From Limonium bicolor (lineage: Eukaryota; Streptophyta; Magnoliopsida; Caryophyllales; Plumbaginaceae): a DNA stretch of 64,000 nt. The stretch is from positions 39,934,171 through 39,998,170 of the forward strand of contig CM041776.1 of NCBI GenBank assembly GCA_023374045.1. Reading direction: 5' to 3'. Below are positions 1 through 64,000 of this stretch, in pieces; within the stretch, counting starts at the first letter, position 1, and the number at the start of each line of letters is the position of its first letter. A program made the translations under genes and the position numbers. The notes beneath the pieces were generated by a model that saw only the letters and a list, made by a program, of their open reading frames with translations, made no database searches and was not told the origin of the DNA.

Positions 1-336
1 GGTGTGATTCTGTGCGTTTCTACAAAATTCTGGGTTCAGTGTTTGAATATGCCGGATGGGTTCGGTCCGGCATGCTTTAATTTGAATATTCCGGGTGGAT
101 TATATCCAGCATTCCACCCGGCAGGATATCTGATTGCTTCTTCTTTGCCTATTGTGAATCTAGTCTTTTGAATTAATGCCTATAGTAATAATTTGTTGAG
201 AAGTAGTCGATTAGGATTCTGATTCATAGGCATAGGGGCGCACCATGTCCGTCTACAGGATATTCGAGTTTTAATTTCTGTAAAACTAACATTGATGAAC
301 TATTGTCTGGTATCTTCCTCTGCTCTTTACTTATAG
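1..336. other. Non-coding leader upstream of the transposon-type ORF
   Basis: No convincing coding region. It holds imperfect repeats of a short GC-rich motif (CCGGATGGGTTCGGTCCGGC near 51-72 and CCGGGTGGA...CCACCCGGC near 91-123) that can fold as hairpins. The sequence just before the ATG at 337 ends in a pyrimidine-rich stretch plus TTATAG, so a 3' splice site here is possible and the true start could lie upstream of the window. Confidence 0.5.
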
Positions 337-1683
337 ATGACTTGCAGAAGAGCCACTACCCCTCCACGCGTTTCTGGATTTGATTCAGAGGAGGAGCTGT
401 TAGATCAGGCTGAGGCAGCCTTTGCTGATGCCACCACAGAGGAGGAGGAGGAGGCTCCTCCTGCACCTGCGCCACCTCGTCGATCTACCAGACGGGCAGG
501 CAAGGAGCCAGCTTCCAGCAGTGCCGCGCCGCCTCCAGCCAAGAAGACAGGGGCTGGCAAGAGGAAGAAGAGGACTTCTCCAGAGACTCAGAGCGGCCCT
601 GGTTCCACTTCTTCTGCTCCAGAGCATGATGATTTTGGTACACCTCTCCCTCTCCCTCCTCGCATTCCTGATGTACCTACTTTTGATGAGGAAGGATTCG
701 TAAATCTTTCTGCTGCTCAGTACTTTCATCAGTCCAAGATGAAAGGTAAGTGGGTACGGGAGAGGCGAGTGCATCCCGAGGTCTGCATATTATCTGCGAT
801 TTCAGAGCTCTTCGAGCGACATGGTTGGTTGGGGATCTTAGACATTGGCCATGGACACTTCTACCCCGGGTTGGTGCATGAGTTTTACGCCAACTCCGAG
901 TACCGTGGGGTCCCCCAGACGTCAGGAGTTCTGATACGCTCGTTTGTCTCTACACGCTGTATCATTATTACGCCAGAGAGCATCGCACAAATCTTGGGCA
1001 TTGACACTGACCCTCGACAGCGATCCTTCAGTCGACAGACTCTCACAGATGCTCATGCCGCTATCCGCTCTCGATTCGGATCACGCACTCGCTACATGGA
1101 TAGAGCTCACACTAAGGATCGTGAGGTGATCCCCTTGACCTACATCACCGATCTCCAGTTACGTGTGGCCATGGAGATTATCCGCCATAACATTCGGCCG
1201 TGCAAGCATGACGAGCTGAATGATATGGACTGCGCTCTGCTACAGTATCTTCTCGGGCCAGCTCAGGGAGCTGTTGACTCGCGTTTCCCGGTCCAGAGAT
1301 TGATGTTCGCGCAGTTGGTCCGCGCCATCATGCATCGAGAGGGACAACGCCCCATCTTCCCCATGCTCATTCACCAGCAAATTATGCAGACGATAGGGGA
1401 GACTCAGATTCCACGAGGCCTACATTTTCAGCCCGAGTATGCCCCTATTGATCGTGCTCTCATTCGACGCTGGTGGTTCAGAGAGTCACCCTTAGGGGAG
1501 TTCCTTTATGTTCCCCCAGATCGGAGGTCTCGGACCCCTACTGCTCAGGACTACCCCAGTTATCAGGGGGAGGGTGATCAGCTATTATTGCCTCCACCAC
1601 CTCCGATCGCCACCGCACCACCTCCTACCTCTACTTCAGATGCAGACCCTAGAGTGGCTGCAGAGCTCGATCACTTCCGTTAG
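337..1683 (+). CDS. Putative plant transposon-type protein (448 aa)
   Basis: I recognise this as the kind of protein annotated 'putative plant transposon protein', but its biochemical role is not known. Residues about 18-115 are low complexity, acidic then proline/serine/lysine-rich, with a basic nuclear-localisation-like run (KKTGAGKRKKR). Residues about 130-400 form the conserved globular part, with a motif of the type 'HGW..(I)LDIGHGHFYPGLVHEFYAN' and a following segment on an 'ILGIDTD' strand, as found in the plant transposon/gag-like family (Pfam 'Transposase_32'-like; family name from memory). The C-terminus is proline-rich. The frame ends at TAG 1681-1683, but homologous-looking sequence continues beyond it (next entry), so the stop may be premature. 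The region is clearly more GC-rich than its surroundings, as expected of a mobile-element ORF. An element-borne ORF is more likely than a host gene. Confidence 0.55.
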   Translation: MTCRRATTPPRVSGFDSEEELLDQAEAAFADATTEEEEEAPPAPAPPRRSTRRAGKEPASSSAAPPPAKKTGAGKRKKRTSPETQSGPGSTSSAPEHDDFGTPLPLPPRIPDVPTFDEEGFVNLSAAQYFHQSKMKGKWVRERRVHPEVCILSAISELFERHGWLGILDIGHGHFYPGLVHEFYANSEYRGVPQTSGVLIRSFVSTRCIIITPESIAQILGIDTDPRQRSFSRQTLTDAHAAIRSRFGSRTRYMDRAHTKDREVIPLTYITDLQLRVAMEIIRHNIRPCKHDELNDMDCALLQYLLGPAQGAVDSRFPVQRLMFAQLVRAIMHREGQRPIFPMLIHQQIMQTIGETQIPRGLHFQPEYAPIDRALIRRWWFRESPLGEFLYVPPDRRSRTPTAQDYPSYQGEGDQLLLPPPPPIATAPPPTSTSDADPRVAAELDHFR

Positions 1684-2190
1684 GAGCTCCAGCAGCAGCG
1701 ACACTCTATGGAGGCCTTCCAGGCCGCTCAGCAGGCCGCATGGGTGATTTTGATTCCTTCCGGCAGAGTTATGAGGGTATGTGTACAGATTTGACTACCA
1801 GAGTCGACTCTGTTGTGCAGCAGCAGGCTGAGGTTGGGCAGAGACAGGAGGTATTTGAGGAGCGTATATCTCAGCGCCAGGATGAGCAGGAGAGGCGGGT
1901 TGATGATTGTCTCATGTTGGCTGTAGCTGAGATGAACAAGTCCATGGCGGCCGACAGAAAGAAGGCGAGAAGGAGATGAAGAAGAGGGTATCTTGTTCCA
2001 TAGCTGCTTTGGTTAAGAGTCTTCTACGTCGGGACAAGAAGAAGAGGAAGGCACGTCGAGAGGTGAAGAAGAAGGGACTTCTGACCGGGTTTTTATTTGC
2101 TACCCGTAGTAGAGTTGTAGGTTTATTTAGGTTTAGTTTATTATTTCATTCTTTTTATGTATATAGTTTTTCCTACAATTTTCCCGTTAG
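1684..2190 (+). pseudogene. Broken C-terminal coiled-coil tail of the 337-1683 ORF
   Basis: After the TAG at 1681 the same frame stays open for about 55 bases and reads as a Gln-rich helix (ELQQQRHSMEAFQAAQQAA). A one-base shift near 1740 then moves the open frame to 1740-1979, which encodes a charged Gln/Glu/Arg-rich helical segment typical of a coiled coil and ends in a Lys/Arg-rich tail; a third frame continues basic to about 2090. The join implies at least one nonsense change and one or two indels relative to an intact parent. The remainder to 2190 is T-rich non-coding sequence. Confidence 0.5.
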
Positions 2191-2450
2191 CACTTACCAA
2201 AGAGAGCTTTAGAGATGTCGATGATGTTATAATCTTGCCTGAGAGCTTCATCTTCCAATTTCTCTAGCTCTGCGGGATGGATCTTCAGATTGTCCCACTT
2301 AGACAACATGCCTTCCATGGTGGGAGTATCAGCGAAGAAGAGCTCTGGAGGAACAACTAGAGAGTTAACACTAAACTCATCTCCTTTCCAGTACCAATCT
2401 TCTTTAAGTCTAGTAAACAATCTTATCTTCGTAACAAATCCACACCAGAT
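2187..2450 (-). pseudogene. Unidentified exon fragment with a 5' splice donor
   Basis: Reading leftwards from about 2450, an open frame encodes about 85 residues including 'KIRLFTRLKEDWYWKGDEF' and 'KWDNLKIHPAELEKLEDEAL'. It is well composed for protein (Trp, charged residues) and ends at 'LFG' followed by GTAAGTG, a consensus plant 5' splice site on the minus strand. No ATG-defined start is convincing. I do not recognise the family; a fragment of a multi-exon host or transposon gene is the simplest reading. Confidence 0.35.
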
Positions 2451-3496
2451 AAACCAAGTACAATAACCCTACTAAGATCTCTTTGGGTAATATCTTGTTC
2501 CTTCTTCAAGTCTTTTCTTTCTCAAGAAGAAGAGTATACAGTACTCAGAATGTAGGCAGATGGCCATAATGAGAGAGGACTTATGAAGCATTGGATGGTG
2601 ACACGCATCCTAACCGGAATCGTGGATGAATTCTCTCCCTCAGATTACTCATAATGATAGTGATTAGACTCTCCTCTATCAGACTCCAATTACTATATCT
2701 ATGTATAGTGCATGGAGTGAATATTGTTGCTCGCACGTCCCTTCTCATAACCCCACCTCTTAGAAAAGGAAAAACTAAACCCAGTTGGACTTAAGACTCA
2801 GCAAAATCGTGTGGAAAACAGAGTGATAAATTTTCAAGACTAATTTTATTTTTAACTTGATATTTACACGTTGATTGTCAATTGCTACTGTAAAAAAAGT
2901 GAAAAAATAAAATAAAAATAAAAAAGGCCTATTTTATCGAATAAGTCTACACCTTTAGACCGACATCAAGATTGTAAACGACTGATATAAAACTTTTTTG
3001 GGCACAAATCCTATAAAGGACACACAAAAGCCTTTATATAAAGGCAATAATATCAGCCATACAGAGAAAAAATGTTAGCCATTTTTATAGGACAATATTA
3101 GCCATATATATGAACTGATAGCCACCAGATAATTAATAATAATATTTTAAGGAAGTTATTTGCAGTTACAAAATTACTAAATAGCTCAGTAGCCAGCCTC
3201 AAAAACGATTTTTTTTAAAATTACTCTACACCAACATTACCCTATACCACAAACCATAAAAACCACTATATGGTCAGTTAAAAAATGCCGAAAACATTTT
3301 TATGATTTGTAATACAAGCATTGTAAGACTCTAAACCATAAACCTTTTATATAAGCAATGGAATATTAACGATATACAACCGTGGCCAATATTTTATTTA
3401 GCTATGACATACATTTTATGTGTACATGGCTTACATATCTTAATATCTATGGCAAATATTTCATAGGTCTGTGGCATATATATTAGTTTCATTAAT
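2451..3496. other. AT-rich intergenic DNA
   Basis: No coding region or RNA gene seen. The only structure is a short palindromic repeat copy at 3000-3052 that recurs at 3940-3992. Confidence 0.5.
3000..3052. repeat. Short repeat with perfect palindromic core, copy 1
   Basis: Contains CCTATAAAGGACACACAAAA followed by a perfect 16-bp palindrome GCCTTTATATAAAGGC (3030-3045). Nearly the same 45-50 bp recurs in direct orientation at 3940-3992. The pair could be the ends of a decayed non-autonomous element or remnants of one repeat family. Confidence 0.5.
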
Positions 3497-3860
3497 ACAA
3501 TTGATCTGTTAGAATTAAGCAATGAATATTGAGTACTTTTTTGTATATTTACGATATACATGCGTGGCAATATATTTCATAGGTCTGTGGCATATATATT
3601 TGTACACACATGGCATATATTTTTTAATGTCTATGGCTAACATTTGTCCCTATCTAAAACTTCAGCTAATAGCAGTACATGTACAATATAAGTTCAATAT
3701 ACACATAGCGTCATTAAATACAATTAATCTGTTAGAATTGAGCAATGAATATTGAGTAGTTTTTGTCTATCAACGATATACACTTGTGGCACATATTTCA
3801 TACGTGTATGGCACATATATTAGTAAATACATGGCATATATTTTTCAAAGCAATGAGTAA
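3497..3860. repeat. Diverged direct repeat, period about 222 bp
   Basis: The phrase 'TACAATTGATCTGTTAGAAT' with following AGCAATGAATATTGAG at about 3497-3537 recurs at 3719-3759. Each is followed by 'ACGATATACA' and by TGGCATATAT/TGGCACATAT motifs. A weaker related stretch lies at 3350-3480. This looks like an old tandem duplication of AT-rich DNA. Confidence 0.5.
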
Positions 3861-3939
3861 TTCTAGGATGATGGTTAGAAGAAGGAAATTAAATTAATGG
3901 GAGGATTAAGTCATTTAAATCTAAGGGCTCATATTGATG

Positions 3940-3992
3940 GGCGCGGATCCTATAGAGGACAAACAAAAGCCTTTATATAAAGGCTTAAATAT
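3940..3992. repeat. Short repeat with perfect palindromic core, copy 2
   Basis: Second copy of the 3000-3052 repeat, here with a perfect 20-bp palindrome AAGCCTTTATATAAAGGCTT at 3967-3986. Confidence 0.5.
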
Positions 3993-4044
3993 TGCTCATT
4001 AGATTCACTTTGATTTATTTGAATGGTTGTGATTAGAACACTCA

Positions 4045-4560
4045 TTAATTCCAAATAGATTACCCTACCCCCAAAACACCCCAAAACCCACCCTAGGAAA
4101 GCTAAAAACGTCGAAGGCATTTTTAGGGTTTTAGGTGGTGGGTTTAGGGTCGCTACCACAAACCCTAAAAACCTGTCGAGTTAGTTGCTACAATATAAAG
4201 TACATAACAAATTCCAAATAGATTACCTACCCCCCAAAAACACCCCAAAACCCACCCTAGGAAAGCTAAAAACGTCGAAGGCATTTTTAGGGTTTGTAGT
4301 GGCGGTTTAGGGTTGTAAACCCGCTACCACAAACCCTAAAAACCTGTCGAGTGTTGCTACAATATAAAGTACATAAAAATTCCAATAGATTACCCTACCC
4401 CCAAACATCCCAAAACCCACCATAGAAAAACTAAAAACGTCGAAGGCATTTTTAGGGTTTGTAGTGGCGGGTTTAGGGTCGTTAGTTAGTTGCTACAATA
4501 TAAAATACAGAACAAATTCTAAATAATTATCTTACCCCAAACCCACCCTAGGAATACACT
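4045..4560. repeat. Tandem repeat of about 140-170 bp units with internal hairpins
   Basis: Three full units and one partial unit each begin ATTCCAA(A)TAGATTACC and run through CCCACCCTAGGAAAGCTAAA, ACGTCGAAGGCATTTTTAGG and GTTGCTACAATATAAA. Unit starts are near 4048, 4210, 4379 and 4517. Within a unit, TTTTTAGGGTTTGTAGTGGC and its complement GCTACCACAAACCCTAAAAA form an inverted repeat with arms of about 20-27 bp; unit 2 is the clearest, unit 1 is looser, and unit 3 has lost one arm. Confidence 0.75.
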
Positions 4561-4644
4561 TATTACCAAAATACAAATGCATACAATTAATTGTACACAA
4601 AAATACTATACTATTTAAAAAATATATTCTGGTACAAAAAAACC

Positions 4645-4662
4645 AAAATCGGTACTATCGGA
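4645..4662. repeat. LINE target-site duplication, left copy
   Basis: AAAATCGGTACTATCGGA immediately precedes the LINE 5' end. The same sequence follows the poly(A) tail at 9691-9707, which defines the insertion. Confidence 0.9.
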
Positions 4663-5750
4663 GTTCCATTACTAAGATTCTGTGGGTCCCTAACCTAATT
4701 CGACATGTAGTATCGCTCTCCCCAGGAGGCTATTTCAGAGCGATTATACTGTTTCTCTTTGGTTCTCCGTCTGATCTTCAGCGAGATTAGGCCGCTCGAG
4801 TCATCTTCTTCCTCTGGAGGCTGGTGGTCTCGTGGCTTCTCTATCGGTGTCGGGCTTCTCAGGTTGGGCTCGTGCTCTCCTCCCTCAGAGTCTTCAGCGA
4901 GCTTTAGTTTTTCGTATCTTCCTCTTCCTCTGGAGGTTGGCGGTCTTCGGTTCTCGATCAGTCTTGGGGCTTCTCCGGTTTTGATTCTAGCTCTCTCTCT
5001 CATAGTCTTATAGTGGGGTCTCCGTTTGGGTGGGGCGGTCGAATTTTGGGCTTGCGCAGTGTTTGGAGGGTAGAGCTCCAGTCGCCAGGGCGTGGTTTCT
5101 GCCTCCAGGGATTTTGGTTTCGATGGGGCTTAGTTGAAAGCTGGTTCAGGTCCTTCCCTTCGGTGTGGATTGGTGGCGATTTCTGTAGTACGTCACAGTG
5201 TTATCTTCGCATTGTGGGGCTGGTTTTGTCCCCGCGTTTGTTTTAGGCGTGGAGCTGGATCTCGGGAGTTTGCTTCTTTCTTTCCCAGGCAGGGTGTCGG
5301 TAGGGATTTTTCCAGAGGAGTTGCTCCCCGGCTTGTTTCTGGAGATTGGGCTTAATTGTCCCAAGTTTTTGCCTTGAAATTTCTCTGAGTGTATTGTCTG
5401 TATTGATGCTGAGATTTCGATTTGGGTCTTCCTTGAGCCTTTGTGCAGACTCCATCGCGATTGTGTAGTAGGTTGTCCCGTTGTTTTGGTTTTGCCTTTG
5501 TGAATTCCTGTCTCCTTGGGACTTTCTCTTGTTACCAGAGGACGTGTCTGTAGTTTCAGTGCAAGGGTCTTGAGGCTGTGGCTAAGGGCAGTTTTGGACT
5601 TAGTGTACCTGATATTGGATCCTCAATTTTAACCGTCTTCTGGAGCTCTTGCATCGGTTTTGGTGGGTGTGCTCGGTGCTGTTTTTGTTTGGTGATTGAG
5701 TTAGATTCGATCGTTTGGCCTGAGGCCTTCCCGGTTGGCCTCTGCCAGAT
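4663..5750 (+). other. LINE 5' region without recognisable ORF1
   Basis: G/T-rich sequence with short open frames on both strands, none showing zinc knuckles or an RNA-binding fold I can identify. In plant L1 elements this place is taken by the 5' UTR and the gag-like ORF1. About 1.1 kb is short for both together. Confidence 0.5.
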
Positions 5751-6480
5751 GAGCTGTTTATCACTCAATTGTAGGGGATTAGGGAAATCAAGGCAGGTTA
5801 TTGGGTTAAGAGTTAAATCCTTAAACTCACCCTGATATCATTTTCCTCAGTGAGACTCACAAGTCTGACATGGATATGTAGCCTTTCTTTGGGATGTTCC
5901 CTCTGTACAGTGGGCTAGCGGTGTCAAGCAGAGGAAGGAGTGGAGGTCTCTGCCTTATGTGGAAAAGTTCACTAGGATGCTCGATGATCTCCCAATCTAG
6001 GCACCATATGTCGGCCAGTATGTCTATGCCGGGGGATCTTCATTTTGTTTTTACCGGGTTTTACGGGTGTCTAATTGGTCCCTTAAGCACTTATCCTGGA
6101 AACTGCTCCGGATTCTGGGTAAGCAAGTTAGCTTGCCGTGGGTGATAGCCGGGATTTCAATCAGATTTTGCATGCCTCAGAGAAGATCGGGGGCAGAATC
6201 AGGCAAGAGGTTTTCATGGGCCCCGTTCAGAGAGGCCATTATTGAGTGTGACCTTCACGATATCGGTTTCTTTGGAGAGGGCTCTACGTTACCAATTGCC
6301 AGGATGGGGATTCTCATTCCCATAGTAGATTGGATAGAGTTTTCTGCTCCTCGGCTTGGCTTCAGACCTTCCCAAATATCTCTGTCGAACATCTTCCCCG
6401 GGAAGCATCTGATCACTGTCCTCTTTTATATCAGTTCTTTGGTACTCAGAGAGAACCGCTAAATTTTCAGATTTGAAAAC
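5751..6480 (+). pseudogene. LINE endonuclease domain (APE-type), frameshifted
   Basis: Begins with MSCLSLNCRGLGKS, the typical N-terminus of the LINE apurinic-like endonuclease carrying the catalytic Asn. The metal-binding Glu is in 'FLSETHKSD' near 5845. The C-terminal 'ASDHCPLL' signature, with the catalytic Asp-His, is readable near 6400 in another frame. At least four frame changes are needed between them. This domain nicks target DNA for target-primed reverse transcription; this copy cannot encode it intact. Confidence 0.8.
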
Positions 6481-6899
6481 GGTTGGTGTTGGATCCCAAG
6501 TGTTGCTGAGATAGTTACAGATGTCTGGAGTAACAATTATCCTATCATTACTACTCCCCTGGATTTATGTGCCCGAAACTAAGTGAATGGAGGGGTGGTC
6601 GATCTCCAAGATTAAATGGAAGATCATAAATAGAAGAAAGAGTTAGGTAAGATCTCTATTAGTGTATAGCTCTTTGGGAGCTATCAATAATAGGAAGAGG
6701 CTCCTTTTGGAATTGAGTTACTTTCTTTTCGGGAGGAAATATGGTGGAGCAACGATCCAGAGATAAGTGGATTAAGGAGGGCGATAAAAATACGGTTACT
6801 TCCATGCTAGGGCTTCCTCTAATAAAAGATCCAAAGAAATCTTTGGGCTCCAAAATTCCGGGAACACTATCAGTATACTTGGCAGAGTATAGAAGGCAT

Positions 6900-8140
6900 T
6901 GCTAGAGAGTATTTCCAAAACCTCTTTCTTCTTCTCAACCCCAGGTGGATAGGGAACTGTTGGGAGCGGTGGAGGGTCGACTGAATGGAAACTTTATTTC
7001 TGAGCTGAGTAGACCCTATACTAGAGAGGAAATCATCTCCGCCGTGAAGCAATTAGGAGCCAACAAAGCTCCTGGGCCAGATGGATTTAATGGTACATTC
7101 TTTACCACCTTTGGCATATCATTGGGAACCAAGTTATTGATGCAGTCCTGCCTATTCTTAGAGGCCAGCCTTCTCTGATTCTTTAATGAGTACTTTATCA
7201 CTCTTATCCCAAAGATGGCGGGGGCGACGGAGATTGATAAATTTAGACCGATTGCTCTCTGTAATTTTGCGTACAGATTGCTTCTAATCCACTGGCTAAT
7301 AGGGTTCAACATATCTTGCCGCATCTCATCTCTCATAATCAGTCAGGGTTTGTGAAAGGAAGGCTTATTACTGATAATATCATTCTAGCTGGGGAGCTCC
7401 ACACTTTTTAGAGAGAACCAAGCGTCAAAATGGTTTCTTGCTCTAAAGTTGGACTTTAGCAAGGCCTATGACAGATTAGAGTGGAGCTTCCTCCAAGACG
7501 TTCTTCATTCCATGGGTTTCCCCTCCTCATTGGTCTTCTCCAGTTATGAATTGTGTCCGCTCAGTCAGATGTGCTATCCTCATCAATGGCAAGCCTGGTA
7601 ACTCCTTCGTCCAGTCTAGGGGCATTCGACAAGGTGACCCCTCTCTCCCTTTCCTCTTCATTTTGGCTCAGGAAGCTTTGTCTAGCTTCCTTAATAAGTC
7701 TGATATTAATGGAGATTTCCATGGTATCAAGCTCTCTCCCCTTTGCCCGTCTATATCTCACCTAGCCTTCGCTGATGACCTTCTCCTCTTTGGTAAAGCC
7801 AATCCCACTAATATTTTCCCGCCTGAACCATATCCTCACTAAATTTCTTCTAGCCTCTGGTCCCACAAAATCAATCCCTCAAATCTGAATTGGTGTTCAG
7901 CAAAAGACTATCCCTCCCCATTAAAGACAATATCTCTAACCTGTTGAATGTTCAAGAGGTACCTTGTTTCTCCAAATACCTGGGCCTTCCCTTAAGATAG
8001 TAGGAGAAAACATGACCTCTTTACCTATCTTATCGAATCTGTTCACAAAGGGTTTCCAGTTGGACTAAACCTATGGCTCAAGCAGCTAGATCCGTCATGT
8101 GTGCTAGTGTTCTCCAGTCTATACCCAACTAACTATGTCC
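6900..8140 (+). pseudogene. LINE reverse transcriptase domain, frameshifted
   Basis: Non-LTR reverse transcriptase motifs appear in order: 'NKAPGPDGFNGTFF' near 7060, the 'FRPIALCNF' block near 7240, 'LDFSKAYDRLEW' near 7450, 'GIRQGDPSLPFLF' near 7620, and the catalytic 'HLAFADDLLLFGKA' near 7760-7800 with both aspartates preserved. Frames shift between motifs and there is an internal stop near 7178. The catalytic block at 7546-7842 is a single open stretch of 98 codons. Confidence 0.88.
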
Positions 8141-8144
8141 CTAT

Positions 8145-9000
8145 TTGCTCTTCCTAAGGGTATTATTGCGAAGCTCAATTCAGCTTTCCCTCCTCTGGTG
8201 GAGTGGGAAAGTCGATAAAAGAGCCCTCCACTGGACCAAATGGTCTAAGGTATGTGATCCCCTGGATCAAGGAGGACTTGGTTTTAGAGAAGTGGAAAAC
8301 TTCAATAAAGCTCTTTTGGTTAAACAATTGTGGAGATTACTTTCTTGCCCCTGGGTCTTTAGTAGCTCAAGTATGAAACATCTCTATTACCCTGACAGCA
8401 ATATTTGTGAATGCATCCCTTCAAATAAAGGTAGCCCCATATGGAAATCCATCTCCTCGGTCTTGGATTTGCTCAGAGAGGGAGCTCGCCCCCTACCTTT
8501 GATGGGGGATCAGATTCAGTCTTCTAATTCTCTTGACTTGGTAGTTCCAATCAGTGGACGTGGGCCCTTTCTAAAGATAACAAATTCTCTGTCAAATCAG
8601 CCTATCTCTCTCTGGTAAAAGAATCAGGGGTGGGAAGCTCCTCCAACCCTCCATTCTCCATCGGTATGATTGGGAAGAAGTTAACTAGCTCTATCTGCTG
8701 CCCTAGAGTTAAACTTAATCTGTGGAAGTTCTTGGGGAATATTATCCCTTGTCAGGATAATCTGGCTAGACGGATTGGGGGTGATTCCAAGTGTTTCTTC
8801 TTCTGTGGGGACAAGGATAATTTGGCTCATTGCTTTCTTCTTTTGTTGTGCTGTTAGAGATTTATGGAGGGGATTGGTGGATGTGAATGTTTTCCTAATA
8901 ATGTGGATGGTATGTTGGACTGGTTTCTTCCGGATGTCGGAGGGGTGGAGTGCGAAGAAGCTATCTCTTATAGCTAACAAGCTTTGGGTCATTTACGCTT
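8145..9000 (+). pseudogene. LINE C-terminal zf-RVT region, frameshifted
   Basis: Encodes 'WTKWSKVCDPLDQGGLGFRE' with 'FNKALLVKQLWRLL', then 'PRVKLNLWKFLGNIIPCQDN' and a Cys/His segment (KCFFFCGDKDNLAHC) matching the zf-RVT module found after the RT in plant L1 elements. An extra Phe codon in the Cys motif and loss of frame near 8857 point to small indels. The same segments occur at 19380-20136 on the minus strand, at roughly 80-90% identity by eye. Confidence 0.85.
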
Positions 9001-9124
9001 CGAGGAACAAAGTCAAACATAATCCAGAGCTTTCTTGGTGGAAAGAAGTTGAGGTAAACAATTCTTTTACTGAAGCCTATCTTTCGGTGATGAAGGTCTC
9101 CTCTCATCTCTTCTCTCCTAGGAT

Positions 9125-9618
9125 TTGGCACCCTCCCCCGTCGGATACCTCAGCATTTGTACGGGTATGCTTGCTAGTAGTCATGGTGACCGGATCATAG
9201 CTGGTATCATCCGTGATGATCAAGGTTTGCCAATTATAGTTTTCAATCGAAGAATTTCCAGCACCAGTAATGTGCAGTATGCTGATATCAAAGTAAAAAG
9301 AATTGCCATGGAGCTTGCCTTCTCGGTGGGTAGCCATAGTATTTGCTTTGAATCAGTTAATAATTATTTCGAGGATATCCTCAATTTGGGGAACATCAGA
9401 AGACCCAATGCCAGTTGGGATGATATGTGAGGGTGAGAGGAGTACTGCCTAATTTTGCTAGTATTATTAAAAGGGATGACCTTTTGTATGATACTTACCT
9501 GACTAAGATTATTTGCAATTTGGGGAATCCCCTCTTTGAGAGTAATCAGGTGTGGATGGGGGAGCATGTTCCCCCCAATATTACTATGGCTTGTAAGCTA
9601 GACTTTGAGTTAGCATGA
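9125..9618 (+). pseudogene. LINE RNase H-like domain and 3' end
   Basis: The frame 9125-9430 reads as a plant RVT_3/RNase H-like domain: 'GIIRDDQGLPIIVFNRRI' followed by a segment ending 'ELAFSVGSHSICFESVNN' that corresponds to the Glu- and Asp-bearing core. The frame then breaks and a tail continues to 9618. About 75 bp of 3' UTR with TTTTATTAATATATGGTCAC precedes the poly(A). A nearly identical 3' UTR lies next to the poly(T) at 18539. Confidence 0.75.
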
Positions 9619-9690
9619 CATGAGGGTCTTTCCCCTGTGCTTGCTAAGCGATTTTATTAATATATGGTCACAATGTTATCAAAAAAAAAA

Positions 9691-9707
9691 AAATCGGTAC
9701 TATCGGA
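9691..9707. repeat. LINE target-site duplication, right copy
   Basis: AAATCGGTACTATCGGA follows the A-run directly and repeats 4646-4662. Confidence 0.9.
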
Positions 9708-10306
9708 TAGAATGGGAAACAATTAATTTGGGTCATAATATTGGCTATACCTATTTACCCATTCCATTTTAATATGTCGGTATAATACCTTTGACTTACT
9801 ATCATGCGCAACCCATTATACTGTTTCACTTCTTTTATACACTACCCTTTTTTTAAAACAGAAAAGGCAAAGTCAACATGTAATAGTTGTGGTAGGTCTC
9901 TCTTTATCTTTGTCGCATAGACAAATTGATGGATCAATGGTGAGGGACAGGGGGCGCCGGCCGCGTCTTCTTGGTTCTGAACCCTTCACAGAAATCTTGC
10001 ACAATCTTTTTCCGCCGCTAGAATAAATGCAAACTTACTTCCAACCCAACTTTCGTATTCACTTTTCAAAATTTTTAAACCCAATAACTCATGCTATCCT
10101 CGCAATCGTATCACTTGCCCTGTATATATAGAGTTAGCGACTTTGTTTATAGTCTCACACTCACTTACACACTCTCCAAACCAATCTGATCTGTTCTTCA
10201 AGCCCGCCTCACCACCTTTAGCTAGCATCTTGATCGAGCTTCTTTCAACCTTAAGCGACACGACCCTAGTAGTCAGTCAGTCAGTCAGTCAGTAGCCTCT
10301 ACTAAA
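9708..10306 (+). promoter_or_regulatory. Promoter and 5' UTR region of the GDSL gene
   Basis: AT-rich non-coding DNA. A TATA-box-like TGTATATATA lies at 10121-10130, about 180 bp before the ATG, and pyrimidine-rich CACTCACTTACACACTCTCC follows it, typical of a plant transcription start region. The 5' UTR ends in a short tetranucleotide run (10271-10293). The interpretation rests on position and composition only. Confidence 0.5.
10271..10293 (+). repeat. (AGTC)n tetranucleotide run in the 5' UTR
   Basis: About five and a half copies of AGTC, starting 36 bp before the GDSL start codon; likely length-variable. Confidence 0.85.
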
Positions 10307-12370
10307 ATGGGTAGCAGTGGAATAGCAAAGTTATGGTATGGTCTGATGCTCTCTTTTCTGTTGCATAAGACGAGAGCAGATTCACAAGTGCCATGTTACT
10401 TCATATTCGGTGATTCATTGGTTGATAATGGTAACAACAACGATAAAGCTTCGTTGGCAAGAGCTAATTACCTTCCTTATGGTATTGACTTCCCAAATGG
10501 TCCTACGGGGAGATTTTCAAACGGCAAACGGCTGTTGATGTTATTGGTACATTACATTTATCAAATCACTCACTTCCTCTATTTTAAAATTTTAATGTTT
10601 TGATGCATACATATAGTAGTATAGGGTTTCCATATCATTCATTTCTAATTGTTATTCTTCCAGTACCACGTGCATTTTTGAACAAATTATTTTATAAATC
10701 GAGTATATATATTGGATGTTGGATCAAGCAAGCGGGGATTTGTCTGTGATTTTTCTTTATTCGTGGTTAATGGTATGACTACTACACGCTTAATTATGAT
10801 ATGAGGAAATTAGAGCAGAAGTAACTTAATTAGACCAGTCCAGTGATATTGCTTGATTGGGGAATAATATGTGGGGGTCTATTATAAGTATATAAGTAGT
10901 AGTAGTACTATTGACGCTCTGACCATACGTCTCGTGAATATAATAAATACTCAAAATAATGTTAGAAATGCCAAAAAGATCATTCAATACTACTAATTAA
11001 TATCGAGTACCTTCATTTACGATCATGGAAATTCGGTCACGCTAGCTTTTAATTGTATGCTTGTTTGTTTTCTCAAGAGGTACGCGTGTACGCATATAGT
11101 AGGTGTACAACATTTATTGATATATTCATTTTTTCCTGAAAATTAATTAAGTTCATTGGTTAGTTTCATGTACTATTTTATTTACTATTATGCAAATTGA
11201 TATAATTGTGTTAATTAAAAAATGCCTCCCTGAAACACGATGCAGCCCAGCTACTAGGTTTCGATAACTACATCCCACCATATGCAACAGCAGAGGACAA
11301 GATGTACTTAAAGGAGTCAATTACGCTTCTGCTGCTGCAGGAATCAGGGAAGAAACTGGCCGTCAATTAGTAAGTTTTATTATATATATTTTTGACCAAT
11401 TCTGTATTCAGAACCAGAGAAACTAATGATGAGATAATGATAATTTTCAGGGAGGTAGAACTGCAATCAGTGGTCAAGTAGCAAATTACAAGAACACAGT
11501 ATCTCAAGTAGTAGACATACTTGGAGATGATGATTCTGCTGCAAATTATCTTAGTAAATGTATCTACTCAATTGGGATGGGAAGTAACGATTACCTCAAC
11601 AATTATTTCATGCCAATTATTACAATACTGGTTCACAATACACTCCAGATCAATATGCTGATGCACTTATTCAAGACTATTCACAACCACTAAGGGTACG
11701 TATACATTCATGACTTCTATTGATATCTATTCAGTATAATTAAACAAGAGATTAACTCTAGCTATTAATTGTCTGTACAGCAAATGTACAACTATGGTGC
11801 TAGGAAATTTGCTTTGATTGGTATTGGTCCAATTGGATGCAGCCCAAATGAGCTTGCAACAAGGAGTCAAGATGGAAAGACTTGTGTCTCTGAGATTAAT
11901 TCAGCAAATGAGATATTCAATAGTAAACTTAAGTCAATGGTTGATGAACTCAATAACCAAATGTCTGATGCCAAGTTCACTTATATTAACACGTATGGTA
12001 TTTCACAAGACATTGCCAACAAACCCATCTCAATATGGTAATCTATTACTATTATCATTCTTATTAATTACCTTGCATGGAATATATGTAATCACTTTTG
12101 TCTATACTGATCGATCGATGGATCTGCTCTTTGTTTTTTCTTTTCAGGATTTACAAATACGAATTCGGGTTGTTGTGGTGTTGGGCGAAACAATGGTCAG
12201 ATTACTTGTTTGCCATACCAAACACCATGCCAGAACAGGAACGAGTATTTATTCTGGGATGCTTATCATCCTACTGAAGCTGCGAATACTATTATTGGGC
12301 GAAGAGTTACAAGGCTGAATCATCTTCTGATGCTTATCCCTATGATATCCAGCAATTAGCTCAGCTATAA
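10307..12370 (+). CDS. GDSL esterase/lipase, five exons, with single-base frame breaks
   Basis: A secreted SGNH/GDSL-type esterase/lipase acting on ester bonds of lipids or cell-wall esters in the apoplast; the substrate cannot be told from sequence. Exons by GT/AG boundaries and homology: 10307-10546, 11246-11369, 11451-11695, 11781-12037, 12148-12370, giving about 360 codons, the usual family length. An N-terminal hydrophobic signal peptide (LWYGLMLSFLLHKTRA) precedes block I 'FIFGDSLVDNGNN' with the nucleophile Ser. Block III Gly and Asn are in 'GSNDYLNNY' (exon 3) and block V Asp/His in 'DAYHPTEAAN' (exon 5). Five exons is usual for this family. Exon 1 near 10526, exon 2 near 11293, exon 3 near 11615, exon 4 near 12026 and exon 5 near 12312 each need a one-base change to stay in frame, mostly next to short homopolymers. 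Either this is a young pseudogene or the assembly carries indel errors. All catalytic residues survive. Confidence 0.88.
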
Positions 12371-12622
12371 TATATAATTAATCCCTCAATTGATCTAAGA
12401 TTGAAATGTCATTCTTGTAAGTTTGTTTTGATCGATCTATAGTGTATTCATATATATATTGCCATATGTTTTTGTTTAAGGAATTGATTGTTCAAGTGTC
12501 ATAGTCTCGATGTTTTGTCTTTCATGTACTTTTTGTGTGATATCAATTTTTATACACATATAAGTTTATTTTGTGATTTGGCCTTTAAGTATTGTACCCT
12601 TAATTTTATTATCATTAATTAT
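12371..12622 (+). other. 3' flank of the GDSL gene
   Basis: AT-rich sequence following the TAA at 12368-12370, presumably 3' UTR and downstream DNA up to the copia LTR. I see no canonical AATAAA; AATATATAAT near 12369-12378 may serve. Confidence 0.45.
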
Positions 12623-12849
12623 TGGGATATTGGACCATCAGTTCATATATCTAGCCCATCTGTTAATAGCCCATTAGTGTAATTATGTAATTAGTCATAT
12701 TTTAGAGAATATTTTCTTCCTTTATCTTCCTTTTATCTTTTAGTTAGTTAAGATTCATCAGTTAGTATATATACATGTATTTAGCCCCGTTTACCAGTTG
12801 TACACAATATCAATAGAAACAAACTCTTTTCACTCGTTACAATTCTAAG
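12623..12849 (+). repeat. Copia 5' LTR
   Basis: Starts TGGGATATTGGACCATCAG and ends TCGTTACAATTCTAAG. Contains a TATA-like AGTATATATACATG and an AATATCAATAGAAAC segment. It matches 17352-17580 with a few substitutions and one-base indels. It lacks the usual terminal CA. Confidence 0.88.
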
Positions 12850-12850
12850 A

Positions 12851-12863
12851 TGGTATCAAGAGC
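12851..12863 (+). other. Copia primer-binding site
   Basis: TGGTATCAAGAGC, one inserted A away from TGGTATCAGAGC, the common plant site complementary to initiator tRNA-Met. Confidence 0.8.
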
Positions 12864-12908
12864 GCAGACAGTTACACATTCCTTTCAAGTTTTCATAACT
12901 GAGCGATT

Positions 12909-14100
12909 ATGGCTACTGGCGATAAGGGAATCAAAGACGTAGTACCAAATCCAGCAAACACAAACACACATCGACAGTAATGATCCTTTGTATGTACACG
13001 CGGCTGAGAATCCAGGGTTAATTCTCACGCCTAAGTTCGATGGAACTGGGTTCCTTGGGTGGAAGTGCGACATAGTTACAACACTTAAAACAAAAACCAA
13101 ATTTGGTTTCCTAACCGGGAAAATCAAGAAGCCCGACGAAAGTGATGAAATCCGATATGCAGCCTGGGTGGGATCTTGCTCGTTAGTGGTGTCTTGGCTT
13201 AAAAACGCATTGGGGCCGACTGTTCTCCAAGGCGTTCGTTATCTTGAAGACCCTCAAGAAATTTGGTCTTCCCTCTGTGATCGATATGAGAAAAGTAATC
13301 TGGCGCAAATCCATTCCTTGAAGTGAAATCTGGAGAAGTCAGACAAGAAGAAAGTTCAGTCGCAGAGTATTACAATAAGCTCAAGAAGGTATGAGGAGAA
13401 TTAGAGCAAGCGTGGCCGGCAAAGATGATGTACCTGCGGTGGCTGTACTTGTGGAGTGAATAAGGCCATCAAGAAGGCGGCGGACCAAGACAAACTTGTC
13501 CACTTCTTGATGGGACTCAACCGGAATTACTTGTCGATCCGGGGGCAAATTCTGGCCATGGAGGAGCCGCCGTCCCTTGAGAAAGCCTTCTCTCTCATTA
13601 TCCAGGAAGTAGAACAGAGGGGGAGCAAAAATTTGGGGAAGCAATGTCCTTATCCAGTTACCGTCCTGCAAATACAGACAAAAGAATCCCTAATAGCAGA
13701 ATCGAAGTGGAAAGAAAGAAAAATTTGTACCTACTGCAAGAAAGGCGGTCACAATTCAAAAGAGTGTTACCAGAGGCTAAAATGCAGTCATTGTAAGAAA
13801 ATAGGGCATTTGGACACTGATTGCTTTCACCTTCATGGGAAAGACAACGTCCTCGCGCGAAGAAAGAAAAACTTCACAAATGTCGCGAGAGAAGAGCAAG
13901 TTTCAGAAAAGGAAAATCAGGGTGACAGGTTTACACCCAGACAAATTCAACAAATCACCGAATTAATTCGTGGAGTGAGCACCAGAACAAAGGCAGAGGA
14001 AGTGAATTACTGCAATTTCTCAGGTAATACTTCTTACTGCACTTGTAATAAGCTTTGTTTCATGAGCAAAAATGTTCATAATGATCTCGAAGGGAAGTGA
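12909..14100 (+). pseudogene. Copia gag, frameshifted
   Basis: ATG at 12909; the frame shifts near 12965. Codons from 12988 encode the copia gag core: 'FDGTGFLGWKCDIVTTLKTK', then 'WLKNALGPTVLQGVRYLEDP' and 'EIWSSLCDRYEKSN'. After a break near 13325 the frame reopens at 13456 ('DQDKLVHFLMGLN') and ends with two nucleocapsid knuckles, CTYCKKGGHNSKEC and CSHCKKIGHLDTDC, near 13725-13825. Gag forms the virus-like particle; this copy is broken. Confidence 0.88.
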
Positions 14101-15484
14101 TAGTGGATTCCGGTGCCACTGACCATATGTCAGGGACTAGAAGCTTGTTCGAAAACTGGAGAAATCTCCAAACAGGTAAAGTAGTGATCTTACCAGACGG
14201 ACGACCACAAACTGTAAACCTAATCGGAGATGTGAAACTGGGAAATACTGGCTTAGAGGGGTTCTTTACGTGCCTAATTTCGTCTTCAATCTAGTCTCGG
14301 TAAAGAAGCTAAGCATGCAACTCGATTCTTCTGTAATTTTTGATGGAAGTAATTGTTTTCTCAGGACCGTTCGACAGGAACGAGTAGAAGAATCGGGAAC
14401 GACCAAAGCGGGTTGTACATTTTGGACCCGACAGAGGCGGATATGTGCTTGGGTAATGTTGCGATGGATCAGGGCCGCAATATGGTAATGGGCATCGATC
14501 TGGTAGTCAGGCTAAAGGCAGTGGAAGTGTAAAGCGAGGCCATGTACCATTTAAAAAGCTAGTTTCAATGGGCTTAATAAAATAAAAGGATTTTCCAGAT
14601 AATTATGCTTGTGATATATGTTACAAACAGAGCACATCGATTACCATTTGATAAGTCATCGATTAAACGAAAAGGTCATTTGAAATGATACACATCAACG
14701 TGTGGGGTCCATTCAAGACCGAAATGTATAATGGGTATAGATTTCGTTTGTTTTGTCGATGATTTCACAAGAACGACGTGGGTTCAACTTATTAAATGGA
14801 AAAGTGAAGCCTGGGAGACAGCCGTAAATTTTATCCGAATGGTAGAGCGGCAATTTGAAACAAAAATCAAGATTGTTCGAACAGACAATGCTAAGGAACT
14901 AGGGAGGTCCAATGAAGGAAAATTCTTTTATGCAAAGGAAGGGATAGTACACCAAAAACATGTGCATACACACCCCAACAGAATGCAGTGGTTGAACGAC
15001 GACATAAATATCTACTTGAGACGGCAAGAGCAATATACTTCCAATCTAATGTTCCACTTGCATATTGAGGAGAATGCATTCTGCATGCAACTTATTTAAT
15101 CAATAGGCTTCCTTTAAAGGTATTAGAAGGAAGGACTCCTTTTGAAAGCTTACACGGTACCAAAGTACAGTATGAGAAGATAAATCCATTAGGGTGCTTA
15201 TGTTACAAACTTTGGTAAACGGTAACGGTGGAAAATTCAGTCCAAGGGGAGAAGCTTGTGTCTATCTTGGCGAAGATCCGAGAAAGAAAGGGCACAAAGT
15301 TCTGAGTTTAGCAAGCCAGACAGTAGAGGTTTACAGAGATGTCAAATTTCATACCAATGTTTTTCCATATTCGAAAAACAAGGAAGATCACTCCAACATT
15401 CTAACTCCCACAGATATACGTGTATCTCATGATGAAGGGATTAACCAGAGTTTTGATACTTATCAGGTTGCTGTGTGCAGATGA
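14097..15484 (+). pseudogene. Copia protease and integrase, frameshifted
   Basis: The frame 14097-14294 starts MIVDSGATDHMSG, the aspartic-protease active site of copia elements. The integrase core follows at 14731 ('IDFVCFVDDFTRTTWVQLIK' and 'IVRTDNAKEL', with two catalytic Asp) after a badly decayed HHCC region at 14480-14700. The C-terminal copia integrase signature 'NPLGCLCY' and 'KFSPRGEACVYLGEDPRKKG' is near 15187-15290. Confidence 0.85.
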
Positions 15485-15749
15485 TGAAAGCAATTAAATG
15501 TAGCCGAACCTGACAAGTTAGAAATAGAAGTTCTTTTCGAGCCTCACCTTCGCCGTTCAGGTAGAGAGAGTCACACCCTGCATATTAAGTGACTATGTAT
15601 GCAATGCAGTTTTTCAAAGGGTGTTGGACGAAGAGTATACAAAATACCAGTGAATGCAATAATCTCATCGACAATTATGAAATTCTTACTGATATAAGGC
15701 CAAGTGTTTGTACAGCTCTTTTATCACACAGTCATAATAGAGTTTCAGA

Positions 15750-17340
15750 TGTCATAGACATGCAGGAGCCACGTAGTTATAGAGAAGCATCTAGGCATGA
15801 TCATTGGCAGAAGGCTATGTATGTGGAATTACAGGCTCTTAGAGATAACGATACGATACATGGGACATTGTTACTTTACCTCAAGGCAAGAAGGTGATAG
15901 GGTGTAAATGGGTTTATCGAACTAAACTCAAATCAGATGGGACACTAGAAAGGTACAAAGCGAGACTGGTTGCCAAAGGCTTTACTCAACGACACAGTTT
16001 GGATTACAATGAAACCTTTTCACTGGTGGTCAAACTAACAACCATACGAGCTCTCATTGTTGTTGCACTGAATAAAGGATGGGTTATAAACCAGCTCGAT
16101 GTTAATAACGCCTTTTTACATGGTGATCTTGATGAAGAAGTTTACATGAAAATTCCCGATGGTCTTGAAGTCAATGGTACCAATAAAGCTTGTCTTCTCG
16201 GAAATCATTATATGGGTTAAAGCAAGCATGCATCTAGACAGTGGTTTTCTAAGCTCGCAAATTTTCTGCGAACTCTTTCTTTCACACAGTCCAAGAATGA
16301 CTATTCACTCTTCTTCAAGGAAACAGAGGAAGGGAAAATTTTCATTGCTGTTTATGTAGACGATATACTGGTTGTGGGGCAGAATCAAAAGGAAATAAAC
16401 AACATCAAACATGCTCTGGACTTGAATTTCAAGATTAAAGACATAGGACATTTGCATTACTTTTTGGGCATAGAGTTTATCAAGACACAGGAAGGATATA
16501 TCCTATCCTAGCGAAAGTTTTGCATGGACTTGATCAGTGAGTTTGACTGCAGTGATAAAAGGGCAGCACGAGGGCCCATGATAGTGGGAAAACAGTTGTT
16601 ATATGATGATGGGACGCCTCTACATGATCCCACCATCTATCGAAGACTAGTGGGAAAGCTGAATTATTTATCTAATACTCGACCAGACATCAGCTTTACC
16701 GTCCAAAATCTCAGCCAATTTATATGCAGCATCCTACTGATATTCACATGGAGGCAGCTTTACATGCACTTTGTTATGTTAAGGGTACTGTGAATTATGT
16801 ATTATGCTCACCGGTAGCAATCATGCATCACTGACTCTCTCATGGCTTATTGTGATTCTGATTGGGCGGCATGCCCTAACACTAGAAAGTCAGTCTCTGG
16901 CTATTATATTTTCCTCGGAGATAGCCCTATTTCATGGAAGACTAAGAACGAGGTTCCAACTCTTTATCTAGCGCAGAGGCAGAGTATCGCTCACTCCGAC
17001 GTGTAACAGCAGAATTGACTTGGCTTACTCGTCTTTTACATGAACTAGGTGTTGACAACATAACACCGGTCCCTGTTAAGTGCGATAACCAGTCCGCGAT
17101 ATATATAGCATGAAATCCTGTATTCCATGAACGACAAAGCATATTGAGATAGATTGTCACTTTGTACGAGAAAAGATCCAACAAGGTCTAGTTGATGTGA
17201 TTTATACTCCTACTACCACACAGTTGGCAGATATGATGACAAAGGTTCTACCAGGAATCAAGTACAAAGATCAACTGCACGAAATAGGCATGCGAGATAG
17301 TCACAAGGCAAGCCTTGGTAATCTAGCTTACCTATGGCTT
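15750..17340 (+). pseudogene. Copia reverse transcriptase and RNase H, frameshifted
   Basis: RT begins 'EPRSYREASRHDHWQKAMYV' near 15768 and continues at 15894 with 'GCKWVYRTKLKSDGTLERYK', 'ARLVAKGF' and 'INQLDVNNAFLHGDL'. The catalytic 'FIAVYVDDILVVGQN' is near 16340-16385. RNase H is readable from '[20 protein letters not shown]' near 16848 to 'LADMMTKVLPG' near 17222. At least five frame breaks separate these blocks. Confidence 0.88.
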
Positions 17341-17351
17341 GAAGGGGGGTT

Positions 17352-17580
17352 TGGGATATTGGACCATCAGTTCATATATCTTAGCCCATCTGTTAATAGG
17401 CCCATTAGTGTTAATTATGTAATTAGTCATATTTAGAGAAATCTCTTCTTCCTTTTATCTTCCTTTATCTTTTAGTTAGTTAAGATTCATCAGTTAGTAT
17501 ATATACATGATTTAGCCCCGTTTACCAGCTGTACACAATATCAATAGAAACAAACTCTTTTCACTCGTTGCAATTCTAAG
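17352..17580 (+). repeat. Copia 3' LTR
   Basis: Direct repeat of 12623-12849, preceded by the purine run at 17341-17349 that primes plus-strand synthesis. Confidence 0.88.
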
Positions 17581-18538
17581 ATTAATCCGTAAACATAAAA
17601 AAGAACAAACGATATGCCAATATAAAATTACCAAAGGGACCTAGTTGGAAGGGAATAAGAAAGAAACTTTTTTTTTAAAAAAAGAAAGTAGAATGTCCAC
17701 CAAAGCGCTCTAAAGATGGAATTTCTTATTTGTGTGTCAAGGAATTCGTCTTCGAATTTGTATCGTTCATTTTTCTTGAAGTATGATATTCATTTATTGA
17801 ATTAAGATGTAATTCAATTACATCCACAAAGTAGATCATCCAACGATCGTATTTGTACACGTGATTTAATGAGAGAAATATTATGGTAGAGAGAGGATGA
17901 TAGCGGAAGACCACCCACCAAGTGCTATATTCATGGATATATATAGGTATAGGAAGTGTTTTTACACAAGACACTTCTTTAGGGTTGTGTCTTTTCATAA
18001 AGACATTTCCTCTATAGAGACACTTCTTTTATAAGGTCTTGTTTGGATTAACAACTTAATCCATACGGAATTACTCTTGACTAATTACCTAAATAACCCT
18101 TGAGTTCCTATTTACCAAAATAACATTGTATTATATATATTTCCTACAATTATGTTGTTTTGCGTGCTTTGAGATCCTTGGTGAGCAGTGAAGTGAAAAA
18201 TGTGTCTTCTAGCTTAATGTTGAGGTTCCACCCAATTTCATATATACCATGTTGGAGTGTGTTATCACAACTTCAAAGGCCGTATAACTATTCAACAAAA
18301 CTCCCCACCCACTTCTCGACTAGATGAAAATCCAAATAAATCCAGATCCCTAATCAAGGGAAGTCTAGACATCATAATTCACAAGCCATGGTAAGCATTG
18401 CTTTGACGAATCTTCCTGACCTCTCTAAATATAAAAGCATTCACGTGTTTTTGTAGTAGGACGGCCAAGTTCATCCTTTCTTTTGACTAAGTTATGAAAC
18501 TCAACCACAATTCGAAAAAGATGTTGAAACCTTTACTC
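17581..18538. other. AT-rich intergenic DNA between copia and LINE 2
   Basis: No recognisable gene. The 90-codon minus-strand open frame at 17726-17998 has no family resemblance. A local inverted set around 17960-18040 (AGACACTTCTTT ... AGAGACACTTCTTTTATAAG) suggests a decayed repeat. Confidence 0.4.
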
Positions 18539-20983
18539 TTTTTTTTTATATTAACTTGAGCTCACCATATATTAGAATACAAAAACATCAAATAGCAAGA
18601 CTCAAAGAGCTAAAGCCCTCTCATCATGCTAGGTCCAGATCTAACTTACACGCCGCAATAAACATTAGGGGGAACATTTCCTCCATCAAAACCAAAGTAC
18701 TTTCTGACTAGGGATTACCCATATTGCATACTAGCCTAACCGGATAGTTATCATTCAAAGTAGTATTACCCCTTTACACTGCTAGAAAAATGAGGTAATA
18801 AGTATCTAACTTTGGAATATCATCCCAACTAGCGTTATCCCTTCTAATTTCTTCCCATTGAGACATTCTCAAATGCTTTTCTACTGAATCAAAGAAAATG
18901 TTATGGCTACCCCCACCGAGATAGCAAGTTCCATAGCAATTCTTTTTGCTTTGATGTCAGTATACTACATTTTAAAGTGCTGAAGATTCTTCGATTGAAA
19001 GCTGTAATGGAGTGCCATGGTCGGCGTTACGAAGGAGACCCGCTATGACCCGATCCCCATATCGACTGAAGTGCATACCTATATAGATATTGAGGAAACC
19101 ACTAGGTGGAGGAGACCAATGTCTTTGAGTAATAGAAGGGAGAAAGATTTCTTCATCACCTGAATATAAGCATCTGTAAAATAACTATTTACCTCGACTT
19201 CTCTCTTCCATGATAGCTTTGAATTATGCTTGACTTTATTCCTCGAGGCATAGATAACCCAGAGATTGTTGGCCATGTGGGAGAGCTTTTTGGCACTCCA
19301 AACATTGGTCATTCGAAAAAAACCAATCTAGAAGACCATCCACGTTCTTCAGGACACCATTAACTTCAATCAAATCCTTCTAAATCTCACTCACAGCACA
19401 ACAATGGAAGAAGAAATGGGCCAGATTATCCTTGGCCCCACAGAAAAAGCATTTGGAATCACCTCCAATCCACCAAGCCAGATTATCCTGACAAGGGATG
19501 ATGTTCCCCAAAAATTTCCAGAGATTGAGCTTTACTCTTAGGGAGGAAATAGAAGAGATGGTCTTTTTACATACTCTGCTAATATAATGAGACTGATTGA
19601 AAGAACTCTCCACAACCAATTCATTCACCAAAAAGTTATAAGCCGATTTGATTGAGAACTTTTTGTCTTTTGAGAGAGTCCAGATCTAATTTAAACTACG
19701 AACATTTTCTTGAGTCATAGAAAAGTTTGCCCCTGAAGTAGGCTGCTGCTGGGAACCATCTCTGAGTAAATTCAAACACAGAGGAAATAGACTTCCAGAT
19801 AGTGCTACCTTTAAAAGAAAGTTGGCAGTCTCTAATGTTGTTATTTGGATAATAGAGATGTTTCATAGCTTGGGCTACTAGCGACCCCAGATTCGTGAGT
19901 AATCTCCAAAGCTGTTTTACTAGAAGAGCTTTGTTGAAATCTTCCACTTCTTTGAAACCTAGACCACCTTGATCCACATTATCATACACCTTCGACCATT
20001 TGATCCAATGAGAGAGACTTTTTATCAACTTTACCACTCCAACAAAAGGAGGAAAAGGATGAATTGAGCTTAGCGATGATACCCTTGGGGAGGGGAAAAA
20101 GGGACATAGTATAATTGGGTATAGACTAGAGAACACTAGAAACCATAATGGATCTAGTTTCCTGGGCTATAGGCTTAGTCCAACTAGAAATCCTTTTGTG
20201 AACTGAATCCAAGAGATAGGTGAAGAGATCATATTTCCTCCTACCTATTTTTAGGGGGAGACCAAGATATTTGGTGAAGCAGGGGACCTCTTGAACATTG
20301 AGCATGCTGGATAGGTTACCTTTGATGGTAGAGGATAATTTTTTGCTAAACAAAAGTTCAGATTTGAGATGGTTTATTTTGTGCCTAGAGGCTTGAAGGA
20401 ATTTTGTAAGGATTTGGTTAAGATGAGAGATATTTGTGGGGTTAGCTTTACCAAAGAGGAGAATATCATCAGCAAAAGCTAAATGAGAAATAGATGGGAA
20501 ATGGGGGAGAGCTTAATCCCATGATAATCTTCATTAATATAAAACTTATTAAGGAGACTGGAGAGAGCTTCCTGGGCCAAAATAAATAAGAAAAGGGAAA
20601 GAGGATCACCTTTTCTAATGCCCCTAGACTGAGTAAAAGTATAAACTAGCTTACCATTAATGAGGATGGAGCATCTGATTGATCAGACACAATTCAAGAC
20701 AAGGGTGATCCAATTCGACGGAAACCTATCGAGGATAGAACATCTTGGAGAAAAGACCACTCTAATATGTCATAGGCCTTGCTAAGATCCAATTTGAGCG
20801 CGAAGAAACCATTCTTAACAGCTTGATTTTTTCTAAGAAGTGTTGAAGCTTGCCCGCTAAAATGATGTTATCCTTGATAAGTCTACCTTTCACAAATCTA
20901 GAAGGATTGTGAGAAATGAGATGTGGGAGAATATACTAAATTCTGTTTGCCAAGGTCTTGGAAGCAATCTTATACACGAAATT
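18539..20983 (-). mobile_element. LINE, second copy of the 4663-9693 family, 5'-truncated
   Basis: Minus-strand LINE whose poly(A) appears as poly(T) at 18539-18548, preceded (in LINE sense) by the same 3' UTR motif, TAATATATGG. Sequence matches the first LINE from its RT (near 7260 of that copy) to the 3' end. It stops abruptly at 20983, where a gypsy LTR begins with TGAAATACCCC. No target duplication can be found, because the 5' side is replaced by the LTR. Confidence 0.88.
19079..20930 (-). pseudogene. LINE 2 reverse transcriptase and zf-RVT remnants
   Basis: Read on the minus strand. RT 'SRGIRKGDP' is near 20625 and the catalytic 'ISHLAFADDILLFGKA' near 20440-20490 with both Asp intact. 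Then come 'EVPCFTKYLGLPLKIGRRKY' (20126-20353), 'WIKWSKVYDNVDQGGLGFKE' (19696-20136), the zf-RVT segment 'CFFCGAKDNLAHFFFHCCAV' (19380-19631) with the Cys spacing better kept than in the first copy, and 'KKLSHMANNLWVIYASRNKV' (19079-19312). Each block is in a different frame. Confidence 0.87.
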
Positions 20984-22418
20984 TGAAATACCCCAAACCT
21001 AAGTATGTTAATTAAACATAAATTTATGATTTAATAAGGCTAAAACATGCCTTAGAAACATTGGTAGACAATCTAAACCAAAGAAAATACAAGGAAACGC
21101 CATAAGAGCAATTTAAGCAAAAACATGCTCTAAGCTTGGAGTAACTTTGATTAGCACCCAAATATATCATTCTAAGACCTTATTAACATGCTAATGGACA
21201 TGTTAAATCAATTAGCAAAGAAAACCAAGCTCACAAAATGAGTTAAAACACAAAATGTGCTTTAAGACTTCTTAAAGCACATTTTTGAAAATTTGTCTTA
21301 GAAATGGGTTTTGAGTGGCTAAATGCCCAAGATTATATATTAATCAACTTGTGTACTACTTAGTATCACATTAGGAATCCTAAATCAATTGGAAACCAAA
21401 AATTTCACAAATACGTGCACTAATTGTGAATAGTAACCAAATAGTGCCCAAATTAGTCTTTAGTCAACTTTACTTAATTAGTTGGTCAACAAAGCCCATA
21501 AATATCTCATTAATGGAGGGGGACGGTTTTTAGAGGGGTGAGTCACCATAGTGTCCCAGCCAAGTTAGAAAATAAGAGGGAAATAAAGATTAGTTACTAT
21601 TGCTTTTAAAAGGTAAATATCTCCTTAAAGCCTTACCTCTCTCCTCTCTTCATCATTCCTCCCTTTCCCCACCGTATTCTCCTTCTTCCTTCTGCTCCAA
21701 AACCGTGAGTGCAGCCCCCATTCTTGCTCCACCTTGTCTTGCTCACCAAATGCTCATGTTTGCTCCAAATCAAAATCTAAGCATAGATTTCTCTTAGTTG
21801 GAGCAAGCCCTTTAGTTCTATCTTTTCAAAACTGGAAAAACTCAATTTTGGTGCCATGGGAAAACTCCATTGAAGGGGAAAAGTCAAGTTTGAAGAGCTC
21901 CTTTGCTTCTTCATTCATTCAAGGTAAGGAAACTTAAAGAAAATCAACTTTCCACCCATTTTTGTCATTACCGAAAATTATCTTCTCATGGAGCTTTGTT
22001 TTACTCCTTGAACTAGCTCATTATAATCTTTAAAGGACTAAGGGAGGTCCTCCTTGATTCATACCCAAGTATATCTTAAGACTTCAAAGGTAATTATCCA
22101 TTTTAATGTATTAAAACACATTTTAACCTAAGGTTGAATTTTATGAGTTTAGGCGTGTCGCTTAAATACTCATTAGATTATTTGGATGTGAATTAGAACA
22201 TTGGCAAGAGAATTAAAGCCCTTGGCCGATTTTCCATCAAGAAAACCAAAGGAGGAAATTGAGAGAAAAGCTTGAAAACAAGGTAAATGACTTACCTCAA
22301 GGTGATTTATTGTTTAAGGGGTGGTATTTAGATAAGTACTAAATGTAGCTTGGAGCTTACATTAGGTGATGGGTTATATAACCTAGGAAAAAGAATTTAA
22401 ACAAGCTTGTGAACTTGT
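20984..22418 (+). repeat. Old gypsy LTR, plus orientation, first part (interrupted)
   Basis: Starts TGAAATACCCCAAACC and is the reverse complement of the outer part of the LTRs of the 22419-36945 element, at clearly lower identity (roughly 80-85% by eye). It ends at CTTGT where that element is inserted, and resumes at 36946. It is therefore an older relative oriented opposite to the insertion. I see no protein-coding gene in it. Confidence 0.85.
22414..22418. repeat. 5-bp target-site duplication CTTGT, left
   Basis: Repeated at 36946-36950, directly outside the TG...CA ends of the inserted element. Confidence 0.88.
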
Positions 22419-25400
22419 TGTAACACCCCAACTCAATCCAAATGTGGTCTCGCAACTTAACAGCATATATATATACATATCACAGCGGAATTCTTACACT
22501 CCAGGACCTTGCCACGGTCTGACTACAGAATATACCGAACATTAGTACATAACAACCTTAATCAAATACATATCCTTCTTACAATCCCCTCACATCCTAT
22601 ACATCTTACTAACTCAATTGCCATACGAGTGTACATGCACAACTCGTAGGCCACACTTAACCCTTAACACTTGTACCCCTTCTTACTCTCGCGACGGCCG
22701 CCTCCTGATGTTCACCTGTGTAGTAAAAACAGCCCCCAAAGGGGGTCAGCACGAATGCTGGTACGATCCTCTCATGGCCCCCAAGCTAACGTGGCTACGA
22801 CGACTAATTGTCGATAGCATGGAGGTTGATTAGATGCACAACATAATAGTAGTGCAGTAAACAACAAACCAAATATGAACAATCAAAGTTCACACACAAT
22901 GAACGACTTAGATGCGTTCCCTTAATTAGAGAGTTGATTATTGAACTCTTTAAGTTATATTCCTCTTAATCTTAGTCCATCCTTATCTCACCTCAATCTT
23001 AGACTTATCTTAATCTTAAAACAACCATCCTTTAAAAAGGAATGGATGTAGCTTATCTTAGTCTTAATAATACAAACCATCCTTTAAAAAGGAATGGTTG
23101 CAACTTATCTTAACCTCACCTTAATCTTAACCTTAACTTATTCTCAGTATACAAACCGTTCCTGGAGGGGAATGGTTGTATCCTAAGTCCAAACCTGGGA
23201 TTTAGGTGATCCCACCGCACCATCTTAATGCCACCTACCCTGGACGGAAGTCCAACATAGCTGAGCCGGCAACCGGCCCTAGGCTACAAGTCCGAAGACA
23301 AGTCCTTAAGCGGAAGACGGATCTGCTATAGATACCGACCCCCTTTCCTTAGCATGCATGACCGGAGTCAGTCCCGGGTTTCCTCACTCAAGTTCCAGTT
23401 AGTAGTAGTCTCAAGACCATGTTTGTTGGTTAACCTCTTTCGGTTTATATCAACCCATATTAGGGAGCGTTCCTTAGTCTCACACCTTTCCTTACTAAAC
23501 GTTGGTTAGTAAGTTCTTACGGTATGTTGTGTTAATTTCAAACATCACACAACAACACAATAAACATAATATTCCGGTTGCATGCTTTATCTTGTTTAGC
23601 GAGCACACAGAAACAAATAGCATACAAGCCGAGGGACACCTCGTTAGCAAGCAGGTCACAAGAAGAACTGTACCGTTCACTGTTGGTCGTTCGGTTGCTT
23701 AATCTCTTCCGGAGTCCAATTTCCAAGTCCTAAAACATTCATTCAGTTTTAGGTTGTTAATCACTTAACTCAATTCAACTTACTTATCTTACCTAGCTTA
23801 CTTAACTTACTTAACTTACTTAACCCTTAATGATCCCCGCCTAACACCTCTTAAGTCTTACAACTTAATCTTTCAGACTTAACCTTAAACTTTTAAGTTT
23901 ATTCTTAGCTTAATCCTTTAGGTCTTTATACCTCTAATCATCATTGCCCCTTAATGGGGTACCATTAATACCACTAAACTCTCTTAGTTTTTTTTAAGCC
24001 TTAAGGGTCGTCCGACCCGCCGTCCGACCCACCAACTGGGTCGGACCATTCCAGAGACTCTCGGGTTTGAGAAATTCCACTTGTCCGACCCACGTCCGAC
24101 CCAACCAACTGGGTCGGACCATTACAGAAATTTTCCGTCTTTTAAAACTCTCCCGTCCGACCCATGTCCGACCCAACCAACTGGGTCGGACCATTACAGA
24201 ACCCTTAACTGACGTCTAAAAGAGGCCGTCCGACCCAAACTTGGGTCGGACCCCTGGGTCGGACGCCACCAGAATATGTCCAAAAATTGTTAAATCTTCA
24301 CCAAACTTCTCCTAAAGCCTTCTAATGTGTTCTAACATCATTTAGACCCTTAAACCCACCTTTAATCATCCTCCAAACTTATTAAAATAACCTCCAATGA
24401 TCTTCTCAAACATTTTACTAAATTCTTGCAAACACTCCTAACACTTTCATATAGTTCCTTATATTCCAACATGTAAATTTTGTCTCAAAACTTCAACTAA
24501 CCAAAGTATCTCTTTTCAACCCATCTAACTCCTCCTTAACATCATTACATCCCATCTTTGCTTTGTTAGACCTTCCAATGCCCTCTTGCATTCTCATGCA
24601 CCAATTCCTCTCCTTTCCTTTGGTTACTCATCACTCTTAAACTCTTAAGCTTGCTTATACATTTCTTTCCATTACCTTAATACCTTGACATAGTTCTTCA
24701 TTTACCTTAACCATGCAACGCCCTCCTAAGACATTTCCACTTCTTTTATGCACTTACTCACCGTTCTCATGATCATACCCTCTTATACGTTTCTAGTCAT
24801 TTTCCTTGACGACTTACAACATTCTCCTACCATTTTCACTTTCATCACCCAAGTCTACACATTACCATTCAACTAAACCTTACTAGTCCACCACTAACAT
24901 CACCACCTCTTACACAAACTTCCCGAACTCTCATTGTTCTTCTCTTAGTTCATACCTAAATCATCTCAAAGCATTATACATCATTTCCTCCAGATTTGCA
25001 CAAGTCTTACCATTCCTCATACCATGACTTTGGTGTGTTCAATGCACCCATCTAACTCTAATTTCCTCATAGACCATTCTAGGTCATTCTAAACCTCAAG
25101 AACTCCTTAGTTAACTCATTTCCACTCAAATTCCTTTTTATGACTCCTAGTAAATCCTAGGTCATATTAATTCACCACCATCACCTAAACACTTCTTTTC
25201 TACTCAAATTTCACCATAGCTTCTCTAGTATCTTATCATGCCCAAACACATTATTTTCCTCATTCACCCATCTCACACACCAAGTTCTTTCTCATCATAT
25301 CTCATCACCCAAACCAACTCATTCACAACAAACTCAATATATTGCAATAATCTTAAATTGCATAGCACTAAGGCTCTTAAATGACATGGCTCTTAGGCCC

Positions 25401-26979
25401 TTAAATAACTTAAACTTAAACACTGAATTTCCCACATATAAAAGCCTTCAACCTGCAAATACACCCATCAATCTCATAGTAGTTACAATACTCTTAAATC
25501 CACCTTAAACTTATATTACTAACTCATTCTCATTGGCTCCTTAATCACAAGTTCATAAGCTTGTTTAAGTTCTTTTTCTTAGATTATATAACCCATTACC
25601 TAATGTAAGCCCTAGGCTACATTGGTACTCATCTAAAACTTATTCCTTAAACCTTAAACCACCATTAGATAAGTAATTTACCTTATTTTCTCAAGCTTAT
25701 CTTATCTTCCTCCTTAGACCTTCTTCTTGCATGAATCCCGGCCACCACTTAAACTTCCTTTGCCAATGTTCTAACCAATATTCAATGACTCACATGAGTA
25801 CTAAACAATACACTAACCTCAAGGAAAGAAAACCTAGGTTAGAAATGTGTTCTAAGGCATAATAAAAGTGATTACCTTTGAAGTCTCAAGGTAGACTTTG
25901 GCATTGAATGAAATAGGACCTCCACTAGTCCTTGGTGAATAAATCAAGCTAGAACAAGGCATAAAAACAAGGCCCCATGAGTAGTAATTTTCGGCCATGT
26001 GGGGAGGAGTGATGGAAACATGATTTTTCTTACATTTTCTTTACCTTAAGAGAATGGAGAAGCTAATGAGCTCTTCAAACTTGATTTTCCTCCATCAATG
26101 GAGTTTTCTCATGGCACCAAACTTGAGCTTTAAAAGATTTGAAAAGATAGAAAGATAGGTCTTGGCCTAACTAAGAGAAATCTATACTTGGTCTTTGATT
26201 TGGAGCAAAGATGAACACTTGGTGAGCAATTGAAGGTGGAGCACCCATGGATGGAGCTCTCTCGGTTTTGGAGCAAGAGAGAGAGAAGAAGAAACCATGG
26301 GAAGAAGAGAAATGAAGAGAGAGTAGAAGAAAGATAGCTTATTAAGAGATATTTTGCTTTTATAAAGCAAATAGTAACTTTACTTATTTCCCTCTTCTTT
26401 TCTTTAATTGAATGACTCATGTGGTGACTCACCACTCTCAAAATTGCCCCCTTGTTAAATAAGGGCATGTTTGGCCTTTATTGACCAATTAACTAAACTA
26501 AGTTGATTAAAGACCAAACTAGTCACTATTTGGCACTATTCACAAATTAGTGCACATATTTCTGAAATTTTGATTTCCCATTGATTTAGGCTTCCTAATG
26601 TGATACTAATTAGTACACATGTTGATTAAGGTGTAATAATGGGCATTTAGCCACTCAAAACTCAATTCTAAGACAATTTCTCAAAATGTGCTTTAAGACT
26701 TCTTAAAGCACATTTTGTGTTTTAACTTGTTTTCAAACTTGGTTTTCTTTGGTAATTGGTTTAAAATGACCATTAGAATATTACTAAGGTCTTATCATGA
26801 TATTTGGGTACTCACCCAAGTCTCTCCAAGCTTAGAGCACATTTTTGCCCTAATTGCCCTTAAGGCATTTTCTGGTGTTTTCCTTGGTTTAAATTGTCTA
26901 CCAATCTTTCTAAGGCATATTAGCCTTACTACATCATAATTTGATGTTTACTTAGCATACTTAAGTTTGGGGTATTTCA
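22419..26979 (-). repeat. Gypsy element 1, 3' LTR (4561 bp)
   Basis: Runs from TGTAACACCCC (22419) to GGGGTATTTCA (26979). It contains a TTAACTTACTTAACTTACTT run near 23780-23825 and the palindromic repeat array at 24001-24270. Minus-strand open frames near 26130-26468 and at 23994-24194 are low-complexity or repeat-derived and not credible genes. It lacks the 140-bp duplication of the 5' LTR. Confidence 0.88.
24001..24270. repeat. Palindromic GTCCGACCC repeat array in the LTR
   Basis: Four units of about 65-70 bp. Each contains GTCCGACCCA and its complement TGGGTCGGAC, for example CGACCCAACCAACTGGGTCG, followed by CATTCCAGA or CATTACAGA and an AT-richer spacer. The same array is at 33981-34245 in the other LTR. 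Apparent minus-strand frames here (MVRPSWLGRTWVG repeated) are translations of the repeat. Confidence 0.85.
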
Positions 26980-26996
26980 ATCTACCCCCCTTAAAA
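26980..26996 (-). other. Polypurine tract, gypsy element 1
   Basis: Minus-strand TTTTAAGGGGGGTAGAT directly abuts the 3' LTR, the expected plus-strand priming site. Confidence 0.85.
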
Positions 26997-29900
26997 GAAC
27001 TTTGTCCCCAAAGTTCCCATGCATCTTATCTTATTAAAATACATGTTTTACCTCATTCCATAGATCATACAGATCATACTTATGTATACTTAATCTCATT
27101 GGATCATTAGATCCGCCATATTCTTATACTTAAATATCACACAACATGCTTAAGCATGTTTAGCACTCAAAATTCTTTTTGTTTCTTTTGAAGATTAAAA
27201 CATTCACATAATTTCCAACGTATTCTCCCATGTCACCGGTCCGTAGACAATGGCTCATTCGTCCTCGTCACCATGGGCCAGAATACAAAACACTCTGCTC
27301 TCCCCATGTCACCGGTCCGAAGACAAAGGCTCGTGCGTCCTCGACTCCATGGGCGAGACTCAGTAAAAAGGTAATCCTTTTTACGAGGTCATGTGAGGAA
27401 TAATTCCTTTAATTAAAAATACAATCAACTCCAATTTCATTTTATCCTAAGGCCTCTATCCATAGTGTGATTTAATTGTGACCACTGGTAGGGAGTTTCA
27501 GGAATCATCCTACCCTGATGTGATCAGCATCAGTGTAAAACTATCCTTCCACCCCAATTTGTGTTTGGTTTCCCTTGATCCCTAGAAAATCAAGTTCCAC
27601 CTCCCACGTCATTTTCAAACATCCAAATAATTCATTCATGTCCAATTTTCTATCTTTTTAGTTCTTCCTAATCATAATCAATACATCTCCCAAGTGTGGA
27701 CTCAGTCCATCAAACATTCCCGATTCATCTCTTAGTAATTACCTCAAGATTTAAATTCCTACTAAGTTCTATAACTGTGCCATACCAATTCTCACCATCT
27801 TATATCTCATAGCATTACAATTTCCTTCCTCATACTCATGTCAAATTGTATCTCATAATGTTATCTTATTCTTATCTCACACATAGTCTTGTATCGACTC
27901 ATACCTCATATATTCCTTATTTCTTAAGTCTCTTTAATCCTCTTCCTTAATTCTCTTAACTTGTACTCACACCGGAGTTAACAAGATAGGTACTTAATAT
28001 GTATGGTATTCATATCTTCTATGCACAATAACCATGATTTTATCTCAAAATGTTATGTAAAACATATTCTCGAATATTTTGTGCTATACACACCGTAGTT
28101 TATGTACTCAGTACACAAACATACGCTAAGCGGTTTTCGCTCTACCCCTCTTAAAATGGATTACGCCCACGTAATCAGCATTATATCATCCTTGAACATA
28201 AGTTCAAGATGTCTAATTCTCACCAAGCATTCCAGCTTCCACGTCATCTATCTTACTTATAAGTCGATCAGAAATGACTTAGTCTCTGTATCGAGGATTC
28301 TTAACGGTACTTATACCGTTTCCTTAACTTAGCTTGGTCTAATCTCAAAGGTACTGATCTGCTAGCTTCCGCTGCGCAACTCTGATAATCTTAGGCTTAA
28401 CTGCTTTTCTTATCCTTCATAGTATTGTATATCCTCATGCCTCCTTACAGTTTAAGAATATTGGTCTCTCAATGGACACGTGTTATTTTTATATATACAC
28501 GGCCTTAATGAGTTGTAACTCGTCTATCCATTCTCCTTGGAGATCTAATGTTCATATTCTTAGCGTTCTCTTAAGTGTCTAAATCGTTCTTTCCATCTGA
28601 CCTTTGGTCTGAGGATGATTCTTAATCGGAAACTACTGTTTAGTGCTTATTGCGCTTTACAGTTAAATCTCTTACATCTTAAGACATGTCCAATGTTTGT
28701 ACTTAACAATCCGTGCTCTTCGCACTTCATAGTCCTTAATTATCCGTTCTCTGATTTCTCGTGTTGTTGGTTCAACTGAATTCTTCTCTTCGACTGTTTG
28801 TGGTAATAGCTGCTCTTGTCTGATCTTGCGTCGTTGTCCGTGGTATGGAGTCGACTACTTCCCGTGTTCCTTACACCACTCGTCTACATGCATGGGGTAC
28901 CTTACTGGTACATTACTACTTACCCAACTTACTCATAAATGAGCGTGTCAGGCCTACAAGCCCCTGTGGGGTGCAGTCGTCCCACGTCTCGTTTTAGTAA
29001 ACTCATAGTGTCCGTCACACGTTTAGCTATTGCTAATTATGAAGTATTCTGTTGTCGATCTCCTCTTTCATCGTTCCATAATAACATTTATTGTTCTTCT
29101 TGAAGTTAATCAAGGGAAGTCCATTTACTGTGTTCTTGGGTATAGTATGCTCTAGCTCCTTTCTGTATTCCGTACTGACTCCATTCCTTAGTAGCTTAGG
29201 TCTCTTTCCATAGAGCCTCCTATCCTCTTTCTCATATTTATTCGACTAGGAATGCACTCCCAGTTCCTCAAGGAATGGGTAGTGTGCTTCCTGTGAAATC
29301 TTACCTAACCAGGTCCAGACTACTGCCATCAATGCTCAGTTCGTCTACCTTCTTATTTCCTTATTTATATTGGTCTTAACTCATAAATCTCATTGCCTCT
29401 GTGTCAATATTTGACGGCTCATAGATAATGGTCGCCTTACCGCGCACCATGACTTAATCCCCTCACATAAATATTGTACTCACGACCACTACTACCGTGG
29501 TAGTTGGCCTTTACTCTGTTGCCCATTGATGGTGCAACTCCTTACTCATTTATTCTAACATCTTATCTTATATTCAATTCCTTCCTGGTGCAAACACGCT
29601 AGGGTTTCTTTAATTCCGGTATTTGGCGGTTGCCGTACCGTGTTGTAAAATAGTTGACTCTTAATATGAAGATGTTCTGCTCCAATCTCAGATTCGTAAG
29701 TAGGCTAATTCTTCTCGCATTCTTTTATCCTTATGATGCTGTTTACCATGTAATTTAATCAGTTACTAAAGAAGTCGTCCGCTGATTCACAAGCTCTTCT
29801 GAGCATTGGTCATTTGACGTGCCATGTTGTGCACTCACAACGTTTATCTCTGACGATTACTGATTCTTAAATCCTGGGTGTCGGATATAAGGTCTGTCTC

Positions 29901-32235
29901 TGCAGCCTTCCTTATTACTCAAGTGTATCTGGCATGTTCTAAGGTAATTTCAAGGTTTACAGTTTCCATTCTCTAACAAACGTAATATTTCTTTAATAAG
30001 TGAAAGCCCTTTTGAGGGGTTTATTCCCACTCTTGGCCTCACAACAAGGAGAGGTATCCCCACCCCAAAGGCATGGTTCGTTCTCCGCCCCTGCCAATGT
30101 ACTATCTCATTATTCTCATCGGTGCCCTTTCCTGGCAATATTTTCCACAATCTAAGTTATAGGTTTGGTAACCGTTCATATCTACGAATTGTAGTTCCTT
30201 TTTGGCTTAAATAAGTTCTCTTACAACTTACTGCGCCTCGGGTTCTGATGTGGTTAACATCCTTGGCTCGTAGGCTCTTAGTGCTTAATATCTCCGTTCA
30301 TTACTTGTACTCTCACTCATCTGTAGGTCATTCTTAAAGGTTTTTGTTTCTTGAACATTATCCACCGTTAGGTTACATATTGAATGTAGTATCGGGTTTC
30401 AAGATAAGTCGCATCCTGCTTCCTGCTATGGAAGTTTATTCAGGTGATCTGGGGTTGTTACTTAGTGTCTCTGACAATACTGTCATTTACTAGACTTATG
30501 TCTTTTAGCAATCGAGGTTAGGTTCGTATTAGGCGTTTGCCTTGCGGTGTCCAAGTTGGATATCATCCTGTCATCTTATACTTCCATCTCAACGCTTCGT
30601 TCAACTTCCGTTGACTATGCCACCCGTTGATGATCAATCATACTTGGGTGTTAATGAGTTAAACAAACAGTATTAACTGTCATTCATCAGTTTGTTCGGC
30701 TCGACTATGCCCGCTCTGTGGGGGTAGTCCTCTGAGCTTTCCTTTCCCAGGGTTGTACGACTTTAATTCTTAATAGGTTATAGCTTACGTTTATTTCTTT
30801 TATCCTTGTTTTCTGGGTTTTCCAACCTCTTCATTGAAGAATGTTGTTATTGGTATGTTTAACGGTCATCTCGGGAGTTTTATCCCGCTCTTTTTGGAAG
30901 AGGTTATGTCAACGGTCTCAATGGTATCTTATAATACATTCCTTGTATGTTATTTCTTACATATTGTTTTGCTCGGATCACCGAGCGATCTCTTAGGTTT
31001 TCCTCTTGGAGTTCGGGATTGGTGTTCTTACCGTACTGTCGGTTGTTGTTGTAGTAGGTTATACCGTCGTCAAGATTCATATCGCTTAGTATTCTGTCCA
31101 AGTTCAGCTCTCTGCTGACTGGTGTATCCACTCATCTCATCATGGTCAGGTCGTCAGGCCCTTCCAGGGTCTCATTCTCCCGTTCTTATAGATTTATAAT
31201 CCGGTATTAGTGTGTACTATAACTGTAGTGTTCTGTTATCTCGCCATGATGGCTTTTCGTGTAGCTTAACCGTGGTAGCACTTGCTATGGCAAGTGCGCC
31301 ATGCAAGATGAGCTTCCGGTACCGTGTGCGCCGGTAATGGTACTTCCTCCTAATATTTTATATCTTTGGTAGTCCTCGGGACTCCTTCGATGTTCCTCCG
31401 TTTTGGATAACTAGCCATTCAGCAGTCTCCTGTTGTTTTGACCGTACCGTCCCTTATCAGGGTGTTCCTCTTTCTGAGGGAATCCCCTTGTTATTTCCTC
31501 ACGTCTTAATCCTCAATCCCGTTTCCACAAAATTTGTTGTGGTTACTAAGTAATGATTCTCCTTTAGGCACTAAATCGTAGTCCTATTTCGGTATATAAT
31601 TTGTATGAGTTTCTACCGTCGTCCGCGTTATGTCGGCCAGGTTTGTAACCTTCTTCATTGTATGGGGTTTGGAGTTCCCGTTCCTAACTAGACTTCCCAG
31701 TAATCACAACCCTTATGCTTTATACTATCCCACTGTCATGCTCACTCGGATCACTGTCCGGTACTCGTGTCGCTTATCTCTTCCTTTCCATTGCACTCGT
31801 TGTGCTTTTCTTATCATTGGTATGGTGGGGTAACTCGACTGCGTAGCATGTCGACCCATGTTGCCAGTAATTACCGTTCCTTTATTGATAAAATTCCCTT
31901 GGTAGCGCCTGTTTCACTGTTGCTCTCCATTAAAAACCTTCAAATTCTTGTAAACTATCATACGACAAGTTATTTCTTGTATTGCTTACTGCTAACTAAC
32001 TACCAGATCGGGTTTCTCCCGAGTACGAGAGGGTTTTCTTCTCTCTGGCGTTTGTTCCACATATTCAGGGTTAGGGATGTGGAGGGTGGGCTTAGGTACT
32101 ATGGATATTCGGTAAACACCGGGAAGTCCTGACTAATGCACCTCTCACTCTATCACTCAACCCTTAACCCATAACTCAACCTCAACCTCAGTATTCTCCT
32201 AAGTTCGGTAATTCTTGTCTTCAGAGCGTAACTAC
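26997..32235 (-). pseudogene. Gutted internal region of gypsy element 1
   Basis: About 5.2 kb in which no frame longer than about 120 codons survives and none of the long ones matches gag, protease or RT. The order of landmarks still follows a chromovirus on the minus strand: PPT at 26980, a second PPT-like CGCTCTACCCCTCTTAAAAT near 28138, an integrase patch at 28564-28620, and the PBS at 32236. Base composition is T-rich on the plus strand. It may be ancient coding DNA propagated as passenger sequence. Confidence 0.75.
28564..28620 (-). pseudogene. Integrase remnant in gypsy element 1
   Basis: On the minus strand this reads NHPQTKGQMERTI, a stop, then TLKRTL. It corresponds to the integrase motif [19 protein letters not shown] of the intact relative at 44188-46164. 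The catalytic-region Asp is replaced by Lys and a stop codon is present, so it is dead. Confidence 0.8.
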
Positions 32236-32241
32236 GCTCTG
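32222..32241. other. Hairpin overlapping the PBS, gypsy element 1
   Basis: CAGAGCGTAACTACGCTCTG: an 8-bp inverted repeat (CAGAGCGT/ACGCTCTG) around a 4-base loop, with one arm inside the primer-binding site. The counterpart in element 2 is at 49812-49831. Confidence 0.75.
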
Positions 32242-32247
32242 ATACCA
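32236..32247 (-). other. Primer-binding site, gypsy element 1
   Basis: Minus-strand TGGTATCAGAGC four bases inside the 5' LTR, complementary to plant initiator tRNA-Met. Confidence 0.9.
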
Positions 32248-32681
32248 CTTTTGTAACACCCCAACTCAATCCAAATGTGGTCTCGCAACTTAACAGCATA
32301 TATATATACATATCACAGCGGAATTCTTACACTCCAGGACCATGCCACGGTCTGACTACAGAATATACCGAACATTAGTACATAACAACCTTAATCAAAT
32401 ACATATCCTTCTTACAATCCCCTCACATCCTATACATCTTACTAACTCAATTGCCATACGAGTGTACATGCACCACTCGTAGGCCACACTTAACCCTTAA
32501 CACTTGTACCCCTTCTTACTCTCGCGACGGCCGCCTCCTGATGTTCACCTGTGTAGTAAAAACAGCCCCCAAAGGGGGTCAGCACGAATGCTGGTACGAT
32601 CCTCTCATGGCCCCCAAGCTAACGTGGCTACGACGACTAATTGTCGATAGCATGGAGGTTGATTAGATGCACAACATAATA

Positions 32682-32961
32682 GTAAGTGCAGTAAACAACA
32701 AACCAAATATGAACAATCAAAGTTCACACACAATGAACGACTTAGATGCGTTCCCTTAATTAGAGAGTTGATTATTGAACTCTTTAAGTTATATTCCCTC
32801 TTAATCTTAGTCCATCCTTATGTAAGTGCAGTAAACAGCAAACCAAATATGAACAATCAAAGTTCACACACAATGAACGACTTAGATGCGTTCCCTTAAT
32901 TAGAGAGTTGATTATTGAACTCTTTAAGTTATATTCCCTCTTAATCTTAGTCCATCCTTAT
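32682..32961. repeat. 140-bp tandem duplication inside one LTR
   Basis: 32682-32821 and 32822-32961 are almost identical (GTAAGTGCAGTAAACA ... GTCCATCCTTAT). The left LTR has a single copy (about 22842-22990), so the duplication arose after, or at, insertion of this element. Confidence 0.88.
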
Positions 32962-33980
32962 CTCACCTCAATTTTAGACTTATCTTAATCTTAAAACAAC
33001 CATCCTTTAAAAGGAATGGATGTAGCTTATCTTAGTCTTAATAATACAAACCATCCTTTAAAAAGGAATGGTTGCAACTTATCTTAACCTCACCTTAATC
33101 TTAACCTTAACTTATTCTCAGTATACAAACCGTTCCTGGAGGGGAATGGTTGTATCCTAAGTCCAAACCTGGAATTTAGGTGATCCCACCGCACCATCTT
33201 AATGCCACCTACCCTGGACGGAAGTCCAGCGTAGCTGAGCCGGCAACCGGCCCTAGGCTACAAGTCCGAAGACAAGTCCTTAAGTGGAAGACGGATCTGC
33301 TATAGATACCGACCCCCTTTCCTTAGCATGCATGACCGGAGTCAGTCCCGGGTTTCCTCACTCAAGTTCCAGTTAGTAGTAGTCTCAAGACCATGTTTGT
33401 TGGTTAACCTCTTTCGGTTTATATCAACCCATATTAGGGAGCGCTCCTTAGTCTCACACCTTTCCTTACTAAACGTTGGTTAGTAAGTTCTTACGGTATG
33501 TTGTGTTAGTTTTCAAACATCACACAAAACACAATAAACATAATATTCCGGTTGCATGCTTTATCTTGTTTGGTGAGCACACAGAAACAAATAGCATACA
33601 AGCCGAGGGACACCTCGTTACCAAGCAGGTCACAAGAAGAACTGTACCGTTCACCGTTGGTCGTTCGGTTGCTTAATCTCTTCCGGAGTCCAATTTCCAA
33701 GTCCTAAAACATTCATTCAGTTTTAGGTTTTTAATCACTTAACTCAATTCAACTTACTTATCTTACCTAGCTTACTTAACTTACTTAACTTACTTAACCC
33801 TTAATGATCCCCGCCTAACACCTCTTAAGTCTTACAACTTAATCTTTCAGACTTAACCTTAAACTTTTAAGTTTATTCTTAGCTTAATCCTTTAGGTCTT
33901 TATACCTCTAATCATCATTGCCCCCTTAATGGGGTACCATTAATACCACAAAACTCTCTTAGTTTTTTTTAAGCCTTAAG

Positions 33981-34245
33981 GGTCGTTCGACCCGCCGTCC
34001 GACCCACCAACTGGGTCGGACCATTCCAGAGACTCTCGGGTTTGAGAAATTCCACTTGTCGGACCCACGTCTGACCCAACCAACTGGGTCGGACCATTAC
34101 AGAAATTTTCCGTTTTAAAACTCTCCCGTCCGACCCATGTCCGACCCAACCAACTGGGTCGGACCATTACAGAACCCTTAACTGACGTCTAAAAGAGGCC
34201 GTCCGACCCAAACTTGGGTCGGACCCCTGGGTCGGACGCCACCAG
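33981..34245. repeat. Palindromic GTCCGACCC repeat array in the 5' LTR
   Basis: Counterpart of 24001-24270, with the same four units and a few substitutions, some of which break single palindrome arms (GTCGGACCCACGTCTGACCC). Confidence 0.85.
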
Positions 34246-36945
34246 AATATGTCCAAAAATTGTAAATCTTCACCAAACTTCTCCTAAAGCCTTCTAATGT
34301 GTTCTAACATCATTTAGACCCTTAAACCCACCTTTAATCATCCTCCAAACTTATTAAAATAACCTCCAATGACCTTCTCAAACATTTTACTAAATTCTTG
34401 CAAACACTCCTAACACTTATCATATAGTTCCTTATATTCCAACATGTAAATTTTGTCTCAAACTTCAACTAACCAAAGTATCTCTTTTCAACCCATCTAA
34501 CTCCTCCTTAACATCATTACATCCCATCTTGCTTTGTTAGACCTTCCAATGCCCTCTTGCATTCTCATGCACCAATTCCTCTCCTTTCCTTTGGTTACTC
34601 ATCACTCTTAAACTCTTAAGCTTGCTATACATTCTTTCCATTACCTTAATACCTTGACATAGTTCTTCATTTACTTAACCATGCAACGCCCTCCTTAGAC
34701 ATTTCCACTTCTTTTATGCACTTACTCACCGTTCTCATGATCATACCCTCTTATACGTTCTAGTCATTTTCCTTGACGACTTACAACATTCTCCTACCAT
34801 TTTCACTTCCATCACCCAAGTCTACACATTACCATTCAACTAAACCTTACTAGTCCACCACTAACATCACCACCTCTTACACAAACTTCCCGAACTCTCA
34901 TTGTTCTTCTCTTAGTTCATACCTAAATTATCTCAAAGCATTATACATCATTTCCTCCAGATTTGCACAAGTCTTACCATTCCTCATACCATGACTTTGG
35001 TGTGTTCAATGCACCCATCTAACTCTAATTTCCTCATAGACCATTCTAGGTCATTCTAAACCTCAAGAACTCCTTAGTTAACTCATTTCCACTCAAATTC
35101 CTTTTTATGGCTCCTAGTAAATCCTAGGTCATATTAATTCACCACCATCACCTAAACACTTCTTTTCTACTCAAATTTCGCCATAGCTTCTCTAGTATCT
35201 TATCATGCCCAAACACATTATTTTCCTCATTCACCCATCTCACACACCAAGTTCTTTCTCATCATATCTCATCACCCAAACCAACTCATTCACAACAAAC
35301 TCAATATATTGCAATAATCTTAAATTGCATAGCACTAAGGCTCTTAAATGACATGGCTCTTAGGCCCTTAAATAACTTAAACTTAAACACTGAATTTCCC
35401 ACATATAAAAGCCTTTAACCTGCAAATACACCCATCAATCTCATAGTAGTTACAATACTCTTAAAATCCACCTTAACTTATATTACTAACTCATTATCAT
35501 TGGCTCCTTAATCACAAGTTCATAAGCTTGTTTAAGTTCTTTTTCTTAGGTTATATAACCCATTACCTAATGTAAGCCCTAGGCTACATTGGTACTCATC
35601 TAAAACTTATTCCTTAAACCTTAAACCACCATTAGATAGTAATTTACCTGTTTTCTCAAGCTTATCTTATCTTCCTCCTTAGACCTTCTTCTTGCATGAA
35701 TCCCGGCCACCACTTAAACTTCCTTTGCCAATGTTCTAATCAATATTCAATGACCCACATGAGTACTAAACAATACACTAACCTCAAGGAAAGAAAACCT
35801 AGGTTAGAAATGTGTTCTAAGGCATAAAAGTGGATGATTACCTTTGAAGTCTCAAGGTAGACTTTGGAATTGAATGAAATCGGACCTCCACTAGTCCTTG
35901 GTGAATAAATCAAGCTAGAACAAGGCATAAAAACAAGGCCCCATGAGTAGTAATTTTCGGCCATGGTGAGGGAGTGATGGAAACATGATTTTTCTTACAT
36001 TTTCTTTACCTTAAGAGAATGAAGAAGCTAATGAGCTCTTCAAACTTGATTTTCCTCCATCAATGGAGTTTTCTCATGGCACCAAACTTGAGCTTTGAAA
36101 GATTTGAAAAGATAGAAAGATAGGTCTTGGCCTAACTAAGAGAAATCTATACTCGGTTTTTGATTTGGAGCAAAGATGAACACTTGGTGAGCAATTGAAG
36201 GTGGAGCACCCATGGATGGAGCTCTCTCGGTTTTGGAGCAAGAGAAGAGAAGAAGAAACTGTGGGAAGAAGAGAAATGAAGAGAGAGAAGAAGAAAGGTA
36301 GCTTATTAAGAGATATTTTGCTTTTATAAAGCAAATAGTAACTTTACTTATTTCCCTCTTCTTTTCTTTAATTGAATGACTCATGTGGTGACTCACCACT
36401 CTCAAAAATCGGCCCCTTGTTAAATAAGGGCATGTTTGGCCTTTATTGACCAATTAACTAAACTAAGTTGATTAAAGACCAAACTAGTCACTATTTGGCA
36501 CTATTCACAAATTAGTGCACATATTTCTGAAATTTTTGATTTCCCATTGATTTAGGCTTCCTAATGTGATACTAATTAGTACACATGTTGATTAAGGTGT
36601 AATCATGGGCATTTAGCCACTCAAAACTCAATTCTAAGACAATTTCTCAAAAAAGTGCTTTAAGACTTCTTAAAGCACATTTTGTGTTTTAACTTGTTTT
36701 CAAGCTTGGTTTTCTTTGGTAATTGGTTTAAAATGACCATTATAATATTACTAAGGTCTTATCACGATATTTGGGTACTCACCCAAGTCTCTCCAAGCTT
36801 AGAGCACATTTTTGCCCTAATTGCCCTTAAGGCATTTTCTTGTGTTTCCTTGGTTTAAATTGTCTACAATCTTTCTAAGGCATATTCTAGCCTTACTACA
36901 TCATAATTTGATGTTTACTTAGCATACATAGGTTGGGGTATTTCA

Positions 36946-36950
36946 CTTGT
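36946..36950. repeat. 5-bp target-site duplication CTTGT, right
   Basis: Matches 22414-22418. Confidence 0.88.
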
Positions 36951-38031
36951 GACTAAGGAGCCAATGGAAATGAGTTAGTAAGATAAGCTTAAGATGGATT
37001 TTAAGAGCATTATAATACTATGAGATTGATGGGTGTAATTGTAGGTTGAAGGTATTATATGGGGAAATTCAGTGTTTAGTTATGTCATTTAAGGGTAAGA
37101 GCCTATGTCTTTTAAGAGCCTTAGTGCTATGCAATTTAAGATTATTGCACTATATTGAGTTGGTTATGAATGGTTTGGATTTGGTGAGAAATATCATGAG
37201 GAAAGGATTTAATATGTGTGTGTTTATTAGAGGACAAAAACTATGCAAATGGGCATGATAATATACTAGAGGAGTTATGGCGAAATTTGAGTAGAAAACA
37301 AAGCGCTTTAGTGGTTGTTGTGAATTTAAGTGACCAAGGATTTGCTAGGAATCATTAAAAGAAATTTGAGGGGAAATAAGTTAACAACAGTGTTCTTGAG
37401 GATAAGGAAGAGTTTGAGATTGAATGGGTGGATTAAACACACCATGGTTGGGATATAAGGTATGTATTGGATGAAGCAAAATGTTGTAGGAGGATGTTGT
37501 AAAAATGTTTTGAGAGGTTTAGGTGTGAACTAGTTAGCACAACCTTGATGGTAATGAGTGGACTTGGGTGATGGAGGTGAAAACAATAAGAGAATGTAGT
37601 AACTTGTCAAGAATGTTTAGGAATGGATAGGAGTGTATAACCATGTTAATGGTGAGAAAATAGTGTAAAGGAAAGAAAACTATGCATGGAGATGCAATAT
37701 GACTTTGAGAACTTTGAGGAGTTTGAGTGAAGGAAATGGGGGATGCATAATGATGCTTTAGGAGTAGTTAAGATGGTTGTGAACATTTTGGTTAGTTGAG
37801 GTCTTAGGCAAATTTACAAGTTGGAAGTGTAAGGGTTCAAGTGTTAAGTGTAAGAATTTAGTAAGAATTTGAGTAAATGTTTAAGGAGTTTGTTGGATGA
37901 TTTAAGAGGGGATTAAGGTGCCAAAAGGATGTTAAAACATGTGGAGAAACATGTGGAATGATTAGGAAAAGATTGGGGTGAATTTGGAGTTCAAAATGAG
38001 AAGAAAAACACTTTAAAAAATAGGTTCTGCT

Positions 38032-38146
38032 GTGGATCGCCCCTAAGGACCGCCCCTGTGGGGAGGTCCAGTGAAATTTGCAGCGTATATGTTTCTGTTG
38101 TGGACCGCCCCTGGGGACCTCCCCAGAGGGGCGGTCCAGTGCAGAA
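38032..38146. repeat. Palindromic GGACCGCCCCT module in the old LTR
   Basis: Two units. The second, TGGACCGCCCCTGGGGACCT followed by CCCCAGAGGGGCGGTCCA, is a long near-palindrome followed by GTGCAG. It sits at the LTR position where element 1 has its GTCCGACCC array. Confidence 0.8.
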
Positions 38147-38772
38147 TAAAATAAAATAAAATTTAAGGATGAGAAGGGGCATTAGTAGTAAGCTATTAAG
38201 AGGGCAATGATGATTAGAAACATAAGCATATAAGGACTTAAGAGATTAAGTTAAGTGAATGAATTAAGTGTTTAAGGTTAAATTTGTAAGAACTTTGTGA
38301 TTAAGGTTAGGGAACATTAGTGGTTAAGTAAGTTAGCTTGATTGGAAAAGTAATTAACAACCTAAAACTGAATGAATGTTTTAGGACTTGAGTATTTGGA
38401 CTCCGGAGGAGAGTAAGCAACCGAACCACCGACGGTGTACGGTATGGTTTTCTTGTAGCCTGCATGCTAATGAGGTGTCCCTTGGCTTGTGTGCTATTTG
38501 TTTATGTGTGCCGACTAAACAAGATAAAGCATGCAACCGGAATATTATGTTTGTTGTGTGATTGTGATGCACTAACACAACTTACCTTGAGAACTTACTA
38601 ACAATGTTTAGTAAAGAATTGTGTGAGAATAAGGAACACTCCCAAATATCATTTTCTTAGTAACTGAAAGAGGTTAACTAACTAACAAACATTGACTTTG
38701 AGACTTCTACTAATTAGAACTCGGGGGGAGTGAGGAAACCGGAATGGTACCGGCACATGTGTATTGGGGGAG

Positions 38773-39193
38773 TGAAATACCCCTAACCTTTATATAATTA
38801 AATAATAATAAGTAAGTATTAATTAGGGGATTATTAAACCCTAAGAAGGTATATAAACACTTAGGCGTTAAAAACGCACCTAAACTCCTTAAGGTCAAAA
38901 ACGTGCACTAAAGCCCGACCTTAAGATAAACAAGTAGTATAAGCTATAAACTTCACATGAAGTTAACCAAGGATCATTATATGATCTTCAGAATGCAGGA
39001 CTTCATCTAAAACCGAGTGAAAATACAAAATGCTCGGGAGTTCCCTTAAAGGCCCTTAACGCCTGAAAGTCCCGGAAATACATAATAGGATGAAGTAAAG
39101 CTTTACACTTTATTCCAAATGCACCATAACACCTTATTAAATATATAAAATGAAGTTCTCAAGCTAAATTCTCAGTTAAACGCAAAGTGCTAG
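38773..39193 (+). repeat. Another old gypsy LTR, plus orientation, first part
   Basis: Begins TGAAATACCCCTAACC and is preceded by GTATTGGGGGAG, a polypurine-tract-like stretch, so it is probably the start of a 3' LTR of a plus-strand element. It is interrupted by element 2 at GCTAG (39189-39193) and seems to resume at 53819. Confidence 0.65.
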
Positions 39194-40743
39194 TGTAACA
39201 CCCCAACCGCTAATCCTTCCATTATCCTCTAATCAATCCATACTTACCCTTCTCGCAGCGGAATACTTACTTACTCCCGACGGGTGATACAACGCCGTTA
39301 ACCCTCCAAGGTTAACAAGGCTACTACTACTTACCGTTTCGGTCTGATGATTAGAATGAAATACATACATATTACTTACTTTACAATGCCCAATACTTAA
39401 CTTACATTTGATTACCGAGTATACTGAATATATGAATTACATTTCATGACTACCTCCCAAAAATGAAGAGTTTATACATCCTCTCCTTACTATCCAATCA
39501 AGGTTTCAATATCCAAAAAGGTGTACCACATGGTACACCGGCTACACAAAAGGCCTTAGCCGTGTACAACTCAGTACACCGTTTCAATCCCACTGTCTAC
39601 CAAAAAGTATCACGTTCCGTCCTTACCCTTCCGTCACGCCTCGCGGGTACCTGTGGAGTAAAAACATTCCCCCGAGGGGGTCAGCTTACGCTGAATATGA
39701 TAACCGCATACCCCGCGTACTAGCGAGGGTACGCTAACTATTTGGTCGAGTACATGCGGTTCGTTTCATTCATACATACATACATGCTTTATACAGTACA
39801 ATACAATACATTCATTTCACCGAGCATACATACATACAATACCTACAGGAAGTACAATACAAGTCATCCGTTTATACTTACCATACTCACCGCATCACGG
39901 AGATACAATTCTCCAATACATACAAAGGTCTTGTTAGCCTTATTACACACCCGGGTTAATCGGGTGTTCAATACTTTTACTCCGGGTCAATGACTTACAA
40001 TAGTCAAGACCAATACAAATACAATACTTACTTCTTACATACTTTACTTCCAGTTAAGTCGGTATGACCTCCGGGCAGGGATTACTACATCCCACCACCG
40101 GGCTTTAGGGTGGCCCACTAATCCAGGATGCTACCCATTCAAGGGATTTGGTCCAAGGAAAAGATTATAGCCAGGATTCGGATCCAACCTCTTGTGTTTC
40201 CTTATCCTCACGCGTGGCCGAAACTATATCGGGCTTCTACTCATTCCATTATACTCATTACCCATGTTAGGAGTTAGATGGTTAGGAATTAGTAGAAGTC
40301 CATACTTACTTCCCATACATGCATACAATACACAAGTACTCATACTTACACATACACTCCATTTCCATTCATACATTTCATGAATTATACAAACTAAATG
40401 TTCAAGAGCATAAAACAAGAACAACATAGTTCAAACACAATTAAGCGCAATATAAGTCCGATTCGTGCATTTATCTTGTTGGTGATCACATAAGCACACA
40501 AATCGGGGTAACCAAGTTAGGATACAGAGCATGAAGAAATCATACCGTTCACCGTCGTAGGGTACTACCGGTTCCTTTGGAGCTCAACTATTTGATTCCT
40601 ATACATACATGAAGTAGTATGATCAATGATCTATTATTGATCTAACTTACTCCTTCATTGATACTTTCAATGTATTCTTACTGCTCTATTACTTTCTTAC
40701 ACATTTGCTTACTTTCTTACTATTATTACTTCATTAATGGTGT

Positions 40744-40806
40744 GTTACTACATATATATGCATATATGTGTATAGGCATATATATATATATATATATGTA
40801 TATATG
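40744..40806. repeat. AT-rich microsatellite in the LTR
   Basis: (AT)n with CATATATATATGCATATATG punctuation. It is shorter in the other LTR (about 51383-51435), showing length change since insertion. Confidence 0.85.
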
Positions 40807-40842
40807 ATTACTATAATCATATAATTAAACATTTTTTTTTGC

Positions 40843-41310
40843 TCGGCCGGACTTGCGACCGACCTTGCAAGTCCGGTCCATTCCAGTAGACTACATCGTG
40901 TAAAATTCCAGGGCCGACCGACCTTGCAAGTCCGGTCCATTCCAGTAGGTTTCGTATTTGAAAATTTTAGCCCGACCGACCTTGCAAGTCCGGTCGCAAG
41001 GTCGGTCCATTCCAGTAGCTGGCATTATGGAAATTTTTTTCTGGCCGACCGGACTTGCAAGTCCGGTCGCAAGTTCGGTCTATTCCAGGAGCTTTCATCT
41101 GCGGAATTTTTCTGGCCGACCGAACTTGCAAGTCCGGTTGCAAGTTCGGTCCATTCCAGAAGGTTTCAGACGGGAGAATTTTCTGGTCCGACCGAACTTG
41201 CAAGTCCGGTCGCAAGGTCGGTCGATTCCAGAAGGTTTCCCGTCTTGTAAATCTGGGCTCGACCGACCTTGCAAGTTCGGTCCTAAGGTCGGTCCGGCCC
41301 AGTACTTCAG
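40843..41310. repeat. Palindromic GACCGACCTTGCAAGTCCGG repeat array
   Basis: Seven units of about 58-73 bp. The full unit is CGACCGACCTTGCAAGTCCG plus GTCGCAAGGTCGGTCCATTC, then CAGTAG/CAGAAG and about 20-25 bp of AT-richer, unit-specific spacer ending TTTTCTG or TTTTAG. The first half and second half are near-complements. The first two units lack the second arm in this LTR. Open frames on both strands here (CKSGRKFG..., LQVRSQGRSIP...) are repeat translations. Confidence 0.88.
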
Positions 41311-43227
41311 TTTTAAAATCTGTTTTTGGGTGTTTTCTTTACCCATTGTTTCCCCAATCTTTACCAATGTTTCCCCACCTGATTTAGCACTATTTACACA
41401 CTCTAAATCACCTTAATTCATCCTCCAAACTTACTACTCCATTCTTACACAACTTACACCAAATTTCCTCATTTCTTCCCAACACTTGCATCAGTTTTCA
41501 TTCTTCCTTTGTTACAGATTTTGTTTCCTCTTCTTATGCTACAGATTTTTATTCCAACTTCTATCCCTCATTACTCCCCCAACTAATGCTACTCCTAGTA
41601 TCCAAAATGCATTACTTTGCATCCTATATCTTCACATTACCTACACTCTTTTCACATCCGTTTTAAACTACAAAACACTCCTTTTAAACTCTCCAAGTAC
41701 TTCCTCTTCTTGAACACTTAAGTCCTCTCATTTCTACACAAAATTCGACATGGTCTCCCCTATATTTCTAACATTCTCCACACACTATTTCAGCTCACAA
41801 GTTCACATTCTCACAACCTGTTTATACAATACATTATTCTCACAATCCAACACTACTACAACACATAAATTCCTGCACACATACACATTCACTACCCAAT
41901 GTTTTCCCAAGTTTCAAACATCATTTAAAACTTCAAAAACTGTTACATTCTCTTCTCCAACACACTACTACATTACTACTACTCATTACTCAAATACATT
42001 ACTCATTTTACTACTTAAAAACTGTTACATTACAATACACAAACTAACACAAGGTAAGAGCATTTACCTTGTCTTGCTAGTTTTTCTTTCCTTTCTTTTC
42101 CTTCTCTTCTTCCTTCTTTCTTGTTCTCGGTTTTGAATGGGGTTCTCACCCAAGTTCTACAACCCATACCAATACACAACACCATTTAACATTCATGTTT
42201 GCACTAACCCTAGAATTTAATGTTTTAGGGTTTAGACAAGAGTATTACCTTTCAATGGGTGAATGAAGTTCTTGACTAGCAAGATAACAATATTCCTAGC
42301 CCAATGGAGAAGCCAAAATCGGCTGGGGCAAGAAGAACCAAGAGTTCAAAACATGGAAATTCTTATAATGCAAACAAGGGCTAGAAATGATGGATTTTCA
42401 AAATTCTTTTTACCTCAAGATGATAAGGAGGTGAAGGTGCTTCTAATGGTGGACTTGAATCTTCAAATGGTGAACACCCATAAAATCAAAAATGGAGCTT
42501 TTGGATTTTTGAAAGGAGGAAAGTGTTCTCCTTTGCAAGGGGATTCTAATGGTGTAATTTTTGTTGAGTTTGGAGAAGATTTGAGTACTCAAAGAGAGGA
42601 GAGAAGTGAGGAGTTTTGTGAGCTCTCTTCTTTCTCCATGAAAATCGCAAGGTAGAAGAAGAAGGAGGAAAAGAGAGAATAGAGAGGAGGGAAATCGTGA
42701 GGGAAGAGGGGAGTGAGGTGAGAGAGTCTTATTTTTTTTCCTTTCTTTATTTCCTTGTCTTTTAGTTAATAAGAGAGAAATAAAGAGAGTGAGAGAGGGA
42801 GGAGTGCTGGCCGCCCCCTACACACACACACAATCTGATTTTTACTTTTTATTTGCAATGTGGACACACTAAGTTTGTTTATTTGCATTCTTACCCCACA
42901 ACTTACCGGTTATTACAGTTTTCACTAACCGGTACCCGTTTTCCGGAATTTTCTCGTTTAATTAATTTTATTGGTTCTAAAGCCCCACTAATATTTATTA
43001 GTGACTATTTAGTTGACCAAAATTGTTACGAGTCTGTTTGACCCGCTTAAAGTCACGTTTTCCCGGTTTCCTCGAAAAACGCGCTTTAAGGTTCGTTTAT
43101 GCTTTTAATCCATTTTAAAGGTCCGTTTTCTTCGGGATTTGTTCCCTTGTATTTATTTTAGTGTAATTAAGCTTTTAAAAATATAATTAGCCTAATTAAT
43201 CACTGTTTTTAATTACGGGGTATTTCA

Positions 43228-43243
43228 ATCTACCCCCCTTAAG
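43228..43243 (-). other. Polypurine tract, gypsy element 2
   Basis: Minus-strand CTTAAGGGGGGTAGAT directly before the 3' LTR. Confidence 0.85.
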
Positions 43244-43722
43244 AAACTTTGCCCTCAAAGTTGCTCAAGGTTACAGTTTACCATTTCTACTCATTTGGCA
43301 AGCCAATTGCCACAATACATTCTACTACCACCTTACAAGGTGTTCACAATTCTTACACTACCAGCATACGCAATTCAGATACCATACGCAATACTCAATC
43401 CATACACAATACTTCATTCAATTCATACATTCCACAATACATTCGCAATACACTTCACAATGTCATTCGTGTCATATACCGTACAACACCAATGCATTAC
43501 TCATTACATACATACCATACACATCGTACTACATACCGAATACTACTAGCACCACTTTGTGCCAATACAATACAATTAGCACTACATGTGCCAACCGAAA
43601 TACAATTACAATACATACGTACTACGCAATGCTAACCAGAAGCAATGCAAAAGCAAAAAGGCTCTACCCCCCTTAAAAAGGGGTACGCCCCGTACCCTCC
43701 GTGCTATACGGGTACTAGACCT
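43244..43722 (-). other. Pol 3' untranslated segment with a second PPT-like tract
   Basis: Between the pol stop and the PPT, about 480 bp of CATAC/ACATT-rich non-coding DNA. A second polypurine-like tract (minus strand CCTTTTTAAGGGGGGTAGAG) lies at about 43657-43676, close to the pol stop. Confidence 0.7.
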
Positions 43723-46480
43723 CTAGTCTACAAACAGATTCGGGTACTTCGCCTTCATGGCATCCTCTAATTCCCAAGTCGCTTCCTCGACATCGTGGTT
43801 AGACCACAAGACCTTCACCATTCGTACAGATTTATGGCGAGTGTCTCTTGTCTTCGTATCAAGGATTCGAGTGGAGTCTCGACATATCTATCGTCGGTCT
43901 AGGGATAGATGTTCGGGTTCTAATACATGAGAGGGATCGGCTATGTATTTCTTGAGTTGTGATACATGAAAGACATCATGAACACGCCCCAATTCTTCAG
44001 GCAATGCTAGCCTATAAGCTACGGCTCCAATCCTCTCGGTAATGGTATACGGGCCTACAATTTCGGGCTCAGCTTGCCCTTTTGGCCAAATCGAAAGACA
44101 CCCTTCATAGGTGAGACACGCAAGAACACTTGGTCGCCCACGGCGAACTCAAGGTCGCGTCGTCGCACATCCGCATAGGATTTCTGTCTATCTTGGGCTG
44201 CTTATATTTGCTCGGATTTGTTGTACCTCAGCTTGTACTTGTTCCAAATACTCCGGTCCTATGATGACCGCTTCGCTTGACTCATCCCAACACAACGGGG
44301 TACGGCAAGGTCTACCATACAAAGCTTGGAATGGCGACATCTTAATCGAAGCATGGTAGCTATTGTTATACGAAAACTCGATAAGATGAAGCTTCTCAAT
44401 CCAGCTCCCCTGGAAGTCTAAGGCACATGCCCTTAGCATATCCTCTAGTGTTTGGATGGTCCTTTCTGTCTGACCGTCGGTCTGTGGATGGAAGGCGGTG
44501 CTAAGCTTCAACTCAGTACCAAGCGCTTCCCGTGTTGCTCTCCAGTATCTCGAAAGAAATCTGGTGTCGCGGTCAGATACAATGGTTTTCGGGACTCCGT
44601 GGTGTCGGATGATCTCCTTGTCGAATAGCTCTGCGAGCTTCGCCACCTTCCAGGTGTCCTTCATCGGTATGAATCGGGCAACCTTGGTGAGACGATCGAC
44701 TACTACCCAGATCATGTTGAGTCCTCCCCTAGCAGGTGGGAGTCCAACAACAAAATCCATAGAGATATCGTGGAATTTCCACTCCGGAATGGGCATGGAT
44801 TGCACCATTCCTCCCGGTCTTCGGTGCTCGAACTTCACCTTCTGGCATGTGAGACACCTCAGAACATACTCAGTCACGTCTGACTTCATTCCTGACCACC
44901 AGAAGTACCTCTTCATGTCTTTGTACATTTTAGAGGCTCCCGGATGGACATGCAATGTCGAACAATGTGACTCTCGCAGAATGCGATCCCTTAGCTCAGC
45001 ATTGCTTCGGGGGACGCATAATCTGCCATTCAAACGGATCAGACCATCTTCATGCAGTTTGAAGTCGTACTTTCGGCGCTCGAAGGTACCATCTGTGATT
45101 TTCTGTCTGATCTCTGTGAAGTAAGGGTCGCTCAACTGAGCGTCTCGCACCTCGTCAACCAAGCTAGAAGAAGCGAGTAGCGAATGGAGCGAGTGTGCTC
45201 GACGACTCAGGGCGTCGGCTACTACGTTTGCCTTCCCTTCTTTATACTGGAGGTTGATGTCGTAATCCGAGAGGAACTCCATCCACCTCCTCTGCCTTAG
45301 GTTCAATTCTTTCTGGGTGAATACGTACTGTAAACTTTTGTGGTCGGAGTAGATGGTGATGCTTACCCCATAGAGATAGTGTCGCCATATCTTCAAGGCG
45401 AAGACAATGGCTCCTAACTCTAGATCATGTGTCGGGTAATTCTCCTCATGCTTTTTCAGCTGGCGAGAAGCATAGGCTACTACCTTGCCATGCTGCATGA
45501 GTACGCATCCCATGCCCTTGCCCGATGCATCACAATACACCTCAAATCCCTCTGTGCCCTCTGGAAGTGTGAGAATTGGCGCTGAGGTCAATGAGTCTTT
45601 TAGTTTCTGGAAGGATACCTCGCACTCCTTTGTCCATACAAAGGGTGCATCTTTCTTCATCAATGACGTCATGGGCTTAGCGACTTTTGAGAAGTCCTTT
45701 ACAAACCTCCGGTAATAACCGGCTAAACCAAGAAAGCTCCGGATGTCGGTAACAGTCTTAGGTCTAGGCCATGATCGCACTGCTTCGATTTTGGATGGAT
45801 CTACTGAAATGCCCGCGCTCGAGATGACATGACCGAGGAATGATACCTGATCTAGCCAAAACTCGCATTTGGAGAACTTCGCATACAGCTGGTTCTCGCG
45901 CAGTGTCTCAAGTACTCTTCTCAAATGGTTTTCATGTTCTTCTGGTGACTTCGAATACACAAGAATGTCGTCAATGAATACTACTACTGAAGTGTCCAGC
46001 TGATCACTGAATAACCGATTCATTAGGTCCATGAATTTGGCTGGTGCATTAGACAAACCGAATGGCATCACCGTGAATTCGTAGTGGCCATATCTTGTTC
46101 GGAATGCTGTTTTCTCAATCTTGCTCTTTGATAGCAATTTGGTGGTATCCGGATCGGAGATCAATCTTAGAAAAGACGGATGCTCCCTTCAATGATCGAA
46201 CAGGTCGTCGATGCGTGGCAATGGGTACTTATTCTTTACAGTGACCGCATTCATTCATTCGGTAGTCGATGCAGAGGCGGAGACTACCGTCCTTCTTCTT
46301 CACGAAGAGGACCGGTGCTCCCCAGGGTGATACGCTCGGGCGTATAAACCCTTTGTCGAGAAGATCATGTAGTTGTTCTTTGAGTTCTGCCATTTCTGCT
46401 GGTGCCATACGGTATGGTGCCCTAGCAATGGGACCAGTACCCGGTACAGGTCGATTCAAATTCTACCGCCTCTCTGTGGT
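43723..46480 (-). pseudogene. Gypsy element 2 pol: RT, RNase H, integrase, chromodomain
   Basis: A 658-codon open stretch (46164 down to 44188) covers most of RT to integrase. RT '[20 protein letters not shown]' is near 46330 in the preceding frame; the catalytic '[11 protein letters not shown]' is near 45970. RNase H has '[13 protein letters not shown]', '[16 protein letters not shown]' and '[10 protein letters not shown]', so the acidic residues are present. Integrase has an H-H-C-C finger ending '[12 protein letters not shown]', then 'SMDFVVGLP', 'IVSDRDTRF' and '[19 protein letters not shown]' (D, D, E present). The C-terminus continues in other frames through 'VFHVSQLKKYIADPSHVLEP' to a chromodomain ('[20 protein letters not shown]', then 'KYPNLF') with stop TAG at 43723-43725. 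Frame breaks lie near 46245, 46190, 46150, 44200, 44075 and 43905. This polyprotein copies and integrates the element; the chromodomain is thought to steer integration to heterochromatin. Confidence 0.92.
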
Positions 46481-47091
46481 GGCATACCAGGTAGCTCTTT
46501 CGGAAATACATCAGGGAATTCTGAGACTACTGCTACCTCATCACTGAACTCTGGATCTCTCTCCAGGTCTTGCACGTGACATAAATACACTTCATGTCCT
46601 TTTCTGAGCTCCCGATACATTGCCATGGCGGAGATGACTGTAGTTGAAGGCTCTCTCGGTCTCTGGCGGTATGAAACAGTGACCCCAGATGGACTCTTGA
46701 GCAGCAATCGGTGCTCGGCGCATAGGATTCTCCCCTTGTGCCGCTCCAACCAGTTCATTCCAATTATAAGTCGAATCCCAATCCGTTGAATTCAATGAAG
46801 GAAATGGGAAACGCTTCACCTTTGATTTGAATGGTGGCTGATTTGTAATACTTGGTACACTGTACCCGCTCCTTCGATGGGAGAGTAACCAAGAAGTTCG
46901 GTAGCTCATCCGCATCTAGCCCCAACTTCTTCGCAAGAGATGGCGATATGAAGGTGTGAGAGGCGCCGGAGTCGAATAATACTGAGGCTTCGATGCCGTT
47001 TACTGGGAAGTTCCCGTTAGAATGGTGCCGCTCTTGCCGGCTTGTTCTTCGGTGAGGATGCTCAGGTTACCTTCGGTACCGAGTCCACAAC
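46481..47091 (-). pseudogene. Gypsy element 2 protease region
   Basis: The aspartic protease active site 'LFDSGASHTFIS' is read from about 46980 to 46945, followed by 'SLAKKLGLDADELPNF'. After frame breaks the typical post-protease signature appears: 'NWLERHKGRILC' at about 46758, then 'EFPDVFPKELPGMPP' near 46480-46530. The stretch starts at a splice-acceptor-like CAATAG (minus strand, 47092-47097), right after the AlkB 3' UTR. Confidence 0.85.
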
Positions 47092-47233
47092 CTATTGATT
47101 CATGAGATTATAAGTAAAGATGGTGGAACGCAAGTGGAATTTAATAACCAACACTGCTTTTATTGAATAACCAACCATCATACATACTGTGTCTCTAATA
47201 CACGTTACTACTGGATTACATGCTACTACAAGA
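47092..47233 (-). other. AlkB 3' UTR-like segment with AATAAA and splice acceptor
   Basis: On the minus strand, 142 bp after the AlkB-frame TAA (47234-47236). It is AT-rich, with AATAAA at 47159-47164, and ends in CATGAATCAATAG, an acceptor-like sequence just before protease-linked coding DNA. It could terminate an AlkB-containing transcript or act as the end of an intron. Confidence 0.55.
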
Positions 47234-47991
47234 TTAATACTTTCTAAAGGTAAGGTTCAGGCGTCCTGGTTCATGTGTGTGGCATTGATTATTGCCGGTG
47301 GTGCCGTATTCAACTTGATCTTCTGGATCCCGTGATACAGCAACCTTGATTTTCCACCCATGATTAGAACATCTCCTGATCTCAATACCAATTTCTCTGC
47401 GAGGTCCACACGCTTCCGCTCGCTATACAAAAATACGGCGTCATCACCAATGGACCAAGACACTACGGGCACTCCTAGTTCAAGAGATTCCGCTGTCTCG
47501 TCCTTGTCTTGGTGTAAGCCAAGTCGTCCTTCTTTCTCATAGAAGTTGACGATACACAGATCTGCTTCAAGTGCAGGGATTGGTTCATCTTCACATTGTT
47601 GTGCAATTTCTACAGCTTGTGTGACAAGCATTTGGAATTCTGGGGGTATTGCTGGAGGTGTTGCTCCGTCTCCTGCTCGCGTTGTTTGGTATGTCTTGGT
47701 ATAAGGGTTCCAGTCCTTTCCCAAGCACATCATTTTCAGCTTCATTGTAGCTCCACCGGGGAATTCGGGTGTATAAAATCCTCCTGGACCCGTTCCTAAC
47801 TCGTTGCATCGTCGGATGATTGAAACTTGTGCTTCGGGTGTCAGGTATCCTTTTAATAAGATCATACCTGGGCGGATGACCTGACACTGTTCGTTGTTGA
47901 AGTGGTGATTGGCGATGTCGGTCTCTTCATGAGGTGAGTTTGAAGGTATTGGGTAACAGATATGGAATTTCCCTAAGGTGGTAAATTTCAT
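47234..47991 (-). CDS. AlkB-family 2OG-Fe(II) dioxygenase inside the retrotransposon
   Basis: AlkB-family oxidative demethylase that would remove methyl groups from nucleic-acid bases using 2-oxoglutarate, O2 and Fe(II). The open frame of 244 codons begins ATG 47989-47991. The N-terminus has 'FHICYP', like plant ALKBH proteins. The core has 'IRPGMILLKGYLTPEAQ' (39-55), 'GGFYTPEF' (70-77), 'MKLKMMCLGKDWNP' (83-96), 'CIVNFY' (146-151) and 'GRLGLHQDKDE' with metal ligands H160 and D162, then 'LLYHGI' with distal ligand H220. The frame ends at 47257, but the next frame immediately continues with PGRLNLTFRKY and TAA at 47234-47236, the segment holding the two 2OG-binding arginines. A one-base deletion near 47267 therefore separates them. 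No introns interrupt the domain, unlike typical host genes, which suggests capture from processed RNA. It lies between gag zinc knuckles and protease on the same strand. An in-frame TAG directly precedes the ATG and doubles as a CTCTAG splice-acceptor-like sequence. Confidence 0.93.
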
Positions 47992-48161
47992 CTAGAGTGA
48001 GTTCTAGGCTTACTAATTCATTTCATGCTCAATACATACTTCCATGTTACTTACTCATGCTCAATTTCATACTTCAAGTACTTACGCATTCATGCTTTCA
48101 TTCATACAATTACTTTAATACTTAGTCATGCTCTTCAAGGATTAAAGGTTACAGTGGTTAC
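47992..48161 (-). other. Putative intron between gag and AlkB
   Basis: Minus strand: donor CAG|GTAACC at 48161, acceptor ACTCTAG at 47992, 170 bp, AT-rich, with repeated ATGC/CATTCATG-type motifs. The gag frame is open up to the donor (…HIIDRDGTGLSPAQ) and the join to ATGAAA is in phase, giving Gag fused to AlkB. Supported by sequence signals only. Confidence 0.5.
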
Positions 48162-48513
48162 CTGGGCCGGACTTAGTCCCGTCCCATCACGGTCTATGAT
48201 GTGTAAGGCCGGCTGCCTCTGCGGTGCGCCCTTCTGCGGACCTCGGGACCCTGTCCCTGCGAGGTGTGCTGGGCATGAGCATCGCCAGATGCAACCTCCT
48301 TGCCCTCACGCTGCTTGTAGCCCTGGTAGTTGCCCTTGGGCTTAGAGTTCTCCGGGCATGCATTGGCACGGTGGCCCGGTTTCTGACAAGTGAAGCAGCG
48401 GATCTCCCTTCCTTGGCAATCTGTGCCGGGATGATCCTTGTTGCAGTTACGGCAGATGTAGCTGCGGCCATCAGATTGGTTCTTTCCTTGGCCAAATCCG
48501 AACCTATAGCGAA

Positions 48514-48606
48514 CTATAGCTTCCAAGTTAGCAAGGTTCGGTATACTTACAATACTCCACATACATACTAATTCACAAGTGTACTAATTCGGTTTCGGTT
48601 TCTTAC
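48514..48606 (-). other. Putative intron 2 in gag
   Basis: Minus-strand GTAAGAAACC...GGAAGCTATAG, 93 bp, AT-rich, with an in-frame stop. Removal joins 'SQPYR' to 'VRYRFGFGQGKNQ' in phase. GTAAG is a strong plant donor. Confidence 0.5.
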
Positions 48607-48866
48607 CCCTGTAGGGCTGAGACCTCAGTGGCTTCGCTGCCACTGGTGCGGTGTAGGCAAGCTGCAACGGCTCAGCTGCCTTGCCCTTCTCAGCATGGGC
48701 ACCGCCGTCTCCTTTGTTCTTATGGTGGGAATGCTTCCCTTTCTTCTTCTTCCAGGTTTGGATTGGTTTTGGTCATCGGGGGCTTTGCCGCTCACCTTGC
48801 GCTTCAGCGCTTGCTCCCTCTTAGCTGGCAGGTGATCTCAACTCGAGATGCAGCGTGGTAACACTC

Positions 48867-48953
48867 CTGAATTACTTAGGCATTAGGTTACATTTACATA
48901 CGGGAATACTAATTCACATTACTCATGGCTTTTTAAGGGTTCAACTTGTTTAC
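48867..48953 (-). other. Putative intron 1 in gag
   Basis: Minus-strand CAG|GTAAAC...AATTCAG|GAG, 87 bp, with an in-frame TAA soon after the donor. Removal joins 'FTSLQ' to 'ECYHAASRVE', restoring continuous gag-like sequence. Confidence 0.6.
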
Positions 48954-49617
48954 CTGAAGGGAGGTAAACCGTGTGAAGCCCATGCCATACCGGAGTCGAT
49001 GGCTCAATCCGCCGTAGAAGCGGTCGACCAAGACTTGGCCGGTATACCCAAGGTCGGGTAGAAGTCGGAGAAGAGAGGTGAAGGTGCGGTAATATTCATC
49101 AACCGTCATCTTCTCGGTCATTTTTAGTGCGTCGAGCTCAAGCCTTTTCTTGGTCTTGACATGCTCGGGGTAGTACTTAGATCGGAGGAGAGAGGTGAAT
49201 GCTTCCCATCCGAATGCGGGATCAGCTATGTGCTCGGCCTTAACGAGCTTCCACCAGTCCATAGCCGCGTCTTTGAGGTAGTACGCAGCTATCCTCACTC
49301 GAACTCCAGCGGGAGTCTCAAGTGTCTCGAAGGCCGTCTCCATCTCGGAGAGGTAGGCCTCGAGCTTGGCGGGGTCGCTCTCGCCTCTAAAGCATGGAGG
49401 TCGAAGGTCGGCGACAGCTTTTACCCAATTTTTTTCTCGGGGATGAGGTGGGTCGGGGGCTGCTGCTGCTGCTGCTGGTTTTGCTGTGTTTGTTGTACAG
49501 CGTGATTACATCCGGTAGCATCTGTGCTACCGTGGCGGCGACGATTTCAGCTATCGTCTGCGCGCTTGGTCCTTCGTTGCCCCCTCCTCTGGGACGACCT
49601 GGACCACGTCCTGACAT

Positions 49618-49825
49618 CTGAACAAGTGTGGATTACATTAGATGTCGTGATACTATGACCTCATGGTCTTCATTCAAACAATGGTATCGTCTTGCAGACG
49701 TTAATGGTATCCGTTATTGCTAACGGTAGTTCCTAGTTAGGTTTCTAAATATCCGTCTTAAGACGGTTGAAATCCTAACTCGGTAATCACTACTCTTAAG
49801 ATTCTAATCATCAGAGCGAGACTTC
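49618..49825 (-). other. Gypsy element 2 leader between PBS and gag
   Basis: About 210 bp of untranslated leader containing repeated TAAGACGG/CCGTCTT and TAGTTCC/GTTAGC motifs; presumably holds the RNA packaging signal. Confidence 0.5.
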
Positions 49826-49831
49826 GCTCTG
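49812..49831. other. Hairpin overlapping the PBS, gypsy element 2
   Basis: CAGAGCGAGACTTCGCTCTG: inverted arms CAGAGCGA/TCGCTCTG around a 4-base loop. Same place and stem sequence as 32222-32241 in element 1, with the loop and stem-closing pair changed in a compensating way. Confidence 0.75.
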
Positions 49832-49837
49832 ATACCA
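49826..49837 (-). other. Primer-binding site, gypsy element 2
   Basis: Minus-strand TGGTATCAGAGC five bases from the 5' LTR, for initiator tRNA-Met. Confidence 0.9.
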
Positions 49838-49842
49838 CTTTT

Positions 49843-52800
49843 TGTAACACCCCAACCGCTAATCCTTCCATTATCCTCTAATCAATCCCATACTTACCCT
49901 TCTCGCAGCGGAATACTTACTTACTCCCGGCGGGTGATACAACGCCGTTAACCCTCCAAGGTTAACAAGGCTACTACTACTTACCGTTTCGGTCTGATGA
50001 TTAGAATGAAATACATACATACTTACTTTACAATACCAATACTTACTTACATTTGATTACCGAGTATCTAATATATGAATTACATTCCATGACTACTTCC
50101 CAAAAATGAAGAGTTTATACATCCTCTCCTTACTATCCAATCAAGTTTCAATATCCAAAAAGGTGTACCACATGGTACACCGGCTACACAAAAGGCCTTA
50201 GCCGTGTACAACTCAGTACACCGTTTCAATCCTACTTCCCAAAAAGAATCACATCCGTCCTTACCCTTACCGTCACGCCTCGCGGGTACCTGTGGAGTAA
50301 AAACATTCCCCCTAGGGGGTCAGCTTACGCTGCATATGATAACCGCATACCCCGCGTACTAGCGAGGGTACGCCAACTATTTGGTCGAGTACATGCGGTT
50401 CGTTTCATTCATACATACATACATGCTTTATACATACAATACAATACATTCATTTACCAAGCATACATACATACAATACATACAAGGAATACAATACAAG
50501 TCATCATTCATACTTACCATACTCACCGCATCACGGAGATACAATTCTCCAATACATACAAAGGTCTTGTTAGCCTTATTACACCCGGGTTAATCGGGTG
50601 TTCAATACTTTTACTCCGGGTCAATGACTTACAATAGTCAAGACCAATACAAATACAATACTTACTTCTTACATACTTTACTTCCAGTTAAGTCGGTATG
50701 ACCTCCGGGCAGGGATTACTACATCCCACCACCGGGCTTTAGGGTGGCCCACTAATCCAGGATGCTACCCATTCAAGGGATTTGGTCCAAGGAAAAGATT
50801 ATAGCCAGGATTCGGTTCCAACCTCTTGTGGTTCCTTATCCTCACGCGTGGCCGAAACTATATCGGGCTTCTACTCATTCCATTATACTCATTACTCATG
50901 TTAGGAGTTAGATGGTTAGGAATTAGTAGAAGTCCATACTTACTTCCATACATACATACAATACACAAGTACTCATACTTACACATACACTTCATTTCCA
51001 TTCATACATTTCATGAATTATACAAACTAAATGTTCAAGAGCATAAAACAAGAACAATATAGTTCAAACACAATTAAGTGCAATATAAGTCCGATTCGTG
51101 CATTTATCTTATTGGTGATCACATAAGCACACAAATCGGGGTAACCAAGTTAGGATACAGAGCATGAAGAAATCATACCGTTCACCGTCGTAGGGTACTA
51201 CCGGTTCCTTTGGAGCTCAACTATTTGATTCCTATACATACATGAAGTAGTATGATCAATGATCTATTATTGATCTAACTTACTCCTTCATTGATACTTT
51301 CAATGTATTCTTACTGCTCTATTACTTTCTTACACATTTGCTTACTTTCTTACTATTATTACTTCATTAATGGTGTGTTACTACATATATATGCATATAT
51401 GTGTATAGGCATATATATATATATATGTATATATGATTACTATAATCATATAATTAAACATTTTTTTTTGCTCGACCGGATTTGCGACCGACCTTGCAAG
51501 TCCGGTCCATTCCAGTAGACTACATCGTGTAAAATTCCAGGGCCGACCGACCTTGCAAGTCCGGTCCCAAGGTCGGTCCATTCCAGTAGGTTTCGTATTT
51601 GAAAATTTTAGCCCGACCGACCTTGCAAGTCCGGTCGCAAGGTCGGTCCATTCCAGTAGCTGGCATTACGGAAATTTTTTTCTGGCCGACCGAACTTGCA
51701 AGTCCGGTCGCAAGTTCGGTCTATTCCAGAAGCTTTCATCTGCGGAATTTTTCTGGCCGACCGAACTTGCAAGTCCGGTTGCAAGTTCGGTCCATTCCAG
51801 AAGGTTTCAGACGGGAGAATTTTCTGGTCCGACCGAACTTGCAAGTCCGGTCGCAAGGTCGGTCGATTCCAGAAGGTTTCCCGTCTGTAAATCTGGGCTC
51901 GACCGACTTGCAAGTTCGGTCCTAAGGTCGGTCCGGCCCAGTACTTCAGTTTTAAAATCTTTTTGGGTGTTTCTTTACCCTTGTTTCCCCACCTGATTTA
52001 GCACTATTTACACACTCTAAATCACCTTAATTCATCCTCCAAACTACTACTCCATTCTTACACAACTTACACCAAATTTCCTCATTTCTTCCCAACACTT
52101 GCATCAGTTTCATTCTTCCTTTGTTACAGATTTGTTCCTCTTCTTATGCTACAGATTTTTATTCCAACTTCTATCCCTCATTACTCCCCCAACTAATGCT
52201 ACTCCTAGTATCCAAAATGCATTACTTTGCATCCTATATCTTCACATTACCTACACTCTTTTCACATCTGTTTTAAACTACAAAACACTCCTTTTAAACT
52301 CTCCAAGTACTTCCTCTTCTTGAACACTTAAGTCCTCTCATTCTACACAAAATTCGACATGGTCCCTATATTTCTAACATTCTCCACACACTATTTCAGC
52401 TCACAAGTTCACATTCTCACAACCTGTTTATACAATACATTATTCTCACAATCCAACACTACTACAACACATAAATTCCTGCACATATACACATTCACTA
52501 CCCAATGTTTTCCCAAGTTTCAAACATCATTTAAACTTCAAAAACTGTTACATTCTCTTCTCACACACTACTACATTACTACTACTCATTACTCAAATAC
52601 ATTACTCATTTTACTACTTAAAAACTGTTACATTACAAACACAAACTAACACAAGGTAAGAGCATTTACCTTGTCTTGCTAGTTTTTCTTTCCTTTCTTT
52701 TCCTTCTCTTCTTCCTTCTTTCTTGTTCTCGGTTTTGAATGGGGTTCTCACCCAAGTTCTACAACCCATACCAATACACAACACCATTTAACATTCATGT

Positions 52801-53818
52801 TTGCACTAACCCTAGAATTTAATGTTTTAGGGTTTAGACAAGAGTATTACCTTTCAATGGGTGAATGAAGTTCTTGACTAGCAGAGAACAATATTCCTAG
52901 CCCAATGGAGAAGCCAAAATCGGCTCGGGGGCAAGAAGAACCAAGAGTTCAAAACATGGAAATTCTATAATGCAATAAGGGCTAGAAATGATGGATTTTC
53001 GAAATTCTTTTTACTCAAGATGATAAGGAGGTGAAGGTGCTTCTAATGGTCGACTTGAATCTTCAAATGGTGAACACCCATAAAATCGAAAATGGAGCTT
53101 TTGGATTTTTGAAAGGAAGGAAAGTGTTCTCCTTTGCAAGGGGATTCTAATGGTGTAATTTTTGTTGAGTTTGGAGAAGATTTGAGTACTCAAGAGAGGA
53201 GAGAGGGGAGTTTTGTGAGCTCTCTTCTTTCTCCATGAAAATAGCAAGGTAGAAGAAGAAGGAAGAAAAGAGAGAATAGAGAGGAGGGAAATCGTGAGGG
53301 AAGAGGGGAGTGAGGTGAGGAGTCTTATTTTTTTTTCCTTTCTTTATTTCCTTGTCTTTAGTTAATAAGAGAGAAATAAAGAGAGTAGGAGGGAGGAGTG
53401 CTGGCCGCCCCTACACACACACAATCTGATTTTTACTTTTATTTGCAATGTGGACACACTAAGTTTGTTTATTTGCATTCTTACCACCCACAACTTACCG
53501 GTTATTACAGTTTTCACTAACCGTACCCGTTTTCCGGAATTTTCTCGTTTAATTAATTTTATTGGTTCTAAAGCCCACACTAATATTTATTAGTGACTAT
53601 TTAGTTGACCAAAATTGTTACGAGTCTGTTTGACCCGCTTAAAGTCACGTTTTCCGGTTTCCTCGAAAAACGCGCTTTAAGGTTCGTTTATGCTTTTAAT
53701 CCATTTTAAAGGTCCGTTTTCTTCGGGATTTGCTCCCTTGTATTTATTTTAGTGTAATTAAGCTTTTAAAAATATAATTAGCCTAATTCAACACTGTTTT
53801 TAATTACGGGGTATTTTA
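49843..53818 (-). repeat. Gypsy element 2, 5' LTR (3976 bp)
   Basis: Direct repeat of 39194-43227. Its terminal bases are TTTTA instead of TTTCA, a likely post-insertion mutation of the conserved end. No gene is supported within it. Confidence 0.88.
51471..51945. repeat. Palindromic repeat array in the 5' LTR of element 2
   Basis: Counterpart of 40843-41310. The second unit here keeps both arms (CCGACCTTGCAAGTCCGGTC plus CCAAGGTCGG), while the left LTR has lost one, so whole arms are gained or lost quickly. Confidence 0.85.
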
Positions 53819-56800
53819 GCTATGAGATGCCTTATGGGGATCTCATAAACCCTCGGGAATGCCCAGGAGGAGTGCCGAGGTGGCACGAACCCCTATAAAA
53901 TTAATTATTAGAGCTCCTAACATCATTATTCAACATTCTAAAGAGAATGAACGAGCTACTTCCAAGAAAATAAACAAAATACTCGGACGAATTTCTTAAC
54001 GCTCCTTTTTGCCCGGTTAGCCCGAGAGTGGTGTTCTGAGTTGATATAACCCCATATAACTCAATGTAACACCTTAACATATTATTATTGACTATAAAAA
54101 ATGTCAATAAACACTTGGAACTCATAGCGATTAATTATTTCTCAGAAAATTCTTAAAGCACAAAAAACGCACCTTCGGGTGTCACGAAAATGCGTTTTAC
54201 GCAATTGCCTTGAAATGTTTGGGGAGCCACGAGTTGATAATCTTAAAAGGGGATACATTGACCATCTAAATCAGTTGATGGCAGTACTAAATTCATAGTA
54301 CAATTGGGGGCGATTTTACCATCAAAAAGGTACCTAAAATCAGCATTTTTACCTTAAAACTTTCATCTTTTTCCATCATATAAATGTACCAATTAAATGC
54401 TGGAACCTATTACACATATTAGTATGGTCTTAATAAAATATAGTGTACCAAAAATCAAGTTAAAAATCAACTCCATCTGATCTCCAATGCATGCGCCAAT
54501 AAGAGTCAATTTTGACTAGTTTTTAGTTTAAAAATTGTCTTATGGATGGTGAGTCATCTAAGCATGTATTATATGATGTTATAGCAATCAAATACTGTCA
54601 ATGAAGCCTCCTCCACCGTGTGCCTACACAAAGAAACAAGAAGAAGAATTAATATAAGAAAAGCAAGGAGAATTAGTCTAAGCAAACTAATGAAATAAAA
54701 TACAAAACGAAGATCTAGCTTTTACAAGAATATAAACTAATGGAGCAGCCCATGTGCTGTCTATTAACGACCGATTCCTTGCCAATTAAATGGGGGATTA
54801 ATTGCTGTCTATCTAGCTAAATAATACACCACCTAACTAGCTTGATCTATTGTCTAACATTGATCAAAAATCCATTGTCTTATACTAACTAGTGTGTCCG
54901 ATTTATATACAAGAAAGAGGGCTGGTTGCCTTATAAAATTCAAGCTAAATTGTCTACCTACCAAGCCATGATATGTGGTTTCAATTATCACAAAATCTGT
55001 AGCCTATACCCACATGTACTACCGTAAAACACAAGGAGAATCAAGGACAATCAATGTAGAAAATTCAAAAGAAAACACTTACCTATATCTACTCTTGTCT
55101 TCTAGTTTCAAGTGGCCAACAAAGCTCCATTATTTCCCTTCTAATCAACCGATTTCTTTCTATCAATTAAGGACTTTAGTGAACCAATAATGAGAGCAAA
55201 AACTAAGAAAAGAATGCCTAATCAAATAAACAATAAACAGCTAATAAAAATTTGAATTCACTTTCCATTGCCTTATTCATACGTGAGTCAGACTCATTCT
55301 TCCTTTGCCATTCTCCATGGCCGGTTGGTAAGGCATCTCATCCTATCTTTTCTTTCTTCATTTGCTAAGTTCATTCCTTAAGAGCTCCAAAGCTCCATTA
55401 ATGGTGAATTAAGTTCTAACACCATTTCTATGTAAATTCCTAGTTAAATCTCCTAAGTTTTGAAGCAAGAAATCATCCTTAGAATCTTACAAGATTTCGC
55501 CAGCATTAGTACTCCGGAGGTTCCTAAATTCAACAACAACACAAGGAACAAAAGATCAAGTTAAGGTATATTTTCATGTTGAAAATCCTAAGTAATTACC
55601 TAAACCATTTTCGAAAATTTAGAACTTCTAAACCTATGTTCTCTTCATTATTTCATGAAGGAAACTTGGATCTACATCATCACAAGGTGTATCAAAAACC
55701 TTGATAAATTATACGGTAAACTTTGTAAAACTACTCCAAATCTTATTTATAAATTTGTTAGAAGTCTAACAAATGGATCTCCTAAATATATACAAGGAGG
55801 CCCGAATTCTCTACATCATATAGCATTTGAGGAGCTTGGAATTCAAGGAGAAATCAAGTCAAGATTGTCTTGAGTTAAGGAGTAAGTTTTATATAATTAA
55901 GGTTTTTAAGTTTAAGCTTGATTTAAGCTTCAACTTTGGTATAAAAATATGATAAACCATTACATATAATTAAGGCCAAAAATATTGGTTTATATTGTCA
56001 AGAAAAATATTTATAACATATAAGGTAAGATTATTACCTTAAGGTATAAATATGTGTCACAAAAATTAGTTAGGATGCATATAAATATCCATTCTGAATT
56101 ATTCAGGTTTATTTTCTATTTGAGATATAATCATTCTAAGTCATTAGCATAATTTTTAGAAGTGTTATGTGGCTTGTATACATTTATATGTATTTATTAT
56201 ATGGTTTAAATCAAGTTTTAAAACTATATGGTAAAGGAATATAAAACCGAGGCAAAGTATTGCATTGATGATTTTTGAGATATATATAAGTGTATTAACT
56301 TATATTATAAATTTTGGGAATTTAAAAATAGCTACAAGTATTTGAATGGCTATTTATAAAGTTATGTGGCTAAAAATGTAAATTTTGAAAGTTTGGTGTA
56401 CAAATTATAATTGCCGAGAGTAAGGAGTTATTGGTAAATTTATGTTATAACTATAAGGTAGGAATTATATTATGATTTTGGTGAATTTAAATAAGTGTTT
56501 AAGTGTAAAATAACAATTTAATAGTTAGAGAACTGTTTTTGTAATTATTGAGAAGTTGGAGAATATCCGAGAATTACATATGATTTTATGGGTATATTCA
56601 AGTATTAATTATGAAATTAAGTCTTGGTCAAAGTGTTGACAAAAACTTTGGGTTAAAAATGATTTATGACATAAAATATTAAGTTTATAAAAGTTTTAGG
56701 GTGAACTTGTAATTTATGAAAGTATATGTAAAAAATAAAAGTTAAGTGGGGCAGAAATATAAATTAAGAAAGATATGGGTTTGTTTTGGTTATTTAAAAG

Positions 56801-58670
56801 AATTTAATATTAAAAACTATAATTTATAAGTTAATACTAACTTATATAAAGTTTAGGGTTAAAATGTGAATAAAGGAAGATAAAGTAAAAACCGAAGTTA
56901 AGGGTTATCTTGTAATTTATTAAAGTTGGTATAATGAGATTGTAAATTACGAAACTTAAGATGGATATTTGGTAAATTAAAAAAAGTAATGTGTTAAATA
57001 ATATTTACAAGATTAATGTGGATAATTAGTGATTATAAAAGTATAAGGTTTTTGACAATTATAGAAGTTAATATAATTATTTTACATTTCCGAAAACTAA
57101 TATGGGTATTTAGTAGATTATAAAAGTGTTTGGTTATTTGAAGTTGAAAAGTTAATGGGTTCAAATTATGATTACCGGAAACTATATGTGGTTATTTAGT
57201 AATTCATAAAGTTGTTGGGTATAAAATATAAGTACCGAATTAATAAGGTTGGTTTTGTAATTTAATAAGGAAATGAAGTAAAACTAGGTAATATAATGTA
57301 TTATGGTATATTATGGAGTATAATATAAAGTTTATAAAATAATTGTGGTGATAATAAAAATGACCAAGGGATATAATATAAAGAATAAGTGGAAACAATT
57401 ATGAGTTTATAAATAAGGAAATAGAAATTTACCACAAGGTGGAAATTCATTATCACATGTGAATATCACATAAAATAACGAACTATTGAACTACCTAGAA
57501 CCACTGATAAATAACAGGGGGAAACGGAAGAACATACGAAGTTAGTATACTACGTAAATAAACTCTACAGTGACAGTACTGTAATATTTAATGAATAGTT
57601 ATATTAATATTACCCGGTATTGCATGTTTAAATAACAGCGTACGGGAAAGAACTACTGAACAGGAACTTGTCAAGCTAGCAGTTACTTGGTGAACGGTAT
57701 GTTAATTGTGTGGTCTGAATGTCCTAAGGATTATCCTAAGGTCCAGACATTACGTGCTTAATTGTTTAAGAGCGATATCAGTGATTTTGTGTATATGATA
57801 TTGTGTACTGTATTACTCAAACTGTTGCGTTATATTTTATACGCGAACGTCTTATGACGGGAAGTTTATACATCTAAACTGGAACAAGACTAACTGACCT
57901 TTAGGTATTATTGAACCTAACTGATGGTCAACTGTTATAGTCTTAATTCAATATTGGTTACTGTACCACTGACTAAAGGGCTAACTTATAAAGAGAGGAA
58001 TCCAGACTGTTCCGACATTCTGGTTGCGCATTGTGATCACTACGAGAGACTTCAATGGAGAGTCACTCAAGGAAATCCATCAGCCACATTCGGGGATGGC
58101 GGAGGGCACTGCCGTTGGTGCACAGGTTCGACCGGATCAGTCAATTATCCAGGGCCTAGGGTCAACTGGTAACAGTTCCAATGGAACACAGGGGAATACT
58201 GTCCATTAATAAGTTATTAAGGGGTGTCTTGACATGACGCCTGAGGTGGAAATTAATCGGAAAAGGTTAAATGATTGGTTTAAAAGATAAGGCTCAGGTG
58301 GCCAACTAACAAGTACAGTTTAATACGCGTATCTTGTTTGGTGATTGTTATGGATTATTAATGTGTGATTATTGGTTATTGCTATGGATTATTGTTGTGA
58401 GGTTATTGGTGTCGTGTACTATTGTACACTGATGTTTACAGGTGAATTGTTAAGTGATTGTTAAATGTTTTCAGTTATTACTGTTATTATTGTAAACCGG
58501 TATTTCATGTAAAGAACCTAATATCAAGATGGCTAAAACGACTTAAGGAATCTTGATGATTTAAGACTACATTTAGCATACCAGCATTTCGATTGCTGAG
58601 CCCTTCATTGGGCCAAACATTCCAGGTTATTGAAGAAGACTCAAGCCGGAGTGCGGGACTCGGGGGTAGC
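53819..58670 (+). repeat. Continuation of the old gypsy LTR interrupted by element 2
   Basis: Begins GCTAT (target duplication of GCTAG) and runs to element 3 at 58671. The 53824-54240 part has the CTTAAAGCACAAAAAACGCA type sequence seen near LTR starts of this group. 55900-57640 is very AT-rich (about 75%). 57680-58330 resembles the LTR segment containing GGTGAACGGTATG and CCGGATCAG-like motifs of the other families in reversed sense. No open frame looks like a real gene. Together with 38773-39193 it would form one LTR of more than 5 kb. Confidence 0.5.
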
Positions 58671-60800
58671 TGTAACACCCCTAAAACCGGCCTAAGAGTT
58701 AAGGGTATTACACGCCGCGTATTACTACCAATAACGCAAGGCTCTAAACGATCAAAAACAATAAAGGCCCAAAACAGAGTTCACTTAACATTGTAAACCA
58801 AAGTATTCAAATACAGCGGAAGTAAACGGATTCCAAATACATATCCGAATCAGAAACTCAAAACAGAGGAAGGCCCGAAGGCTACAACGTCATAACAGAA
58901 GTTTAAACAGTCAAATGAGCTAAGCACTACAGCTCCAGAACTCAAGATGATCCTCGCTGATCAATCTGCAAAAATGTTAGAAGTAGGGGAATGAGCACAC
59001 AACTATGCCCAGTAAGCAGCGACCGTCATCAGCAAGGTCGCTCAAAACAATTGAAATCAGAAGAAGAGAAGATAAACATCTTATGCACAATTCTCAATAG
59101 TCAGAAGCTTTCAGAAACAGAAGCAGAGTGGAACACAAGGGGTTCCCATTTCAGAAACAGTCAGAGCACTTAAACAGAAAGGGGACAAGACACAATGCAC
59201 ACACTCAGAAGGGTCGAAGACCCATAGACCATACCAGGTCTCTCGGCAACGCAGAAATGACTCGAAAGAGCCAAAGGGTTCGTCAACCCCACAGAACAGA
59301 AAGGGAATGACCCACACTCAGAACGACGTCTACATGGTATACCACGGAATAGCTCGACCCAGCCATTCACGGCTCAGAAACAATGTGTAATGTCCCAAAA
59401 CAGAAAGGTTGCTTAAACAGAAGCAAAGTTGCATTTAAATATGCCAAAACACTCATAAATCAGTAGCACAGATCATAAGGAAACCAACGCCGCAGACGGC
59501 ACTCAAATCGGAGTTCAAACGAAGAAGTTATGTTGAAAACAGAGGGGTGTCCGAACTTGTGTCCGGACGTCAATGTTCGGACACAAGTCGAACTAAAACA
59601 GGGAGAAGGATTCAGAATGTCCGAACATCAATGTTCGGACTGATGTTCGGACAGAGTACGGAAAAGAATACGCGGGATGTCCGACCTTGTGTCCGGACGT
59701 CGAAGTTCGGACACAGGTCGAACTTAAATCAGAGGAAAACCTGAGGGTGTGTCCGAACATCCATGTTCGGACAGATGTTCGGACATACCCCGAACTCGCA
59801 AATCAGAAAGGCAGAAACGCACTGTCCGAACTTCAAAGCTCGGACGGAAGTTCGGACAGTGCGAAAAATGCAATTTCCAGAAGACGAACAGAGCAGAAAA
59901 ACAACACAAATCAATGCCTCAAAATGCCAATTAAGCACACACACCAAATCAGACATTAAACAGGAAACCATGGGGGTTTAGCCATTTCAAATCACAACAA
60001 AAGTTAGTAGAAACACACATAAAATCAGATAACGCTCTTGCAACACCCCATGGCTGAACTTCCAAACTGAATCGAGTAACCACCTACCTCAATTAGCAGA
60101 AGAAGAACAACGATCTGAAACCGCAGGCACAATCCACGCAGAGCAACAATCCGATACAGACCAACAGCCACTGAATTCCACAATCAAGCCCAGAAATCAG
60201 AAAACATTCGAAGGAAACCTAGACTTGGAAACTCCAAAACTGTATAACTTTCTGCATCACAAACCTGGAATCGAGACCAGACGAATACTCTGCAGAAGAA
60301 TCCCAACTTGCGCGCAACCAACGGCCACTGATTCGAACACAATCAAAAACCCTCAATCAGAAACTGGAACAAGAACGGATGATACAACGGAGACCGGTTC
60401 TGCAATACCAACCTGAAAACGAAGAGGAAACCACACCGCAACGAAGATCACCAATCTGATTGCAGCAGTAGGACCAGAATCTTCAACAGAGGGGAAAGAT
60501 CGAGAGAGAAGGAAAAGAGAGAGAAACTGCCGCTTAGCACCACGATAGAGAACGCTCCTCACGATTAGACTGAATTGAACTGACGTGATGAAAATAATTA
60601 GAAGGCTAAATTAAATAAGGTTCCCATCCTTATTAACTAATAAAAACAATTACCTTAATTGTTTTATGCAAGGACTTCCCTGCCCTGTCATTAAAAGGAA
60701 TGCCGATCAAGTCCCACTGTCAATAAGGAATAAAACAATCCAACTTAGGATAGCATTGCAACTGATATAACATAAGGTATGAATTATGCGGGTTATAACA
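58671..60800 (-). repeat. Gypsy element 3, 3' LTR (2130 bp)
   Basis: TGTAACACCCCTAAAACCGG to GGTTATAACA. It shares ACAGCGGAA near its TGTAAC end with elements 1 and 2. It contains the palindromic array at 59546-59880. Short frames within it (59547-59971, 60225-60562) are repeat translations or low complexity. Confidence 0.88.
59546..59880. repeat. Palindromic TGTCCGAAC/GTTCGGACA repeat array
   Basis: Five units of about 60-72 bp. Each has TGTCCGAAC or TGTCCGACC and one or two complements such as ATGTTCGGACA, for example GTCCGAACATCAATGTTCGG, followed by a CAGAGG/CAGAAG-like spacer. Confidence 0.85.
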
Positions 60801-60817
60801 TCACCTCCCCCTTAAAA
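60801..60817 (-). other. Polypurine tract, gypsy element 3
   Basis: Minus-strand TTTTAAGGGGGAGGTGA adjoining the 3' LTR; the pol stop is only about 28 bp away. Confidence 0.85.
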
Positions 60818-60844
60818 GAATCTCGTCCTCGAGATTAACTCACC

Positions 60845-62302
60845 TTACTGCTCGAACAGGGAGGGAAACTTGGCACGCAGCTCATCTTCGAGCTCCCACG
60901 TAGCTTCACTCTCTAACTGATCAGACCACTGGACCTTCACCATAGGCAGGGTCTTACTACGAAGCTGACGGACGTCCCTGGCTAGAATGCGAGTAGGCAC
61001 CGCCTCGAAACTGCAATCCTCTCTCAGCTGAAGCTGGCTGTAGTCGATCACGTGAGACGGATCATGCAGATACTTCCTCAACATAGACACATGGAAAACT
61101 CCGTGGACAGCAGACAAAGCAGGTGGCAAAGCCAAACGGTAAGCCACAGGGCCAATCCTCTCCAGAATCTCAAACGGTCCAACGAACCTTGGGCTAAGCT
61201 TCCCACGCTTCCCAAACCGGACTACGCCTCTGACCGGCGACACTCGCAGATAGACATGATCACCAACATCAAACTCAAGCGGCCTGCGCCTCTGATCTGC
61301 ATAGCATTTCTGCCTACTCTGGGCAACAATCAAACGCTCTCGGATCACCCGGATCTTCTCCACTGCACCCTGCACCAGCTCGGGGCCAACCAAAACCCTC
61401 TCCTTCAGGTCGTCCCAACAGATGGGGGACCTGCACCTCCTACCGTACAACGCTTCAAACGGAGCCATACCAATGCTCGCCTGGAAGCTGTTGTTGTAGG
61501 CGAATTCGATCAGAGTCACATGCTCCCAGCTACCTCCAAAGTCCAAGACACATGCGCGAAGCATGTCCTCCAAAACCTGATTAGTCCTCTCTGTCTGGCC
61601 ATCCGACTGTGGATGGTAAGCTGAACTGAAGGCCAAACTCGTACCCAGGGCCTTATGTAAACTACGCCAGAATCTCGAAACAAAACGTGGGTCACGATCA
61701 GACACAATAGTGGTAGGCACACCATGCAACCTCACTATCTCATCCAAATACAAACGAGCTAGACGCTCCAAACTGAAGGTCTTCTTCACTGGCAGAAAAT
61801 GAGCAGACTTAGTCAGACGATCAACTATCACCCAAACGGCATCACAGCCCGAGGAAGTCTTGGGCAAACCCATGACAAAATCCATCCCCACACTCTCCCA
61901 CTTCCACTCAGGAACGGAAAGGGGCTGAAGCAAACCTGCTGGCCTCTGGTGCTCAGCCTTCACCTGCTGACAGGTCTGGCACTTCGAAACAAACTCAGAG
62001 ATGTCACGCTTCATTCCAGACCACCAGAAAGACTCTCGGAGATCCCGATACATCTTCACCCCTCCTGGGTGAACTGAATATGGCGCTCCATGGGCCTCCT
62101 GAAGGATCTCTCTGCGCAGCACTGCATCGTCTGGCACACATACACGGCCTCTGAAACGCAGACAACCATCACTGGAGACACTGAAATCTGAACTCTGCTC
62201 TGAAGACAGCCCCTCTCTAATCCGACATAAAGCTGAGTCTGACTCCTGACCAACCCGGATCCTGTCGACCAACGAAGACTGCACCTGAAGCGCTGCTATC
62301 AC
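60845..62302 (-). CDS. Gypsy element 3 integrase plus chromodomain (485 aa, open)
   Basis: Continuous frame covering the C-terminal half of pol. Integrase zinc finger: '[11 protein letters not shown]' then 'KCQTCQQVK' (residues about 75-115). Catalytic core: 'GMDFVMGLP', '[13 protein letters not shown]', '[20 protein letters not shown]' with D, D and E (about 135-250). A GPY/F-like module '[20 protein letters not shown]' and '[17 protein letters not shown]' follow, then a chromodomain '[20 protein letters not shown]' and '[18 protein letters not shown]' to 'KFPSLFEQ' and the stop. In full-length elements this is part of one polyprotein; the ATG at 62302 is not a true start. This is the best-preserved coding stretch of the window besides AlkB and the element 2 pol. 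Confidence 0.93.
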
Positions 62303-63902
62303 ACTGGCACTGGCTGGCTGGTCTGACTACCCAAACTCCCATACGCTGAAGCTCTAAGGCGGACCTCTGAACTCCTGACAAGGCACAAGCTACGCCCGGA
62401 GCACCTCTCCGGCTCAATGCGTCTGCTACAACATTCGCTCTACCCGGGTGGTAGAGGATCTCTAAATCGTAGTCATGAAGTAGCTCCAACCACCTCCTCT
62501 GTCTCAAGTTCAGCTCCTTCTGAGTGAACAAATACTTGAGACTCTTGTGGTCAGTGTAAACCTTACACGACGCCCCATATAGGTAATGCCTCCAAATTTT
62601 CAGCGCGAACACTACAGCTGCCAACTCCAGGTCGTGGGTAGGGTAGTTCTTCTCATAGGGCTTAAGCTGCCGAGAGCCATAAGCCACTACCTTACCCTGC
62701 TGCATCAAAACACATCCTAGTCCCTTGTGGGACGCATCACAGAAGACCTCGAATCCCTCGGTCCCAGAAGGCAAAGTCAGAATCGGTGCCGTCGTCAACC
62801 TCTTCTTAATCTCCTGGAACTCTGCTCGCAAGCCTCGCTCCACTCATACTTGATCTCCTTCCTCAACAGACGGGTCAGCGGGGATACAATCTTAGAAAAA
62901 CCCCTCAAACTTCCTGTAGTACCCAGCTAACCCAAGGAAACTGCGAATCTCAGCAACATTCGTGGGCCTCGCCCACTCCATCACAGCTCTAATCTTCTCA
63001 GGATCTACTGAGATACCGTCCTTCGAGACCACATGTCCCAAGAATACTACGCGGTCAAGCCAGAAGTCACACTTCTTCAACTTCGCATACAGCTCACGAT
63101 CCTTAAGTGTCTGCAAAACAATCCTTAGATGCTCCTCATGCTCCTCTGCGCTCTTGGAGTACACCAAGATATCATCTATGAAGACCACTACAAACTGATC
63201 CAGATAGGGTTTGAAAACCCGGTTCATCATATCCATGAAGACTGAGGGAGCATTAGTCAGACCAAACGGCATGACTAGGAACTCGTAATGACCATAACGA
63301 GTCCTAAAAGCGGACTTAGGCACATCCTCGGCCTTAATCCTCAACTGATGGTAGCCCGAACGAAGATCTATCTTCGAAAACACTGTGGCGCCCGCCAACT
63401 GGTCAAACAAATCGTCTATGCGCGGAAGGGGATAGCGATTCTTGATGGTCACCTTGTTCAGCTCTCTATAATCGATGCACAAACGGAAGGTCCCATCCTT
63501 CTTCTTCACAAACAGCACTGGCGCTCCCCAAGGCGAAACACTAGGGCGGATGAAGCCCTTATCTAACAGCTCCTGAAGCTGGACCTTCAGCTCCTTCAAC
63601 TCCGCCGGACTCATACGGTAAGGGGCCCTAGAGATGGGCTGAGTCTCTGGCGCTAAATCGATCGTGAACTCCACTTCACGCACTGGTGGAAGTCCGGGCA
63701 CGTCGTCCTGGAAGACCTCAGGAAACTCTCTGACAATCGGGATGCTCTCCAAGCTAGATCCCTCACGCACCTCTGGCAGATAACATAAGAAGCCCTGGCA
63801 GCCCTTCCTCAAGAAACTGGCTGCCTGCATCGCTGACACAATCACAGGCGCACATGGAACTACATTCCCAGCGTAGACAAAACGGCTCGCCTGGCAGATC
63901 AA
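62217..63902 (-). pseudogene. Gypsy element 3 reverse transcriptase and RNase H, frameshifted
   Basis: RT at 63902-62892: '[20 protein letters not shown]', '[20 protein letters not shown]', '[15 protein letters not shown]', the catalytic '[13 protein letters not shown]', and '[12 protein letters not shown]' where the frame breaks near 62915. RNase H at 62843-62440: '[20 protein letters not shown]', '[20 protein letters not shown]', '[12 protein letters not shown]' and '[13 protein letters not shown]'. A further shift near 62310 links to the integrase frame. All catalytic acidic residues are present. Confidence 0.92.
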
Positions 63903-64000
63903 ACACCACTTTCCTCGCTGCGCAGTCTATATGGGCATGGTGCTCTGCTAGCCAATCCATGCCCAAAATCACATCAAAACAGGTCATCCGCATCGGGATG
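63763..64000 (-). pseudogene. Gypsy element 3 protease C-terminus (partial)
   Basis: '[20 protein letters not shown]' and '[10 protein letters not shown]' mark the end of the retroviral-type aspartic protease and the linker to RT. The active-site DSG would lie beyond the window edge. A frame change near 63890 joins it to the RT frame. Confidence 0.85.

Follow-up and report, generated by a model that had tools for sequence, protein, structure and literature searches.

AlkB-bearing LTR retrotransposons are already known. According to the available part of PMC9289625, Ogre/Tat elements in the orchid Phalaenopsis carry an ALKBH5-type AlkB that demethylates m6A in vitro, and a screen of 121 angiosperm genomes detected AlkB elements in Phalaenopsis only. 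The same part of that source describes elements of 25 kb with a reverse transcriptase (RT) sister to Ogre within Tat, a tRNA-Arg primer site, gag-pol as one ORF and a paALKBH5-like protein of ALKBH5/9/10 type encoded by a separate ORF2 of 565 aa. A further plant genetic parasite with AlkB, likened here by description, is found among the Betaflexiviridae and relatives, but these are RNA viruses (PMC9289625, available part). With regard to splicing, plant LTR elements are described as generally intronless, with exceptions such as Ogre and EVADE, while BARE1 has a spliced short gag RNA (PMC12786077, available part); the Ogre intron lies between GAG-PROT and RT (PMC6317226, available part). In a search of the open-licence literature for LTR elements with an AlkB inside, PMC9289625 and the citing review PMC12786077 were the only pertinent ones among the matches listed, as judged by titles and the beginnings of abstracts, and a word search of the available part of PMC7264820 returned no mention of AlkB.

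The Phalaenopsis elements (PMC9289625, available part) contradict the preliminary description of the locus reported here, which held that LTR retrotransposon gene sets include no 2OG dioxygenase. The present element, from Limonium bicolor, is likewise a high-copy plant Ty3/gypsy element with a plant-type AlkB whose catalytic residues are present. It differs from the Phalaenopsis elements in being a chromovirus of 14.6 kb, in a gag-pol that appears to be split by introns and in an enzyme, known from sequence, that is nearest to rice OsALKBH1 and lies in a putative intron between gag and protease. This is not the ALKBH5/9/10-type, separate-ORF arrangement, since the best structural matches are OsALKBH1 and E. 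coli AlkB and the site is between gag and protease. As in Ogre, EVADE and BARE1, partial splicing would set which protein is made; however, the available parts of the sources on those elements mention no intron-encoded enzyme, whereas in the Limonium element one donor would choose between AlkB and protease-RT. Within the literature searched, an intron-embedded ALKBH1-type AlkB as a predicted alternative gag exon in a chromovirus is new.

The window (the whole stretch of 64,000 nucleotides that was analysed) contains the following parts of the element:

39194-53818, minus strand: whole LTR retrotransposon, 14.6 kb, Ty3/gypsy chromovirus
39189-39193, no strand: target-site duplication GCTAG, matching its partner GCTAT at 4/5 bases
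39194-43227, minus strand: 3′ LTR, about 4 kb, pairing with 49843-53818
43726-43887, minus strand: chromodomain-like end of pol (PF00385 24.4 bits, just below the 25.1 cut-off)
44188-46164, minus strand: RT, RNase H and integrase (PF00078, PF17917, PF17921; PF00665 25.9 bits, below the 32.6 cut-off)
46767-47091, minus strand: initial part of the protease exon (DSGASHTFIS), whose frame is disrupted in the window copy; the open stretch of copy L014 matches RVP_2 at 96.2 bits
48162-48503, minus strand: gag exon 3 with a CCHC zinc knuckle (PF00098 26.2 bits), ending at the shared donor
48936-49505, minus strand: gag capsid, exon 1 (PF03732 63.5 bits at 48933-49343), its frame continuing into intron 1 until a stop
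49826-49837, minus strand: primer-binding site TGGTATCAGAGC, 5 nt past the LTR
49843-53818, minus strand: 5′ LTR, about 4 kb, pairing with 39194-43227; outer end TA, perhaps mutated from TG
53819-53823, no strand: target-site duplication GCTAT, partner of GCTAG (4/5 bases)

The order of gag, protease, RT, RNase H and integrase is that of a Ty3/gypsy chromovirus, and the element is bounded by an LTR pair and the 4/5-base duplication. The primer-binding site TGGTATCAGAGC is presumably of the initiator tRNA-Met type, in contrast to the tRNA-Arg site of the orchid elements, and together with the chromodomain-like end it points away from Ogre/Tat; the element may resemble the Tekay clade of chromoviruses. 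Between the two LTRs, identity is 98.46 % across 3956 aligned bases free of gaps (K2P 0.0156), and 96.5 % in a gapped blastn alignment. Both gag and pol of the window copy are broken, often through small indels, and one-base indels disrupt frames in many family copies, even closely similar ones. Given such similar LTRs, some of the damage to gag and pol in the window copy may come from assembly errors. Assembly errors are also possible for the frame-breaking indels among family copies in general.

The AlkB ORF (244 codons, 47257-47991, minus strand; the plus strand has stops there) is located between the zinc knuckle stretch (48562-48194) and the DSGASHTFIS-bearing protease stretch (47066-46767), inside the LTR pair. 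It matches Pfam PF13532 at 135.8 bits (cut-off 31.2), and its metal ligands H160, D162 and H220 align with those of the rice structure 5xeg and of E. coli AlkB, giving the 2OG-Fe(II) domain and HxD...H arrangement of AlkB dioxygenases. Domain, ligands and position thus agree with the preliminary description, in which the introns, the alternative splice and the altered AlkB end of the window copy had no part. The last of these, together with the broken gag and pol, makes the window copy a less than ideal representative of its family: its C terminus, like those of copies L002 and L005, ends in HMNQDA before the stop and has lost the RxxxxxR motif. The motif (R.N.TFR, C-terminal, for 2-oxoglutarate) is kept in 48 of the 66 copies fetched, typically as PGRLNLTFRKY before the stop.

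An AlkB active-site 26-mer, allowing up to three mismatches, matched 12,828 places (6,527 + 6,301; places, not full elements) in the 2.92-Gb genome, and its reversed control matched none. The window AlkB as query returned 51,800 first-look candidates, 150 of which were scored (95-100 % identity, 22 with a stop); these are biased to good AlkBs. We obtained a less biased sample of 16 copies by taking the upper and lower end of 150 scored gag matches, and found AlkB about 1 kb downstream of gag in 16/16. Chance insertion of AlkB into one copy only, with a separate target duplication, is rejected on these counts, and AlkB is part of the element family, as first proposed. DNA identity to the window is 93-99 % in 11/16 gag-picked copies (the 11 listed); the low amino-acid identity of some of their AlkBs was attributed to frameshifts on account of this DNA identity. 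A test of frame and motif recovered a full AlkB frame in 0/16 gag-picked copies, although the motif may have overlooked an intact frame in L142 (252 aa).

Stops between the gag blocks recur at the same places across copies, each bounded by GT and AG. In the genomic DNA, they fall within three phase-matched GT-AG candidate introns that would divide gag-pol, with AlkB inside the third:

48867-48953, minus strand: candidate intron 1, 87 nt, phase 0; exactly missing in copies L121 and L148
48504-48606, minus strand: candidate intron 2, phase 1; the window copy has a duplicated acceptor region; exactly missing in L148
47973-48161, minus strand: predicted intron 3A, between the shared donor (GTAACC) and the AlkB acceptor, CCACCTTAG followed by GG
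47092-48161, minus strand: predicted intron 3B, with AlkB inside, from the same donor GTAACC to the protease acceptor, AATCAATAG followed by GTTGTGG
47257-47972, minus strand: predicted AlkB alternative exon (PF13532), from Pfam and ligand alignment; fold and Pfam from copy L014

GT and AG are present at all sites in 28/28 aligned copies (L008 and L017 excluded as partial). Across 50 copies, the donor and acceptor of intron 1 are both in phase 0 (44/44 readable each), those of intron 2 in phase 1 (donor 45/45, acceptor 45/46 readable), and the donor and protease acceptor of intron 3 likewise in phase 1 (48/48 readable each). At the AlkB acceptor (CCACCTTAG, then GG), 66/66 copies have the AG and 66/66 are in phase 1, and donor 3 and this acceptor are both in phase 1 in 64/64 readable of the 66. 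Shared indels end 15 bases before the AlkB acceptor, 29 copies sharing one at -15, and none is shared downstream in the stretch examined. Later copies include broken splice sites: donor 3 reads AT in L128, donor 1 reads TT in L151 and acceptor 2 is changed in L147. Intron 1 is precisely absent from L121, an AlkB-bearing copy, and the intron-1-free junction was found at 361 places (up to two mismatches; 31 exact; control 0). As these places include an intronless sister family (L149 and L150), they are no count of splicing events.

The search for further elements with the gag-AlkB-protease order that the preliminary description had called for returned not only the first family at high copy but also a diverged second one. 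This second AlkB family was found with rice OsALKBH1 as the genome query (150 matches scored, 52-58 % identity to rice; 13 inspected). Its order is also gag, AlkB, protease; its AlkB is 59 % identical to that of the first family, and the RT-side match is 72.7 % identical. Intron 1 is lacking in 3/3 gag stretches. Two insertions in gag, of 70 and 76 alignment columns, distinguish copy L155 from L153 and L154, which have neither: one, bounded by GT and AG, lies where intron 2 is in the first family, and the other is further upstream. Phase 1 was found for the donor (5/5 readable), the AlkB acceptor (11/11) and the protease acceptor (11/11), the AG of the last being lost in L160 and L162. One of the 13 inspected matches, L165, probably represents a third AlkB-bearing family, nearer to the first, with acceptor-like sites at homologous places. 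The matches listed for the OsALKBH1 query did not include the ALKBH gene of the host itself, intronless copies having filled the list.

Both predicted junctions of the third intron exist as genomic copies, which argues, indirectly, for AlkB as an alternative 3′ exon; in genomic sequence, one donor after the zinc knuckle can join in frame to either protease or AlkB. The gag-protease junction, with AlkB removed, was found at nine places (four exact, three with one mismatch and two with two; reversed control 0), and five of the nine were fetched (L148-L152). L148 is without all three introns, has one open gag-protease stretch of 499 aa and is 98.2 % identical to an AlkB-bearing copy. L151 and L152 are without intron 3 only. 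L149 and L150 belong to the sister family, which is about 82 % identical and, in the fetched stretch, has neither introns nor AlkB; this family may stem from a fully spliced founder copy.

The gag-AlkB junction, predicted with the acceptor (TTAG, then GG) to which the homologous site of the second family had pointed, was found at four places (L166-L169; control 0), each carrying the same one mismatch. In L166, 276 aa are open without interruption: the final 31 codons of gag exon 3 and then, across the junction, AlkB as far as its stop. L168 is open across the junction for 204 residues; L167 and L169 have this junction too, with frames that are broken. The H220 ligand is Y in L166 and L167 (99.3 % identical to each other) and is kept as H in L168 and L169. 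In all four copies, introns 1 and 2 and the protease acceptor are still present. Outside the close L166-L167 pair, divergence among them is 7-9 %, which suggests an old sublineage, perhaps going back to one event. Since introns 1 and 2 are retained in L151, L152 and L166-L169, splicing would have to be partial. Two candidates for the borders of the AlkB stretch were discarded. Two genome searches for gag joined at a first-guess AlkB acceptor slightly upstream (TCTAG, then ATGAA) returned 0 places, and an 8-bp repeat, AGGTAACC, flanking the AlkB stretch was rejected as a target duplication because both splice junctions and the second family account for the borders.

Our preferred reading, to which we assign a probability of roughly three in four (0.76), is that the gag-pol gene of a high-copy plant chromovirus has AlkB as an alternative 3′ exon, most likely yielding a Gag-AlkB fusion. 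The host spliceosome would make both RNAs from the one donor: removal of the whole third intron would give Gag-Pol, while splicing to the inner acceptor would give Gag with AlkB at its end.

It is unlikely that AlkB is instead a separate gene inside the element, expressed from its own ATG or its own promoter, with the introns serving Gag-Pol only. AlkB is a separate ORF in the orchid elements, and an ATG stands directly after a stop at the start of the ORF (TAGATGAAATTTACC) in the window copy and 19 others of the 66 fetched; however, 33/66 copies have a form without that ATG and 13/66 have other variants (50 of the 66 having been picked by AlkB score), and the ATG is upstream of the conserved acceptor, in the region with shared indels. 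As this acceptor sits 19 bases inside the ORF, the ATG of the 244-codon ORF is probably not the real start. The open AlkB frame of the second family also starts without an ATG, and the gag-AlkB fused copies likewise speak against a separate gene and in favour of the alternative exon.

A test of constraint across element copies had been suggested at the outset, and it indicates that AlkB looks to be under purifying selection. Among variants shared by at least two of the 16 gag-picked copies, AlkB has an N:S of 20:26 (pN/pS 0.23, p 7e-7 against an unweighted neutral expectation uncorrected for transition bias; the stretch began at the first-guess acceptor, so that about 16 of its bases are now counted as intron). 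The zinc-knuckle exon (14:25, pN/pS 0.16) and the protease stretch (7:21, pN/pS 0.11) behave similarly in these copies. Values for exon 2 (28:11, pN/pS 0.78), for introns 1, 2 and 3A (pN/pS 0.85, 0.72 and 0.54) and for the stretch after AlkB (0.90) are not significant. AlkB differs from the pooled non-coding stretches (p 0.004). A comparison of private with shared variants gives p 0.002 for all 67 rows and, as a point against the preferred reading, p 0.08 for the 16 gag-picked copies alone. Frame-changing indels were set aside in this analysis, their counts being an edge artefact.

LTR elements capture host fragments, and AlkB might be one that hitchhikes, copied along with a successful element to which it is of no use. 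Such a passenger would fit the sister family L149/L150, which has neither AlkB nor introns, and the broken AlkB of most gag-picked copies, but it would hardly show a constraint like that on the protease and zinc knuckle, nor be expected in families whose AlkBs are 59 % identical and with catalytic residues kept in the three copies aligned; we regard it as quite improbable. That the intron-less junction copies are ancestral forms predating the introns and the arrival of AlkB, and not traces of splicing, is very improbable. In its favour, the intronless, AlkB-less L149 and L150 (about 82 % identical) are both among the 361 intron-1-free places. Against it, L148, L151 and L152 have 97-98 % identity to copies with AlkB, and introns 1 and 2 are still present in L151 and L152. 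The third intron with AlkB also occurs in the more distant second family (72.7 %, RT side), which makes the AlkB-less copies look derived.

An AlphaFold2 model of the L014 AlkB reached a pLDDT of 85.3, with residues 1-25 below 50 (39-sequence alignment of three element and 36 bacterial rows). Foldseek returned OsALKBH1 as its best PDB match (TM 0.82/0.91, 50 % identity) and E. coli AlkB as the next, and the catalytic residues are kept in all three element copies aligned. In a tree of 27 rows, which included 16 of 80 bacterial loci and had OsALKBH1 as its sole plant AlkB, without any viral AlkB, the AlkBs of the elements group with OsALKBH1 in a single clade (100/99); a long-branch warning applies, and the order inside this clade cannot tell one capture from two. 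The kinship to plant ALKBH proteins first read from short motifs thus holds with one plant AlkB in the tree, and the element AlkB appears closest to OsALKBH1 by sequence and modelled fold; at about 50 % identity, the rice protein (5xeg, 5xoi) is its closest relative in both solved structure and sequence. The element enzyme probably derives from a plant ALKBH gene acquired before the AlkB-carrying families diverged. As to a viral origin, one IMG/VR scan gave no relative; a second showed an AlkB gene at 32 % identity on one viral contig (L111, 8001-8528).

OsALKBH1 is the product of a host gene, whereas the element protein would be fused to Gag. According to the available part of PMC10469495, rice ALKBH1 is a 6mA demethylase with a chromatin role and a preference for DNA that is unpaired or single-stranded; when it is lost, R-loops carry more 6mA. 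By analogy, Gag assembly could bring Gag-AlkB into the particle, where an ALKBH1-like 2OG-Fe(II) dioxygenase could demethylate element RNA, single-stranded cDNA or RNA:DNA hybrids; alternatively, the element AlkB could act on host chromatin at new insertions. We propose tentatively, at less than even odds, that alternative splicing loads the particle with a demethylase in the form of Gag-AlkB, which clears adenine methylation from cDNA, RNA:DNA hybrids or insertion sites, an ALKBH1-type answer to host marks that arose independently of the orchid ALKBH5-type m6A eraser. The Limonium elements would carry an AlkB of another subfamily, captured, apparently independently, by a different Ty3/gypsy lineage; it is present at thousands of places and constrained, which suggests that plant retrotransposons repeatedly come under pressure from nucleic-acid methylation. 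An alternative exon shows how a retrotransposon could gain a gene without breaking gag-pol, and the genomic copies that match each splice form would serve as its fossil record; the arrangement also opens a direct test of whether a demethylase is in the particle and what its substrate is.

Finally, several matches to the AlkB 26-mer lie in steps of about 10.6 kb (C1:7387134, 7397780, 7408386 and 7418970; C1:112193772 and 112204382), a distance corresponding to one LTR plus the internal region, which suggests tandem LTR-internal arrays. Elsewhere in the window, a second pair of 4.1-kb direct repeats (22851-26979 and 32825-36945, 97.9 % identical, 5.8 kb apart) perhaps belongs to another LTR element, and a partial second chromovirus-like pol (60845-63902, minus strand; gag outside the window) has 47-68 % protein identity to the AlkB element.
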